From: Lachnospiraceae bacterium
GTDB lineage: Bacteria; Bacillota; Clostridia; Lachnospirales; Lachnospiraceae
Assembly: GCA_030526195.1 (NCBI GenBank)
Contig: JAUNDG010000005.1
Location: forward strand, 1 to 51,154
Reading direction: 5' to 3'
DNA length: 51,154 nt
Shown: positions 1 to 51,154 of the stretch, piece after piece
Position numbering within the stretch: position 1 is the first letter of the stretch
Layout of the letters: every line of letters begins with the position of its first letter
Notes under the pieces: model-generated
What the model saw: only the letters and a program-made list of their open reading frames with translations
The model's database searches: none
Told to the model about the DNA's origin: nothing
Position numbers and translations under genes: made by a program

Positions 1-551
<551 letters not shown>

Positions 552-591
552 CAACCAAATAAGAGAACGATTCGACAGAATCGTATGAAGG

Positions 592-628
592 CAGGGCTAC
601 CGCACATGGTGCGGTGGCCCTGTTTTTT
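592..628 (+). terminator. Intrinsic terminator of the rpoC transcript
   Basis: A GC-rich stem (CAGGGC-t-ACCGCAC paired with GTGCGGT-g-GCCCTG, loop ATG) is followed by six Ts at 623-628. A smaller perfect hairpin, ACGATTC/GAATCGT, lies just before it at 567-584. The rpoBC transcript should therefore end here and not run into the downstream genes. Confidence 0.9.
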
Positions 629-1165
629 GCTGCCGTAATGTATCATTTCTGCCGGACATGCTTTTGTCATCGGGATATGTTCATCCACCTCAACTGCTTT
701 GGGTGCCCCAATTGTCCTATCTGTTAAAACAATTCCCGGATTCGCCGGGAAAACCATTTTTATAAGCTGAAAAGGGATATTTTAAGAACATTATCGGGGA
801 GGAACTGTTTTGTCCGTTTTCAGCGGCTATAGCCAACGGCTATGATACGGCGAATTTATGAAACGCAAAATATCTGAAAAATAGACAAGTGACAGTTGAA
901 TTATAAAAAATATGTAAAATGTACCAAACTTTTCATGAAAATTATGACAGATTGTTGGAGGTTCATTTTGTTTGAATTTATAGCGATATTCCGAAAAAGG
1001 TGTTAATATATGCGTGGATGGTCGAAAAACAATTATAAGTTGAGCATCTGCTCAAGATATGATTGTCAGGGGAATGTATTGGAACCCATCTCAAAACCGC
1101 AGGGTTCGGTACAGGCCATCAGCAAAGGGAAAATACTTTAGTGGAAAGGGTAAAAGGTTACGCAT
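629..1165. other. Long intergenic region upstream of the nucleoside-type ABC transporter
   Basis: No convincing gene is seen. The first part contains a short hairpin (TCCCGG/CCGGGA, 732-748). Bases 850-1010 are AT-rich and probably hold the promoter of the transporter operon. The best pair I could find is TTGGAG with TTATAG 17 bases downstream (about 955-983), which is weak. I looked for the conserved loops of a purine riboswitch and did not recognise them. A ribosome-binding AAAGG precedes the ATG at 1166. Confidence 0.45.
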
Positions 1166-2707
1166 ATGGCAGAGAAAATTCTGGAAATGAAGGGCATCAC
1201 CAAAACATTTCCCGGCGTCATTGCAAATGACAATGTCAATCTGGAACTGTATGCAGGTGAGATCCATGCTTTGCTTGGAGAAAATGGTGCCGGTAAGAGT
1301 ACACTTATGAACGTACTGACCGGTATCTACAAACCCGACAGCGGTGAAATCTATCACAAAGGCCAGCCGGTGGAGATTGCCAGCCCGAAACAGGCTGTCA
1401 ATATCGGTATCGGTATGGTGCATCAGCATTTCCGCCTGATCGCACCCTTATCAGTGGCCGAAAACGTTATGCTGACATCAGGCAAATGTCCGACACGCCT
1501 GAACACAAAGCAGATGAATGCAGAGGTCAAGGCTTGCTCTGAGGAATTCGGTCTGAAACTGGTTCCGGAGGCTAAGATCTGGCAGTTATCCGTCGGTGAA
1601 CAGCAGCGTGTTGAAATCGTCAAGCTGCTTTATCGCGGCGCAGAAATTCTTATTCTGGATGAACCGTCAGCTGTTCTGACTCCCCAGGAATCAGTTGAAA
1701 TGTTCAGAACGCTTCGCGTGATGGCTGATAGCGGTAAGGCCGTCGTCTTTATTTCCCATAAAATGAATGAAGTTATCGGCAATGCCGACCGTATCACCGT
1801 TCTGCGCGGTGGTAAGTCCATTTGCACGATGATGGCCAAGGACACCAACCGTGATGAGCTGACACTCCTCATGGTCGGTCACGAACTGGCCAATAAATCC
1901 AATCGTGAAAAATGCGCACCGGGCGAACTGATCCTTCGCGGTATGGAAATGAGTGCGCTGAATGACCGTGGTATCCCGGCTCTGAAGAATGCCAACATCG
2001 AACTCCACAAGGGTGAGATCGTGGGTATCGCCGGTGTTGCCGGCAACGGCCAGAGAATCCTGGCAGAGGTTCTCACCGGTTTAAGACCGATGACCTCCGG
2101 CCATATTGAATACAAGGGTGAAGATATTTCCAAGCTGTCCATTAAGGGCCGTAAGGAAAAAGGTATTGCCTTTGTGCCGGAAGATCGACTGGGCATGGGT
2201 CTTGTCCCGAACCTCGATCTGATGGATAACCTGATCCTGAAGGATTATTCCAACAGCCGCTACAGCAAGAACGGTATCCTGAAAAAAGCTGAGATCAAAG
2301 CAGCGGCTGAAGAAGTCGTGAAAGAATACGACATCAAGAATGCCGGCGTGGAACGTCCCGTCCGTCTGATGTCCGGTGGTAACCAGCAGAAACTGCTGGT
2401 AGCCCGTGAGGTTCACGGCAATGCCGAGCTTCTGGTTGTGGCTTACCCGGTTCGTGGTCTTGATATTGGTGCTATCGACGCCATTCATGAGATCATGTTC
2501 CGTGAAAAAGAAAAAGGCACATCTATCCTGATGATTTCCGAAGACCTCGACGAAGTATTCGAAATGTCCGATAAGATCGGTGTTCTCTTCGATGGTTATC
2601 TGAGTGAGCTGATCGATCCGGCAACAACGAACAGAACAGAAATCGGTAAGCTGATGGCCGGTATCGGCCTTGGCGAATCAGATGGTAAGGAGGTCGCAAA
2701 TGGCTAA
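1166..2707 (+). CDS. Nucleoside/purine-type ABC importer, duplicated ATPase
   Basis: A 513-residue cytoplasmic ATPase that energises import through the two permeases encoded next. It has two tandem ABC modules, as in the sugar and BMP-family nucleoside importers (RbsA, YufO/NupO type). Module 1 has Walker A GENGAGKST near residue 38, signature LSVGEQQ and Walker B ILILDEP. Module 2 has the degenerate Walker A GVAGNGQ and the signature MSGGNQQK followed by VRGLDIGA, the pattern usual in this family. The next gene starts inside its last codons (8-base overlap), so translation is coupled. The binding protein is not adjacent; the BMP lipoprotein at 10430 is the likely partner. Arg codons are mostly CGT/CGC/AGA, as in tuf, suggesting high expression. 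Substrate (nucleoside, purine base or relative) is inferred from family and neighbours. Confidence 0.9.
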   Translation: MAEKILEMKGITKTFPGVIANDNVNLELYAGEIHALLGENGAGKSTLMNVLTGIYKPDSGEIYHKGQPVEIASPKQAVNIGIGMVHQHFRLIAPLSVAENVMLTSGKCPTRLNTKQMNAEVKACSEEFGLKLVPEAKIWQLSVGEQQRVEIVKLLYRGAEILILDEPSAVLTPQESVEMFRTLRVMADSGKAVVFISHKMNEVIGNADRITVLRGGKSICTMMAKDTNRDELTLLMVGHELANKSNREKCAPGELILRGMEMSALNDRGIPALKNANIELHKGEIVGIAGVAGNGQRILAEVLTGLRPMTSGHIEYKGEDISKLSIKGRKEKGIAFVPEDRLGMGLVPNLDLMDNLILKDYSNSRYSKNGILKKAEIKAAAEEVVKEYDIKNAGVERPVRLMSGGNQQKLLVAREVHGNAELLVVAYPVRGLDIGAIDAIHEIMFREKEKGTSILMISEDLDEVFEMSDKIGVLFDGYLSELIDPATTNRTEIGKLMAGIGLGESDGKEVANG

Positions 2708-3767
2708 ATCAAGAATTACGATGGTCAGACGTGATCGTGTGTCTGCCCCGAGACGTGTCGGAAATGTTATTCTCTTTACCATTCTGGCACTGGCATTCTG
2801 CGGTATCTTTATGGCAGCTCAGGGCTTCAGCCCGCTGGCTGTTTACGGTAAGATGTTTAAATCCGCTTTTGGTTCCTATAATGGCTGGTCCAAGAGTATC
2901 CTGACAGCCGTTCCGCTTATGATCTGCGGTCTGGGTGTTTCCATTTCCTTTAAAATGAATCTGAACAACATCGGTGCTGAAGGTCAGTACGCCATGGGTG
3001 CTATCTGCTCCACAGGCTTCATCCTTTTCGGACCCCAGCTGCCGGCTCCGCTTCAGATTCCGGTTATGATCATCCTGGCTATCCTCGGTGGTGCTATCTG
3101 GGCTCTCATCGCAGCTTTCCCGAAGGCTTACTGGGGCATCAATGAAACCATCGTTACCCTGATGCTCAACTACGTGGCTCTGCTTCTTCTGGACTATCTT
3201 TGCTACGGTCCGTGGAAGGATGCCGGCGGTCTGAACCTGCCGTACACAGCCAACATTCCGGACACAGCAAAGCTGCCGATGCTCTTTGGCGGCAGCATCA
3301 GCGCAGCCTTCATCCTGGCTGTTGTTGTGGCTGTGATCATGTTCCTCTTCTTTAAATACACCACAACGGGTTATCAGGTTTCCGTTATCAAGAACGGTCT
3401 TAATGCTGCCCGCTATGCCGGTATCAATGTTAAGAAGAACATCCTCATCGTTATGGGTATCTCCGGTGCTCTGGCCGGTTTAACAGGTGCTACACAGGTT
3501 TCCAGCGTTATCTATCGTCTGCAGCCGGCTCTTCCGAATGGCGCCGGTTACACAGCCATCGTTATCGCTTACCTGAGTAAGTTCAACCCCATCGTCGTCA
3601 TTCTTGTTTCCATCTTCTTCGGTGGTCTGGAAAGAGGTGCTTACGCTGTACAGACATCAGGTGTTCCGTCACAGGTCGCAACTATGATCCGTGGTGCTAT
3701 CCTGATCTTCGTTCTGGCAGGTGAATACTTCACAGAATACCGCATGAAGTCAATCAAAAAGGCATAA
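2700..3767 (+). CDS. Nucleoside-type ABC importer, permease 1
   Basis: A 355-residue integral membrane protein of the BPD_transp_2 family (YufP/NupP type). About ten hydrophobic segments are visible, starting with VILFTILALAFCGIFMAAQGF near residue 30. The family hallmark GAEGQYAMGAI occurs near residue 100 and the block NxNETIVTLMLNYVALLLLDY near 160. The ATG at 2700 is chosen because AAGGAGG lies 7 bases before it; an in-frame ATG 30 bases upstream lacks this site. The gene overlaps the ATPase gene by 8 bases. It should pair with the next permease to form the channel. The specificity is not readable from sequence. Confidence 0.9.
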   Translation: MAKSRITMVRRDRVSAPRRVGNVILFTILALAFCGIFMAAQGFSPLAVYGKMFKSAFGSYNGWSKSILTAVPLMICGLGVSISFKMNLNNIGAEGQYAMGAICSTGFILFGPQLPAPLQIPVMIILAILGGAIWALIAAFPKAYWGINETIVTLMLNYVALLLLDYLCYGPWKDAGGLNLPYTANIPDTAKLPMLFGGSISAAFILAVVVAVIMFLFFKYTTTGYQVSVIKNGLNAARYAGINVKKNILIVMGISGALAGLTGATQVSSVIYRLQPALPNGAGYTAIVIAYLSKFNPIVVILVSIFFGGLERGAYAVQTSGVPSQVATMIRGAILIFVLAGEYFTEYRMKSIKKA

Positions 3768-3782
3768 GAGGGAGGAGACGAA

Positions 3783-4709
3783 ATGACAGTATTAGTTTCA
3801 ATTTTAAGCTCGACTGTTGTTGTTGCAGTTTCCCTGCTGTATGCAACTATCGGCGAAATCTTTTCACAGCGTGCCGGTATCATGAACCTGGGTCTTGAAG
3901 GTATCATGCTGATGGGCTGCTGTACCGGTTATATGACAGACGTTGCCACACATAACCTGGGTCTTTCCCTCCTGGTGGCAGCTACCGTCGGTATCGTGAT
4001 CGGTGTTGTTTACGCATTCCTGACAGTTACGCTGAAGGCTGATCAGACTGTTTGCGGTCTGGCCATGCTGACCTTCGGTACCGGTCTCTCCGGTTTCATC
4101 GGCAAGAACGTCACCAGCGTTGCTGCCAACCATGCATTCCAGAACATCGCCATCCCCGGCCTGTCCAAGATCCCGGTTATCGGCGAAGTCTTCTTCAATC
4201 AGAACATCATGGTTTATGCCATGTACATCATCGTTCCGCTGGCCATGTATTATATTTACAGAACACGCTATGGTCTGCTTCTCCGTTCACTCGGTGAAAA
4301 CCCGGGCGCTCTGGATGCCACAGGCTACAACGTCTTCGCTATGAGATACGGCTATGTTATGTTTGGTTGTATGATGACCACCATCGCAGGTGCTTACCTG
4401 TCACTGGCTTATACAAACCTCTGGAACGAAAACATGGTCAACGGCAAGGGCTGGATCGCAGCCGCTCTGGTTATCTTCGGTTCCTGGAATCCGGTCACAG
4501 CCGTTTGGGGCGCTGTTCTCTTCGGTGGTGTTTCCGTTCTGGCCAACTACTTCCAGCTGCTGCTGCCGCAGGTGCCGTCACAGTTCATGACCATGCTGCC
4601 GTATATCCTGACAATCCTTGTCCTGATCATCACAACAGGCAACTTCAGAAAGAAACATGTGGATATGCCGGCTGCTCTGACCGTGCCCTACGACAGAGAA
4701 AATCGTTAA
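3783..4709 (+). CDS. Nucleoside-type ABC importer, permease 2
   Basis: A 308-residue membrane protein of the same family (YufQ/NupQ type), shorter than permease 1, as is normal. The N-terminal motif YATIGEIFSQRAGIMNLGLE is diagnostic of the second permease of BMP-family systems, and GMGWIA-like GKGWIAAALVIFGSWNP occurs near residue 225. It starts 15 bases after permease 1 behind a GAGGGAGGA ribosome-binding site and closes the operon: an intrinsic terminator follows 22 bases after the stop. Confidence 0.9.
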   Translation: MTVLVSILSSTVVVAVSLLYATIGEIFSQRAGIMNLGLEGIMLMGCCTGYMTDVATHNLGLSLLVAATVGIVIGVVYAFLTVTLKADQTVCGLAMLTFGTGLSGFIGKNVTSVAANHAFQNIAIPGLSKIPVIGEVFFNQNIMVYAMYIIVPLAMYYIYRTRYGLLLRSLGENPGALDATGYNVFAMRYGYVMFGCMMTTIAGAYLSLAYTNLWNENMVNGKGWIAAALVIFGSWNPVTAVWGAVLFGGVSVLANYFQLLLPQVPSQFMTMLPYILTILVLIITTGNFRKKHVDMPAALTVPYDRENR

Positions 4710-4731
4710 TCGATCACAGCATATTTTTAAA

Positions 4732-4765
4732 GGCTGCCGATCCTTCACGGATTGGCAGTCTTTTA
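4732..4765 (+). terminator. Intrinsic terminator of the transporter operon
   Basis: Stem CTGCCGATCC paired with GGATTGGCAG (one G-T pair), extended by two outer pairs, loop TTCAC, then TCTTTTATT. It separates the three-gene transporter operon from the TetR gene. Confidence 0.85.
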
Positions 4766-4770
4766 TTATA

Positions 4771-4812
4771 GCGGCGAGCCGGATGAATCCTGATGCTTGC
4801 ATCCGTAGGGGG
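4771..4812. repeat. Degenerate copy of the 131-bp repeat head
   Basis: The stretch with GAGCC, TGAATCCTGATGCTTGCAT resembles the first 40 bases of the repeat units at 9905 and 33068 (GAGCC, TGAATCCTCATGCTTGCAT). Like them it lies immediately after an intrinsic terminator. CGGATG and CATCCG can still pair. The rest of the unit is not recognisable. Confidence 0.55.
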
Positions 4813-5150
4813 GAAAAGCCCCTGCCGATGGGCTACAGAAGGTAGCTGAGGTTCACGAGCAAGTGGTGAAGCGCATATCGTGCTCTGCAGGTATTGCCGG
4901 TGTCCGTTTTACGCCATGCAGAATCGAGGCGTGGTGTATCCGGGCTCTGTGTCGAGAGACTGGTACATGAAAAGGTCGAAATAGAGTCGCTCGGGTTGGA
5001 AGCGGACAAAAACATACGGTTTTATTGTAAGAATAGCTGGTGAAATTGAATAGATATTTATATATACTGGTGCGTATAGGGTGGAAAACCCGAATAAGAA
5101 GAGAATCAAGATCATGCGCTAATAAAATGATGAAAAAATCCCGTTTTTTG
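4813..5150. other. Intergenic stretch without recognised genes
   Basis: Short open frames exist on the minus strand but they have no ribosome-binding site and no recognisable protein. A few imperfect inverted repeats are present (for example AAGCCCC near GGGGG at 4806-4822). From 5130 the base composition becomes AT-rich as the TetR promoter is approached. Confidence 0.4.
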
Positions 5151-5191
5151 CAAAAAGTTAATACTTTTTAATAGGTATTTCTTTGAGCATG

Positions 5192-5220
5192 TGTTATAAT
5201 CCCTGTGATTAAGGATTATA
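5192..5220 (+). promoter_or_regulatory. TetR gene promoter overlapped by a palindromic operator
   Basis: TGTTATAAT at 5192-5200 is an extended -10 element. The -10 box is itself the left arm of a perfect inverted repeat: TATAATCC (5195-5202), 10-base spacer, GGATTATA (5213-5220). An operator over the -10 and start site is the usual design for autorepression by TetR proteins. The half-site ATAATCC/GGATTAT recurs with an 11-base spacer at 15626-15650. That the TetR protein of this locus binds here is inference. Confidence 0.7.
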
Positions 5221-5275
5221 AGGAAATGGAAAGGTTTTTTATCAGGATTGCTAGTAAAAGAGAGGTGCCGGAATT

Positions 5276-5869
5276 ATGAAAGATAATCCCAATGAAGAGA
5301 AGATTCTGGATGCGGCTCTGACAGTCGTGGCCAGAGAAACCATTACCGGGACACGGACTCGTATGATCGCAGACGAGGCCGGGGTGTCTCCCTCCAGCAT
5401 TCATTATTACTTTAAGAGTAAGGATGAATTGATGGACAAGCTTCAGAAACGGGTGCTCGACAAGTCCTTCGAGTTCCGTAATCAGAGAAAGAAGAGCATT
5501 GACCCGAACAACATCTATGAGGTGCTGGATCTCTTCTTCTTCCAGAAAATGGATTTCATCCAGATGGAGAAGGATCTGGATTATGTCAATTTCGATTTCT
5601 GGCTTCATTCCAGAGTTGATGACATGAAGAAAAAATCCATGGCGGAAGCCTATCAGGAATGGCGTGAAGAAATCCGTGAAATGGTCGTGGATCCGTTCTG
5701 CGGAGACTTGCCGGAGTCTGACAAAGAACAGCTGACCTTTGTGCTGGTGTCTCTGATGCAAGGGGCTGCCATCCAGTATCATCTGGCCGGATTTAATCTT
5801 CAGAGCTATTTCGCTTATTGTAAACGACTGATCAGAACGATGCTGACACAGCCGTTGACCGATGACTGA
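5276..5869 (+). CDS. TetR/AcrR-family transcriptional regulator
   Basis: A 197-residue predicted DNA-binding protein. Residues ~8-55 form the TetR helix-turn-helix, with TRTRMIADEAGVSPSSIHYYFKSKDELM carrying the typical recognition helix and YYF/K pattern. The C-terminal ~140 residues are the ligand-binding and dimerisation domain, which diverges and gives no ligand clue. The ATG at 5276 is preceded by AGAGAGGTG. The gene stands alone between the transporter operon and the first molybdenum hydroxylase operon, and its promoter carries a palindrome shared with the amidohydrolase promoter. A role as local repressor of purine-type catabolism is therefore likely but inferred. Confidence 0.88.
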   Translation: MKDNPNEEKILDAALTVVARETITGTRTRMIADEAGVSPSSIHYYFKSKDELMDKLQKRVLDKSFEFRNQRKKSIDPNNIYEVLDLFFFQKMDFIQMEKDLDYVNFDFWLHSRVDDMKKKSMAEAYQEWREEIREMVVDPFCGDLPESDKEQLTFVLVSLMQGAAIQYHLAGFNLQSYFAYCKRLIRTMLTQPLTDD

Positions 5870-6028
5870 CAATTGGCAAAATTGCGTTATTTGTGCATGT
5901 GTTCAAAGAGTAAATTTAATCAAAAACGGACGCTCGAATAAGTTTCGGCCGTATTTTGGTATTTTTACAAAAAAACATGCTCAAAAAATGGTTATTGCGA
6001 ATATATTTTTTTTGGAATTCGAAAACGG

Positions 6029-6057
6029 TTGTGAAGATATAGGCGGTATGCTATTAT
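6029..6057 (+). promoter_or_regulatory. Promoter of the first molybdenum hydroxylase operon
   Basis: TTGTGA (6029-6034), 17-base spacer, TATTAT (6052-6057), with TGC before the -10 making it an extended -10. The sequence TATTATCC over the -10 resembles the TATAATCC half-site of the TetR promoter, but the second half is missing. This leaves an untranslated leader of roughly 105 bases. The rest of 5870-6173 is AT-rich and contains no gene I can support. Confidence 0.65.
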
Positions 6058-6173
6058 CCTCTTGTAATTAAATATCGATTTTCTTTTGAGGAAAAAAGGG
6101 GGCGTTAACCACTATTTTGTTGGGTGCATTCTTTTTTCCTCATTTTTTAAGAAAAGAAATAGGATGGGAGATT

Positions 6174-8447
6174 ATGGAAAAAAATTATGATGTAATTGGC
6201 AAGTCTGTGCCGCGTAGTGACGCTTACGCAAAAGTTACCGGCCAGGCGAAGTATGTAGCCGACCTGAGAGTTCCGGGGCTTACTTATGGCAAGATTCTTC
6301 ATAGCCCTGTCGCTCACGCAATGTTCACCAAGATTGACACCACAGCCGCCAAGGCTCTGCCCGGCGTTCTGGATGTCATCACCTACGAGGATGTGCCGGA
6401 AATCGATTACACATCCTGCGGTCATCCGTTCCCGTATGACACACCGCAGGATATGAGAATCCTGAACCGTCATGCCCGTTATGTCGGCGATATGATCGCC
6501 GCTGTCGTCGCAGAAACACCGGAAATCGCAGCTGAAGCCTGCCGTCTTATCACTTTCGAGTATGATGAACTGCCGGCCTACTTTGATCCCCGTGAAGCCC
6601 TGAAAGAAGGCGCTTATGAAATCCACGAAGGTTCCAAGAACCTTTGCGGTGAAAACGAATACGAACTTGGTAATGTTGAAGAAGCCTTCAAGAATGCCAA
6701 GTATATCATCGAAGAAGATTTCGAGACACCGATCATTGCTCATGCCCAGATCGAAACACATGTTTCCATGGTTGAGCCGGACAGAGAACGTGGTCGTTGG
6801 CTTGTTCACTGCTCCAACCACTGCCCGTTCATCTTAAGAGAACGTCTGGGTCATGCTCTTGGCATGCCGCAGAGAGCCTTCCGTGTTGTGAAGAGCTATG
6901 TCGGCGGCGGCTTTGGCGGTAAGCAGGAACCGGTCTTCGAAATCCTCAATACCCTGATGGCTATCAGAACAAAACGCCCGGTTATCCTTGAGATCACTCG
7001 TGAAGAAAACCTGGCGATGACCCGTACAAGACATGCTGATCTGATCCACATCAAGTCCGGTCTTGATGAAAACTTCCGTTTTGTTGCCCGTGACGTTGAA
7101 TTCATCTGCAACAACGGCGGTTATTCTTCACATGGTCATAATGTTGCTTACAACCAGGCTTCCCATGTGGCTTACCTGTATCCGGTAGAGAACCTGCACT
7201 TCCGTGCCCGTTCCGTTTATACCAATATCCAGGTTGCCGGTGCCATGAGAGCCTATGGTGCTCCGCAGTGGCATTTCGCTATGGAGTCTCACATTGATAA
7301 CATCTGCCAGAAATTCGGCCTTGATCGCATCGAGTTCCGTCTGAAGAATCATGCCCGTATCGGTGGTCTCTTCAATGCCGCCGGTATCATGCTCAGATCT
7401 CAGAACCTGGATGACATGATCGAATACGGTCGTAAGGAAATCGGTTGGGATGACTTCCATCCGGATAACAGCGGTCCGATCAAGCGCGGTATCGGTATGT
7501 GTATCGGTAACTACGCTCAGAACGTTTACGGCCACTCCGTAGAAGTTGTCGGTGCTCGTTGCATCGTTCATGAAGACGGCTCCGCCACCATTTTCTCAGG
7601 CACAACCGAAATCGGTCAGGGTGCTGAAACCACAATGCAGATGATCGCTGCCGAAACTCTGGGTATCCCCTATGAATGGGTCAATATGCCGGATGGCTCC
7701 GATACCGATATCACCCCCTTCGATCCGGGTGCTTATGCTTCCCGTCAGACAAACGTTGGCGGTAATGCTGTGAAGAAAGCGGCTCTGGCCTGCAAGAACC
7801 AGATTCTGGATTATGCCGCTAAGGATCGTGAACTTGATCGCGATAAGATCGATATTAAGAGAGGTTTCCTTGTTAACAGCGAAACAGGTGAAGAAATCTG
7901 CCCGCTGAAGGACATCACCTGGAAGATGGTTTACAGCTTCCCGGAAGCCGAACTGATCGAGCATTTTGCTTATCATTATCCGATGGCCAACGGTCTGACC
8001 TATCTGACTGCTTTTGCCGAGGTAGAAGTTGATACCGAAACCGGTGCTGTTAACGTTCTGAAACTGAGACAGTATCTGGATTCCGGCCAGATCATCAACC
8101 CGCTGGCTGCCAAGGGTCAGCTCTACGGCGGTGCCATGATGAGCTACGGCTATGGTCTGACAGAACAGATTCTGATCAATCCCAAGACAGGTGCTGTGTA
8201 CAATGACACCCTGCTGGATTACAAGATCCCGACCTTCGCGGATGTACCGGATCTGCACTGCGAATTCTTCAGTTCTTACGAACCGGATACAGCCTACGGC
8301 AACAAGTCTGTCGGTGAACCGGTTAACATCGGTGCTGCCTGCGCCATCAGAAATGCTGTATTCAATGCAACAGGTGTCCCGATCAATCAGAACCCGTTGA
8401 CACCGGAACGTGTCTGGAACCATTTACATCCGGTAGAGGAGGATTAA
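6174..8447 (+). CDS. Molybdenum hydroxylase 1, large (Mo-binding) subunit, xanthine dehydrogenase family
   Basis: A 757-residue catalytic subunit that binds molybdopterin and hydroxylates an N-heterocycle or similar substrate using water. An aldehyde-oxidase/xanthine-dehydrogenase hammerhead domain occupies residues ~15-130, followed by the Mo-binding domains. GGGFGGKQEP (244-253) is the classical cofactor loop. GQGAETTMQ and RQTNVGGNA are further cofactor contacts, and SVGEP places the catalytic Glu at residue 715. The ATG at 6174 is chosen for the GGATGGGAG site before it; an in-frame ATG at 6117 has none. FAD and FeS subunits follow directly, so the order is Mo-FAD-FeS, as in E. coli xdhABC. 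Codon choice is ribosomal-protein-like. The substrate may be xanthine or hypoxanthine, given the transporter and deaminase nearby, but nicotinate-type substrates cannot be excluded. Confidence 0.88.
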   Translation: MEKNYDVIGKSVPRSDAYAKVTGQAKYVADLRVPGLTYGKILHSPVAHAMFTKIDTTAAKALPGVLDVITYEDVPEIDYTSCGHPFPYDTPQDMRILNRHARYVGDMIAAVVAETPEIAAEACRLITFEYDELPAYFDPREALKEGAYEIHEGSKNLCGENEYELGNVEEAFKNAKYIIEEDFETPIIAHAQIETHVSMVEPDRERGRWLVHCSNHCPFILRERLGHALGMPQRAFRVVKSYVGGGFGGKQEPVFEILNTLMAIRTKRPVILEITREENLAMTRTRHADLIHIKSGLDENFRFVARDVEFICNNGGYSSHGHNVAYNQASHVAYLYPVENLHFRARSVYTNIQVAGAMRAYGAPQWHFAMESHIDNICQKFGLDRIEFRLKNHARIGGLFNAAGIMLRSQNLDDMIEYGRKEIGWDDFHPDNSGPIKRGIGMCIGNYAQNVYGHSVEVVGARCIVHEDGSATIFSGTTEIGQGAETTMQMIAAETLGIPYEWVNMPDGSDTDITPFDPGAYASRQTNVGGNAVKKAALACKNQILDYAAKDRELDRDKIDIKRGFLVNSETGEEICPLKDITWKMVYSFPEAELIEHFAYHYPMANGLTYLTAFAEVEVDTETGAVNVLKLRQYLDSGQIINPLAAKGQLYGGAMMSYGYGLTEQILINPKTGAVYNDTLLDYKIPTFADVPDLHCEFFSSYEPDTAYGNKSVGEPVNIGAACAIRNAVFNATGVPINQNPLTPERVWNHLHPVEED

Positions 8448-8450
8448 GTT

Positions 8451-9329
8451 ATGTATAATGTTGATGAACTCTATACGCCGGCAACGCTTGAAGAAGCCCT
8501 CGACATCATGGCTAAGGACCCGGAAGTCCAGCCGCTGGCCGGCGGTACCGATGTCGTCGTAAAAATGAGAGCCAAAAACCTGAAAAATGTTAAGCTTCTC
8601 AGCCTTGATCGCATTCAGGAACTGAAGGGCGTTCAGATGCTGGAAGACGGCACCATTGCTATCGGCGCTATGACAACCTTCACAAAGGTGGCCAATGACC
8701 CGATCATTATTGAGAAACTGCCGACACTGCGCACAGCTGCGCTGGCCATGGGTGGCCCGCAGATTCAGAACGTGGCCACCATCGGCGGCAATGTCTGTAA
8801 CGGTGCTGTATCTGCTGATAGCGCTCCGTCACTGTTTGCTCTGGAGAGCAAGCTGGTGCTGCGCACAAAAGACAGCGAACGTACCATTGATATCGCTGAT
8901 TTCTACCTGGGACCGGGTCGTGTTGACCGCAAACCGGGCGAACTGCTGGTTCGCATCCTGGTAGCACCGAAGGGTGATCACTTTGGCTGTATGTACAACA
9001 AATTTGCTGTCAGAAAAGCCATGGACCTTGCCATCTTTGGTGTGGCCGCTACCTGCAAGCTGGCTGAGGACGGCACTATTGCCAAGGCTACTATCGCCAT
9101 GGGCGTTGCTGCTCCGGTACCGGTCAGATGTACAGAAGCCGAAGACTATGCTGTCGGCAAGATCCCGACAGAGGACGTTATGGCTGAAATCGGCAGACTG
9201 TCCCTGAATTCAACAAAACCGAGAGACTCATGGCGTGCATCCAAGCGCTATCGTGAGGCTCTGATTCGCACACTGTCCGGTCGTGCTGTCAGAGATGCTT
9301 TCGTACTGGCAGGAGGTAAATTATCATGA
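8451..9329 (+). CDS. Molybdenum hydroxylase 1, FAD subunit
   Basis: A 292-residue flavoprotein that carries electrons from the Fe-S clusters to the acceptor. The two FAD-binding loops are present: LAGGTDVVVKMR near residue 26 and NVATIGGNVCNGAVSADSAP near 105, and the C-terminal CO-dehydrogenase flavoprotein domain ends with the conserved RASKRYREALIRTL. It begins 4 bases after the Mo subunit behind AGAGGAGG and overlaps the FeS subunit start by 4 bases (ATGA). Length is normal for the stand-alone FAD subunit. Confidence 0.9.
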   Translation: MYNVDELYTPATLEEALDIMAKDPEVQPLAGGTDVVVKMRAKNLKNVKLLSLDRIQELKGVQMLEDGTIAIGAMTTFTKVANDPIIIEKLPTLRTAALAMGGPQIQNVATIGGNVCNGAVSADSAPSLFALESKLVLRTKDSERTIDIADFYLGPGRVDRKPGELLVRILVAPKGDHFGCMYNKFAVRKAMDLAIFGVAATCKLAEDGTIAKATIAMGVAAPVPVRCTEAEDYAVGKIPTEDVMAEIGRLSLNSTKPRDSWRASKRYREALIRTLSGRAVRDAFVLAGGKLS

Positions 9330-9799
9330 TCGAAGTCAAATTCACATTAAACGGCAAAGAAACCGTTGTGGCTGTGGAACCGGGCGAAACTCTTCTGGAA
9401 ATGATCAGAAAGCGCCTGAACCTGACAGGTACCAAGAGAGGTTGCGAAGTTGGTGAGTGCGGTGCCTGCACCGTTCTGATCGACGGCGTGCCCACTGACT
9501 CCTGTCTTTACATGGCCGGTCAGATCAATGGCCATGATGTTATGACCATCGAAGGTGTGGCCACTAACACAGACCTGGATGTTATTCAGCAGGCCTTTAT
9601 CGACAATGGTTCTGTTCAGTGCGGTTTCTGCACACCGGGTCTGATCCTGTCTGCTTATGCGTTCCTGAAAACACATAAGCATCCGACGGATGATGAGATC
9701 AAGAGAGGCCTGGCCGGCAACTTCTGCCGCTGCGCCACTTATGTTCAGGTTATGGATGCCATCAAGGATGCCGCTGTCAGACTGTACGGCGAAGCCTGA
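9326..9799 (+). CDS. Molybdenum hydroxylase 1, [2Fe-2S] subunit
   Basis: A 157-residue electron-transfer subunit with two [2Fe-2S] clusters. The plant-ferredoxin-like N-terminal domain has GCEVGECGACTVLIDG with a later Cys in DSC; the helical C-terminal domain has QCGFCTPG and FCRCATY. The last motif normally reads LCRCTGY, so this subunit is slightly divergent around the cluster nearest the molybdenum. It ends the operon; a hairpin terminator follows at 9865. Confidence 0.9.
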   Translation: MIEVKFTLNGKETVVAVEPGETLLEMIRKRLNLTGTKRGCEVGECGACTVLIDGVPTDSCLYMAGQINGHDVMTIEGVATNTDLDVIQQAFIDNGSVQCGFCTPGLILSAYAFLKTHKHPTDDEIKRGLAGNFCRCATYVQVMDAIKDAAVRLYGEA

Positions 9800-9864
9800 T
9801 CGAGGAGATGACAGGTGCCTGGGCATCTGCACATCGATAATCAACTGAATAGTGTATAACTTGA

Positions 9865-9900
9865 AAGCCGCTGTGCCCTCGGGCATGGCGGCTTCTTGTT
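9865..9900 (+). terminator. Intrinsic terminator of molybdenum hydroxylase operon 1
   Basis: AAGCCGC-tg-TGCCC pairs with GGGCA-tg-GCGGCTT (two-base internal loop, loop TC), followed by CTTGTT. The T-run is short, so efficiency may be moderate. The 131-bp repeat begins directly after it. Confidence 0.75.
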
Positions 9901-9904
9901 ATCC

Positions 9905-10084
9905 CGATGAGCCAAGTGAATCCCCATGCTTGCATGGAGGGATTCATTTGGCGAACGGTAATCACTGAGATGGAGCAAAGCGGAATCGAAGTATTACCGA
10001 AGGGATGTTGGCAGGAGGTGTTTTTCCTCCTGCCCCGATGAGCCAAGTGAATCCTCATGCTTGCATGAAAGGGTTCACTTGGCC
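9905..10084. repeat. 131-bp structured repeat, one full and one partial copy
   Basis: One complete unit (9905-10035) and the first ~49 bases of a second (10036-10084). The unit folds into three hairpins: CCAAGTGAATCC/GGATTCATTTGG around ATGCTTGCAT, CGGTAATCACT/AGTATTACCG, and GGCAGGAGG/CCTCCTGCC. The same element is present as three full and one partial copy at 33068-33504. Stem differences between copies are compensatory: an inner T-A pair in one is C-G in the other. No protein-coding signal is convincing. Confidence 0.85.
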
Positions 10085-10247
10085 GAAAAAACAGATTTTG
10101 GCAAATGGAAATGATGCTCAACGGACAGGTGTTCGTCTGAATAGCCGGGGAGAAAATGACTTGAATGGAGGCATGTCAGTGTGATTTTATTGTGCACATG
10201 ACCGATAAATATTAAACAAATTAGATTCAATTAGAAAAATACTGGTT

Positions 10248-10282
10248 AAAATAAACCAAATAAACAATAAAAATAAACCAAA
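10248..10282. repeat. Direct repeats upstream of the BMP lipoprotein promoter
   Basis: AAAATAAACCAAA occurs at 10248-10260 and again at 10270-10282, a spacing of 22 bases or two helical turns. The first copy also forms the inverted repeat TGGTT/AACCA (10243-10258). The pair lies 55-90 bases upstream of the -35 box, a position suited to an activator or a bending site. The surrounding 10150-10340 is very AT-rich and has no gene. Confidence 0.45.
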
Positions 10283-10336
10283 AGCAACAATAAGACAAAA
10301 ATGATGGCCTAAATAGAATAATTGCTCAAAAAAGAC

Positions 10337-10365
10337 TTGAAAAATAAAAAGACGGGTGATATTAT
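10337..10365 (+). promoter_or_regulatory. Sigma-A-type promoter of the BMP lipoprotein gene
   Basis: TTGAAA (10337-10342), 17-base spacer, TATTAT (10360-10365). The start codon at 10430 gives a leader of about 60 bases with GGGAGG as ribosome-binding site. Confidence 0.7.
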
Positions 10366-10429
10366 CTGTTTGAACCGAAGCGAAGGGAAAAGCGTTTCGG
10401 AATACACAAACGGAAATGGGAGGAATTGT

Positions 10430-11611
10430 ATGAAAAAGAAATTATTGGCTATGATCGTTGCCGTAGGTATGGCATCAACACTTCTTGCAGGTTGTGGTTC
10501 ATCAGCTCCGGCTCCGGCAGAAGACAAGCCGGCCGAAGAAGCTCCGGCAGAGGAAACACCGAAGGATGAAGCCGAAGCTCCCGCAGACGCCGCCCCGTCA
10601 GGTGATGTTGATTACAGCTCACTGAAGATCGGCGCACTTCTGACCGCGACAAAAGATGACGGCGGCTGGTGTGAATGCCAGTTCCTTGGTCTTGACAATG
10701 CCAGAGCACAGCTTGGCATGAGCGAAGATCAGATCATGTACATTGAAAACTGCGCTGAAGAAACAGTGGCCTGCACAAGCGCTGTTGAAGAGCTGATCGG
10801 CGAAGGCTGCCAGATCATCATCGGCTGCTCCACAGGTTATGCACCGCTTCTGGCAGATCTTGTTAACCAGTATCCGGATATTCAGTTCGTTCAGTGCGGC
10901 GCTCCGGTTTCCGGCCTGACAACATATCACATCAGAGCCTATGATGCTATGTATGGTATCGGTTACCTTTGCGCACTGATGTCAGACACAGACAAACTTG
11001 GCTATGTAGCCGGTATGTCAGAAGCTTCTGTTCGTTTCTCAGCTAACGCTTTCGCCCTTGGTGCAAGAGCTGCTAACCCGAATGCAACTGTTGACCTTCT
11101 GTGGGCAAACAGCTGGTATGATCCGGCCGTTGAAGGTGAATGTGCTACATCACTGGCTGCTCAGGGTGTGAAATACATGGGCACCGGTTGCTCATCACCG
11201 GGTGTTGCTCAGGCTTGTGCTAAGAACGGCGTCTTCACAACAGGTTACAACCTGGATACAACAGATTACGCTCCGGAAGCCGTCCTCGTATCCTGCGTTT
11301 GGAACTGGGCTCCGATGTTCGAAGAAATCTTCTCCAAGTATCTGACCGAAGGCATCTTCGTTGAAAACTACTTCTGGGGCGCCGGCGAAGGCTGCGCTCA
11401 GCTGTCCTACAATGATGCACTCGTATCTGCCGACCTTCAGGCTCAGGTAGCCGAAGCTATGGCTCCGATCGAATCCGGTGAAGCTCACGTATTCGACGGC
11501 GAACTTCTTGACAACCAGGGTAACGTTCTTGTTCCGGCAGGGGAAACAATGAGCGACGAAATGATCCTTGATCAGCAGTTCCTGGTAGAAAATGTTAACG
11601 GTACATTCTAA
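10430..11611 (+). CDS. BMP-family substrate-binding lipoprotein
   Basis: A 393-residue extracytoplasmic binding protein anchored by lipid. Residues 1-21 are a lipoprotein signal peptide with lipobox LLAGC, then an Ala/Pro/Glu-rich linker (~22-60), then the BMP (basic membrane protein/PnrA/Med) binding fold: GALLTATKDDGGWCECQFLGLDNA, IIIGCSTGYAPLLADLVNQYPDIQFVQCG, and the C-terminal hinge strands. This family binds purine nucleosides or related ligands. The transporter at 1166-4709 has no binding protein next to it and is the type that uses BMP proteins, so this is the probable partner, although two gene groups lie between. It has its own promoter and terminator, and a highly expressed codon pattern, as expected for a binding protein made in excess. 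Confidence 0.88.
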   Translation: MKKKLLAMIVAVGMASTLLAGCGSSAPAPAEDKPAEEAPAEETPKDEAEAPADAAPSGDVDYSSLKIGALLTATKDDGGWCECQFLGLDNARAQLGMSEDQIMYIENCAEETVACTSAVEELIGEGCQIIIGCSTGYAPLLADLVNQYPDIQFVQCGAPVSGLTTYHIRAYDAMYGIGYLCALMSDTDKLGYVAGMSEASVRFSANAFALGARAANPNATVDLLWANSWYDPAVEGECATSLAAQGVKYMGTGCSSPGVAQACAKNGVFTTGYNLDTTDYAPEAVLVSCVWNWAPMFEEIFSKYLTEGIFVENYFWGAGEGCAQLSYNDALVSADLQAQVAEAMAPIESGEAHVFDGELLDNQGNVLVPAGETMSDEMILDQQFLVENVNGTF

Positions 11612-11723
11612 ATCAAGAAAGTAGCCAGCACATTTTCAAATACTCATTCAACTGAATGAAGAGAACAGTTTGGTACCTCATAATTCGCAGTTAGCTTACT
11701 AACAATCCTTTCCATTTTGTCGG

Positions 11724-11760
11724 TCGGCTCGCTGGGATCCGGACAATTCCGGCGAGCCGA
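11724..11760. other. Nested inverted repeat downstream of the BMP lipoprotein gene
   Basis: TCGGCTCGC (11724-11732) pairs with GCGAGCCGA (11752-11760), and CCGGA/TCCGG pair inside it. There is no T-run, so it is not itself a standard terminator; it could be an mRNA 3' stabiliser or a protein-binding site ahead of the terminator at 11796. Confidence 0.5.
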
Positions 11761-11795
11761 AAGGCAAGAAAGAGGACTCGTTCTTAAGTTAATCG

Positions 11796-11825
11796 ACCGC
11801 CGCCCGAAAGGGCGGCGGTTTTTTT
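11796..11825 (+). terminator. Intrinsic terminator of the BMP lipoprotein gene
   Basis: CCGCCGCCC pairs with GGGCGGCGG across a GAAA tetraloop, followed by seven Ts. A very strong terminator. Confidence 0.92.
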
Positions 11826-12003
11826 GGGAGGTTTACGCTACCTGCAGTCGGAGGGGGAGAGAACAGCATTTGGCGGCTTTGTCGGCGATAAGTCAGGCAA
11901 ATGCCCGACACACTGTCAGAACAATAACCGTTTGTTTCATATATTGATTGAATGATGATATGGTATTAAATATTTATTTTGTATTTTGATGGAATGACAA
12001 ATA

Positions 12004-12025
12004 TGTTATTATTGAAAAGTAATAA
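12004..12025 (+). promoter_or_regulatory. Putative promoter of the second molybdenum hydroxylase operon
   Basis: TGTTATTAT (12004-12012) fits an extended -10, and TTATTATT/AGTAATAA (12006-12025) is an imperfect inverted repeat over it, an arrangement like the TetR promoter at 5192 but with different bases. The leader is about 60 bases. The rest of 11826-12081 contains no supported gene. Confidence 0.5.
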
Positions 12026-12081
12026 ATTCAGCCTATAAATTGGGAAATTCAATAGATGTTTTGAACAATAGAGGAGGAGAA

Positions 12082-14199
12082 ATGGCACGGTTTCATAAAG
12101 ACACTGTGAGAGTGGATCATCATGAAAAAACCGGCGGTCGTGCAGCTTACATTGCGGATTATCGCGTTGAGGGCATGCTGTACGGTTATATGGTGCGCTC
12201 CCAGAAAGCTCATGCCCGTATCAAAGCCATTCATTATCCGGAAATGCCGGAAGGCTATACGTTTGTTGATGAACGGGATATGACAACACCCAATTACCTG
12301 CGTAATGAGGAGGATGGTCAGTTTATTTTTGCCTCCCATGAAGTCAACTATATCGGCGAGGGGATCGCTGTGATCTGTGGCCCGGACAAGGCCAAAGTTA
12401 AAGAACTGGTTGAGAAAACCGTTGTTGAGTATGAGGATCTGCCGGCTGTTTTAAGCATGGAGGCTTCCGATGAGGCTCTGATCGCCTATCATTACAACAA
12501 ATTCGATGCAGATGAGGCCTTTGAAAAGGCCGCTTTTACATTTAAGGAAACCATTTACGGCGGTCGACAGGAGCATGTCTATCTGGAAACCTGCGGCATC
12601 ATGGGGGAATGGGTCAATGACAAGGTGACTTTGACAGGCTCATTTCAGAATCCCTACTACATTGTGAATGAAGTCGCCGAGGTATTTAAACTTGATCCAA
12701 AACAAGTGCAGGCGAAGGCTGCCTATATTGGTGGTGCTTTCGGCGGTAAGGAAGATTATCCCTCCTTGCTGGCCTGTCAGGCAGCGGCGGCTGCTCGGAA
12801 GGCGGGGCGCCCTGTGCTCATGATCCTGAGTCGGAAAGAAGATGTGCTGGACACACCGAAGCGTCATCCCTTTGCCATTACCTATGAAGCCGCACTGGAT
12901 GAGGCTAATACCATCACCGGCCTTCGGGTGCGTCTGGTGTATGACGGTGGGGCTTACGGGACTACATCACCCACCATTTTGCAAAGAAGCCTTATTACCT
13001 GTACCGGCGTTTATCGCATCCCGGCATTGGATGTGGATGGCCGGGCCATGAAGACCAATCATGTGCCCAGCGGGGCTTTCCGTGGTTTCGGTGCGCCTCA
13101 GACCCATCTGGCGATCGAGACATTTATGAATCATCTGGCTTATCGTGTGGGTGAGGAACCGCTTGCTTTTAAGAGACGTCATCTGGCTAAACAGGGCGAT
13201 CTTACGTCAACACGGGGGATCTTCCACTATCCGGTCATTGTCAATGACATGATCGATAAGGCGATGGAACTGTCGGACTATCAGAATAAGAAAAAAGCCT
13301 ATGCCAATCAGACCGGCCGTATGAGACGGGGTATCGGCATGGGGCTTTCTATTCATGGTTGCGGTTTCACCGGGTCGGCGGAACGCGATTTCCTGAAATC
13401 GGAAATGAAGGTGACGAAGTATGCCGACGACACGGTGGAAATCCTGGCTTGTAACACCGATATGGGACAGGGTGTCCGCACGGCATTTACGAAAATTGCC
13501 GGCGAGGTGCTGGATCTGCCCTATGAACAGATCATTTTCAAAAATCCGGATACCGACCGGGTGGTCAATTCCGGTCCGACGGTGGCTTCCCGTTCTGTTA
13601 TTATTCCGGGCAAGCTTCTGGAATTGTGCTGCAAAGAATTAAAGGAAATCTGGAAGAGAGGGGAAGAGCAGACCGTGGTGCGCAAATATGAGCATCCCGA
13701 ATTTATGATTCCCTGGGATCTGAGTCAGTTCTACGGAGATCCCTATCCCACCTATTCCTGGGGTGTCAATGTGATCGAGGTTGAACTGGATATATTGACC
13801 GGTGAATCCCATGTGATCGGCGGTGGCGGTGTTTACGATGTGGGCGTTGCTATTGACGAACGTATCCTGCGGGGTCAGATTGAAGGTGGTATGCTGCAGG
13901 GCGTCGGCTATGCCTCTATGGAAAACATGGAGATCAAGGATGGTCGGATCCAGCAGGCTTCCTACACAGACTATATGATTCCTACTGCTATGGATACGGC
14001 TATGTGGTTTGCTATGACCATGCCGAATCCCTATGACAGAGGGCCGCTGGGGGCCAAAGGTGCCGGGGAACTGACGATTCTCGGATCGGCGCCGGCTTTT
14101 GTGGAGGCGCTGGAACAGGCTGCCGGTACGGAATTCACGCGGATGCCGCTCACACCGGAGCGGGTACTGCCGGCAATTGAGGAGGCCAAGCATGATTAA
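12082..14199 (+). CDS. Molybdenum hydroxylase 2, large (Mo-binding) subunit, xanthine dehydrogenase family
   Basis: A 705-residue catalytic subunit, about 50 residues shorter than the one at 6174 and clearly divergent from it. Hammerhead domain near residues 10-110; cofactor loop GGAFGGKED (217-225); NTDMGQGVRTAFTKIAGE (cofactor contact); GAKGAGELTILGSAP places the catalytic Glu at residue 663. The ATG at 12082 follows GAGGAGGAG. The FeS gene starts within its last codons (8-base overlap). Gene order is Mo-FeS-FAD, unlike operon 1. Codon use includes many CGG and GGG codons that operon 1 avoids, so it is either less expressed or has a different history. The substrate is unknown; a second step on the same heterocycle is a reasonable inference. 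Confidence 0.87.
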   Translation: MARFHKDTVRVDHHEKTGGRAAYIADYRVEGMLYGYMVRSQKAHARIKAIHYPEMPEGYTFVDERDMTTPNYLRNEEDGQFIFASHEVNYIGEGIAVICGPDKAKVKELVEKTVVEYEDLPAVLSMEASDEALIAYHYNKFDADEAFEKAAFTFKETIYGGRQEHVYLETCGIMGEWVNDKVTLTGSFQNPYYIVNEVAEVFKLDPKQVQAKAAYIGGAFGGKEDYPSLLACQAAAAARKAGRPVLMILSRKEDVLDTPKRHPFAITYEAALDEANTITGLRVRLVYDGGAYGTTSPTILQRSLITCTGVYRIPALDVDGRAMKTNHVPSGAFRGFGAPQTHLAIETFMNHLAYRVGEEPLAFKRRHLAKQGDLTSTRGIFHYPVIVNDMIDKAMELSDYQNKKKAYANQTGRMRRGIGMGLSIHGCGFTGSAERDFLKSEMKVTKYADDTVEILACNTDMGQGVRTAFTKIAGEVLDLPYEQIIFKNPDTDRVVNSGPTVASRSVIIPGKLLELCCKELKEIWKRGEEQTVVRKYEHPEFMIPWDLSQFYGDPYPTYSWGVNVIEVELDILTGESHVIGGGGVYDVGVAIDERILRGQIEGGMLQGVGYASMENMEIKDGRIQQASYTDYMIPTAMDTAMWFAMTMPNPYDRGPLGAKGAGELTILGSAPAFVEALEQAAGTEFTRMPLTPERVLPAIEEAKHD

Positions 14200-14659
14200 A
14201 CTGACGATAGACGGAAAAGAATACAGCTTTGATAAAGACCCGACAATACGTCTTCTCGATATCTTGAGAGAAGATCTCAATAAAACCGGCGTCAAGGAAG
14301 GGTGCGGCGAAGGTGAATGCGGTGCCTGCAGTGTGCTCATCAATGGCCGTCTGACAAACTCCTGCCTGGTGGCTGCCGGCAGCGTGATGGGAGAAGAGAT
14401 TATCACCATTGAAGGGTTGCGGGAAACCGAGGCTTTTAAAGTGCTGGATCAGGCCTTTGCCGATGCGGGAGCTGTTCAGTGCGGTTTCTGTATCCCGGGG
14501 ATGATCATGGCAGGCCATGCTCTGTTGTTACAGAATCCGCATCCCACGGAAGCTGAAGTGAGACGGGGTATTTCCGGTAATCTGTGTCGCTGCACCGGTT
14601 ATAACACCATTGTGCGAGCCATTTTTCTGGCAGCGGAAAGGGGGGACGGCGTATGGTAG
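14192..14659 (+). CDS. Molybdenum hydroxylase 2, [2Fe-2S] subunit
   Basis: A 155-residue subunit with two [2Fe-2S] clusters. GCGEGECGACSVLING supplies three Cys of the ferredoxin-like domain, and QCGFCIPGMI and LCRCTGYNTIV the Cys of the helical domain; here the second motif is canonical. ATG at 14192 is used because it gives the standard N-terminus (MIKLTIDGKEY), overlaps the preceding gene by 8 bases, and has TGAGGAGG upstream. It overlaps the FAD gene by 7 bases. Confidence 0.92.
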   Translation: MIKLTIDGKEYSFDKDPTIRLLDILREDLNKTGVKEGCGEGECGACSVLINGRLTNSCLVAAGSVMGEEIITIEGLRETEAFKVLDQAFADAGAVQCGFCIPGMIMAGHALLLQNPHPTEAEVRRGISGNLCRCTGYNTIVRAIFLAAERGDGVW

Positions 14660-15495
14660 CTTATTATCCTGAAACGATTATGGAAGCTGTGTCCCTGCGA
14701 AAAGACCATCCCGGCGCCACAATCTATGCCGGGGGGACCGATCTCATGGTCACAAAGAAGATTGGTGAACATGTCATTTTCGTGACTCATGTGGAGGAAA
14801 TGCGGACACTGACCCGGGATGAAAATGGCCTGACCATCGGGGCGGCTGTGCCTTATGTTGAAATTCTGGCATCGCATGAGGTGCCGGAGATCATCAAGGA
14901 TGTGATCGTGGACATTGCCTCTCCCGCCATTCGCAGTCGCGGCACTGTGGCAGGCAATATCTGCAATGCCTCGCCGGCCGGTGATACGCTGCCTATGCTG
15001 CATGCCCTTGATGCTGTGGTGTGTCTGGCCTCTGCCGGGGATGACGGAGTTGTCTGCCGTCAAATGCCCATCGGTGAGTTTGTGTTGGGGGTTCGCCGCA
15101 CGGCTCTTCAGGAAAATGAGGTGGTGACCGCCATTAAGATTCCGGCTGATGCGTTGACTGAAAACAACCTTTATGCGTATAAAAAAGTCGGCGCCCGACG
15201 GGCGGAAGCGATTTCCAAACTGTCATTTTTCGGTCGGGCAGCATTTGGCGGCGAACGGATCACAACATTCCGAACAGCCTTTGGTTCGGTGTTTATCATA
15301 ACGGCGGTATCGCCGGAAGCCAGTCGTCTGGTGGAAGGTATGACAAAGGCGGAATTGGCTCAAAAACGAGAAGAAATATCGGAAATGTGCCTGAAAAATG
15401 TCAAACCTATCGATGATCAGCGCTCAAATGCCGCTTATCGCGCATTAGCAGCCCGTAATCTTTTGAAGGACTTTCTGGATAAGGTGACGGAGTAA
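14653..15495 (+). CDS. Molybdenum hydroxylase 2, FAD subunit
   Basis: A 280-residue flavoprotein. FAD loops are YAGGTDLMVTKK near residue 27 and RGTVAGNICNASPAGDTLP near 95. It completes operon 2 (Mo-FeS-FAD) with overlapping starts, so the three proteins are translated in a coupled way. No clear hairpin-plus-T-run terminator is seen before the amidohydrolase promoter at 15635, so some read-through is possible. Confidence 0.9.
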   Translation: MVAYYPETIMEAVSLRKDHPGATIYAGGTDLMVTKKIGEHVIFVTHVEEMRTLTRDENGLTIGAAVPYVEILASHEVPEIIKDVIVDIASPAIRSRGTVAGNICNASPAGDTLPMLHALDAVVCLASAGDDGVVCRQMPIGEFVLGVRRTALQENEVVTAIKIPADALTENNLYAYKKVGARRAEAISKLSFFGRAAFGGERITTFRTAFGSVFIITAVSPEASRLVEGMTKAELAQKREEISEMCLKNVKPIDDQRSNAAYRALAARNLLKDFLDKVTE

Positions 15496-15620
15496 ACGAT
15501 GGTTTATTGAACGAATGAACCGATTTTTGGGAGCAGTGCTCATAATCGCCTATAAGCGAGTAGATATATTTACTGTATTGAAAGTGGCAGGTTTAGCGAA
15601 AAAGCCGAATTTGAAATGAG

Positions 15621-15663
15621 GAGGAATAATCCCCTTGAAAAGGGGATTATTCCTCTTTAAAAT
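15621..15663 (+). promoter_or_regulatory. Amidohydrolase promoter embedded in a perfect 35-bp inverted repeat
   Basis: TTGAAA (15635-15640), 17-base spacer, TAAAAT (15658-15663) form a good sigma-A promoter. A perfect inverted repeat with 16-base arms, GAGGAATAATCCCCTT (15621-15636) and its complement (15640-15655), with only GAA between, covers the -35 box and spacer. It contains ATAATCC and GGATTAT 11 bases apart, the same half-sites as in the TetR promoter. As the repeat is not followed by a T-run, an operator reading is preferred over a terminator for operon 2, though it could serve both. Confidence 0.72.
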
Positions 15664-15735
15664 GTATGAGGGTACATCATATTTATTCTATTATGTTGTG
15701 CCAAAGATTAGCGGAGAAAAAGAAAGGAACGCGTT

Positions 15736-17166
15736 ATGGGAAAAATTTTAATCAAAAATGCTGACGCGGTCATTACCTGCGATCATCAGGACAGAATCCT
15801 GAAGGGTTGCGATATTCTGATCGACGACAACAAGATCGCAAAGATTGCACCGGGTATCGAATGTCCGGATGCGGAAGTGATTGACGGCAAGGGTAAATTC
15901 GTTTATCCGGGTCTGATCAACACACATCATCATTTACTTCAGGCTTTCACAAGAAATATCCCGCTTATTCAGGAATATGAACTTTTCGACTGGCTGCTTT
16001 ACCTGTACAAGGTATGGGAAAGAGTCCGTCCGGATTATATGTATCTGAGCGCTATGGTCGACATGGCTGAATTTGTAAAATTCGGTGGTACAACACTGTT
16101 TGACCAGCACTTCGCTTTCCCGAGAAGCTCAGGCAGAGAAATCATCGACAGCGAATTCCGTGCTGCCGAAGAAATCGGTCTTCGTTTCCATGCCGGCCGC
16201 AGCTGCTTCACACGCGGCAAAGAAGACGGTGGTCTTCCGCCCATGGAACTGATCGAAACCACACAGGAAACTCTGGACGATTGCACACGTCTGATCGAGA
16301 AATATCACGATCCGAACCCGTTCTCTATGAGACAGGTTGTTGTGGCTCCGTGCTCACCGTTCTCAGTCACAACAGATGTTATGGTGGAATCCGCCAAGCT
16401 GGCTCGTGACAAGAATGTCCGCCTCCATACACATCTTTGCGAAACACGTGACGAAGAAAGATACTGCCTCGAAGTCTACGGCGACAGACCGCTTGACTGG
16501 GCTGAAAAGTGCGGCTGGATGGGCAGCGATGTCTGGTATGCTCACGGTATCCATTTCACAGATGATGAAGTTCGTCGTCTGGCTGAAACCAAGACCGGAG
16601 TTTCTCACAACCCGGTTTCCAACATGAAGCTGGCTTCAGGTATCTGTAAGGTACCGCTTATGCTGGAACTTGGTGTTCCGGTTGGTCTGGCTGTTGACGG
16701 CAACGGCTCCAACGATGACTCCAACCTTCTGGCTGACATCCGTGTCTGCTACCTGCTGCATCGTCTCAATGCCAGCAAGGAGATGTCCTTCGCTATCGAC
16801 GGCGAACCGGGCCATGAACTGACCGACAAGGCCAGACTTCACGCTCCGTCAGGTTATGACTGCCTCAAACTGGCCACAGTCGGCAGCGCTGAACTGCTGG
16901 GTCGTACCGATATCGGTCGTCTGGAAGAAGGTATGGCAGCTGACCTCTTCATGCTGGATGTTAACCAGCTGGATTATGTCGGCGGTCTGCTTGATCCGGC
17001 TGCCTTCCTGGGCACCATCGGCTACAGCCGTCCGGTTTGGATGACAATGGTCAACGGCAAGATCGTCTGGAAAGACAACAAGCTGACAGGTATCGACGAA
17101 GAAAAGATGAGAGTCGAAGCTGCTGCTCGCGTGGCCAAGGTTTACGAAAATCTGCCGACAGAATAA
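15736..17166 (+). CDS. Amidohydrolase, 8-oxoguanine/hydroxyatrazine deaminase type
   Basis: A 476-residue cytoplasmic metal-dependent hydrolase of the amidohydrolase superfamily (SsnA/AtzB/8-oxoguanine deaminase branch). Metal ligands are visible: HHH in GLINTHHHLL (~residue 62), His in LHTHLCE, His in YAHGIHF and Asp in AVDGNGSNDD. The block GKEDGGLPP and the following APCSPFSVT are typical of the deaminases for 8-oxoguanine and related aminoheterocycles. It would remove an exocyclic amino group or hydrolyse a C-N bond of a purine-like ring. It lies between two molybdenum hydroxylases and the methyl-transfer-like genes and shares an operator-like sequence with the TetR gene. Exact substrate unknown; codons indicate high expression. 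Confidence 0.85.
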   Translation: MGKILIKNADAVITCDHQDRILKGCDILIDDNKIAKIAPGIECPDAEVIDGKGKFVYPGLINTHHHLLQAFTRNIPLIQEYELFDWLLYLYKVWERVRPDYMYLSAMVDMAEFVKFGGTTLFDQHFAFPRSSGREIIDSEFRAAEEIGLRFHAGRSCFTRGKEDGGLPPMELIETTQETLDDCTRLIEKYHDPNPFSMRQVVVAPCSPFSVTTDVMVESAKLARDKNVRLHTHLCETRDEERYCLEVYGDRPLDWAEKCGWMGSDVWYAHGIHFTDDEVRRLAETKTGVSHNPVSNMKLASGICKVPLMLELGVPVGLAVDGNGSNDDSNLLADIRVCYLLHRLNASKEMSFAIDGEPGHELTDKARLHAPSGYDCLKLATVGSAELLGRTDIGRLEEGMAADLFMLDVNQLDYVGGLLDPAAFLGTIGYSRPVWMTMVNGKIVWKDNKLTGIDEEKMRVEAAARVAKVYENLPTE

Positions 17167-17230
17167 TCGGACAATATTTTGATTTTTCGCAGGCAGAGGC
17201 ATCTGCCCCAGCCTGCTTTACAAGACTTAC

Positions 17231-17956
17231 ATGACACTGATAAATCAACCTAACGAGGGCGGACTCAGAGTCCTGTTGGCCTGCGATATGCTCAAGAATG
17301 AGTTGCAGTCGCTGCTGGAAAAAGGATTGTTTGAGGGGGAAGTGGTCTGGATGGAGAAAGGACTCCATGAATATCCGGATCAACTCCGCACAGCTCTGCA
17401 GGAGGAGATTGACAAGTGGGATGAAAAAGCGGATCAGATCCTGCTGGCCTACGGGCTTTGTGGTAATGGTCTTCTGGGGCTGACAAGCCATCATGCTTCA
17501 CTTGTCATTCCGAATTTTGATGATTGCATCCGATGCCTGCTTTCAACGAAAGCGGGGATGGATATCCCGATGGACCCGTCGGCTCTGTATTACACGGCAG
17601 GCTGGCTTGACCTTGAGGATTCCATGTTATCGGAAAATACGCGCTATATGCAGACATACGGCCCTGTTAAGGGATTGAAGATTATCAAGAGTATGTTCAA
17701 GCATTATAAATATGTGCGTATGGTCGAAACCGGCCAATATGATGTGGATGATGCCATTCGACAGGTGACCCCCATGGCGGAGAAGATCGGCCTGGAATGC
17801 CGGCGCGAGCCGGGAAGCCTTCGTGTTTACAAAGAGTTTCTCAAGGGAAACGTGTCCGATGAATTCATCATCACAAAACCCGGTGAAACGATCGGAGAAG
17901 CACATTTTGCCAACAGAGCCAGATGTGATTTTGATCATAAGAATCTGATGTCGTAA
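17231..17956 (+). CDS. DUF1638 domain protein
   Basis: A 241-residue soluble protein. It matches the DUF1638 family by the pattern LLAYGLCGNGLLGL (near residue 80) and VIPNFDDCIRCLL (near 100), with conserved Cys at these places. No biochemical activity is established to my knowledge. The family is best known to me from methanogens and anaerobes near corrinoid methyltransferase genes, which fits this neighbourhood. It starts 64 bases after the amidohydrolase, with only a weak hairpin (GCAGG/CCTGC region) between, and may be co-transcribed with it. Codon use is less biased than in the flanking genes. Confidence 0.75.
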   Translation: MTLINQPNEGGLRVLLACDMLKNELQSLLEKGLFEGEVVWMEKGLHEYPDQLRTALQEEIDKWDEKADQILLAYGLCGNGLLGLTSHHASLVIPNFDDCIRCLLSTKAGMDIPMDPSALYYTAGWLDLEDSMLSENTRYMQTYGPVKGLKIIKSMFKHYKYVRMVETGQYDVDDAIRQVTPMAEKIGLECRREPGSLRVYKEFLKGNVSDEFIITKPGETIGEAHFANRARCDFDHKNLMS

Positions 17957-18128
17957 CAGCGACCGCTGTGCACGTGATAGTGCCTGCTGTCGGCAAGGCA
18001 GAAGATGAGATACCGGCCTGATATTTTGTACTCGAGCGGAGACTGGGGAAGGGGCATATCATTAAGCAGGAAAGATATGCTGCTGTAGACCGCTTATGAT
18101 AAACCATTTACTAAAGGAGACCTTTTTT

Positions 18129-19490
18129 ATGACAGGAAAGGAAAAATTATTTGCCACATTAAGACATGAAGAAGTCACACAGGCCCCGTGGGTTCCGTTC
18201 GCAGGTGTTCATGCCGGTTTCATCAAAGGCTACACAGCTACAGAAATCCTGACAGATGCTGATAAGCTGTATGAATGTCTGATGGAAGCCAACAAACTGT
18301 ACATGCCGGATGGCCAGCCGATCGCTTTCGACCTTCAGCTGGAAGCTGAACAGCTTGGTTGCGGTCTGATGTGGGCCGATGATAACCCGCCCAGCGTCAC
18401 CACACATCCGTGGGAAAATGAACCGGATTACTCCAAGGACATCACAAACACCGGCCGTATCAAACTGGTTATGGATGTGGCTGCCCGTATGAAAGAATCT
18501 GTTGGTGAAACAACAGCTCTTTATGGTCTGTTCTGCGGTCCGTTCACTCTGATGTCTCATTTAAGAGGTACAAACCTGTTCTTCGATATGAAGAAGAATC
18601 CGGACCTTGTTAAGGAAATGCAGAAATACATCGTTAAACAGTGCAAACTGATGATCGATTGGTATGATGAAGTTGGCATGGACGTTATCGTTCCGGTTGA
18701 CCCGCTTATCTCCCAGATCTCTGCTAAGCATTTCCTGGCTTACATGACTGAACCGTACACAGAAATCTTCGATTACATTCGCAGCAAAGGTAAATTCTCA
18801 GCCTTCTTCGTTTGCGGTAATGCTGAACGTAACCTTGAAGTTATGTGCCAGACAAAACCGGATGCCATCTCCATCGACGAGAACATCCCGATGGCCAGAG
18901 CTAAAGCTATCACAGACCAGTACAATGTTGTTATCGGCGGCAACATCCCGCTGACAACCACAATGCTGTTCGGTAACCAGATGGACAACATGAAGTTTGT
19001 TGTTGATATGGTTGACAGCCTTGACATTCCGAACAAGAACCTGGTTATTGCTCCGGGCTGCGATATGCCGTATAACGTACCGGTAGAAAATGGTATCGCT
19101 GTTTCCAAGGCTGCTAAGGATCTTGATGGCACTCGTGAACTGGTTAAGAACTATGAAGCCGTTGACGATGATGTTGATGTCGAACTGCCGGATTACGACA
19201 ATCTGGACAGACCGCTGCTTGAGGCCTGCACACTTGACTCCGCTCAGTGCGCTGCCTGCGGTTATATGTGGGCTATGGTTATGGACGCCAAGGAAAAATA
19301 TGGCGACCGTATCGATGTTGTGGAATACAAATACAACGACAAGGTTAACATCGCCCGTGACAAGAAGTTGGGTCTGACAAATCTGCCGACTCTGGTAATC
19401 GATGGTGTGCCGAAATATGTCTCCATCATTCCGGACCACGAAGAATTCTTCGCTTACATTGATGAAGTTCTGAAGAAATACGAAAAATAA
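18129..19490 (+). CDS. URO-D-family methyltransferase-like protein fused to a thioredoxin-like domain
   Basis: A 453-residue protein in two parts. Residues ~1-345 are the uroporphyrinogen-decarboxylase (URO-D) barrel in its MtaA/MtbA-like branch, which transfers methyl groups from corrinoid proteins to thiols or pterins. The usual zinc motif HxCG reads FFVCG here: residue 227 is Phe where His is expected, while Cys229 and Cys311 (in APGCDMP) remain. Residues ~365-453 resemble a thioredoxin fold, with CAAC at 374-377 and a cis-Pro-like loop NLPTLVIDG. Such a fusion is unusual. Start chosen for AAAGGAGA 8 bases upstream. Codons are strongly biased, so it should be abundant. Whether it is catalytic without the His is open. 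Confidence 0.78.
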   Translation: MTGKEKLFATLRHEEVTQAPWVPFAGVHAGFIKGYTATEILTDADKLYECLMEANKLYMPDGQPIAFDLQLEAEQLGCGLMWADDNPPSVTTHPWENEPDYSKDITNTGRIKLVMDVAARMKESVGETTALYGLFCGPFTLMSHLRGTNLFFDMKKNPDLVKEMQKYIVKQCKLMIDWYDEVGMDVIVPVDPLISQISAKHFLAYMTEPYTEIFDYIRSKGKFSAFFVCGNAERNLEVMCQTKPDAISIDENIPMARAKAITDQYNVVIGGNIPLTTTMLFGNQMDNMKFVVDMVDSLDIPNKNLVIAPGCDMPYNVPVENGIAVSKAAKDLDGTRELVKNYEAVDDDVDVELPDYDNLDRPLLEACTLDSAQCAACGYMWAMVMDAKEKYGDRIDVVEYKYNDKVNIARDKKLGLTNLPTLVIDGVPKYVSIIPDHEEFFAYIDEVLKKYEK

Positions 19491-19516
19491 TCATTAATTG
19501 ATTCGAGAGAAAAAAC

Positions 19517-21151
19517 ATGAGCCTTCTTGAAATCGCATCGGCCGGTGTGACGGTCGAGATCAATTCAAATGAAAGCCTGTTGGATGCCATCCGTAAAGCG
19601 GATGGCATCCGTTTCGAATCACCCTGCAACGGCCGCGGCACCTGCGGCAAATGCAAGGTGATTTTACGTTCAGGTGACCTGATTCCTTTAACCGCCAGTG
19701 AGAAAAAGAAACTGACGGCTGAAGAAGAAGCCGGCGGTGTCCGTCTGGCTTGCTGTGCTTACGTGGCTGAAGGCTGCGACAAGGTTGTGATCGACTTCCC
19801 GGATAAGGAAGAGAAAGCCGTTGTCCTGGCTGATGCCGACTACCACAAAACCGTTAAGGATCCGCTTTTCTCCGTGAAGGGCGAGAAGGGCTACGGGATT
19901 GCCGTTGACATCGGCACCACCACTGTGGCCGCTGTACTTCTTGATCTGACAAACGGTGAGACAATTGCCCGAACATCCTCCGTGAATCCCCAGACGGTTA
20001 TCGGCGGTGATGTTCTTTCCCGTATCGCTTACACCATTTCCGACAGCACCGGGACTGAAAAGTGCCAGAAGCTGATCGTGGAATGTTTAAATACCATGAC
20101 GGATGAGATGCTGGCCAAGACCGGCGTTGATGTCCGTGACCTGAAGGGCTATGTCATTGCCGCGAACTGCACCATGCTTCACCTTCTGCTGAACGTGGAT
20201 CCCAGTTCCCTGGCCAGAGCACCCTTCAAACCGGTTTTCACAGCCGGTCAGTTTAAAATGGCTTCCGATATCGGTCTCTGCCCGCAGAATCCGGAAGCTC
20301 AGCTCTACTGCCTGCCGTCCGTCTCCGCCTATATCGGCGCGGACATCACAGCCGGCATCTACATGAGCGAAATCTATAAGACAGATAAGAACATCATGTT
20401 CATCGATATCGGCACCAACGGCGAAATCGTGCTTTCACGTGCCGGCGCCCTGTATGCCTGCTCCTGCGCCGCAGGTCCGGCTTTGGAGGGTATGAACATT
20501 TCCTGTGGTATGCGTGCCGCCGAAGGGGCTATCGAGAGAGTTGCTTTCAAGGGCGATCATCTTGAAGTTGGCGTGATCGGTGATGCCGAACCTAAGGGGA
20601 TCTGTGGCAGCGGTGTTCTGGAAACATTGTCTGCTCTGCTGCGCAGCGGTGCTGTTAACAGAGCCGGTAAGATTTCAAAGAAATCCCGCATTCCGGAAAG
20701 CTACTTCGAGATTGAAGAAGAGGGCAAACGGGAACGCGGATATTACATCTATCGCGGCAAAGAAGACATCAGTTTCTCACAGGGTGATATCCGTCAGATT
20801 CAGCTGGCCAAGGGTGCGATCCTGTCCGGCTTTGAATCGCTGATTCAGAGAAGCGGTCTGACCTTTGACGATCTTGATGAGGTTATCATTGCCGGTCAGT
20901 TTGGGTCTCATCTGAAGGCTGAAACATTGACAGATGTGGGCATCCTGCCGGTGGAAACACTGGATAAGGTGCGTTATATCGGCAATTCCTCACTGTCCGG
21001 TGCCATCAGTGTGTTCCTGGATAAGAGTCTGGCCGACCTCTATGAAGAATTGAGCAAAAACGTGGACTACGTTGAACTTGGTACCATGGAAGGCTATAAT
21101 GAACTCTTCCTTGAATGCCTGACATTCCCGGATATTGCAGAAAAAGAGTAA
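19517..21151 (+). CDS. Ferredoxin-ASKHA protein, RACo-like corrinoid activator
   Basis: A 544-residue protein of the reductive activator family (RACo/RamA-like, DUF4445). The N-terminal [2Fe-2S] domain has Cys37, Cys43 and Cys46 in PCNGRGTCGKC and Cys79/Cys80 in LACCAYV. The middle and C-terminal parts are an ASKHA ATPase fold, with the phosphate loop VDIGTTTVAAVLLDL near residue 132 and FIDIGTNGEIVL near 297, then ACSCAAGPALEGMNIS. These proteins use ATP to reduce an inactive Co(II) corrinoid on a partner protein to Co(I). No corrinoid-binding protein is present in the window, so the partner is encoded elsewhere or is something else. It lies 26 bases after the URO-D gene, probably in the same operon. 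Confidence 0.88.
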   Translation: MSLLEIASAGVTVEINSNESLLDAIRKADGIRFESPCNGRGTCGKCKVILRSGDLIPLTASEKKKLTAEEEAGGVRLACCAYVAEGCDKVVIDFPDKEEKAVVLADADYHKTVKDPLFSVKGEKGYGIAVDIGTTTVAAVLLDLTNGETIARTSSVNPQTVIGGDVLSRIAYTISDSTGTEKCQKLIVECLNTMTDEMLAKTGVDVRDLKGYVIAANCTMLHLLLNVDPSSLARAPFKPVFTAGQFKMASDIGLCPQNPEAQLYCLPSVSAYIGADITAGIYMSEIYKTDKNIMFIDIGTNGEIVLSRAGALYACSCAAGPALEGMNISCGMRAAEGAIERVAFKGDHLEVGVIGDAEPKGICGSGVLETLSALLRSGAVNRAGKISKKSRIPESYFEIEEEGKRERGYYIYRGKEDISFSQGDIRQIQLAKGAILSGFESLIQRSGLTFDDLDEVIIAGQFGSHLKAETLTDVGILPVETLDKVRYIGNSSLSGAISVFLDKSLADLYEELSKNVDYVELGTMEGYNELFLECLTFPDIAEKE

Positions 21152-21160
21152 TGGCATAAC

Positions 21161-21204
21161 GCCTGTAACAGGCATCATGTGATGGCGCCCCGGTGGCGTC
21201 ATCA
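21161..21204 (+). other. Two consecutive hairpins before the DUF5714 gene
   Basis: GCCTG/CAGGC (21161-21173) and TGATG-g-CGCC paired with GGCG-t-CATCA (21180-21204), followed by a weak T-rich stretch. They may act as a partial terminator or an mRNA processing site that lowers expression of the genes downstream. Confidence 0.45.
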
Positions 21205-21251
21205 TATTTAGCCAAATAGTGGACATTGTCCGATAATAAGGAGGGATACAA

Positions 21252-21848
21252 ATGGCGGGTTTAACAGAAAAAGATATGGCGACCTTTGATGATATTCGGG
21301 ATAATTGCCTGGCCATTTTTAAAGAAAGACCCACAACCGATCCGGTGGCAATTGCTTTTGAACTGATGAACCGTGAGGATGTGCCGATGCATTTCCCCTT
21401 CCATCATCTGATCGTACCGGCGGCTCTGTTAACGGCAGCAGCTGTGTCTCGCGGTGATGACTTTGAGAAACTGGAAAAACGGCTTGCTGTAGCGGTGGAC
21501 CGTTCAAAGAATATTCTCGGCGGCTTCTGTGGTTTCTACGGAGCCTGCGGAGCCTCTGTGGGCACCGGCATTTTCATGAGTATCATGACCGATTCAAGCC
21601 CTATGTCCACCACAACCTGGAGCTGGTGTAATGAAGCCACAGCCAAAACCTTAGGCAAACTGGCGGAACTTGGTGGCCCTCGTTGCTGCAAACGCTCTGT
21701 TTTTGGCGTGTTGACTGAGATTGTGCCCTATGCTAATGAAAAACTTGGGACAACCATGACACTGCCTGAAAGTGTGACCTGTACCTTCTATGAACGTAAC
21801 CGGGAATGCAAGAAGACGGCCTGCCCGTTCTATCCGAAGGAATCCTAA
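21252..21848 (+). CDS. DUF5714 domain protein
   Basis: A 198-residue soluble protein, recognised by MHFPFHHLIVPAALLTAAA (near residue 57), GGFCGFYGACGASVGTGIFMSI (near 90), GGPRCCKRSVF (near 138) and a C-terminal Cys pair in NRECKKTACPFYP. The eight or so Cys suggest metal or Fe-S binding. No function is known to me. It starts behind AAGGAGGG and is followed 15 bases later by the lipoyl-like gene. Placement with ASKHA, URO-D and DUF1638 genes suggests a role in the same methyl or corrinoid process (inference). Confidence 0.75.
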   Translation: MAGLTEKDMATFDDIRDNCLAIFKERPTTDPVAIAFELMNREDVPMHFPFHHLIVPAALLTAAAVSRGDDFEKLEKRLAVAVDRSKNILGGFCGFYGACGASVGTGIFMSIMTDSSPMSTTTWSWCNEATAKTLGKLAELGGPRCCKRSVFGVLTEIVPYANEKLGTTMTLPESVTCTFYERNRECKKTACPFYPKES

Positions 21849-21863
21849 AGAGGAGTCAAAACT

Positions 21864-22157
21864 ATGAGAGTACCCATCATTGTGCCGAATGAAGCGATGC
21901 CCAAGAAAGATCCGGAGCATCCCTGCCCCTGCCAGAATAAGGTGATGGAGCTGGAATATAAGACCTGCCTTATGATGTGGACCTGCGCGGAAGGGGATTA
22001 CGTGACCGAGGGTCAGGTGATCTGCGAGGGTGAAGTGGAAAAGAAGGCATTGGAATTCCGCTCACCTGCATCCGGCCGTCTGGTGGATTGTCAGGTCGAG
22101 GATGACGATGAATTCAAGGCCGGCGATGTGCTGGGATATATCGAGACCGACATATAA
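21864..22157 (+). CDS. Small lipoyl/biotinyl-domain protein
   Basis: A 97-residue protein. Residues ~28-97 fit a lipoyl/biotinyl beta-barrel: EGDYVTEGQVICEGEVEKKALEF, then SPASGRL and AGDVLGYIE. Aligned on the conserved SP-x-x-G turn, Lys60 in EVEKKA falls exactly at the lipoylated Lys of E2/GcvH-type domains (ETDKA), and not in the biotin motif (AMKM). The N-terminal 27 residues add CPC (Cys21, Cys23). It is a stand-alone carrier domain with no dehydrogenase or glycine-cleavage gene nearby, which is unusual. A role as swinging arm for a methyl or redox group is speculative. Confidence 0.7.
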   Translation: MRVPIIVPNEAMPKKDPEHPCPCQNKVMELEYKTCLMMWTCAEGDYVTEGQVICEGEVEKKALEFRSPASGRLVDCQVEDDDEFKAGDVLGYIETDI

Positions 22158-22170
22158 ACGACAGAAAGAG

Positions 22171-23154
22171 GTGAATGTCATAAGCACCGACAACCATAAC
22201 AATATTGAGATGTACCTGGTGTCCGGGTTCCTCGGCTCCGGGAAGACCAGCTTCCTTCAGAATATGCTGACCCATTTACCCAACAGCCGCGTTGGCGTGA
22301 TCGTCAATGAATTCGGCAGTATCGGTATTGATGGGACGGTCATTCAGAAGGGTGAACTGACGATTCAGGAGATCAACAACGGCTCCATTTTCTGTGCCTG
22401 CCTGAAGGGCGGATTCACTAGAACACTGGCGGCTTTTTTGTCACAGCCGGTGGATTATCTCTTTGTAGAGGCTTCCGGTCTGGCTGATCCGGACAACATG
22501 GAAACCTATTTTCTTCAGGTTGAAAAAATGATGCTGAAGAAGCCAGAAGTGACACGGCGCTACAATTATCGTGGCGGTATCTGCGTGGCGGATGCGGTGA
22601 ATTTTGAGGATTATCTGGATATTTTCCCGGTGGTGGAAAGCCAGATCCAGAAGAGCCGGTTCATCCTGCTCAATAAGTGCGATCAGGTATCGGAGGAAGA
22701 GCAGAAGGCTTTGACTGATATGATTCTTGAGATCAATCCGGAGGCCTGTGTCTATCCTACCAGTTACGGGAAGGTCACGCTGGATGTGCTGGAGGAAAAA
22801 CTGCTGAAGGAAGATCCCCATGCGGAATCTCTCAACACACCCTGGAATCGACCGGTGACTTATATCGTGGACATGCCGGTGCGTGACACCGCGGTGCCGG
22901 TGCATAAGTTCTGCCGGAAAATCGCCCCGCTGACTATCCGCATGAAGGGTTTTGCCCCGGTGGGGGATGGCCTGTGCCATGTGGAGGCGGTGTCCACAGA
23001 GATCGTGTTTGAGGATATGGCCAAAGACGAGGCGCCGCATGCGAAGCTGAAGCTGGTACTCATCGGCCGGGAGGATCGCCTGACACAGGAGGCCATCGAA
23101 GAGGCCTGGCGCACATTCTTTGACAGTGAAATAGTGATGGTCAAAGACTGGTAA
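22171..23154 (+). CDS. CobW/G3E-family GTPase (metallochaperone type)
   Basis: A ~327-residue GTPase of the COG0523/CobW group, which delivers metals (Co, Zn, Ni) or helps cofactor insertion. Walker A is GFLGSGKTSF, switch region VDYLFVEASGLADP, and base recognition NKCD. The family metal motif CxCC is altered: NNGSIFCACLKGG retains a CxC shifted by two positions. C-terminal CobW_C-like domain from ~residue 220. The start is uncertain: AAAGAGG runs into a GTG at 22171, an ATA sits at ideal spacing at 22180, and the first ATG (22210) has no ribosome-binding site though it still includes Walker A. The GTG is used here. It follows the lipoyl-like gene by 13 bases. Confidence 0.82.
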   Translation: MNVISTDNHNNIEMYLVSGFLGSGKTSFLQNMLTHLPNSRVGVIVNEFGSIGIDGTVIQKGELTIQEINNGSIFCACLKGGFTRTLAAFLSQPVDYLFVEASGLADPDNMETYFLQVEKMMLKKPEVTRRYNYRGGICVADAVNFEDYLDIFPVVESQIQKSRFILLNKCDQVSEEEQKALTDMILEINPEACVYPTSYGKVTLDVLEEKLLKEDPHAESLNTPWNRPVTYIVDMPVRDTAVPVHKFCRKIAPLTIRMKGFAPVGDGLCHVEAVSTEIVFEDMAKDEAPHAKLKLVLIGREDRLTQEAIEEAWRTFFDSEIVMVKDW

Positions 23155-23169
23155 TCGTGATAAGATATA

Positions 23170-23200
23170 AGACGGGAGCAGCTCTTGCTCCTTCTTATTT
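23170..23200 (+). terminator. Probable intrinsic terminator after the CobW-type gene
   Basis: GGAGCA pairs with TGCTCC (loop GCTCT), with flanking AAGA/TCTT, and then TTCTTATTT. Moderate strength. It would end the amidohydrolase-to-GTPase transcription unit. Confidence 0.6.
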
Positions 23201-23309
23201 GATTAATAAGTGGACCTATTCCAGTATGTGAGTCTGTCAGAGAACGGAGATGCATCACAGGCGGACAAGAACATCTGATTCATAAAACTGCGTGTGGAAA
23301 ATAGAGGTG

Positions 23310-23340
23310 AGCCGATAACCTGCAGGTTTTGTTATCGGCT
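23310..23340 (+). promoter_or_regulatory. Perfect 10-bp hairpin upstream of the NMT1-type lipoprotein gene
   Basis: AGCCGATAAC (23310-23319) pairs perfectly with GTTATCGGCT (23331-23340). A TATTTTTAA follows, so it could be an attenuator or terminator in a leader, or a DNA operator. I recognise no known riboswitch, in particular no cobalamin B12 box, in 23155-23417. Confidence 0.5.
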
Positions 23341-23417
23341 GACAGGTATTTTTAACTCGTCGTGTTGTGCATTTTCGACAGGAAAGTGCGGACATAATAA
23401 AGGAAGGGAGATTCCGT

Positions 23418-24605
23418 ATGAGAAAACTGAAAATGAAACAGGCTGTTGTGGCCGGTATCCTGGGTGCCGCCATGGTCATGAGCATGGGCTGCGGCCAGAC
23501 GGCTCCGGCTAAAGAAGAAGCACCGGCTCAGGAAGAAGCTGCTGAAGAAGCTCCGGCAGAAGAAGCCGCCGAAGAAGAGAATGCTGTAGAAGAAGCTCCG
23601 GCTGCTGATGTCGATATGGACCTGAAGGTTGGCCTTCTGGGCACATCCATCAAACCGGTTGGCGTTCTGGTGGCTGATGCTCTCGGCTATTTCGAAGAGG
23701 AAGGCGTTAACGTTGAATTCGAAAAGGTTTCCAGTATGAACGATGCTTTCATCGCCGTGTCTACCGGTGATCTGGATGCTTATTTCTTCTCCAGCACCGC
23801 TCCGGCTACCTTCATCAGCCAGGGAACTGATACATTGCGCATCATCGGCGGTACTGTCGGTGAAGGCTCCGAAATCATGGCGCCTATTGGTACAGACATC
23901 AAGCTTGACGGTCCGGAAAGCTTCAAGGGCCTGCGCATTGCCTGCCAGATGCCGGAAACAGGTCAGATGGTTCTGAAAAACTACCTGATCGAAAATGGTC
24001 TGACCATCGGTGCTGACGGCGAAGATGCTGACGTGACCTTTATTTATGTAGAAGACGGCAACACAGCCGTTAACGGTGTTGTGAAGGGTGAATATGACCT
24101 GTGTATCACCAACCAGAGCCTTGGTTATTATGCCGCCGATCTGGGTGTTGAAGTGATCAACGCTGTTCGTGACTTTGTTGAAGTTTATCCCTGCTGCCGT
24201 CAGACCGCTTACTCCGGCACGGTTGAGAATCAGCCGGAAGCCCTGACCGCATTTGAAGTGGCTGTCTTAAGAGGTTACGAATATTACCTGCTTTACGAAG
24301 AAGAAACTCTGGACATTCTGGAAGCTTATTCCGGTGAAGACAGAGAATTCCTGAGAGGCCAGATTTACGGCACAGACACCTACACACCGGTTATGCGTGT
24401 GTCTCCGGATCCGGACAAGAAGGCTTGCGTGGCTTTCTATGAAGCTATGGTTAACCTGGGTCTTGTAGAAGTGAACGCTGATATTGACTGGAATGATTAT
24501 GTTGTGACAGACTTCTACGATGCCGCTCTGGCCATCATGGAAGAAAGAGAACCGGATACAGCTCTTTGGGTTGATATGCGCGCTTACTTTGATGCTCATA
24601 ACTGA
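23418..24605 (+). CDS. NMT1/SsuA-type ABC substrate-binding lipoprotein
   Basis: A 395-residue lipid-anchored binding protein. Signal peptide residues 1-22 with lipobox MSMGC, then an acidic Ala/Glu/Pro linker to ~residue 60, then a periplasmic-binding fold of the NMT1/SsuA/TauA kind (KVGLLGTSIKPVGVLVADALGYFEEEGVNVEF, AVSTGDLDAYFF, FKGLRIACQMPETGQMVLKNYL). This class binds sulfonates, taurine, thiamine precursors, nitrate or other small molecules, so ligand cannot be stated. The ATG at 23418 follows AGGAAGGGAG. The ATPase and permease for it follow after a terminator and a separate promoter, which allows the binding protein to be made in excess; its codon use is also much more biased than theirs. 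Confidence 0.87.
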   Translation: MRKLKMKQAVVAGILGAAMVMSMGCGQTAPAKEEAPAQEEAAEEAPAEEAAEEENAVEEAPAADVDMDLKVGLLGTSIKPVGVLVADALGYFEEEGVNVEFEKVSSMNDAFIAVSTGDLDAYFFSSTAPATFISQGTDTLRIIGGTVGEGSEIMAPIGTDIKLDGPESFKGLRIACQMPETGQMVLKNYLIENGLTIGADGEDADVTFIYVEDGNTAVNGVVKGEYDLCITNQSLGYYAADLGVEVINAVRDFVEVYPCCRQTAYSGTVENQPEALTAFEVAVLRGYEYYLLYEEETLDILEAYSGEDREFLRGQIYGTDTYTPVMRVSPDPDKKACVAFYEAMVNLGLVEVNADIDWNDYVVTDFYDAALAIMEEREPDTALWVDMRAYFDAHN

Positions 24606-24651
24606 TTAAATAAGAATCGACGTCAATGAACGTTAAAATGTGAAAGACGAT

Positions 24652-24690
24652 CCCCCGTCCTTCTGTCGTCAGACAGGGGCGGGGGTTGTT
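24652..24690 (+). terminator. Intrinsic terminator after the NMT1-type lipoprotein gene
   Basis: CCCCCG (24652-24657) pairs with CGGGGG (24680-24685) and CTGTC with GACAG inside, followed by TTGTTG. It probably reduces transcription into the ATPase gene. Confidence 0.8.
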
Positions 24691-24826
24691 GATATCAGCG
24701 ATCGGTTTGCTTTCATTGTACAAAACACGCATTGAACCGCAGCAAGCATTCCCCGCTTCAAAGATGCAGAGTCTTAAAGGGGGGATGGCCAATCCATACA
24801 TGAGGCATGAGAGATGGTCCGGCGCG

Positions 24827-24835
24827 TGGTATAAT
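24827..24835 (+). promoter_or_regulatory. Extended -10 promoter of the ABC ATPase operon
   Basis: TGGTATAAT: a consensus -10 (24830-24835) with TG one base upstream. No good -35 is present, as often for extended -10 promoters. The start codon is 29 bases further on, behind CGGAG. Confidence 0.6.
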
Positions 24836-24864
24836 GGGAGAAAACCGGATCGACGGAGAAAACT

Positions 24865-25773
24865 ATGGCAAAAATCGAATTAAAGGACGTGACATTTTCT
24901 TATGGAAATGAGTCATCACACGCCTTGTCGCATGTGAATCTGACCATCGAAAATGGTGAGTTCGTCTGTCTTGCCGGGCCTTCGGGCTGCGGTAAGACAA
25001 CACTATTAAAGCTTATGGCCGGACTTCTGACACCGGCTTCAGGTGATATAGCGGTCAATGGTGTGCCGGTGGCGGGACCGTGTACCGAGGCCGCGGTGGT
25101 GTTTCAGGAATATACCCTGTTCCCATGGATGAGCGGCCGGAAAAATGTGGCCTTTGGTATCCGCCAGACCCACAAGCACCTGTCTAAGCAGGCAATCAAT
25201 GAGAAGACGACGGCTATTCTGCGCCGTGTCGGCATGGAAGCTCAGGCGGATAAGCTGCCCGGGGCTATGTCGGGCGGTATGCGGCAGCGTGTGGCCATTG
25301 CCCGGGCGCTGGCCATGGACACAGACATCCTGCTGATGGATGAGCCCTTCGGGGCGTTGGACGCCGGTATTCGGGCGGAACTGCAGGACCTGCTGGAGGA
25401 ACTGTGGAATGCTGATGGCCGGCAGCGGAAGACGGTCATTTTCGTCACCCATGATATGGAAGAAGCGGTGCGTCTGGCGGACCGGGTCATCTATATGGAA
25501 CCGGGCCGCATTGCGGATGATATCCGGATCACCGTGGAACGGCCGCGGGCTCATGTGACCGGGGAAAGCCGGGCAAAACTGCGTAATATTCGCTGTGATC
25601 TTATCGATCGCATGTCGGGACGCAAGGTCGAATCAAGTGCTGATACGGCGACCGGTTGCGGTTGCGGAACAACTGCCCACGACATCGAGGATACGGTCGG
25701 CTGCGGTTGTCAATCAGAAACCCATGATGACCGGAATAGCGCCGGCTGCTGCTGTGGAGGAGGACGGGAATGA
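24865..25773 (+). CDS. NMT1-type ABC importer ATPase with C-terminal Cys/His repeat tail
   Basis: A 302-residue ATPase. Residues 1-~250 are a standard SsuB/TauB-type ABC domain: Walker A GPSGCGKTT (~40), Q-loop VFQEYTLFPW, signature MSGGMRQRVAIARALAM, Walker B ILLMDEPFGALD, and the H-loop FVTHDMEEAV. The last ~40 residues are extra. They contain 15-residue repeats, each beginning with GCxC and carrying a His-Asp: Cys265/Cys267 with His272, Cys280/Cys282 with His287, then Cys295-296-297. This looks like a metal- or thiol-sensing appendage and is not part of the family norm. It overlaps the permease gene by 4 bases (ATGA). Confidence 0.88.
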   Translation: MAKIELKDVTFSYGNESSHALSHVNLTIENGEFVCLAGPSGCGKTTLLKLMAGLLTPASGDIAVNGVPVAGPCTEAAVVFQEYTLFPWMSGRKNVAFGIRQTHKHLSKQAINEKTTAILRRVGMEAQADKLPGAMSGGMRQRVAIARALAMDTDILLMDEPFGALDAGIRAELQDLLEELWNADGRQRKTVIFVTHDMEEAVRLADRVIYMEPGRIADDIRITVERPRAHVTGESRAKLRNIRCDLIDRMSGRKVESSADTATGCGCGTTAHDIEDTVGCGCQSETHDDRNSAGCCCGGGRE

Positions 25774-26690
25774 AGAAGACGATATTCAGAATGATCCTGG
25801 CCCATGTGCTCCTGGCGGTGCTGGTGGTCGTGGTGTGCCTGGCCCCTCAGGCAAAAACACCGGAAGGCCGGTATTCCTTCCTGACGGCTATCGCGGTGAT
25901 CGAAGGGCTCTTTTTATTATCCATTTTCAAGCAGAAGCGCAAAGGTGAGATCGGCACAGGGGCATTTGACATCATCATGCTGGTGTGGGTTTTGTTGCTC
26001 ATCTGGGAAGTGGTGGTCAACGTGCTGCGGATGGCCCATCCGGTCCTCGTGCCGGCTCCCGAAAATGTTTTTGACACCTTCCGGCTGCGTTGGAAGGATA
26101 TGCTCATCAACATCGGCTACTCCATGCAGCTGCTCATTTTCGGCACCATGTTGGGGCTTGCATTGGCGGTCTTTTTGGGGTTATTCTGTGGGTGGAATAA
26201 ACGACTGAAAGCCTTTGCAGCGCCCATTGCCCATGTGATGGCGCCGATCCCGGCTGTGGTCCTGTCCCCTTACCTGGTGGCCATTATGCCCACCTTCAGA
26301 AGCGCCTCCGCCCTGGTGGTGCTCATTGGTGTGTTCTGGCCGCAGTTTATCGCCACCATCAACCGTGTGTCCTCTGTGGAGCCGCAGATCCTGGACTCAG
26401 CCCGTATGTTGGGACTGTCCCAGAGCGCCATGCTCTTTAAGGTGCTGCTCCCGTACCTGTTACCGGGCACGCTGATGGGGCTGCGTGTGACGCTGACAAC
26501 GTCCGTGCTTATGCTCAACTTCGCAGAGCTTATGGGGGCTTCCCACGGGATGGGGTATTTTATTATGAACAGTATCACCTATGCCAACTACACCCATGCA
26601 GTGGCCGGCATTCTGGTGATCGGTATCGTGGTCACCTTGCTTAACATGCTGGTGGGCATGATCCAGAAAAAATTTATCAAGTGGCATTAA
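25770..26690 (+). CDS. NMT1-type ABC importer permease
   Basis: A 306-residue membrane protein of the BPD_transp_1 family (SsuC/TauC/NrtB type). Two hydrophobic segments precede the core (residues ~8-27 and ~38-52). The core has the EAA-like loop RMLGLSQSAMLFKVLLPYLLPGTLMGLRV near residue 215. It starts inside the ATPase stop codon and is followed after 9 bases by the PadR gene, so these form one operon with shared regulation. Confidence 0.88.
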   Translation: MKKTIFRMILAHVLLAVLVVVVCLAPQAKTPEGRYSFLTAIAVIEGLFLLSIFKQKRKGEIGTGAFDIIMLVWVLLLIWEVVVNVLRMAHPVLVPAPENVFDTFRLRWKDMLINIGYSMQLLIFGTMLGLALAVFLGLFCGWNKRLKAFAAPIAHVMAPIPAVVLSPYLVAIMPTFRSASALVVLIGVFWPQFIATINRVSSVEPQILDSARMLGLSQSAMLFKVLLPYLLPGTLMGLRVTLTTSVLMLNFAELMGASHGMGYFIMNSITYANYTHAVAGILVIGIVVTLLNMLVGMIQKKFIKWH

Positions 26691-26699
26691 GGAGACATT

Positions 26700-27098
26700 A
26701 TGGACGAACAGAAACAGCTTCAGGAAGAAAATAAGGTGATGAACGGCGGCCGCCAGTGCGCCTGTGAAGGCGGGACCCTGGTCCGTTTTGTTCAGCCGCT
26801 GCTTCTCTCGCTCCTGGCAAAGGGCCCCTGCCACGGGTATGATCTGCTGCAGAAGATTTCCGCTACCCGGATGTGGGGAGAGAACCCGCCGGACAACTCC
26901 GGCGTTTATCGTGTCCTTCGTGAGATGGAGAAGAAGGGCCTGGTGACCTCGGAAATCGTGCATGAGCATAATGTGGGTCTGGGCCGCAAGGTGTATTCTC
27001 TGACAGAGGAGGGGGCCTCCTGCCGGGGCCGGTGGCTCACCACCCTGCAGAAATATCAGCAGGACCTGACGGAAGTCATCGATATGCTCAGCGAGTGA
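26700..27098 (+). CDS. PadR-family regulator with an N-terminal CxC motif
   Basis: A 132-residue winged-helix regulator. The PadR domain runs from ~residue 28: LLLSLLAKGPCHGYDLLQKI, then GVYRVLREMEKKGLV, and a wing ending VYSLTEEG. Before it, QCACEGG gives Cys20-x-Cys22, which together with Cys44 or Cys116 could bind a metal or sense redox. Located between the ABC permease (9 bases) and the second URO-D gene (194 bases), it probably controls this importer operon. The Cys motif echoes the CxC repeats on the ATPase tail. Confidence 0.83.
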   Translation: MDEQKQLQEENKVMNGGRQCACEGGTLVRFVQPLLLSLLAKGPCHGYDLLQKISATRMWGENPPDNSGVYRVLREMEKKGLVTSEIVHEHNVGLGRKVYSLTEEGASCRGRWLTTLQKYQQDLTEVIDMLSE

Positions 27099-27292
27099 AC
27101 TTAAGCAAGATCATTTTCTCGAAATCAAGACGGGTTTTTCGAAAATGGTTCATCGGATGCAGCACCATTTTTGCAGGAAATGATGGTGCTGTACCGAAAA
27201 TGATGAGGCTGATGCCGGTTCATTTTCATAAGGAAATGGGGCATTGGCCGGATGATCATGAATAATATGAAACAGGAAAAGGAGTGCTTCTT

Positions 27293-28297
27293 ATGAATAT
27301 GACACAGTGGACGGAGGCGGTGATCGCCGACAAGAATCGTATCTTTGCCCCGATCATGTATTATCCCTGCACATCGCTGGTTGGTGTGAAGGCTGTTGAT
27401 ACGGTGAAAGCCGGCGGGGCTCAGGCTATGGCAGCGGTTATGAAAGCCGCAGCGGATCGTTTCCCGGAAATGGCCATCGTTTCTACCGCTCTTGACGTGA
27501 CGGTGGATCCGGAGGCTTTTGGTGTGGCTGTTGATTATGATGAGGACCGGGCGCCTCATTGCGTCAGCTTTGTCATCAAGGATGAGGCGGATGCGGAGGC
27601 TATGACCATGCCCTCAGCCATGACAGAGCGTCAGGTGCTGCATTATGAGGCTGTTAAGGAAGCAAAGAAGCTGATGCCGGAAAAACCGGTGTTCGGCAAC
27701 CTGCTGGGTCCCTTTACACTGGCCACCAGTGTGATGAAGCTGTCCGATGCCATGCTTGGTGTTATGAAGAAGGGGCCCATGATGCATGTGGTCATTGAAA
27801 AATGCACAGAGTTTGTCATCAACAGAGCGCTGGCTTACAAGGCAGCCGGGGCGGACGGCATTTTACTGGATGAGGCCTGTGGCGGTATCATTCCGCCGAA
27901 GAAATGTGCTGAATTCTCATCTGCTTATATTAAGAAGATAGTCGAGGCGGTCCAGGATGATCAGTTTGCTGTGATGATGCATAACTGCGGCAATATTGCC
28001 CGCATGCTGGACAGCATTTTCGACACAGGCTGCCGGATGTATTCCTTCGGTAATGCGGTGGACTTCAAGCTGGCGGCAGAGAAGCTGCCGGAAGGTGCTC
28101 TGCTCATCGGTAATCTGGATCCCATGCTTCTGACAGAAGAGGACGACAACAAGGTCTACGAGGAGACCAAAGCCCTCATCGAAGCCATGGCGGATTGCCC
28201 GGGATTTGTGCCGGCACCGGGCTGCGATGTGCCCACCAATGCCCGTCTGGAATCCGTTGATGCCATGATCCGGGCTATCAAAGAGGCGAATTCCTGA
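27293..28297 (+). CDS. URO-D-family methyltransferase-like protein (MtaA/MtbA branch)
   Basis: A 334-residue URO-D-fold protein without extra domain. The zinc site of the corrinoid:thiol methyltransferases is intact: His230-x-Cys232 in MHNCGN and Cys311 in APGCDVP. In characterised MtaA/MtbA enzymes this zinc activates the thiol that accepts the methyl group. It differs from the protein at 18129, where the His is Phe. ATG at 27293 is preceded by AAAAGGAG; an in-frame GTG nine bases earlier is less likely because it abuts that site. The gene ends the island; a strong terminator follows. Co-transcription with the importer and PadR gene is possible, but the 194-base gap may hold a promoter. Confidence 0.82.
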   Translation: MNMTQWTEAVIADKNRIFAPIMYYPCTSLVGVKAVDTVKAGGAQAMAAVMKAAADRFPEMAIVSTALDVTVDPEAFGVAVDYDEDRAPHCVSFVIKDEADAEAMTMPSAMTERQVLHYEAVKEAKKLMPEKPVFGNLLGPFTLATSVMKLSDAMLGVMKKGPMMHVVIEKCTEFVINRALAYKAAGADGILLDEACGGIIPPKKCAEFSSAYIKKIVEAVQDDQFAVMMHNCGNIARMLDSIFDTGCRMYSFGNAVDFKLAAEKLPEGALLIGNLDPMLLTEEDDNKVYEETKALIEAMADCPGFVPAPGCDVPTNARLESVDAMIRAIKEANS

Positions 28298-28322
28298 AAT
28301 TATAGCAATATAGGTAAAATTT

Positions 28323-28355
28323 CCTCCGCATTTTTGTAAAATGCGGAGGTTTTTT
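28323..28355 (+). terminator. Intrinsic terminator at the end of the island
   Basis: CCTCCGCATTTT pairs perfectly with AAAATGCGGAGG (loop TGT), followed by six Ts. It isolates the URO-D gene from the str operon promoter, which begins two bases later. Confidence 0.93.
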
Positions 28356-28356
28356 C

Positions 28357-28386
28357 TTGACGGCACTTAAGGAAGGGCTATATAAT
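28357..28386 (+). promoter_or_regulatory. Strong sigma-A promoter of the str operon
   Basis: TTGACG (28357-28362), 18-base spacer, TATAAT (28381-28386), close to consensus. The leader to the rpsL start is about 105 bases and may carry ribosomal-protein feedback control, but I see no defined motif. Confidence 0.88.
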
Positions 28387-28498
28387 AATCAAGCATGCGT
28401 AAAAGACGCTGTTCTTTTATTGCGTGTAAATATAAATCAACCAATACAGCCGAACTGCCGCATAGAAGCGGACGAAGCAAAGGAGGAAAACGTAAGGA

Positions 28499-28912
28499 AT
28501 GCCTACATTTAATCAGTTAGTTAAACAGGGCAGACACAGCGCTGCAAAGAAATCCACTGCTCCGGCTCTGCAGAAGACATACAATTCTTTAAAGAAGAAA
28601 TCTGTCGATGCATCAAGCCCGCAGAAGAGAGGCGTCTGCACTGCCGTTAAGACTGCTACACCGAAGAAGCCGAACTCAGCTCTTCGTAAGATCGCCAGAG
28701 TTCGTCTTTCAAACGGGATCGAAGTCACAAGCTACATCCCGGGCGAAGGTCACAATCTTCAGGAGCACAGCGTTGTTATGATCCGTGGTGGTCGTGTTAA
28801 GGACCTTCCGGGTACAAGATACCACATCATCCGTGGTACTCTGGATACAGCCGGTGTTGCCAATCGTCGTCAGGCCCGTTCTAAATACGGCGCTAAGAGA
28901 CCGAAGAAATAA
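28499..28912 (+). CDS. rpsL: 30S ribosomal protein S12
   Basis: A 137-residue ribosomal protein of the decoding centre. [11 protein letters not shown] at the N-terminus, [20 protein letters not shown] and [21 protein letters not shown] are the invariant S12 blocks. The Lys residues where streptomycin resistance mutations usually fall (in TPKKPNS and GRVKDLPG) are the sensitive type. First gene of rpsL-rpsG-fusA. An AAGGAGG site lies 12 bases before the ATG, with AAGGA closer. Confidence 0.98.
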
Positions 28913-29079
28913 TTTTTTCAAACATTAGAATTTCACTGTAAACTGAATCACAGGAATTTTGAAGTACGGTTTCCTATTCGTCCGTTCGGCTGTGGACAAT
29001 AGCGATTACGTCCGTGCGAACACATGATTCCAATGTGAGTACCTGAGAATAAATCTTAATGATTTAGGAGGGAAGTAAC

Positions 29080-29550
29080 GTGCCACGTAAAGGACATGCA
29101 CAGAAGAGAGAAGTCCTCGCGGATCCGCTTTACAACGATAAGGTTGTCACAAAGCTGATCAACCAGATCATGCTTGATGGCAAGAAGGGCGTTGCCCAGA
29201 AGATCGTTTACGGCGCATTCGGCAGAGTCGAGGAAAAAGCCGGTAAGCCGGCTCTGGAAGTATTCCAGGAAGCTTTAAACAACATCATGCCGGTTGTCGA
29301 AGTTAAGGCAAGACGTGTCGGCGGTGCCACATATCAGGTTCCGATCGAAGTCCGTCCGGACAGACGTCAGGCTCTGGCTCTTCGCTGGTTAACAAATTTC
29401 TCACGTAACAGATCTGAAAAGACAATGGAAGAACGTCTTGCAGGCGAACTTCTTGACGCCATGAACAACACAGGCGCTGCTGTTAAGAGAAAAGAAGAAA
29501 TGCACAGAATGGCTGATGCCAATAAGGCATTCGCTCACTACAGATTCTAA
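29080..29550 (+). CDS. rpsG: 30S ribosomal protein S7
   Basis: A 156-residue primary 16S rRNA-binding protein that nucleates the 30S head. [22 protein letters not shown] and the [14 protein letters not shown] and RWLTN blocks are diagnostic. The start is GTG at 29080, behind TAGGAGGG. The 167-base gap after rpsL is longer than usual and could hold a regulatory structure, but I could not define one. Confidence 0.98.
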
Positions 29551-29565
29551 TCGAAAGGAGTATCC

Positions 29566-31680
29566 ATGGCAGGAAGAGAATATCCCCTGGAGAGAACGCG
29601 TAACATCGGTATTATGGCTCACATCGATGCCGGTAAGACAACACTGACGGAACGTATTCTGTACTACACAGGTGTGAATTACAAAATCGGCGATACCCAT
29701 GAAGGTACTGCCACCATGGACTGGATGGCTCAGGAGCAGGAACGTGGTATCACTATCACATCAGCTGCGACTACATGTCATTGGACTCTGGAAGAGGAAG
29801 GAAAAACAAAACCGGGTGCTTTAGAGCATCGTATCAATATCATTGATACTCCGGGACATGTCGATTTCACAGTTGAGGTTGAACGTTCCCTTCGAGTTCT
29901 TGATGGCGCCGTTGGTGTATTCGATGCCAAGGGCGGCGTTGAACCCCAGTCTGAAAATGTTTGGCGTCAGGCCGACAAATACAACGTACCGCGTATGGCT
30001 TTCATCAACAAGATGGACGTCATCGGTGCTGACTTCTACAACTGCGTAGAAGAAATCAAAACAAGACTTGGTAAGAATCCGGTCTGTCTGCAGATTCCGA
30101 TCGGTGCTGAAGATACCTTCAAGGGTCTGATCGATCTTATGGAAATGCAGGCTTACTACTACAACGGTAAGGACGGCAGCGATGTTGTCATCGAACCGAT
30201 TCCGGAAGATATGGCCGATCTGGCCGAAGAATGGCACACCACTCTGGTCGAACAGATCTGCGATCTGGACGAAGAGCTGATGATGGCTTATCTGGAAGGT
30301 GAAGAACCGTCTGTAGAAGATATGAAGAAAGCCCTTCGTGCAGGCTGCTGCGATGGCCGTGCCATCCCGGTATGCTGCGGTACTGCTTACCGTAACAAGG
30401 GTGTTCAGAAGATGCTTGATGCTGTTATCGAATATATGCCGAGCCCGGTTGATATCCCGGACATCGAAGGTGTTGACGCTGACGGCAACCCGACAACAAG
30501 ACCGTCATCTGACGAAGAGCCGTTCTCAGCTCTGGCTTTCAAGATCATGACTGACCCGTTCGTCGGTAAGCTGGCTTACTTCCGTGTGTACTCCGGTACA
30601 CTGAATTCCGGTTCCTACGTTCTCAATGCCACAAAGGGCAAGAAGGAACGTGTGGCCCGTATCCTTCAGATGCATGCTAACAAGCGTATGGACCTTGATA
30701 AGGTTTACTCAGGCGACATCGCTGCTGCTATCGGTCTGAAGATCACAACAACAGGTGATACACTCTGCGCAGAACAGGCACCGGTTATTCTTGAATCTAT
30801 GGAATTCCCGGAACCGGTTATCGAGCTGGCTATCGAGCCGAAGACAAAGGCCGGTCAGGATAAGCTGGGTGAAGCTCTTGCCAAACTGGCTGAAGAAGAC
30901 CCGACATTCCGTCAGCATACTGATCATGAAACAGGTCAGACAATCATCGCCGGTATGGGTGAGCTCCATCTGGAAATCATCGTTGACCGTCTTCTGAGAG
31001 AGTTCCACGTTGAAGCTAACGTTGGTGCTCCGCAGGTTGCTTATCGCGAAACTCTGACAGTTCCGTCAGACATCGACAGCAAGTATGCTCGTCAGTCCGG
31101 TGGTAAAGGTCAGTACGGTCATTGTAAAGTCCGCTTCTCACCGATGGACTTCAATGGCGAAGAACTTTACGAGTTCAAGAACTCTGTTGTCGGCGGCTCT
31201 ATTCCGAAGGAATACATCCCGGCTGTTGACGACGGTATTCAGGAAGCTATGCATGCCGGTATTCTTGGCGGCTATCCGGTTATCGGTGTTGTCGCTGAAG
31301 TTTACGAAGGTTCCTTCCACCCGGTCGACTCCTCAGAAATGGCCTTCCACATCGCCGGTTCTATGGCGTTCAAGGAAGCTATGGCTAAGGGTGAACCGGC
31401 TCTGCTCGAACCGATCATGAAGGTTGAGATCACAACACCGGCCGACTACATGGGCGATGTTATCGGTGATGTCAGCTCTCGTCGCGGTACTGTTCTTGGT
31501 ATGGAAGATGTCGGTAACGGCAAACAGATCAAGGCATACGTTCCGCTGGCTGAAATGTTCGGTTACGCAACAGACCTGCGTTCCAGAACTCAGGGCCGTG
31601 GTAACTATTCAATGTTCTTCGAGAAATATGACAAAGTACCGAAGAATATGATGGATAAGATCCTTGGCAAGAAGGACTAA
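29566..31680 (+). CDS. fusA: Translation elongation factor G
   Basis: A 704-residue GTPase that drives ribosomal translocation. G1 is AHIDAGKTT (~residue 17), the switch region has [11 protein letters not shown]3 is DTPGHVDF and G4 NKMD. Domains II to V follow in normal order, with the domain IV loop [12 protein letters not shown]. It starts 15 bases after rpsG behind AAAGGAG. Confidence 0.98.
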
Positions 31681-31696
31681 GCATCAGATAAAATGC

Positions 31697-31725
31697 TTGC
31701 AAACACGCGTTGTATGCATTAAAAT
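31697..31725 (+). promoter_or_regulatory. tuf promoter
   Basis: TTGCAA (31697-31702), 17-base spacer, TAAAAT (31720-31725), located in the 119-base gap between fusA and tuf. It would give tuf extra transcription on top of str operon read-through. Confidence 0.72.
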
Positions 31726-31799
31726 CTAACATAGTGTTCACTTAATAACTAAATTTTCTCTACACCCGCAAAGGGTCAATTTTAGGAGGATTTAAAAAA

Positions 31800-32996
31800 A
31801 TGGCAAAGCAGAAATTCGAAAGAAACAAACCGCATTGCAATATCGGTACCATCGGCCACGTTGACCATGGTAAAACAACTCTGACAGCTGCTATCACAGA
31901 AGTTCTGGCTAAGAGAATTCCGTCAGAAGTTAACCAGATTGTTGACTTCGCCAACATTGATAAGGCTCCGGAAGAAAGAGAACGTGGTATCACTATCAAC
32001 ACAGCTCACGTTGAATACGAAACAGCTGCCCGTCACTATGCTCACGTTGACTGCCCGGGCCACGCTGACTACGTTAAGAACATGATCACTGGTGCCGCTC
32101 AGATGGACGGTGCTATCCTGGTTTGCGCCGCTACTGATGGTGTTATGGCTCAGACAAAGGAACACATCCTTCTGGCTCGTCAGGTAGGTGTTCCGTCAAT
32201 CGTTGTTTTCATGAACAAGTGCGACATGGTCGACGACGAAGAACTTCTTGAACTCGTTGACATGGAAATCCGTGAACTCCTGAACGAGTATGAATTCCCG
32301 GGCGATGACACACCGATCATCCAGGGTTCTGCTCTGAAGGCTCTGGAAGGCGACGAAGCTTGGGGCGACAAGATCATGGAACTGATGGATGCTGTTGATA
32401 CTTGGATCCCGAGCCCGGTTCGTGATACAGATAAGCCGTTCCTGATGCCGGTTGAAGACGTCTTCACAATCTCTGGTCGTGGTACTGTTGCTACAGGCCG
32501 TGTTGAAAGAGGTACTCTGAAACTGAACGATCCGGTTGAAATCCTTGGTATCAGCGAAGAAAAGAAGACATCTGTTGCTACAGGTATCGAAATGTTCCAC
32601 AAGCTGATGGATCAGGCTGAAGCCGGCGACAACGTTGGTGTTCTTCTTCGTGGTATTGAACGTACAGGTATCGAAAGAGGCCAGGTTATCGCTAAACCGG
32701 GTACAGTTACCTGCCACAAGAAATTCACAGCTCAGGTTTACGTTCTGACAAAGGATGAAGGTGGTCGTCATACACCGTTCTTCAACAACTATCGTCCGCA
32801 GTTCTACTTCAGAACAACAGACGTTACAGGTATCATCACTCTGCCGGAAGGCACAGAAATGTGTATGCCGGGCGACAACGTTGAAATGACAATCGAACTG
32901 ATTCACCCGATCGCTATGGAACAGGGTCTTACATTCGCTATCCGCGAAGGTGGCCGTACTGTAGGTTCAGGTCGTGTTGCTTCCGTTATCGAATAA
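31800..32996 (+). CDS. tuf: Translation elongation factor Tu
   Basis: A 398-residue GTPase that delivers aminoacyl-tRNA to the ribosome. [21 protein letters not shown] and [10 protein letters not shown] are the G motifs, and [24 protein letters not shown] is the domain III/II signature. ATG at 31800 follows TTTAGGAGG. Its codon bias (CGT, AGA, CTG, GGT, AAG) is a yardstick for the highly expressed genes in this window. Confidence 0.98.
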
Positions 32997-33032
32997 TTTT
33001 AACGTTTAAGCATAACGCAAAACATAACGAAA

Positions 33033-33060
33033 CCCCCGAGGGAAACCTCGGGGGTTTTTT
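33033..33060 (+). terminator. Intrinsic terminator of the str/tuf operon
   Basis: CCCCCGAGG pairs with CCTCGGGGG (loop GAAA), followed by six Ts. The 131-bp repeat array starts eight bases later, as at the terminator at 9865. Confidence 0.94.
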
Positions 33061-33067
33061 GTTATCC

Positions 33068-33504
33068 CGATGAGCCAAGTGAATCCTCATGCTTGCATGA
33101 AAGGATTCATTTGGCGAACGGTAATCACCGAGATGCAGCAAAGCGGAATCGAGGTGTTACCGAAGGGATATAGGCAGGAGGTGCAATTCCTCCTGCCGCG
33201 ATGAGCCAAGTGAATCCTCATGCTTGCATGAAAGGATTCATTTGGCGAACGGTAATCACCGAGATGCAGCAAAGCGGAATCGAGGTGTTACCGAAGGGAT
33301 ATAGGCAGGAGGTGCAATTCCTCCTGCCGCGATGAGCCAAGTGAATCCTCATGCTTGCATGAAAGGATTCATTTGGCGAACGGTAATCACCGAGATGCAG
33401 CAAAGCGGAATCGAGGTGTTACCGAAGGGATATAGGCAGGAGGTGCAATTCCTCCTGCCGCGATGAGCCAAGTGAATCCTCATGCTTGCATGAAAGGATT
33501 CATT
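33068..33504. repeat. Tandem array of a 131-bp three-hairpin repeat
   Basis: Three complete, nearly identical units begin at 33068, 33199 and 33330, and a 44-base partial unit begins at 33461. The period is exactly 131. Each unit contains CCAAGTGAATCC/GGATTCATTTGG around ATGCTTGCAT, CGGTAATCACC/GGTGTTACCG, and GGCAGGAGG/CCTCCTGCC. Minus-strand open frames of 61 codons recur in each copy but have no ribosome-binding site and change with the repeat, so I treat them as by-products. The near identity of the copies points to recent tandem duplication. Confidence 0.93.
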
Positions 33505-33575
33505 ACAAAAAATAGATTATATATAACAATGGTTTCGGATGATCATTCATCAATATCATGAACCGGAGTCATCGT

Positions 33576-35042
33576 ATGGTTTTTAATTCATTCGCATTCC
33601 TGTGCTTTTTTCCAATAGTTGTTTTCATCTATTTCCTCATACCGGCAAAGTGCCGTTATATCTGGTTGCTGCTTGCCAGCTACTATTTTTACATGAGCTG
33701 GAATCCGAAGTATGCCCTCCTGATTGCGGCTTCCACCATTGTCACTTATCTTAGTGGCCTCCTGATCAGCCGATATCGGACGGCGGAAAAAGCATCACTA
33801 TGCCGGCTTTGTGTGGCTGGGAGTCTTGTCATCAATCTGGGCATTCTGTTTCTCTTCAAGTATGCCGATTTTTTCTTCAATTCCCTCGGCGTCATTCTTG
33901 GTAAGGTCGGGATACAGTTTGCGGAAGGCCGGTTTGATCTGTTGCTGCCGGTCGGTATATCCTTTTATACCTTCCAGGCGTTGGGGTACACCATCGATGT
34001 GTACAGAGGTCAGACAGAAGCCGAACGGAATCCCCTTCGTTATGCTTTGTTTGTGTCTTTCTTCCCGCAGTTGGTGGCGGGACCCATTGAGCGGTCAAAG
34101 AACCTCCTGACACAGCTGCAAAATATCCATACCATCTCTGTGTGGCAACACGATAGAGTGCGGGATGGTCTGCTCCTGATGATGTGGGGGTTGTTTCAAA
34201 AGATAGTCATTGCCGACAGAGCGGCACTCATCGTTGACCCTGTGATCAATCACTATGATAAGTATGGCTTCCTGGAAATCAGCTTTGCGGTTATTCTGTT
34301 TGCTGTTCAGATTTATTGTGACTTTGCCGGTTATACCAATATAGCCAGAGGGGCGGCGAAGGTCATGGGCTTTGAGTTGTCTCAGAACTTTAAACAACCC
34401 TATCTGGCTCGTAACATTAAAGACTTCTGGAGACGCTGGCATATGTCTCTGACATCCTGGTTTACCGATTACCTGTATATCCCTTTAGGTGGAAATAGGA
34501 AAGGTACCATCCGAAAATATGCCAATATTGCTTTCGTTTTTGGTGTCAGCGGCCTTTGGCATGGCGCCGGCTGGCATTATGTCGTTTGGGGGTTATTGCA
34601 TGCGGTTTATCAGATTGGCGGAGACCTTTTGGGGCGCGTGAAACAGCGTCTGGGTATCAGGGAAAGACAGGGATTTTCCGTGGCTCTCAGACAGAGGGTG
34701 GTGACATTTTTTCTGGTTGATTTTGCCTGGATCTTCTTTGTGGCGGCCGGCTTGTCTCAGGCTATCGGAATCATTCGACAAATGCTGACCGTGCCGGTTA
34801 CCTGCGGGATTGCCTATATTGGTATGAGCCGGTCGAATTTTCTGGTGCTTGGTGGCAGTATCCTCCTGTTACTTGTGGTGGATATCATGCATGAGAACAA
34901 GATGAGCCTGTTCTCATGGTTCCGAAAACAGGAACTTTGGTTCAGGATTTTTTGTGGTGTTGGCCTTGTCGGGAGTGTCATACTCTTTGGCATCTATGGT
35001 TATGCCTATGATCCGACAACATTTATTTACTTCCAATTCTAG
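33576..35042 (+). CDS. MBOAT-family O-acyltransferase (AlgI/DltB-like)
   Basis: A 488-residue multi-pass membrane acyltransferase that passes acetyl or other acyl groups across the membrane to a surface polymer. The N-terminal segment FNSFAFLCFFPIVVFIYFLIP and YFYMSWNPKY are typical of AlgI-like members; the catalytic His lies in GLWHGAGWHYVVWGLLHA near residue 335. ATG at 33576 is chosen because CCGGAG lies seven bases before it; an earlier in-frame ATG at 33558 lacks a site. The next gene, an SGNH esterase-like protein, starts 8 bases after the stop, the usual pairing for exopolysaccharide or wall-polymer O-acetylation. Confidence 0.9.
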   Translation: MVFNSFAFLCFFPIVVFIYFLIPAKCRYIWLLLASYYFYMSWNPKYALLIAASTIVTYLSGLLISRYRTAEKASLCRLCVAGSLVINLGILFLFKYADFFFNSLGVILGKVGIQFAEGRFDLLLPVGISFYTFQALGYTIDVYRGQTEAERNPLRYALFVSFFPQLVAGPIERSKNLLTQLQNIHTISVWQHDRVRDGLLLMMWGLFQKIVIADRAALIVDPVINHYDKYGFLEISFAVILFAVQIYCDFAGYTNIARGAAKVMGFELSQNFKQPYLARNIKDFWRRWHMSLTSWFTDYLYIPLGGNRKGTIRKYANIAFVFGVSGLWHGAGWHYVVWGLLHAVYQIGGDLLGRVKQRLGIRERQGFSVALRQRVVTFFLVDFAWIFFVAAGLSQAIGIIRQMLTVPVTCGIAYIGMSRSNFLVLGGSILLLLVVDIMHENKMSLFSWFRKQELWFRIFCGVGLVGSVILFGIYGYAYDPTTFIYFQF

Positions 35043-35050
35043 GTGTGGAA

Positions 35051-36376
35051 ATGAAAAAGAATATCAAAAGAGTGGTGGCTATCCTTTTGGCGGTAGCTGT
35101 CTTGATCGGGGCCGGCAAGACCTTACGCTATGCCTTGCATGATGATGCCAATTCGTATTCCCGTTTGCTCTTTCATCAGTTTTATCAAATGGATGACAAC
35201 ATCGATACCATCTTTGTGGGCTCATCTCATGTCTACAGATCATTAAATCCGGTCATTGCCGATGACCTTCTGGAGGCCAATACCTTCAATCTGGGCACCT
35301 CCGGACAGATGATGGACGGGTCCTATGCTATGATCCGGGAGGCCTGTGCCCACCATGATGTAAAGACTGTATATCTGGAACTCTATTACGGGATAGCAGA
35401 AGAGCCTGACCCTCAGGATAGAACACAGAACACGGCCACATATAAAGTGGCGGATTATATGAAGCCTTCTCTTCGTAAACTGTCCTATCTGCTCAAGGCC
35501 AGTTCGCCGGACTATTATGACACGGCCTTCGTCGTAGCCCGCCGAAATTGGGAAAAGCTTTTTGAAGAAAGCTACTTACGCCATGTCTATAAGAGCAAAC
35601 AGACAGATGAATATAAAAACTACACCAAAACCGATATGGACGAAGGCCATTACTATGTGGGAAAGGGCTTCTTTACCAATGATGGATGCGCGGAAGATAC
35701 CTACCTCAATACATTAGCCTATGAGCCGATTCTGGCCCTCGATATGATGAATGAGGCTCATAATTGGTATCAATCCATTCAAGACATCGTGGACTATTGC
35801 CGGAAGCATAAGATAGAACTGGTTTTCTTCGTGGCTCCGGAGCCGGAAGGCACCCTTGTGGGCAAAGGCAACTATGCCGCCTACCATGACAGGCTGAAAG
35901 ACATTTCAGAAGAAATGGATGTGCCCTTATATGACTTCAATCTCTGCAAGCCGGCCTATTTCGACACCAACGACAGGAGCCTCTTTCTGGACGAAGATCA
36001 TTTAAATTCAAAAGGTGCAGACGCATTTACAACACTATTCGCTCAGTTCTTTACCGGCCGGATATCTGAAGAGGCCCTGTTCTTCAACACCTTTGAAGAT
36101 AAAATGATGGCGGAAGAGCCGACGGTGTACGGCATCGCCGGTTTCAATGAAGAAGTCATGCCCGACCAAAAAGCGGCCTTCATCATAGCCAACAGAACCG
36201 AAGGCCTGGAGTACCGGGTAACAGCTACGCCAAGTGAGTCCAAAGAACCAAGACTCATTCAGGATTATTCACCAAATACAGCCATCTCAGTCCCCAAAGA
36301 AGAATCGGGTACCCTCACCGTAGAGTGGCGAAAGAGCGGCAGCAGCGAAGCGCAAGCATTTGAAGTGCCCTACTAA
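35051..36376 (+). CDS. SGNH/DltD-AlgJ-like membrane-anchored acyltransferase partner
   Basis: A 441-residue protein with an N-terminal membrane anchor (residues ~6-22, VVAILLAVAVLIGAG) and an extracellular SGNH-hydrolase domain. Visible blocks are FVGSSHVYRS (nucleophile Ser, ~residue 58), NLGTSGQ, and DEDHLNSKGADAF (Asp/His pair, ~residue 315). The final ~80 residues look like a separate beta-rich domain. It would complete acetyl transfer delivered by the MBOAT protein. A GTG two codons upstream (35045) is an alternative start. Confidence 0.82.
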   Translation: MKKNIKRVVAILLAVAVLIGAGKTLRYALHDDANSYSRLLFHQFYQMDDNIDTIFVGSSHVYRSLNPVIADDLLEANTFNLGTSGQMMDGSYAMIREACAHHDVKTVYLELYYGIAEEPDPQDRTQNTATYKVADYMKPSLRKLSYLLKASSPDYYDTAFVVARRNWEKLFEESYLRHVYKSKQTDEYKNYTKTDMDEGHYYVGKGFFTNDGCAEDTYLNTLAYEPILALDMMNEAHNWYQSIQDIVDYCRKHKIELVFFVAPEPEGTLVGKGNYAAYHDRLKDISEEMDVPLYDFNLCKPAYFDTNDRSLFLDEDHLNSKGADAFTTLFAQFFTGRISEEALFFNTFEDKMMAEEPTVYGIAGFNEEVMPDQKAAFIIANRTEGLEYRVTATPSESKEPRLIQDYSPNTAISVPKEESGTLTVEWRKSGSSEAQAFEVPY

Positions 36377-36502
36377 ATGCGACTGATTTGCACCACCAGT
36401 GTGTGGCAAAGCATTGGCATCTGATAATACATCCAGCCCATCACTGGCAAGACCAAGATACTCCCGCCCAGCGGGCGCATGTTTGCGCAGGCACACTTCG
36501 CC

Positions 36503-36765
36503 AAAGGAGCCTGAAGACCCGTAGGGGCTGAAGGGGACGACGCGCGTGCCGAGCATCATGTGCCCGCAAGGCGGGACATGCATCCCATCCCAAAGGAGCC
36601 TGAAGACCGCAGGGCTGAAGGGGACGACGCGCGTGCCGAGCATCATGTGCCCGCAAGGCGGGACATGCATCCCATCCCAAAGGAGCCTGAAGACCGCAGG
36701 GCTGAAGGGGACGACGCGCGTGCCGAGCATCATGTGCCCGCAAGGCGGGATAGGCACACCCCTCA
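36503..36765. repeat. Tandem array of an 87-bp repeat (three copies)
   Basis: Units start at 36503 (89 bases), 36592 (87) and 36679 (87, diverging at its end). Each begins AAAGGAGCCTGAAGACC and contains the hairpin CCCGC-aag-GCGGG and an ACGACGCGCG stretch. Because 87 is a multiple of three, long repetitive open frames arise on both strands; they have no start signals and are not believed. A related partial sequence with GCCCGCCCAGCGGGC precedes the array at 36465-36480. The sequence differs from the 131-bp family. Confidence 0.88.
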
Positions 36766-36785
36766 AAATGATATCGAAGAAATGA

Positions 36786-36822
36786 AATCCCCGATTATCA
36801 CAGTGATAACCGGGGATTCTTG
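36786..36822. terminator. Bidirectional terminator between the SGNH gene and the MATE gene
   Basis: AATCCCCG pairs with CGGGGATT, and TTATCA with TGATAA, with one A-C mismatch between. T-rich flanks are present on the plus strand (ATTCTTG) and more weakly on the minus strand. It lies between two convergent genes. Confidence 0.75.
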
Positions 36823-36841
36823 TCAGTGTTTGATTATTTTA

Positions 36842-38212
36842 TTATTCGCTGGAGGTGTCAGCAGGCTTCGCCTCACCCTTCTTCAGGTGCTTCCGCCACG
36901 GCCCCTTTCGGTAGTACACAATACTCATCACCGTGCCGGTACACCAGCCGATCGGCCAGGCACACCAGATACCGGTGGCCCCCAGGACAGTGACAGAGAA
37001 AATCATCGCCATCACCACTCGGAGCAGAAGATCCGTAAATGTCGCAGCCATGAACTGCTTCATCAGCCCAGCACCACGAAGAATGCCGTCCGCGATCATT
37101 TTCACAGAACAGATAATATAGAACGGCGAAAGGATCCTCAGGAAAATGATCCCCGTGTTCATCGCCAGCGGTGTCGGCTGATCAATAAACAGGTTAAGGA
37201 TAACGCGTCCGCCAAACACATAAAGCAGTGTAACAGGAACCGTCAGCATCCAGACCATCTTGACACCCGCCTTCATACCGGCCGGAATCCGCTCCAGCTT
37301 ACCCGCTCCCATATTCTGGGCGGTGTAATTCGAAATCCCATTTCCGATGGTATTAAATGACGTGATCACCATATTGTTGAGCTTGACCGAAGCCGCATAG
37401 CCCGCCACAACCGGTGCACCGAAACCGTTGATCAGTGTCTGGATCACGATGTTGCCCAGGGAAATAAAGCTCTGCTGCAGTGTGCTGGGAATGGCGATGC
37501 TCATGATCTGCTTCAGAATACCACCGTCAAAAAGCGGGGCTTTGACAGTCGGCTCGATGAGGCGGAGACGTCGGAAAACCACCACCATAGCGGCGATACA
37601 GCTCAGACCCTGACAGATGAAAGTGGCCCAGGCCACACCGGCCACGCCCATATGGAAGCTCTTGATGAACCAGATATCCACCGCGATGTTGGCCAGGGAA
37701 GATACCGCCAGGAAATAAAACGGTGTTTTCGAATCGCCCAGGGCAGAGAAGATACCCGTGGCAATATTATAGAAGAACAGAAACGGCAGTCCCCAGACGT
37801 AAATGTCCAGGTACAGGCGGGAATCGGCGAAGAGCTCTGCCGGTGTGTTGATGACAGACAGCAGGGCATCCGAGCCCAGAAGCCCGACGGCCATGAGCAC
37901 CACGCAGATCGCGCCGGTGAAAAGGCAGGCGGTGGTGATGGCGGTCTTCATGGATCGGAATTTGCCGGCTCCGAAAAACTTGGAAACGGTAACGGAACTG
38001 CCCATGTTGCAGCCAAAGGCGAAGGCCAGGAAGATCAGGGTGATCTCATAACTGTTGCCCACGGCAGCCAGGGCATTTTCGCCGATGAGCTTGCCCGCGA
38101 TAAGGCTGTCCGCCAGATTATACATTTGCTGAAAAAGCACGCTGCCCAGAAGCGGCATGCAGAATTGCCAGAGAACCTTCGAGGGATTCCCCACGGTTAA
38201 GTCTTTCGTCAT
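36842..38212 (-). CDS. MATE-family multidrug/metabolite exporter
   Basis: A 456-residue membrane protein with about twelve hydrophobic segments in two homologous halves. The N-terminal block LPLLGSVLFQQMYNLADSLIAGKLIGENALAAVGNS is characteristic of the MATE family (MatE Pfam), and a second block starts near IPSTLQQSFISLGNIVIQTLINGFG at ~residue 240. It exports cationic drugs or metabolites by H+ or Na+ antiport. It is transcribed away from the M20 gene, with a shared ~200-base promoter region. Confidence 0.92.
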   Translation of the reverse strand: MTKDLTVGNPSKVLWQFCMPLLGSVLFQQMYNLADSLIAGKLIGENALAAVGNSYEITLIFLAFAFGCNMGSSVTVSKFFGAGKFRSMKTAITTACLFTGAICVVLMAVGLLGSDALLSVINTPAELFADSRLYLDIYVWGLPFLFFYNIATGIFSALGDSKTPFYFLAVSSLANIAVDIWFIKSFHMGVAGVAWATFICQGLSCIAAMVVVFRRLRLIEPTVKAPLFDGGILKQIMSIAIPSTLQQSFISLGNIVIQTLINGFGAPVVAGYAASVKLNNMVITSFNTIGNGISNYTAQNMGAGKLERIPAGMKAGVKMVWMLTVPVTLLYVFGGRVILNLFIDQPTPLAMNTGIIFLRILSPFYIICSVKMIADGILRGAGLMKQFMAATFTDLLLRVVMAMIFSVTVLGATGIWCAWPIGWCTGTVMSIVYYRKGPWRKHLKKGEAKPADTSSE

Positions 38213-38373
38213 AGTTCATTCCTTTTATCATACATTTTTGCCCAATCATCATATCTCTTTTTGGATACTGTGTACAGAGGGTATCCCGCCAAAATGGTGG
38301 AAAACGATTACTCATTTTTGTGGAAAATGATGCTCCCGGTGGCCCTTAATGTGGATGCACAGCCACAGGAAAG

Positions 38374-38382
38374 TGCTACAAT
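38374..38382 (+). promoter_or_regulatory. Extended -10 promoter of the M20 amidohydrolase gene
   Basis: TGCTACAAT: -10 TACAAT (38377-38382) with TG one base upstream. The start codon lies 38 bases downstream behind AAAAAGGAG. Confidence 0.5.
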
Positions 38383-38419
38383 AGGGGGAAATGATCTTTC
38401 GAAAAAAGGAGTGATCGCT

Positions 38420-39595
38420 ATGGCATTCACATTGAGCAAGGAAGCGGAAGAGAGCATCATCGCCTTCCGTCACGATATTCATCGTCACCCGGAACTGCCT
38501 CATAAGGAGGTGCGGACAACCGCTAAAATCAAGGAGTACCTGGCCGCCGTGCCGGGAGTGGAGATTCTGGAGCTGCCCCGGGGGAACACAGGGGCTGTGG
38601 CCCGGATCAAGGGCGCTTTGCCGGGCGGCGAAGTGGCGCTGCGGGCCGATATTGACGCCATCAGTCAGACCGAAAAAAATGATCTGCCCTGGAAGTCCGA
38701 GGAGCCGGGGGTGATGCATGCCTGCGGCCACGATTTCCACACAGCGGCCCTTTTGGGGGCGGTGCAGATCCTGTCAGAGCATCGGGACACCTTGAGGGGC
38801 ACTGTCGACTTCATTTTCCAGAAGGCAGAGGAGACCACGGACGGCATGCCTCAGATGATCGAAGAGGGGCTTCTGGAGGTGATCCATCCCACAGCTGTTT
38901 TCGGGGAACACAACCGACCGGAGGTGGCAGCGGGGAAGATCATTTGTCATCGGGGGTCTCTGATGGCCGCCAAGACAAATCTTCTCATCACCCTGACAGG
39001 CAAGGGCGGTCACGGCTCTGTGCCGCACCTCACCATTGACCCGGTGGTGGCAGCGGCGACCCTGATTACCTCCCTGCAGACCATCGTGAGTCGGAACACA
39101 GACCCCATGGATAACGTGGTGGTCACCGTGGGCTATGTCCATGGCGGCACCCCGGATTATCTGGTGGTGGATACCGCTGAGGTGGGTGTGTCTATCCGGG
39201 CGATTCGGGACAAGACCATGGCCATGGCCCTGGAGCATCTGGAAATGCTGACCCGCCACACCGCGGAAGCATTCGGCTGCCATTACAATATCGATATTCA
39301 GGAGAAGCTGCCGGGTATCGACAATCCGGAGGAACTGCATGTCCTGGCCAAGGCGGCGGCCACTGAGGTGGTGGGTCTTGATAATGTGGTGGATGTGATC
39401 CCGGTCATGGCCAGCGAGGATTTTGCTGTGCTGTCCCACATCATCCCCGGTTATTTCTTCTGGATCGGTTCCGGTAAGCCGGAGGGAGACAACGCCCCCT
39501 GGCATTCACCCTATTATGAGGCTCAGGACAGCGCCATGAAGTATGCCGCTGAGGTTCTGGCCGGCTCCGCCATGAAGTACCTTGAGCGCGCGTGA
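38420..39595 (+). CDS. M20-family amidohydrolase (hippurate hydrolase/aminoacylase type)
   Basis: A 391-residue zinc hydrolase that cleaves N-acyl amino acids or similar amides. RHDIHRHPELPHKEVRTT near the N-terminus, MHACGHDFHTAALLGA (metal-binding Cys/His, ~residue 100), QKAEETTDGMPQMI (catalytic Glu; the usual QPAEE is QKAEE here) and a dimerisation lid domain with GKGGHGSVPH near 200. ATG at 38420 is preceded by AAAAAAGGAG. It is a single-gene unit, convergent with the LCP gene. Confidence 0.9.
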   Translation: MAFTLSKEAEESIIAFRHDIHRHPELPHKEVRTTAKIKEYLAAVPGVEILELPRGNTGAVARIKGALPGGEVALRADIDAISQTEKNDLPWKSEEPGVMHACGHDFHTAALLGAVQILSEHRDTLRGTVDFIFQKAEETTDGMPQMIEEGLLEVIHPTAVFGEHNRPEVAAGKIICHRGSLMAAKTNLLITLTGKGGHGSVPHLTIDPVVAAATLITSLQTIVSRNTDPMDNVVVTVGYVHGGTPDYLVVDTAEVGVSIRAIRDKTMAMALEHLEMLTRHTAEAFGCHYNIDIQEKLPGIDNPEELHVLAKAAATEVVGLDNVVDVIPVMASEDFAVLSHIIPGYFFWIGSGKPEGDNAPWHSPYYEAQDSAMKYAAEVLAGSAMKYLERA

Positions 39596-39703
39596 GCGAT
39601 AGAGGAAATCGACATTACCGGACCGGTGTTTTTGCGGCGCGCTCAACAGGCCGTCGGTCCTGCCTGTCCATTGAACTTGCGCTACTTAAATCCAAGCAGA
39701 TTA

Positions 39704-39764
39704 AAACCCCTGCACATCGGGTGCCTGTCAGCATGCCCGGTCTGTGCAGGGGTTTCTGTTTTTT
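39704..39764. terminator. Bidirectional terminator between the M20 and LCP genes
   Basis: AAACCCCTGCACA (39704-39716) pairs perfectly with TGTGCAGGGGTTT (39743-39755); six Ts follow at 39759-39764 on the plus strand, and TTTTAA follows on the minus strand. Confidence 0.88.
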
Positions 39765-39803
39765 AAATCATTAATTCGGGTGAGGGGCACAAGATGGTGC
39801 GCC

Positions 39804-41105
39804 TCAGTTCTCAGCGTCCGATGCCACCAGCGGATGATCAGACGTCTTCAGCGGCTGTGTCATATCTCGAAGACCGGCAGCCGCTTTCCGTTCGGCGGCT
39901 TCCTTTTCGGCTTCTTCCGCGGCGGCTTTTTCGGCAGCGGCCTGTTCCTGCGCCTCTTTGGCGGCTTCTTCCGCTTCCTTTTCTGCTGCTATCTCTTCAA
40001 GCTCTTCCTGATGCACCTTATCCTCGCCGTAGAGCTCATCCTGGATGGTGGCCTGGGTGACCGTCATATCCGGTACCAGGATTTCATTCATGATGGTGTA
40101 GGTGTTGTCATAGGGCACCCGGGTGGAGAGGATGTCATAACTTAAGAAGGTGGGGAGTGACGTCAGCAGGGACAGAAGACGGCCCTCCGGAATGTTGTGA
40201 GTGATGAGGGGCAGCACCTTCTCTGCTGTGGCATTGAGTTCAGAAAGCTTCAAAGCCCGGCCCTGATCGGCCATAGCCATGATGACGGTCCGCTGGCGCT
40301 CGGTGCGCTGCCAGTCGGAGTTGCCCACATTTCGGCAGCGGGCATAGGCCAGGGCCTGATACCCATCCATGTGGATCGTGCCGGTGGTATTGAGGAGATG
40401 ACCTTCAGAGGGTTCATCTCGCATGGAGCACTGGGCCACGATCATTTTGTTGAGAGCCACCCGCTCCTTTTCGTCGATCGTGATATCCACGCCGCCGATG
40501 GCATCCACCACATCGGTGAGAGAGGTGAAGTCAACGCAGACGTAATTATCGATGTCCACCTTGTAATTCTCCTCGATGACCTCCACCGTTTTGGTGGGCC
40601 CGCCGATGGCGCAGGAAGAATTCAGCTTGTTGGTGCCGTAGGGCGGGATGCTGGCGTAAAGATCCCGCATGAAGGACATCAGATGCACCTTCTGTGTCTT
40701 CTTATTGACAGAGCACAGGATCATGGCATCGGAATTGCCCTCCCAGCTGGTGTCCCGGCGATCCACACCGATGAGCAGCACGTTGTAGACATCGGCATCG
40801 TTGGGCAGTACCGGATTATCCTGGATGGCAGAGGCCTGGGATTCCAGATAGGCCGCTTCCTCTGCGGTCAGTGTCTCTTCATCCAGCGCCTCCTCAAGGG
40901 CCTTTTCCGTATCAGCTTTATCGCTTTTTTCAGAAGCGGCCTTCATGTCCTCATCCGACACATAATTGGTCAGATTGTAATAATGCTTGTATGCCCCGTA
41001 GGCTGTGATCCCGCCGATCAGAGCCAGGATTCCCACAATGATCAGGATCAGGATGAGGATCCGCTTCCACAGGGCCATTTTCGGAAATGGCAATCGGATT
41101 CTCAT
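39804..41105 (-). CDS. LytR-CpsA-Psr (LCP) family wall-polymer ligase
   Basis: A 433-residue type II membrane protein that attaches teichoic-acid-like or capsular polymers to peptidoglycan. TM segment at residues ~14-36 (RILILILIIVGILALIGGI). The LCP domain has NVLLIGVDRR, DAMILCSVNKKTQKVHLMSFMRDLYASIP, and the C-terminal RCRNVGNSDWQRTERQR with the Arg residues that bind the pyrophosphate lipid. After ~residue 365 comes a Glu/Ala/Lys-rich coiled-coil tail, an addition to the family core. It overlaps the aldo/keto reductase stop by 4 bases (ATGA), so the two are co-translated. Confidence 0.9.
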   Translation of the reverse strand: MRIRLPFPKMALWKRILILILIIVGILALIGGITAYGAYKHYYNLTNYVSDEDMKAASEKSDKADTEKALEEALDEETLTAEEAAYLESQASAIQDNPVLPNDADVYNVLLIGVDRRDTSWEGNSDAMILCSVNKKTQKVHLMSFMRDLYASIPPYGTNKLNSSCAIGGPTKTVEVIEENYKVDIDNYVCVDFTSLTDVVDAIGGVDITIDEKERVALNKMIVAQCSMRDEPSEGHLLNTTGTIHMDGYQALAYARCRNVGNSDWQRTERQRTVIMAMADQGRALKLSELNATAEKVLPLITHNIPEGRLLSLLTSLPTFLSYDILSTRVPYDNTYTIMNEILVPDMTVTQATIQDELYGEDKVHQEELEEIAAEKEAEEAAKEAQEQAAAEKAAAEEAEKEAAERKAAAGLRDMTQPLKTSDHPLVASDAEN

Positions 41106-42127
41106 ACTTTTGTTTTCCCTTCAAGAATGTTCCGGTAATCCTCCAGGTTCTTGCGGAGAAGCTCCGGTGTGTTAAGTTCATAGGGACATTTGGCGGCACA
41201 TTTCCCGCAATGGAGACAATCGTCGATACGGGCCATTTCCTTCTGCCAGTACGCGGTGGTCCAGGCAGCGGAGGGAGCCCGGCGGATCATCTGGGACATG
41301 CGGGCGCACTGGAAAATCTGAATCCCCTGCGGACAGGGCATGCAGTAACCGCAGCTGCGGCAGAAATCGCCGCCAAGCTGGGCCTTGTCCGCCTCGATGA
41401 AGGCCTTGATCTCATCGGTCATAACCGGTGTATTGTCCATGTAGGAGAGCCATTCGTCCAGCTCGGCTTCCCGCTGGATTCCCCAGATGGGAACGAAATT
41501 GTCAAACTGTGTCGCAAAGGCCATGGCCGCATCGGAGCGGGTCAGAAGCCCCCCGGCCAGGCCCTTCATGCCGATGAAGCCCATATTGTGGGTCACGCAC
41601 ATGTCGATGAGGGCCAGCTCCTTCGGTGTTGACAGGTAGCTGATGGGATACTGCAGTGTCTCATAAAGCCCGGATTCGATGGCCTCGATGGCCACGTCGA
41701 TCTTATGGGCGGTGATGGCGATGTGCCGGATCTTGCCCTCCTGCTTCAGCGCCTCCATGCACTCATACATGCCGGTGCCGTCATCGGGCTTGTAGCACAC
41801 CGGGGCGCAGTGGAACTGCAGAATATCCACATAATCGGTTTTCAGCATGCGGAGAGAATTCTCGATGTGCTCCCGCATACCCGCCGGTGTGGTGGCGCCT
41901 GTTTTGGTGGCCAGGAAAATGTCCTGACGCACGTCAGCCAGCGCATACCCCATCTTTTCCTCACTGTCGGAATAGGCGTTGGCTGTGTCGAAGAAGCGCA
42001 TGCCGCCGTCATAAGCTTTCCTTAATAAATGGGCCGCGGCTTCCTTATCAATGCGCTGGATCGGCAGCGCGCCGAAGCCGTTCTGCGGGACCGTGATCCC
42101 GGTGGACCCCAAAGTCACTGTTTTCAT
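41102..42127 (-). CDS. Aldo/keto reductase with C-terminal 4Fe-4S ferredoxin domain
   Basis: A 341-residue oxidoreductase. Residues 1-~250 are the aldo/keto reductase barrel (FFDTANAYSDSEEKMGYAL contains the catalytic Asp and Tyr; later Lys in FLATKTG). The C-terminal part has CRSCGYCMPCP and CLHCGKCAAKCPY, ligands for one or two 4Fe-4S clusters, a combination frequent in anaerobes. ATG at 42127 follows GGGGAG; longer in-frame starts upstream lack a ribosome-binding site. Substrate unknown. Confidence 0.9.
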   Translation of the reverse strand: MKTVTLGSTGITVPQNGFGALPIQRIDKEAAAHLLRKAYDGGMRFFDTANAYSDSEEKMGYALADVRQDIFLATKTGATTPAGMREHIENSLRMLKTDYVDILQFHCAPVCYKPDDGTGMYECMEALKQEGKIRHIAITAHKIDVAIEAIESGLYETLQYPISYLSTPKELALIDMCVTHNMGFIGMKGLAGGLLTRSDAAMAFATQFDNFVPIWGIQREAELDEWLSYMDNTPVMTDEIKAFIEADKAQLGGDFCRSCGYCMPCPQGIQIFQCARMSQMIRRAPSAAWTTAYWQKEMARIDDCLHCGKCAAKCPYELNTPELLRKNLEDYRNILEGKTKV

Positions 42128-42161
42128 AGATACTCCCCTAAACCTTTCCGCCGGATGCAGC

Positions 42162-42260
42162 CTCATTTTCGAAAATGAGTCATCGCAACCGGTATTTCTT
42201 TTTCTAATGGCAGGCATCATCTGAGCCGCCATGGTTTCGGTCATGCGAAAATGCATTTTC
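42162..42260. repeat. Two perfect ATTTTC/GAAAAT palindromes upstream of the aldo/keto reductase gene
   Basis: CTCATTTTCGAAAATGAG (42162-42179) and GAAAATGCATTTTC (42247-42260) are perfect self-complementary sequences within a 218-base intergenic region. A related TTTTCGAAAA with CGGATGCAGC nearby is found at 27136-27165. They may be regulator sites or remnants of a small dispersed repeat. Confidence 0.5.
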
Positions 42261-42344
42261 TGAACCGATAGGGCTTCAGTCATGCCGACATGTCTTGTCC
42301 AAGCCATGCCGCTCGTGGCAGGTCCGCCTGCGTCTGACGATTGT

Positions 42345-43202
42345 TTAGAATGTGACGCGACCGGCACAGCCGCAGGGCAGCACCAGACCGGAATCCTTCA
42401 CCGGCAGGCCCACCTCATCAGACACCACATGGGGATGGAAGTCCTTCAGCACATCCTCCAGCATGTAGGTCAGCACACCGCTCTGAAGACCGGTGGTGTA
42501 GGAGTTGAGCAGGAAGAAGAGCGGGGTGTCCGACAGAATCTGAACACAGTCCTTCAGGAAATTGTGGATTTCCGTCTCGATCTTCCAGATCTCACCCTTG
42601 GGACCGCGACCATAGGAGGGCGGGTCCATGATGATGGCGTCGTAATGATTGCCGCGACGAATCTCACGCTGCACAAACTTCTGGCAATCATCCACCAGCC
42701 AGCGGACCGGTTTGTCTGCCAGGCCTGAGGACACGGCATTGTCTTTAGCCCAGGTCACCATACCCTTAGAGGCATCCACATGGGTGACAGAGGCACCGGC
42801 AGCCAGTGCGGCCAGGGTGGCACCGCCTGTGTAGGCGAAGAGATTCAGCACCTTAACGGGGCGGCCGGCCTTTTTGATGAGGTCAGAGAACCAGTCCCAG
42901 TTGGCGGCCTGTTCCGGGAACACGCCGGTGTGCTTAAAGGCAAAGGGCTGCAGATTGAAGACTGCCGGCCCGTAGGTGATCTGCCAGGCTTCCGGCAGGT
43001 TGCGGATCTCCCATTCGCCGCCGCCCTTGGTGCTGCGGTGATAATGGCCGTTCCATTTTTTCCAGGCCGGATGTGTTTTTTCGGTTTTCCAGATGACCTG
43101 GGGATCGGGACGGATCAGGATCTGATCACCCCAACGTTCCAGGCGTTCGCCGGAAGAGGCATCCAGCACTTCATAGTCTTTCCAGTTTTCGGCAACCCAC
43201 AT
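42345..43202 (-). CDS. Class I SAM-dependent (rRNA-type) methyltransferase
   Basis: A 285-residue methyltransferase with a Rossmann fold: VLNLFAYTGGATLAALAAGASVTHVDAS is the SAM-binding motif I and II (~residue 120), and AIIMDPPSYGRGPKGE (~residue 195) is the catalytic motif IV of the type in RlmI-like 23S rRNA methyltransferases. It lacks the N-terminal PUA domain of RlmI proper, so the target is uncertain. ATG at 43202 is used because AGAAGGAG lies 8 bases upstream; the frame stays open further but without start signals. Confidence 0.85.
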   Translation of the reverse strand: MWVAENWKDYEVLDASSGERLERWGDQILIRPDPQVIWKTEKTHPAWKKWNGHYHRSTKGGGEWEIRNLPEAWQITYGPAVFNLQPFAFKHTGVFPEQAANWDWFSDLIKKAGRPVKVLNLFAYTGGATLAALAAGASVTHVDASKGMVTWAKDNAVSSGLADKPVRWLVDDCQKFVQREIRRGNHYDAIIMDPPSYGRGPKGEIWKIETEIHNFLKDCVQILSDTPLFFLLNSYTTGLQSGVLTYMLEDVLKDFHPHVVSDEVGLPVKDSGLVLPCGCAGRVTF

Positions 43203-43239
43203 AATACATACTCCTTCTGTTTGTTGTTTCCTTTTCACA

Positions 43240-43268
43240 AGTTTACAACCCGTCACTGACTTTGACAA
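43240..43268 (-). promoter_or_regulatory. Promoter of the SAM methyltransferase gene
   Basis: On the minus strand TTGTCA (43268-43263), 17-base spacer, TAAACT (43245-43240). It stands back to back with the promoter of the aminotransferase gene. Confidence 0.6.
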
Positions 43269-43274
43269 GCAAGA

Positions 43275-43303
43275 TTGACATGAAAGATGGGGTGCTATAA
43301 AAT
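43275..43303 (+). promoter_or_regulatory. Promoter of the aminotransferase gene
   Basis: TTGACA (consensus, 43275-43280), 17-base spacer, TAAAAT (43298-43303). A second TATAAT at 43326 lies too close to the start codon to be the main -10 box. Confidence 0.75.
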
Positions 43304-43347
43304 GTTGAATAATAATGGAGTTTTGTATAATAGGGAAGGAGTATACG

Positions 43348-44640
43348 ATGATTGCATACAAAGACATGAGTCGCGAGCAGCTGCTTGAAGAAAAAGCTGC
43401 ACTGGAAAAGGAATTTGAAGCTGTCAAGGCCAAAGGCATCAAGCTGGATATGTCCCGCGGTAAGCCCGGCAAGGATCAGCTGGATCTGTCAGACGGTCTG
43501 ATGGATATGCTCAGCAGCGACAGCTCATTTGTTTCTGAAAATGGCATGGATTGCCGCAACTACGGTATTCTGACCGGTATCCCGGAAGTGAAGAAGCTGA
43601 TGGCTGACTTTTCCGAGACAACACCGGACAACGTGATCGTTTACGGCAACTCTTCCTTAAACATTATGTTTGATACTATCGCCCACGCCATGATGTTCGG
43701 TGTTTGCGGCGGGACACCCTGGGTTAAACAGGATGCTGTGAAGTTCCTCTGCCCGGTACCGGGTTACGATCGTCATTTCAAAGTCACACAGCATTTCGGT
43801 ATCGAGATGATCAACATCCCGATGACACCGAACGGCCCGGATATGGATCTGGTTGAGCAGTATGTCAACAATGATCCGGCCGTGAAGGGTATCTGGTGTG
43901 TGCCGAAGTATTCCAATCCCCAGGGTTACACCTATTCAGATGAGACCGTCAGACGCTTTGCCGCTCTGAAGCCGGCCGCTTCTGATTTCCGAATTTTCTG
44001 GGATAATGCCTACGCTATCCATCATCTGTATGAAGAAAGCGACCGTCAGGATCAGCTGCTGGAAATCCTTTCCGAATGCGAAAAGGCCGGCAATCCGGAT
44101 ATGGTCTACAAATTCGGTTCAACATCCAAGGTTACATACCCGGGGGCAGGTGTTGCCGTGCTGGCCTCCTCACCGGCCAACATCAAGGATATGCAGGCAA
44201 CCATGACCATCCAGACCATCGGTCATGATAAGATCAACCAGCTGCGTCATGTGCGCTTCTTCGAAGGCGACATGGCCAACATGAACGCTCATATGATGCG
44301 TCACGCTGCCATCTTAAGACCGAAGTTCGAGGCTGTTGAAGCCGCTCTTGAAGCTTCTCTGGGTGGCCTTGAAATCGGCGAATGGACAAAGCCCAACGGC
44401 GGCTACTTCATTTCCTTTGAAGCTCTGCCGGGCTGTGCCAAGGCTATCGTGGCCAAGGCTGCCGAAGCCGGTGTCACCATGACAAATGCCGGTGCCACCT
44501 ACCCGTACGGTAAGGACCCGCAGGATACCAACATCCGTATCGCCCCGTCCTTCCCGACACCGGAAGAACTGACACGTGCCGCTGAGATTTTCGTGCTCAG
44601 TGTCAAGCTTGTCAGCATTGACAAATATCTGGGTGCCTGA
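43348..44640 (+). CDS. PLP-dependent aminotransferase, class I (subgroup Ic aspartate aminotransferase)
   Basis: A 430-residue fold-type I aminotransferase. LDMSRGKPGKDQLDLSDG near the N-terminus, NYGILTGIPEVKKLMADF, and KYSNPQGYTYSDETV are typical of the Ic group of aspartate aminotransferases. The PLP-binding Lys is Lys261 in FGSTSKVTYPGAG; Asp/Tyr of the cofactor pocket lie in FRIFWDNAYAIHHL. It would transfer amino groups between aspartate/glutamate and oxoacids. ATG at 43348 follows GGGAAGGAG. Strong consensus promoter upstream and a biased codon set suggest good expression. Confidence 0.92.
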   Translation: MIAYKDMSREQLLEEKAALEKEFEAVKAKGIKLDMSRGKPGKDQLDLSDGLMDMLSSDSSFVSENGMDCRNYGILTGIPEVKKLMADFSETTPDNVIVYGNSSLNIMFDTIAHAMMFGVCGGTPWVKQDAVKFLCPVPGYDRHFKVTQHFGIEMINIPMTPNGPDMDLVEQYVNNDPAVKGIWCVPKYSNPQGYTYSDETVRRFAALKPAASDFRIFWDNAYAIHHLYEESDRQDQLLEILSECEKAGNPDMVYKFGSTSKVTYPGAGVAVLASSPANIKDMQATMTIQTIGHDKINQLRHVRFFEGDMANMNAHMMRHAAILRPKFEAVEAALEASLGGLEIGEWTKPNGGYFISFEALPGCAKAIVAKAAEAGVTMTNAGATYPYGKDPQDTNIRIAPSFPTPEELTRAAEIFVLSVKLVSIDKYLGA

Positions 44641-44672
44641 TTGCACCTTCTGAAAAACTGAGGTCATCTTAT

Positions 44673-46790
44673 ATGGAAGAAATCAAACTCAATGAATTGA
44701 ATGAACAGCCGGCAGCAGACATGCCGGAAGCTGTGCCCGCCGGGCCGGCCCCCTCGGATGAGGTGGATCGCCTGAGAGCGGCACTGGCGGAGGATCAGAC
44801 GACGGAGATGCCTGTCATCCCGACGGATGAGACACCGGCCCCTTCCGACACGGTCAGCGCTGAGGATGCGGTGCCGGAAGTGGCAGCGGCATCTGATGTG
44901 GCACCGACAGCTGATGAAGCAGCGGTCGCACCGGAGGCTGTCATCGCCGATGACACGGCTTCGGAACCGGCAACCGAGACGGAAGCTGTCCCGACAGCCG
45001 ATGAAGCACCGGCTGACGCGGAGGCTATGCCGACAGAGGATGAGACTTTGTCAGCCGCCACCCAGCTTCTGCCGGATCTTGGCGCGGCCATGCCCATATC
45101 CGATGAGCCTGCAGAGGCGGTTGTGACAGGGGATACCCGTCCGGTAGAACCGGTGGCTGACAGTGCCGGTCCGACACAGCCCATCGGCCCCATCGATGAT
45201 GAGGATGAGACTCCCGATCTGGTGACTGAGGTCAGTGTTGAAGATCTCGAAAAGAAGATCACCGCCTCGACCGTTGTGACGGCTCCCCGCCATATGCCGG
45301 AGCCGGACGACGAGGATGATGATGACGATGACGAGGATGATGAGCCGGTGAAGCGCCGCAGTCCGATGAAGATCACCATCGTGCTGCTGCTCCTGATCGT
45401 AGCTGTCTTTGCCGGTGTCTATCTCTTCATGAGCTATTATTTCATGGAGCATTTCTACAGCGGCACCACCATTAACGGGGTGGATGTGTCCGGTATGACC
45501 GTGGATGAGGTGAAGGGCTCTGTCGTGTCACAGGTTAAGTCCTACACCTTGACCATCGCCGAAAGAGACGGGGTTGAAGAAGTGCTCACCGCCGACCAGC
45601 TGGCCTGGGATTATGTGGATGATCACCGGATCGATGAGATCATGGCCGATCAGAATGCCTGGGAGTGGTTCACCTCTCTGGCCAAGAACAAATCCTTCAA
45701 GATCAGTTTTGCCACCGCTTATGACCGGGAAAAGGCCAAGGAAGCCATCCGGTCACTGCAGTGCCTTGATGAAAGCAAAATGATCAAGCCTCAGGATGCC
45801 GTTCTGGAAAAGGACAACACCGGGGCCCGGATCATTCCCGAAGTGGAAGGCACCACCATTGATAAGGACATGGTCACCGACCTTGTCTTTGAGGCTCTGG
45901 ACAATGCCGTTACACGTATCGACCTGACGGATCCGGACTGCTACGTGCATCCGACCATCAAAGCCGACGATGAAAACCTGGTGAAACGTATGAACGAATG
46001 GAACGCCATGGTGAACATCGAGCTGAGCTACACCTTCGGCGACAAGGTTGAGAAGGTCTCCAAGGAAGATATCGTGGCTCATCTGAAGGATGACGGCGAG
46101 AAGGTATCTGTTGACGCCGAATGGGTCAAGAGTATCGTCAAAGAATGGGCCAACAAGTATGACACCTTCGGTCGTGAGCGTCAGTTTACGACTCATTCCG
46201 GTGCTGTTGTCACCCTGCCGGGTGCCACCTATAACACCGGTGAGAAGGATCCGGATACCGGCCAGGAACTGGAGCATGCCTCCGATTACGGCTGGCTCCT
46301 CAATGTGGATGCCACTGCCGAGGACTTCATCAGTGCCGTTGAAAATGGTCAGTCCGGCAACCGCGAACCCATTTTCCGTTACAAGTGCCTGGGCTGGGAC
46401 AACAACGGTCTCACCGGCAACTATGTAGAGGTTTCCATTGCCGAGCAGCATATGTGGGTGTATAAGGACGGCCAGGTGGTTGTCGACACCGATGTTGTTA
46501 CCGGTAAGGATACCCCCACCAGACGGACTTATCCGGGTTGCTTTGCTGTTGATGCCAAGCAGTCACCGGCCACACTGGGCACCATCGCCACACAGGGTTA
46601 CTCCTCCAAGGTCACCTACTGGCTGCCCTTCGACGGTGGCCGCGGTCTGCACGATGCGCCCTGGAGAGACGCCTTCGGTCCGGGTATCTACGAGGCTAAC
46701 GGTTCCCACGGTTGTGTCAACACACCGCCGGAGGCTATGGCCAAGGTCTATGAATATGTCGAGATCGGTATGGCCGTCTGTGTCTACTGA
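44673..46790 (+). CDS. L,D-transpeptidase (YkuD) with PG-binding-4 repeats and long acidic cytoplasmic tail
   Basis: A 705-residue type II membrane enzyme. Residues 1-~228 are cytoplasmic and low in complexity, rich in Ala/Glu/Asp/Pro/Thr and ending in a run of Asp and Glu. TM at ~232-255 (ITIVLLLLIVAVFAGVYLF). Outside are PG_binding_4 domains (TTINGVDVSGMTVDEVKG onward) and a YkuD domain with SHGCVN: His679 and catalytic Cys681. It makes 3-3 cross-links in peptidoglycan or attaches proteins to it. The acidic tail is not part of the usual family plan. Spaced 32 bases after the aminotransferase; no terminator seen between, so possibly co-transcribed. Confidence 0.9.
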   Translation: MEEIKLNELNEQPAADMPEAVPAGPAPSDEVDRLRAALAEDQTTEMPVIPTDETPAPSDTVSAEDAVPEVAAASDVAPTADEAAVAPEAVIADDTASEPATETEAVPTADEAPADAEAMPTEDETLSAATQLLPDLGAAMPISDEPAEAVVTGDTRPVEPVADSAGPTQPIGPIDDEDETPDLVTEVSVEDLEKKITASTVVTAPRHMPEPDDEDDDDDDEDDEPVKRRSPMKITIVLLLLIVAVFAGVYLFMSYYFMEHFYSGTTINGVDVSGMTVDEVKGSVVSQVKSYTLTIAERDGVEEVLTADQLAWDYVDDHRIDEIMADQNAWEWFTSLAKNKSFKISFATAYDREKAKEAIRSLQCLDESKMIKPQDAVLEKDNTGARIIPEVEGTTIDKDMVTDLVFEALDNAVTRIDLTDPDCYVHPTIKADDENLVKRMNEWNAMVNIELSYTFGDKVEKVSKEDIVAHLKDDGEKVSVDAEWVKSIVKEWANKYDTFGRERQFTTHSGAVVTLPGATYNTGEKDPDTGQELEHASDYGWLLNVDATAEDFISAVENGQSGNREPIFRYKCLGWDNNGLTGNYVEVSIAEQHMWVYKDGQVVVDTDVVTGKDTPTRRTYPGCFAVDAKQSPATLGTIATQGYSSKVTYWLPFDGGRGLHDAPWRDAFGPGIYEANGSHGCVNTPPEAMAKVYEYVEIGMAVCVY

Positions 46791-46808
46791 TAACGAAACG
46801 TCATAATA

Positions 46809-46850
46809 AAGCGGACCGCGTGCCCTGTGGGCATAGCGCGTCCGCTTTCC
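46809..46850 (+). terminator. Hairpin after the L,D-transpeptidase gene
   Basis: AAGCGGAC and GTCCGCTT form the outer stem with CGCG and GCCC/GGGC pairs inside. It is followed by TTTCCCTAT, so termination may be partial before the sortase gene. Confidence 0.65.
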
Positions 46851-46870
46851 CTATAGGGGGAGAAAGCATT

Positions 46871-47770
46871 ATGGGACAGAATAAAAAACGCAAAAAGAAA
46901 AAGAAAATGACGGTCGGGACCGTGGTCAGGCTGATCATCCTGATCGTTGCCCTGGTGGTATTTGTCATCTCGGCAGTGAAGCTTTACGGTATTTTCCATG
47001 ATTATCAGAAGACAGACCGGGATTACGGCGAGCTGGCGGAAACCTACACCACGCCCTTGGCGCCGGAGGAACAGTCCCTGCCGGATATCCTGGAGCCCGT
47101 GATCATCAACGGGGAAGCCCAGGTGACAGAGGATGCACCGGTGCCGCTCCAGGTTGATTTTGATAAACTTAAGGCCCTCAATCCGGATATCATCGGCTGG
47201 ATCTATATGGAGGCCCTGCCTTCTGTGTCCTATCCGGTGGTGCAGGGCACCGATAATGCCTATTATCTCAACCACACCTTCAAGCACGATGATCTCTTTT
47301 CCGGGTCCATTTTCATGGATTACCAGAACAGCGCGGATTTCTCCGATCCGGTGACCTTTATCTACGGTCACAACATGAGAAACGGCAGTATGTTCGGTAT
47401 GCTCAGTGCCATGGAAAAGGCGGAAAATATGGAAAAGTCACCCTATTTCTGGCTGCTGACACCGGAGGGCAACTACCGGTATCACATTTTTGCTCTTATG
47501 AGCACCTTGGCGGACGGGGAAACCTACACCCTGTTTTCCGCTCCCGGTCAGAATGTAGTGGAATGGGCGCAGCATATGAAGCAGCAGTCTGAAAAAGCCG
47601 ACGATGTGGATTTCAGCATGTATGATAAGCACGTGGTGCTGTCCACCTGCAACGGCAACGATGCCACACGTTTTGTGATCATCGGGAAATGTGTCTCCAC
47701 CCAGCGGCCGCCGGAGAAGGCACTGATCGCTGATACCGGTATCACGCCGGAAACAGAAGCGGCACAATAA
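46871..47770 (+). CDS. srtB: Class B sortase
   Basis: A 299-residue membrane-anchored transpeptidase that links surface proteins to the cell wall. Lys/Arg-rich N-terminus, TM at ~residues 20-40 (LIILIVALVVFVISAVKLYGIF), then the class B sortase fold: NPDIIGWIYMEALPSVSYPVVQG, catalytic His167 in FIYGHNMRNGSMF, and catalytic Cys260 in VVLSTCNG; the Arg in ATRFVIIG completes the triad. ATG at 46871 follows GGGGGAG. No sortase substrate (NPQTN-like) is present in the window. Stands downstream of the L,D-transpeptidase, forming a cell-wall group. Confidence 0.92.
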   Translation: MGQNKKRKKKKKMTVGTVVRLIILIVALVVFVISAVKLYGIFHDYQKTDRDYGELAETYTTPLAPEEQSLPDILEPVIINGEAQVTEDAPVPLQVDFDKLKALNPDIIGWIYMEALPSVSYPVVQGTDNAYYLNHTFKHDDLFSGSIFMDYQNSADFSDPVTFIYGHNMRNGSMFGMLSAMEKAENMEKSPYFWLLTPEGNYRYHIFALMSTLADGETYTLFSAPGQNVVEWAQHMKQQSEKADDVDFSMYDKHVVLSTCNGNDATRFVIIGKCVSTQRPPEKALIADTGITPETEAAQ

Positions 47771-47857
47771 TGTATCATAGAATCCGACAGACCGGCCGCC
47801 TGCTGCGGTCGGTTCTGTGCATCAACGGGTGATAGTTGTTGGAGAAAGGAGATAGTC

Positions 47858-48592
47858 ATGAATCAGATCGAAGCGTTGCAGACTATCATAGATGAGCACA
47901 ACAAGATCGTCTTTTTCGGCGGGGCCGGTGTGTCCACGGAAAGCGGGATCCCGGATTTTCGCAGCCAGGACGGGCTTTATAACATGACCTACAAATACCC
48001 GCCGGAAACCATTATCAGCCATAGTTTTTTCGAACGGGAGCCGGCGGAATTCTGGCGCTTCTATAAGGATAAAATGCTGATCACCGATGCGGCCCCCAAT
48101 GCGGCGCATCTGAAACTGGCGGAAATGGAGCGGGCCGGCAAGCTCATGGCTGTGGTCACCCAGAACATCGATGGTCTTCATCAGAAGGCGGGAAGCCGCT
48201 GTGTCTACGAGCTTCACGGGTCGGTGCTCCGCAATTACTGCATGACCTGCCGCACGCCCTACAGCGCTGAGTTCATTAAAGACTCCAAAGATCCCGAGCC
48301 GATCTGTCCCGTCTGCGGCGGTAAGGTCCGGCCGGATGTGGTCCTCTATGAAGAGGGGCTGGATGACCATGTGATCCGGGGTGCCGTCAAAGCCATTTCC
48401 GAAGCGGATTGCCTCATTATCGGCGGCACGTCTCTGGTGGTGTATCCCGCTGCCGGGCTGGTGGATTATTTCAAAGGTGATACCCTGGTGCTCATCAACA
48501 AAAGTGCCACCTCCCGGGATGGGGCGGCGGATCTGGTGATCACGGAGCCCATCGGCGAGGTGCTGGGGCAGATCCGGGTGGCCGGTGTGTAG
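47858..48592 (+). CDS. cobB: Sir2-family NAD-dependent protein deacylase (sirtuin)
   Basis: A 244-residue cytoplasmic enzyme that removes acyl groups from lysines using NAD. NAD-binding GAGVSTESGIPDFRS (~residue 22), TQNIDGLH (~105), catalytic His in ELHGS (~123), zinc Cys pairs CMTC and CPVC, and IIGGTSLVVYPAA. ATG at 47858 follows AAAGGAG. Monocistronic by appearance; it may counter non-enzymatic acetylation in an acetate-forming anaerobe (inference). Confidence 0.93.
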   Translation: MNQIEALQTIIDEHNKIVFFGGAGVSTESGIPDFRSQDGLYNMTYKYPPETIISHSFFEREPAEFWRFYKDKMLITDAAPNAAHLKLAEMERAGKLMAVVTQNIDGLHQKAGSRCVYELHGSVLRNYCMTCRTPYSAEFIKDSKDPEPICPVCGGKVRPDVVLYEEGLDDHVIRGAVKAISEADCLIIGGTSLVVYPAAGLVDYFKGDTLVLINKSATSRDGAADLVITEPIGEVLGQIRVAGV

Positions 48593-48761
48593 TGAACGGG
48601 TGACACATAGCCGCCGGCGCCAAATAGAGCCTGCCCGACGGCGTTGATACCGGTGAACCGGCGGATCAGGACTGACAGGCAAAACGGCAGGCATGTTCCG
48701 GTGAAAATATAAAATACGGAGAAAAAGCAGCGAAAAAGGGGCTCAGAGCACAATTTTGTCA

Positions 48762-48790
48762 TTGAAATAGCCACTTCTTTGTGATAGACT
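48762..48790 (+). promoter_or_regulatory. Promoter of the rpsF operon
   Basis: TTGAAA (48762-48767), 17-base spacer, TAGACT (48785-48790). It would give a leader of about 65 bases. Confidence 0.6.
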
Positions 48791-48797
48791 ATATCTC

Positions 48798-48862
48798 CGT
48801 GAGAGTTTAAACCTTGTCTCCCGTGAAGCGGGGGGCCATAGACCGAAAGGAGGAAAGACAGC
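48798..48862 (+). promoter_or_regulatory. Possible S6:S18-binding leader of rpsF
   Basis: The leader contains a GC-rich stem region (GTCTCCCGTGAAGCGGGGGGC) followed by GACCGAAAGGAGG just before the start codon. Leaders of rpsF operons in many bacteria carry a CCG-containing element bound by S6:S18 that represses the operon. The match is by eye only; ACCGAAAGG also overlaps the ribosome-binding site, as expected for feedback control. Confidence 0.4.
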
Positions 48863-49234
48863 ATGAAAGAGTACGAATTAGCTTTAGTCGTGAACGCTAA
48901 GATCACAGACGAAGAACGTACAGCCGTTGTCAACAAAGCGAAAGGATATATCACTCGTTTTGGCGGCGAAATCGGCGAAATCGAAGAATGGGGCAAGCGT
49001 AAACTGGCTTATCCGATTCAGAAGATGGAAGAGGGTTACTATTTCTTCATTCCGTTCAACGCAGAAGCTGACTGCCCGAACGATTTAGAGAAAGAAATGC
49101 GTATCATGGAAAACGTTCTGCGTTATCTCATCGTTCGCGCTGACGGTGAAGATGAATTCCATGTCACAGCTGCAGCTGAAGAAGCTCCGGTAGAAGCAGA
49201 AGCTCCTGCTGAAGAAGCTCCGGCAGCAGAATAA
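48863..49234 (+). CDS. rpsF: 30S ribosomal protein S6
   Basis: A 123-residue ribosomal protein that binds 16S rRNA with S18. The conserved fold is residues 1-~95 (KEYELALVVNAKITDEE, EIEEWGKRKLAYPIQKMEEGYYF, LRYLIVRAD). The last ~25 residues are an Ala/Glu/Pro tail, a style shared with RpoC here. Followed by ssb (56 bases) and rpsR (20 bases), the standard operon. Confidence 0.97.
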   Translation: MKEYELALVVNAKITDEERTAVVNKAKGYITRFGGEIGEIEEWGKRKLAYPIQKMEEGYYFFIPFNAEADCPNDLEKEMRIMENVLRYLIVRADGEDEFHVTAAAEEAPVEAEAPAEEAPAAE

Positions 49235-49290
49235 TAGCCGCGACGTAAACCTCGCTAACTGTTAATTTTGCAGAAAGAAAGAGGTAAAAC

Positions 49291-49746
49291 ATGAATCAAG
49301 TCGTATTAATGGGTCGTTTGACAAGAGATCCGGAAGTTCGTTATTCAGGCGCAGATGCCTCAACAGCCGTTGCACGTTACACGCTGGCTGTTGACCGCCG
49401 CTTCAAACGCGACGGTGATGCCACAGCTGATTTCATCGGCTGTGTGGCCTTTGGCCGTTCCGCTGAGTTCGCAGAAAAATATCTGCGTAAAGGCGTGAAG
49501 ATCTGCATCTCAGGCCGTATCCAGACAGGTTCCTACACCAACAAGGATGGCAACCGCGTGTACACCACCGATGTTGTCGTTGAGAATCAGGAATTTGCTG
49601 AGAGCCGCGCTGCTTCTGAAAGCAGCCGCGCAGCCTATGAAGCGCCGCAGTATCAGCCGGCGGCAGCACCTGCCGGTCCGGACACATCGGGCAACGGTTT
49701 TATGAACATCCCCGATGGCATTGACGAAGAACTTCCGTTTGCCTGA
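49291..49746 (+). CDS. ssb: Single-stranded DNA-binding protein
   Basis: A 151-residue SSB. OB-fold at residues 1-~105 with [20 protein letters not shown] and [31 protein letters not shown]. The C-terminal tail ends DEELPFA, the acidic partner-binding tip with one extra Ala after the usual final Phe. Start follows AAAGAGG. Confidence 0.96.
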
Positions 49747-49766
49747 TCAAGAAAGGAGTAAAAGCC

Positions 49767-50033
49767 ATGGCTTTTGGTAAATCAGCCGGTCGTGAAGGCG
49801 GTTTCAAGAAAAGAGGCGGTTTCCGCAGAAGAAAGAAAGTCTGCGTATTCTGCGGCAGCATCAACAACGGTATTAACTACAAGGATGCCAACAAGCTCAA
49901 AAAGTACATTTCTGAGCGCGGCAAGATCCTTCCGAGAAGAATCACAGGCAACTGCGCTAAGCATCAGCGCGCTCTGACAGTGGCTATCAAGAGAGCCCGT
50001 CACGTTGCTATTCTTCCGTACGTACAGGACTAA
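49767..50033 (+). CDS. rpsR: 30S ribosomal protein S18
   Basis: An 88-residue ribosomal protein. The conserved core is [48 protein letters not shown] in pattern, beginning near residue 22, with the Zn-type Cys residues (CxxC, C) of the C+ form. Basic Gly/Arg-rich N-terminus. A terminator follows. Confidence 0.97.
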
Positions 50034-50084
50034 TTCCCGACGGGACATTGTCTGTACAGGATTTCATTACGATGCTATAATAAA

Positions 50085-50120
50085 ACCGTCATTGCATCTG
50101 CAATGGCGGTTTTTATTTTT
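50085..50120 (+). terminator. Intrinsic terminator after rpsR
   Basis: ACCGTCATTGC pairs with GCAATGGCGGT (one G-T pair, loop ATCT), then TTTTATTTTT. It separates the rpsF operon from gdpP. Confidence 0.9.
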
Positions 50121-50135
50121 TATCGGAGAATGTAT

Positions 50136-51154
50136 ATGGATAAGCAGATCGCGGCGAAGGGCCGGCTAAAAACCTATCTGATGATTCCGTTGGCTCTGAC
50201 CGCTGTCTGGGCCGCTTTGATCGTTGTTCTTTATTTTGTTGACCGGAACGCCTGTCTGCTCACCGGCTTCTTCATGGCCATTTATCTGTGCCTGACGTTG
50301 TTTCTGTATTACTATCGTCAGAACCGGCTGCTGGATGAGCTGATCGCCTTTGCCACCCAGTACGGCCAGGTGCAGAAGGAGCTGCTGAATGATTTTATTC
50401 TGCCCTATGCTCTTCTGGACGAGGACGGCGTGCTTCTGTGGGCCAACAAGGAATTCAATGATATTATTGAAGATCAGAAGAAAAAACATCGCCCCATCTG
50501 GAATTACCTGCCGGAACTTCTCAAGGAGGATCTGCCGGGCCGGATTCAGGAAACCGAAAAAGAGATGCGTATCGGCAATCGGGACTACCGGGCCGCTATG
50601 AAGAAGGTCTTCATGCAGGATTTCCTGGAAAACAACAGTGTGGTGGAAACCGATCCCGACACATTCCTCATTGCGCTTTATCTCTTTGATGAGACAGAAA
50701 TCAATGAAGCGACCCGGGAAAAGGAAGCCAACCGTCATGTCTGCGGTGTGCTCAGCCTTGATAATATGGAAGAGTGCCTCGACTCTGTCGAGGATGTGCG
50801 TCAGTCACTGCTTCTGGCTCTGGTAGAAAAGAAGATCACCAATTTCTTCACCAATGTGGGCGGTATGGTCCGCAAGGTGGATAAAGACCGGTTCATTTTC
50901 GTGATCAATAAAGTGGCCTTTGAGGAAATGAAGGCGACACGTTTCACCATTGTTGACTTTGTTAAGACCGTCAACATCGGCAACAGCATGTCCTTCACCA
51001 TTTCCATGGGTCTCTCCATCAATAACGGGACTTACAACGACGATATGGAAGCGGCTCGCGTGGCGCATGAGCTGGCTCTTGGCCGCGGCGGCGATCAGGT
51101 CGTGGTCCGTGACGGGGAAAGCACCACTTACTACGGCGGCAAGTCTCTGTCCGT
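50136..51154 (+). CDS. gdpP: Cyclic-di-AMP phosphodiesterase GdpP, N-terminal part
   Basis: The first 339 codons of a gene that runs off the window. Two TM segments (~residues 15-33 and ~38-55) are followed by a PAS domain (~75-165; LPYALLDEDGVLLWANKEFNDI) and a degenerate GGDEF domain (~190 onward; VCGVLSLDNMEECL, ISMGLSINNGTYNDDMEAARVAHELALGRGGDQVVV). This is the plan of GdpP/YybT; the DHH-DHHA1 catalytic domain lies outside. Position after rpsF-ssb-rpsR is normal for Clostridia, where rplI and dnaB often follow. ATG at 50136 has CGGAG seven bases upstream; the in-frame ATG at 50130 is too close to it. Confidence 0.92.
   Translation, partial: MDKQIAAKGRLKTYLMIPLALTAVWAALIVVLYFVDRNACLLTGFFMAIYLCLTLFLYYYRQNRLLDELIAFATQYGQVQKELLNDFILPYALLDEDGVLLWANKEFNDIIEDQKKKHRPIWNYLPELLKEDLPGRIQETEKEMRIGNRDYRAAMKKVFMQDFLENNSVVETDPDTFLIALYLFDETEINEATREKEANRHVCGVLSLDNMEECLDSVEDVRQSLLLALVEKKITNFFTNVGGMVRKVDKDRFIFVINKVAFEEMKATRFTIVDFVKTVNIGNSMSFTISMGLSINNGTYNDDMEAARVAHELALGRGGDQVVVRDGESTTYYGGKSLS

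Follow-up and report, generated by a model that had tools for sequence, protein, structure and literature searches.

Candidate corrinoid methyl-transfer genes associated with purine-type catabolism in a Lachnospiraceae bacterium

A block of genes at positions 15736 to 28297 of the window (the whole stretch of DNA analyzed: 51,154 nt, positions 1 to 51,154 of contig JAUNDG010000005.1, assembly GCA_030526195.1, from a Lachnospiraceae bacterium) is best explained as providing activation, import, and methyl handling for a corrinoid methyltransferase system that would act on an N-methylated purine-type heterocycle. We put the probability of this reading at roughly 0.6. The link of the block to purines, and with it a methylated purine as the substrate, is supported through guilt by association. 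Within this explanation, we infer the substrate, the methyl acceptor, and the roles of DUF5714, the lipoyl-type protein, and the CobW protein.

Profile searches of the open reading frames recovered every family named in the original prediction, all on the + strand and within the block (Table 1). That prediction gave the NMT1 importer without its ABC ATPase and permease. Intergenic gaps in the block range from -4 to 260 bp, and a terminator-like stem of 12 pairs (28323-28349) follows the last gene; an ORF at 28499 resembles ribosomal protein S12 by eye. Upstream of the block, the two molybdenum hydroxylases and the nucleoside-type importer reported earlier were found as XdhABC, a divergent second enzyme, and a BMP-type importer. 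XdhA (807.8 bits; cut-off, 780) and XdhB (352.8; 310) pass their NCBIfam cut-offs, and XdhC (198.8; 217) falls just short. The Mo subunit of the second hydroxylase scores 322.6 bits at best, against a cut-off of 783.65. The amidohydrolase reaches 495.7 bits with the 8-oxoguanine deaminase family (equivalog cut-off, 532).

Table 1. Positions of the block genes and of the purine-type genes upstream
Feature	Position	Strand	Family match
BMP-type (nucleoside/purine-like) importer, ATPase and two permeases	1166..4709	+	NCBIfam putative B6 ABC transporter set, below cut-off
XdhA-XdhB-XdhC, xanthine dehydrogenase	6117..9799	+	NCBIfam equivalog scores
BMP-type substrate-binding protein	10322..11611	+	NF047927, 48 bits, far under cut-off of 400
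Second, divergent molybdenum hydroxylase (Mo, 2Fe-2S, FAD subunits)	12040..15495	+	Mo subunit far under NCBIfam cut-offs
Amidohydrolase, 8-oxoguanine-deaminase-like (predicted purine/methylpurine deaminase)	15736..17166	+	PF01979; NF006055
DUF1638, putative corrinoid-reactivation partner	17231..17956	+	PF07796, 130 bits
URO-D methyltransferase-like protein fused to thioredoxin domain (CAAC)	18096..19490	+	PF01208
2Fe-2S/RACo-type ATP-dependent corrinoid reductive activase	19517..21151	+	PF14574, 250 bits; PF17651; PF00111
DUF5714, Cys/His-rich	21252..21848	+	PF18978, 192 bits
97-aa lipoyl-type carrier, N-terminal CxC	21864..22157	+	PF00364 (biotin/lipoyl), 38.9 bits
CobW-family GTPase (metallochaperone type)	22180..23154	+	PF02492, 126 bits
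NMT1/SsuA-type substrate-binding protein	23415..24605	+	PF09084, 42 bits
ABC ATPase, Cys-rich C-terminal tail	24865..25773	+	Nearest NF040729 (SaoA), 217.6 bits, cut-off 360
ABC permease	25770..26690	+	TIGR01183, 70 bits, below cut-off
PadR-type regulator with CxC	26700..27098	+	PF03551, 54 bits
Second URO-D protein (MtaA/MtbA-like), HxC...C zinc motif kept	27284..28297	+	NF004889, 140 bits, cut-off 244

The original prediction held that a corrinoid protein and an MtaB/MttB-like methyltransferase were missing. Neither lies inside the block, but both kinds of protein occur elsewhere on the contig, twice: ~69 kb downstream, each of two corrinoid proteins (cap domain PF02607 plus B12-binding domain PF02310) directly precedes a pyrrolysine (Pyl)-free member of the MtmB (monomethylamine methyltransferase) family. 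MtmB1 and MtmB2 lie 69 to 79 kb downstream of the block and match PF05369 at 235.1 and 233.5 bits (cut-off, 25); an NCS2 xanthine-type permease gene (TIGR03173 pbuX, 326 bits; cut-off, 414) sits between the two pairs, 484 bp after MtmB1. The distance of ~69 kb from the block counts against the purine reading. The lipoyl-like protein, previously put forward as a stand-in for the corrinoid protein, need not take that part, since a corrinoid protein and an MtmB-family methyltransferase are present twice on the contig. Host genes comprise a substrate methyltransferase, an adjoining corrinoid protein, and an ATP-dependent activase, as expected of a three-component corrinoid methyltransferase system. 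The activase has 2Fe-2S, RACo middle, and RACo C-terminal domains and scores under the NCBIfam cut-offs for AcsV and RamA.

Aligned to PDB 1l2q, host MtmB1 has Thr in place of Pyl202, as does MtmB2; neither gene has an internal stop or an in-frame amber codon for pyrrolysine at position 202. The loss extends to positions Q333 and Y335, which we take to be neighbors of Pyl: Q and Y are kept in 9/9 Pyl MtmBs, and among Pyl-free proteins Q is found in 0/49 and Y in 1/49. In a quick tree with long branches, from which MtqB was left out, both host proteins fall in a clade of 35 rows, 31 of which, the host included, carry a purine-type marker label; 3 of the 4 unlabeled rows are on contigs of 3 to 8 kb.

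The association of such genes with purine-type catabolism recurs in other genomes, as the original prediction would have it. In some relatives, the corrinoid and MtmB genes stand together with URO-D/thioredoxin (URO-D/Trx), CobW, DUF1638, RACo, NMT1 importer, amidohydrolase, and molybdenum hydroxylase genes. One single run (L048/L135) contains XdhA, a BMP importer, molybdenum hydroxylase small subunits, URO-D/Trx, a corrinoid protein, MtmB1, and an amidohydrolase and continues with XdhA2, amidohydrolase-family genes, TetR, a corrinoid protein, and MtmB2; a 722-bit relative of the host's second molybdenum hydroxylase is found there. Two further loci (L044 and L045) carry NMT1-ABC-PadR, another URO-D protein, CobW, a corrinoid protein, MtmB1, URO-D/Trx, an amidohydrolase, and XdhA, and two others (L128 and L130) combine a corrinoid protein-MtmB1 pair with DUF1638, RACo, Xdh, and an amidohydrolase or xanthine-type permease. 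DUF1638 adjoins MtmB/corrinoid genes in L128, L130, L132, and L133, the putative B6 transporter set is matched beside MtmB in L048, L182, L183, and L191, and amidohydrolase homologues lie 36 to 124 bp from MtmB in L119, L120, L135, L174, and L178. Against the purine link, the locus most similar to the block (L043, genome G836) has URO-D/Trx-DUF5714-lipoyl-CobW-NMT1-PadR with no purine genes nearby, and the sole MtmB found in that genome belongs to a third clade.

In a phylum sample of MtmB loci that was not chosen for a purine link, purine-type markers were found within 8 kb at 14 of 22 Pyl-free loci (4 of the 14 through PucR or BMP-type matches alone, both of which are broad) and at 0 of 13 Pyl loci, which lie mostly in other genomes than the Pyl-free loci (Fisher P = 1.4e-4); counted by genome, the figures are 11/15 versus 0/12 (P = 1.0e-4), and for core markers only (Xdh, amidohydrolase, and NCS2) they are 10/22 versus 0/13 loci (P = 0.0035), all of these P values being optimistic because related loci are not independent. 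Among 27 MtmB genes with a core purine gene within 8 kb (the split gene in L207 is counted twice), the nearest such gene is on the same strand in 26. Markers were absent within 8 kb at L193, in the host's genus, and at two of 20 loci of a selected set (L125 and L138).

The MtmB proteins might instead demethylate a non-purine amine (a quaternary amine, as MtqB does, or an N-methylnicotinate-type compound), with purine genes nearby through shared acquisition of nitrogen or one-carbon units. MtqB, the first Pyl-free MtmB with a demonstrated function, acts on tetramethylammonium and choline (PMC13044021), and 8 of the 22 unselected loci lack markers within 8 kb (L175, L176, L177, L180, L181, L187, L192, and L225, of which L175, L176, and L225 are contigs of 3 to 5 kb). 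We nevertheless consider this rather unlikely, given the purine labels across the host clade of the quick tree and the spacing of only 36 to 239 bp between MtmB and a core purine gene in 12 of the 27 cases.

The C-terminal thioredoxin-like domain of the URO-D/Trx protein matches PDB 1nho. In the host and 41 relatives (42/42 sequences), Phe replaces the zinc-site His of MtaA and both Cys residues are kept; the CxxC is present in 41/42, and the remaining row stops at its contig end. Purine-type markers accompany URO-D/Trx at 6 of 14 loci from genomes with a PF05369 match, compared with 0 of 27 from genomes without one; the other 8 of the 14 have no marker within 8 kb. Among 37 genomes of the genus, URO-D/Trx occurs in 3 and Pyl-free MtmB in 4, and all 3 URO-D/Trx genomes carry Pyl-free MtmB (P = 5e-4 including the host and 0.005 excluding it, both again optimistic). 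Three genomes of the same order (G852, G863, and G866) have URO-D/Trx and gave no match to the MtmB1 query. A CobW match lies within 8 kb of URO-D/Trx at 31 of 41 loci and NMT1 lies near it at 4 (L043 to L046), 3 of these with MtmB. URO-D/Trx, CobW, DUF5714, and the lipoyl protein are found with MttB-type systems too, at loci that have no purine markers (L052, L059, and L073), and DUF5714-lipoyl-CobW stands beside a Pyl-MtmB locus (L204), so these four are probably general corrinoid helpers.

A quite unlikely alternative assigns the block itself to methyl-selenium/sulfur or organometal chemistry, comparable to that of the mlp clusters or the Sec-assisted organometallic (SAO) system. URO-D thiol chemistry, the thioredoxin domain, the Cys-rich ABC ATPase (tail motifs CGCG/CGC/CCCGGG), the CxC of PadR (CAC, close to the N terminus), CobW, and the HxC retained in the second URO-D protein (HNCG in the alignment) would fit such chemistry, and the accessible text of PMC10418091 describes an Mlp URO-D protein that methylates selenide in vitro. 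DUF5714 resembles the selenoprotein MbdU (84 bits) and the ABC ATPase resembles SaoA, but both fall far under the family cut-offs (600 for MbdU), the zinc-site His is absent from all URO-D/Trx sequences, and the same importer, PadR, CobW, and URO-D/Trx lie near MtmB and purine-type genes in L044 to L046. The SAO system itself was rejected, as SaoA (217.6/360) and SaoP (69.6/295 bits) are both under NCBIfam cut-offs. A Type 1 mlp cluster, which would have Mlp2 and Mlp3 with a His-Cys-Cys zinc site together with a corrinoid protein, was also rejected, on the Phe substitution in URO-D/Trx and the lack of a corrinoid protein inside the block. As far as the accessible text goes, Type 1 mlp clusters share with the block URO-D proteins, a Ram/RACE activase, and the absence of an in-cluster folate methyltransferase; unlike URO-D/Trx, Mlps carry His-Cys-Cys (several Mlps1 excepted), and the host, unlike those clusters, has an MtmB-type substrate methyltransferase (PMC10418091).

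The host genome (96.3% complete) has no PF00809 (pterin-binding), PF01717 (MetE), or PF02219 (MTHFR) match, so the methyl acceptor is probably not folate; the candidate acceptor methyltransferases that are present are the URO-D proteins. In the accessible parts of two papers, a split corrinoid system of Phaeobacter/Ruegeria pairs a RamA-like activase with DUF1638, as in the block, and serves methionine synthesis or glycine betaine (PMC5764234, PMC12478193). Fitness data for DUF1638 and a RamA-like protein come from Phaeobacter, where DUF1638 is cofit with B12-dependent methionine synthesis (PMC5764234). That DUF1638 and RACo merely reactivate a B12-dependent methionine synthase, the other genes being unrelated neighbors, is very improbable despite those fitness data, as the host has no recognizable MetH, MetE, or MTHFR. 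A folate-methyltransferase-type gene occurs alongside URO-D/Trx in Acetobacterium (L052), which counts against URO-D/Trx as simply an alternative acceptor enzyme. The lipoyl-type carrier, which keeps its lipoylatable hairpin Lys and N-terminal CxC in the host and 4/4 distinct close relatives, may be a methyl or electron acceptor downstream of the corrinoid. The His/Cys set of DUF5714 is invariant across 6 sequences, and its AF2 model (pLDDT, 84.9) had no match at E <= 0.001 in a PDB structure search.

In the purine demethylation that we favor, BMP-, NMT1-, or NCS2-type transporters would import the substrate, and the amidohydrolase and the two molybdenum hydroxylases would process the ring. 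MtmB1 or MtmB2 would transfer the N-methyl group to Co(I) of the partner corrinoid protein; departure of a stabilized purine anion could explain why Pyl is not needed. URO-D/Trx and/or the second URO-D protein would pass the methyl group from cobalt to an acceptor, possibly via the lipoyl carrier; a thiol-type acceptor is proposed because no folate methyltransferase was found. Inactive Co(II) would be rereduced by RACo with DUF1638, and CobW would supply metal. We suggest, with low confidence, that a large clade of Pyl-free MtmBs consists of O2-independent N-methylpurine demethylases, with the paralogous clades MtmB1, MtmB2, and a third acting on different ring positions, and that here the methyl group leaves cobalt via URO-D/Trx onto a dihydrolipoyl (thiol) carrier. 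We know of no description of this route.

Coffee, cocoa, tea, and RNA turnover deliver methylated purines to anoxic guts and sediments. NdmABC, the aerobic caffeine N-demethylases, are Rieske oxygenases that need O2; the predicted task is the same, purine alkaloid N-demethylation, and the proteins are unrelated. The purine alkaloid N-demethylases named in the accessible text of PMC6559788 are Rieske oxygenases, and fecal N-demethylation, e.g., of altretamine, is described there without an assigned mechanism. The first function of a Pyl-free MtmB was published in 2026, and most others have none assigned (PMC13044021); our literature searches on purines and methylxanthines listed no link of these proteins to such compounds. 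Like the host system, MtqBC pairs a Pyl-free MtmB homologue with a corrinoid protein; unlike it, MtqBC is from a methanogen, acts on quaternary amines, and uses CoM as acceptor (PMC13044021), whereas the host clade, in a tree from which MtqB is absent, sits with purine-type genes. MtmBC likewise combines a PF05369 protein with a corrinoid partner, and the host proteins differ from it in having Thr for Pyl and changed neighboring residues. The system may remove methyl groups without O2 from 7-methylguanine, caffeine relatives, or similar purine-like compounds. If so, many Pyl-free MtmBs would gain a function, and the anaerobic demethylation of caffeine-type and nucleobase compounds would have an enzyme family that can be put to the test, an anaerobic counterpart of NdmA/B/C. 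This would point to a methyl acceptor besides folate or CoM and would bear on why some amines require pyrrolysine and others do not.

The corrinoid protein and the substrate methyltransferase that the original prediction had listed as missing are both encoded on contig C23, which also carries the block at 15736-28297, and they occur there as two pairs. Our window is C23:1-51154. In the genome of this bacterium (2.54 Mb, 43 contigs, 96.3% complete), PF02310 gave five matches and the cap domain PF02607 gave two, which lie within two of those five, both on contig C23; corrinoid proteins are thus found elsewhere in the genome, where that prediction had proposed to look for them. Threonine takes the place of pyrrolysine in MtmB1 (alignment to PDB 1l2q) and likewise in MtmB2, and neither protein matched any NCBIfam model at an E value of 0.001. 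For the block as a system, we favor a role in corrinoid methyl transfer, with a probability of roughly 0.9.

Corrinoid proteins, methyltransferases, and a permease encoded on contig C23 of the genome studied
Feature	Location	Locus	Remark
Corrinoid protein 1	C23:97119-97808	L010	Heads pair with methyltransferase 97897-99354
Methyltransferase 1 (MtmB1)	C23:97897-99354	L010	Pfam PF05369
Corrinoid protein 2	C23:104689-105360	L010	Heads pair with methyltransferase 105447-106862
Methyltransferase 2 (MtmB2)	C23:105447-106862	L010	Pfam PF05369
NCS2 permease	C23:99839-101293		Best match, xanthine permease pbuX, under its cutoff

Two candidates were set aside. An MttB-type substrate enzyme in this region was ruled out, as Pfam assigns both methyltransferases to MtmB. 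The lipoyl-like protein of the block had been proposed as a possible carrier in place of a corrinoid, and this reading was rejected because contig C23 encodes corrinoid proteins.

The block comprises twelve genes, all on the + strand, and its predicted gene content was borne out, with an ABC ATPase and a permease to be added. Upstream lie canonical XdhABC and a BMP-type importer, together with another molybdenum hydroxylase that is divergent; a 12-pair terminator-like stem follows the block at 28323. The tail of the ABC ATPase (24865-25773) is unusually rich in Cys (CGCG, CGC, CCCGGG), which suggests that it may bind metal. AlphaFold models of the DUF5714 and DUF1638 proteins (pLDDT of 84.9 and 76.9, respectively) had no PDB match with an E value of ≤0.001. 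Matches to the lipoyl protein were found in 29 of 291 class genomes (the genome studied included), and the only other strong one was in G209 (E, 1e-15), the rest being weak or within longer frames. For the function of DUF5714/MbdU, the literature searched, mostly outside subscription journals and preprints, gave only the name MbdU, which appears with the SAO system in a review (PMC13188914).

Families of the block recur together in some other genomes, for example, in loci L048/L135, L044, L045, L128, and L130. A scan of genome contigs with the URO-D/thioredoxin fusion protein (URO-D/Trx) of the block yielded 42 loci, of which 41 were counted as anchored (L084 was left out because it is without a full URO-D/Trx). 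An almost complete set in a single run was seen in L048/L135, which begins with a molybdenum hydroxylase, a BMP importer, molybdenum-hydroxylase small subunits (assigned partly by eye), URO-D/Trx, a corrinoid protein, and MtmB1 and continues with an amidohydrolase, XdhA2, two more amidohydrolase-type matches (135 and 26 bits), TetR, a corrinoid protein, and MtmB2. L044 and L045 additionally carry NMT1, ABC, PadR, a further URO-D protein, and CobW; DUF1638 was also found in L128, L130, L132, and L133, RACo in L128 and L130, and xanthine-type permeases in L130, L132, and L133. Of the 41 anchored loci, 8 have MtmB within 8 kb of URO-D/Trx. PF05369 was present in 14 of 42 URO-D/Trx genomes (including G424, with the pyrrolysine type only, and G407, with fragments only) versus 3 of 391 class genomes, namely, the genome studied and two with pyrrolysine types. 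All three URO-D/Trx genomes in the genus also have a pyrrolysine-free (Pyl-free) MtmB.

That the substrate is of the N-methylpurine type appears somewhat more probable than the alternatives taken together. Gut N-demethylation is discussed in PMC6559788. According to PMC13044021, MtqB became in 2026 the first Pyl-free MtmB given a function, and sequences outside the named clades of a tree of 1,061 MtmBs are Pyl-free MtmBs of unknown function; no link of Pyl-free MtmB to purines or methylxanthines was found in the literature searched, mostly outside subscription journals and preprints, which is no proof of absence. The departure from the pyrrolysine type extends beyond the residue itself. Positions were located as offsets from the amber codon in 49 Pyl-free sequences and 9 of 10 pyrrolysine (Pyl) sequences (L139 was left out). 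Among the residues that we take to be neighbors of pyrrolysine, Q333, Y335, and E259 were each retained in 9/9 Pyl sequences versus 0/49, 1/49, and 8/49 Pyl-free sequences, respectively; MtmB2 of the genome studied is among the 8.

With the PF05369 profile (E value of 0.001), 28 of 398 phylum genomes matched, and gene neighborhoods were extracted for 22 Pyl-free MtmB loci (15 genomes) and 13 Pyl loci (12 genomes), the latter including G385 and G330 (class sample) and G396 and G424 (URO-D/Trx genome set). Not counted were G614 (fragments under the cutoff), the genome studied, and G506, G616, G640, and G710, which, judged by place, were already in the selected set; G478 and G738 had additional, fragmentary matches, which likewise fell outside the counts. 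Markers within 8 kb were Xdh subunits, amidohydrolase (at least 80 bits), NCS2 and NCS1 permeases, BMP protein, PucR, and adenosine deaminase, with queries drawn from our window and from two loci (L121 and L137) in the selected set. With counts entered by hand, any marker was found at 14/22 Pyl-free loci versus 0/13 Pyl loci (P = 1.4e-4), or in 11/15 versus 0/12 genomes (P = 1.0e-4); for the core markers (Xdh, amidohydrolase, and NCS2), the values were 10/22 versus 0/13 loci (P = 0.0035) and 9/15 versus 0/12 genomes (P = 0.001). G396 and G538 carry both kinds, and their fetched Pyl-free loci have markers, whereas their Pyl loci do not. In the selected set, which depends on the URO-D/Trx query, 18 of 20 loci had a marker. 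Near URO-D/Trx itself, a marker was found at 6 of 14 loci in PF05369 genomes versus 0 of 27 in genomes without PF05369. A Pfam check of ten examples confirmed PucR, NCS1, adenosine deaminase, molybdenum hydroxylase, amidohydrolase, NCS2, BMP, pterin-binding, and MttB assignments; a putative MetH activation domain protein among them had no Pfam match.

Several observations speak against the N-methylpurine proposal. Eight of the 22 unselected Pyl-free loci had no marker, and neither did L193, a genus member looked at separately. Nothing matched the MtmB1 query in three genomes of the order that encode URO-D/Trx (G852, G863, and G866). In L043 (G391/G836), the locus most closely related to the block, the URO-D/Trx, DUF5714, lipoyl, CobW, NMT1, and PadR genes have no purine genes near them, and the sole PF05369 match of its genome belongs to a third clade. 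Between CobW and NMT1 in L043 lies a membrane protein (13371-14099), TauE/SafE-like by eye, with no NCBIfam match.

Folate-methyltransferase-type genes lie near MtmB in L176, L178, L183, L187, L189, L225, and L134 (Pfam checked for L176 and L187). PF00809, a profile that takes in MetH and dihydropteroate synthase as well, was found in 25 of 28 MtmB genomes examined and was absent from G825, G396, and the genome studied. The last, at 96.3% completeness, had no match to PF00809, PF01717, or PF02219 and is apparently without a methionine synthase or methyl-folate route; MetE was absent from 9/9 genomes examined, and MTHFR was absent from 3/9. The block might instead reactivate methionine synthase, since in Phaeobacter, according to PMC5764234 and PMC12478193, B12-dependent methionine synthesis requires DUF1638 and a RamA-like protein; however, the lack of matches to those three profiles makes this unlikely. 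Because PF00809, MetE, and MTHFR matches are lacking, the URO-D proteins are candidates for the acceptor enzyme. In URO-D/Trx, both zinc-site cysteines are conserved, the His of MtaA is Phe in 42/42 sequences, and CxxC is present in 41 of 42, the remaining sequence ending at a contig end. Kountz and Balskus (PMC10418091) describe URO-D clusters for methyl-Se/S. A thiol or lipoyl group as methyl acceptor seems doubtful. The DUF5714-lipoyl-CobW trio lies near MttB in L059 and near Pyl-type MtmB in L204, and DUF5714 and CobW occur without a lipoyl match in L073 and L061; since the trio recurs near other corrinoid systems, its role is probably general to them, and roles as methyl acceptor or as electron acceptor are both possible. 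In L204 (UBA1305 genome), ~6 kb separates the trio (16624-18635) from the operon of the pyrrolysine MtmB, and a lipoate ligase is encoded close by.

Some MtmB loci have features of their own. G415 (CSMAG_109; L121 to L124, L136, and L137) has 14 PF05369 matches, several adjoining PucR, BMP, adenosine deaminase, or purine permease genes. In L179 (5477-12231), lipoate ligase and glycine cleavage genes adjoin a Pyl-free MtmB that is accompanied by PucR, and MtmB and permease genes in L207 and L208 (G491) are seemingly divided into adjacent frames. In G817 (genus), the contig numbers and positions of the MtmB genes coincide with those in G399, "Candidatus Equihabitans merdae" (Lachnospiraceae).

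In a quick tree with long branches and hand-entered marker labels, MtmB1 and MtmB2 of the genome studied form two subclades within one 35-row clade, 31 rows of which are marker labeled (BMP-only and PucR-only rows counted); a separate six-row clade (L119 to L122, L174, and L178) is also marker linked. By a table of 22 genomes made by hand, 16 have the MtmB1 type, 14 the MtmB2 type, and 11 both. The presence of several MtmB paralogues in one genome would be consistent with each acting on a different methyl position.
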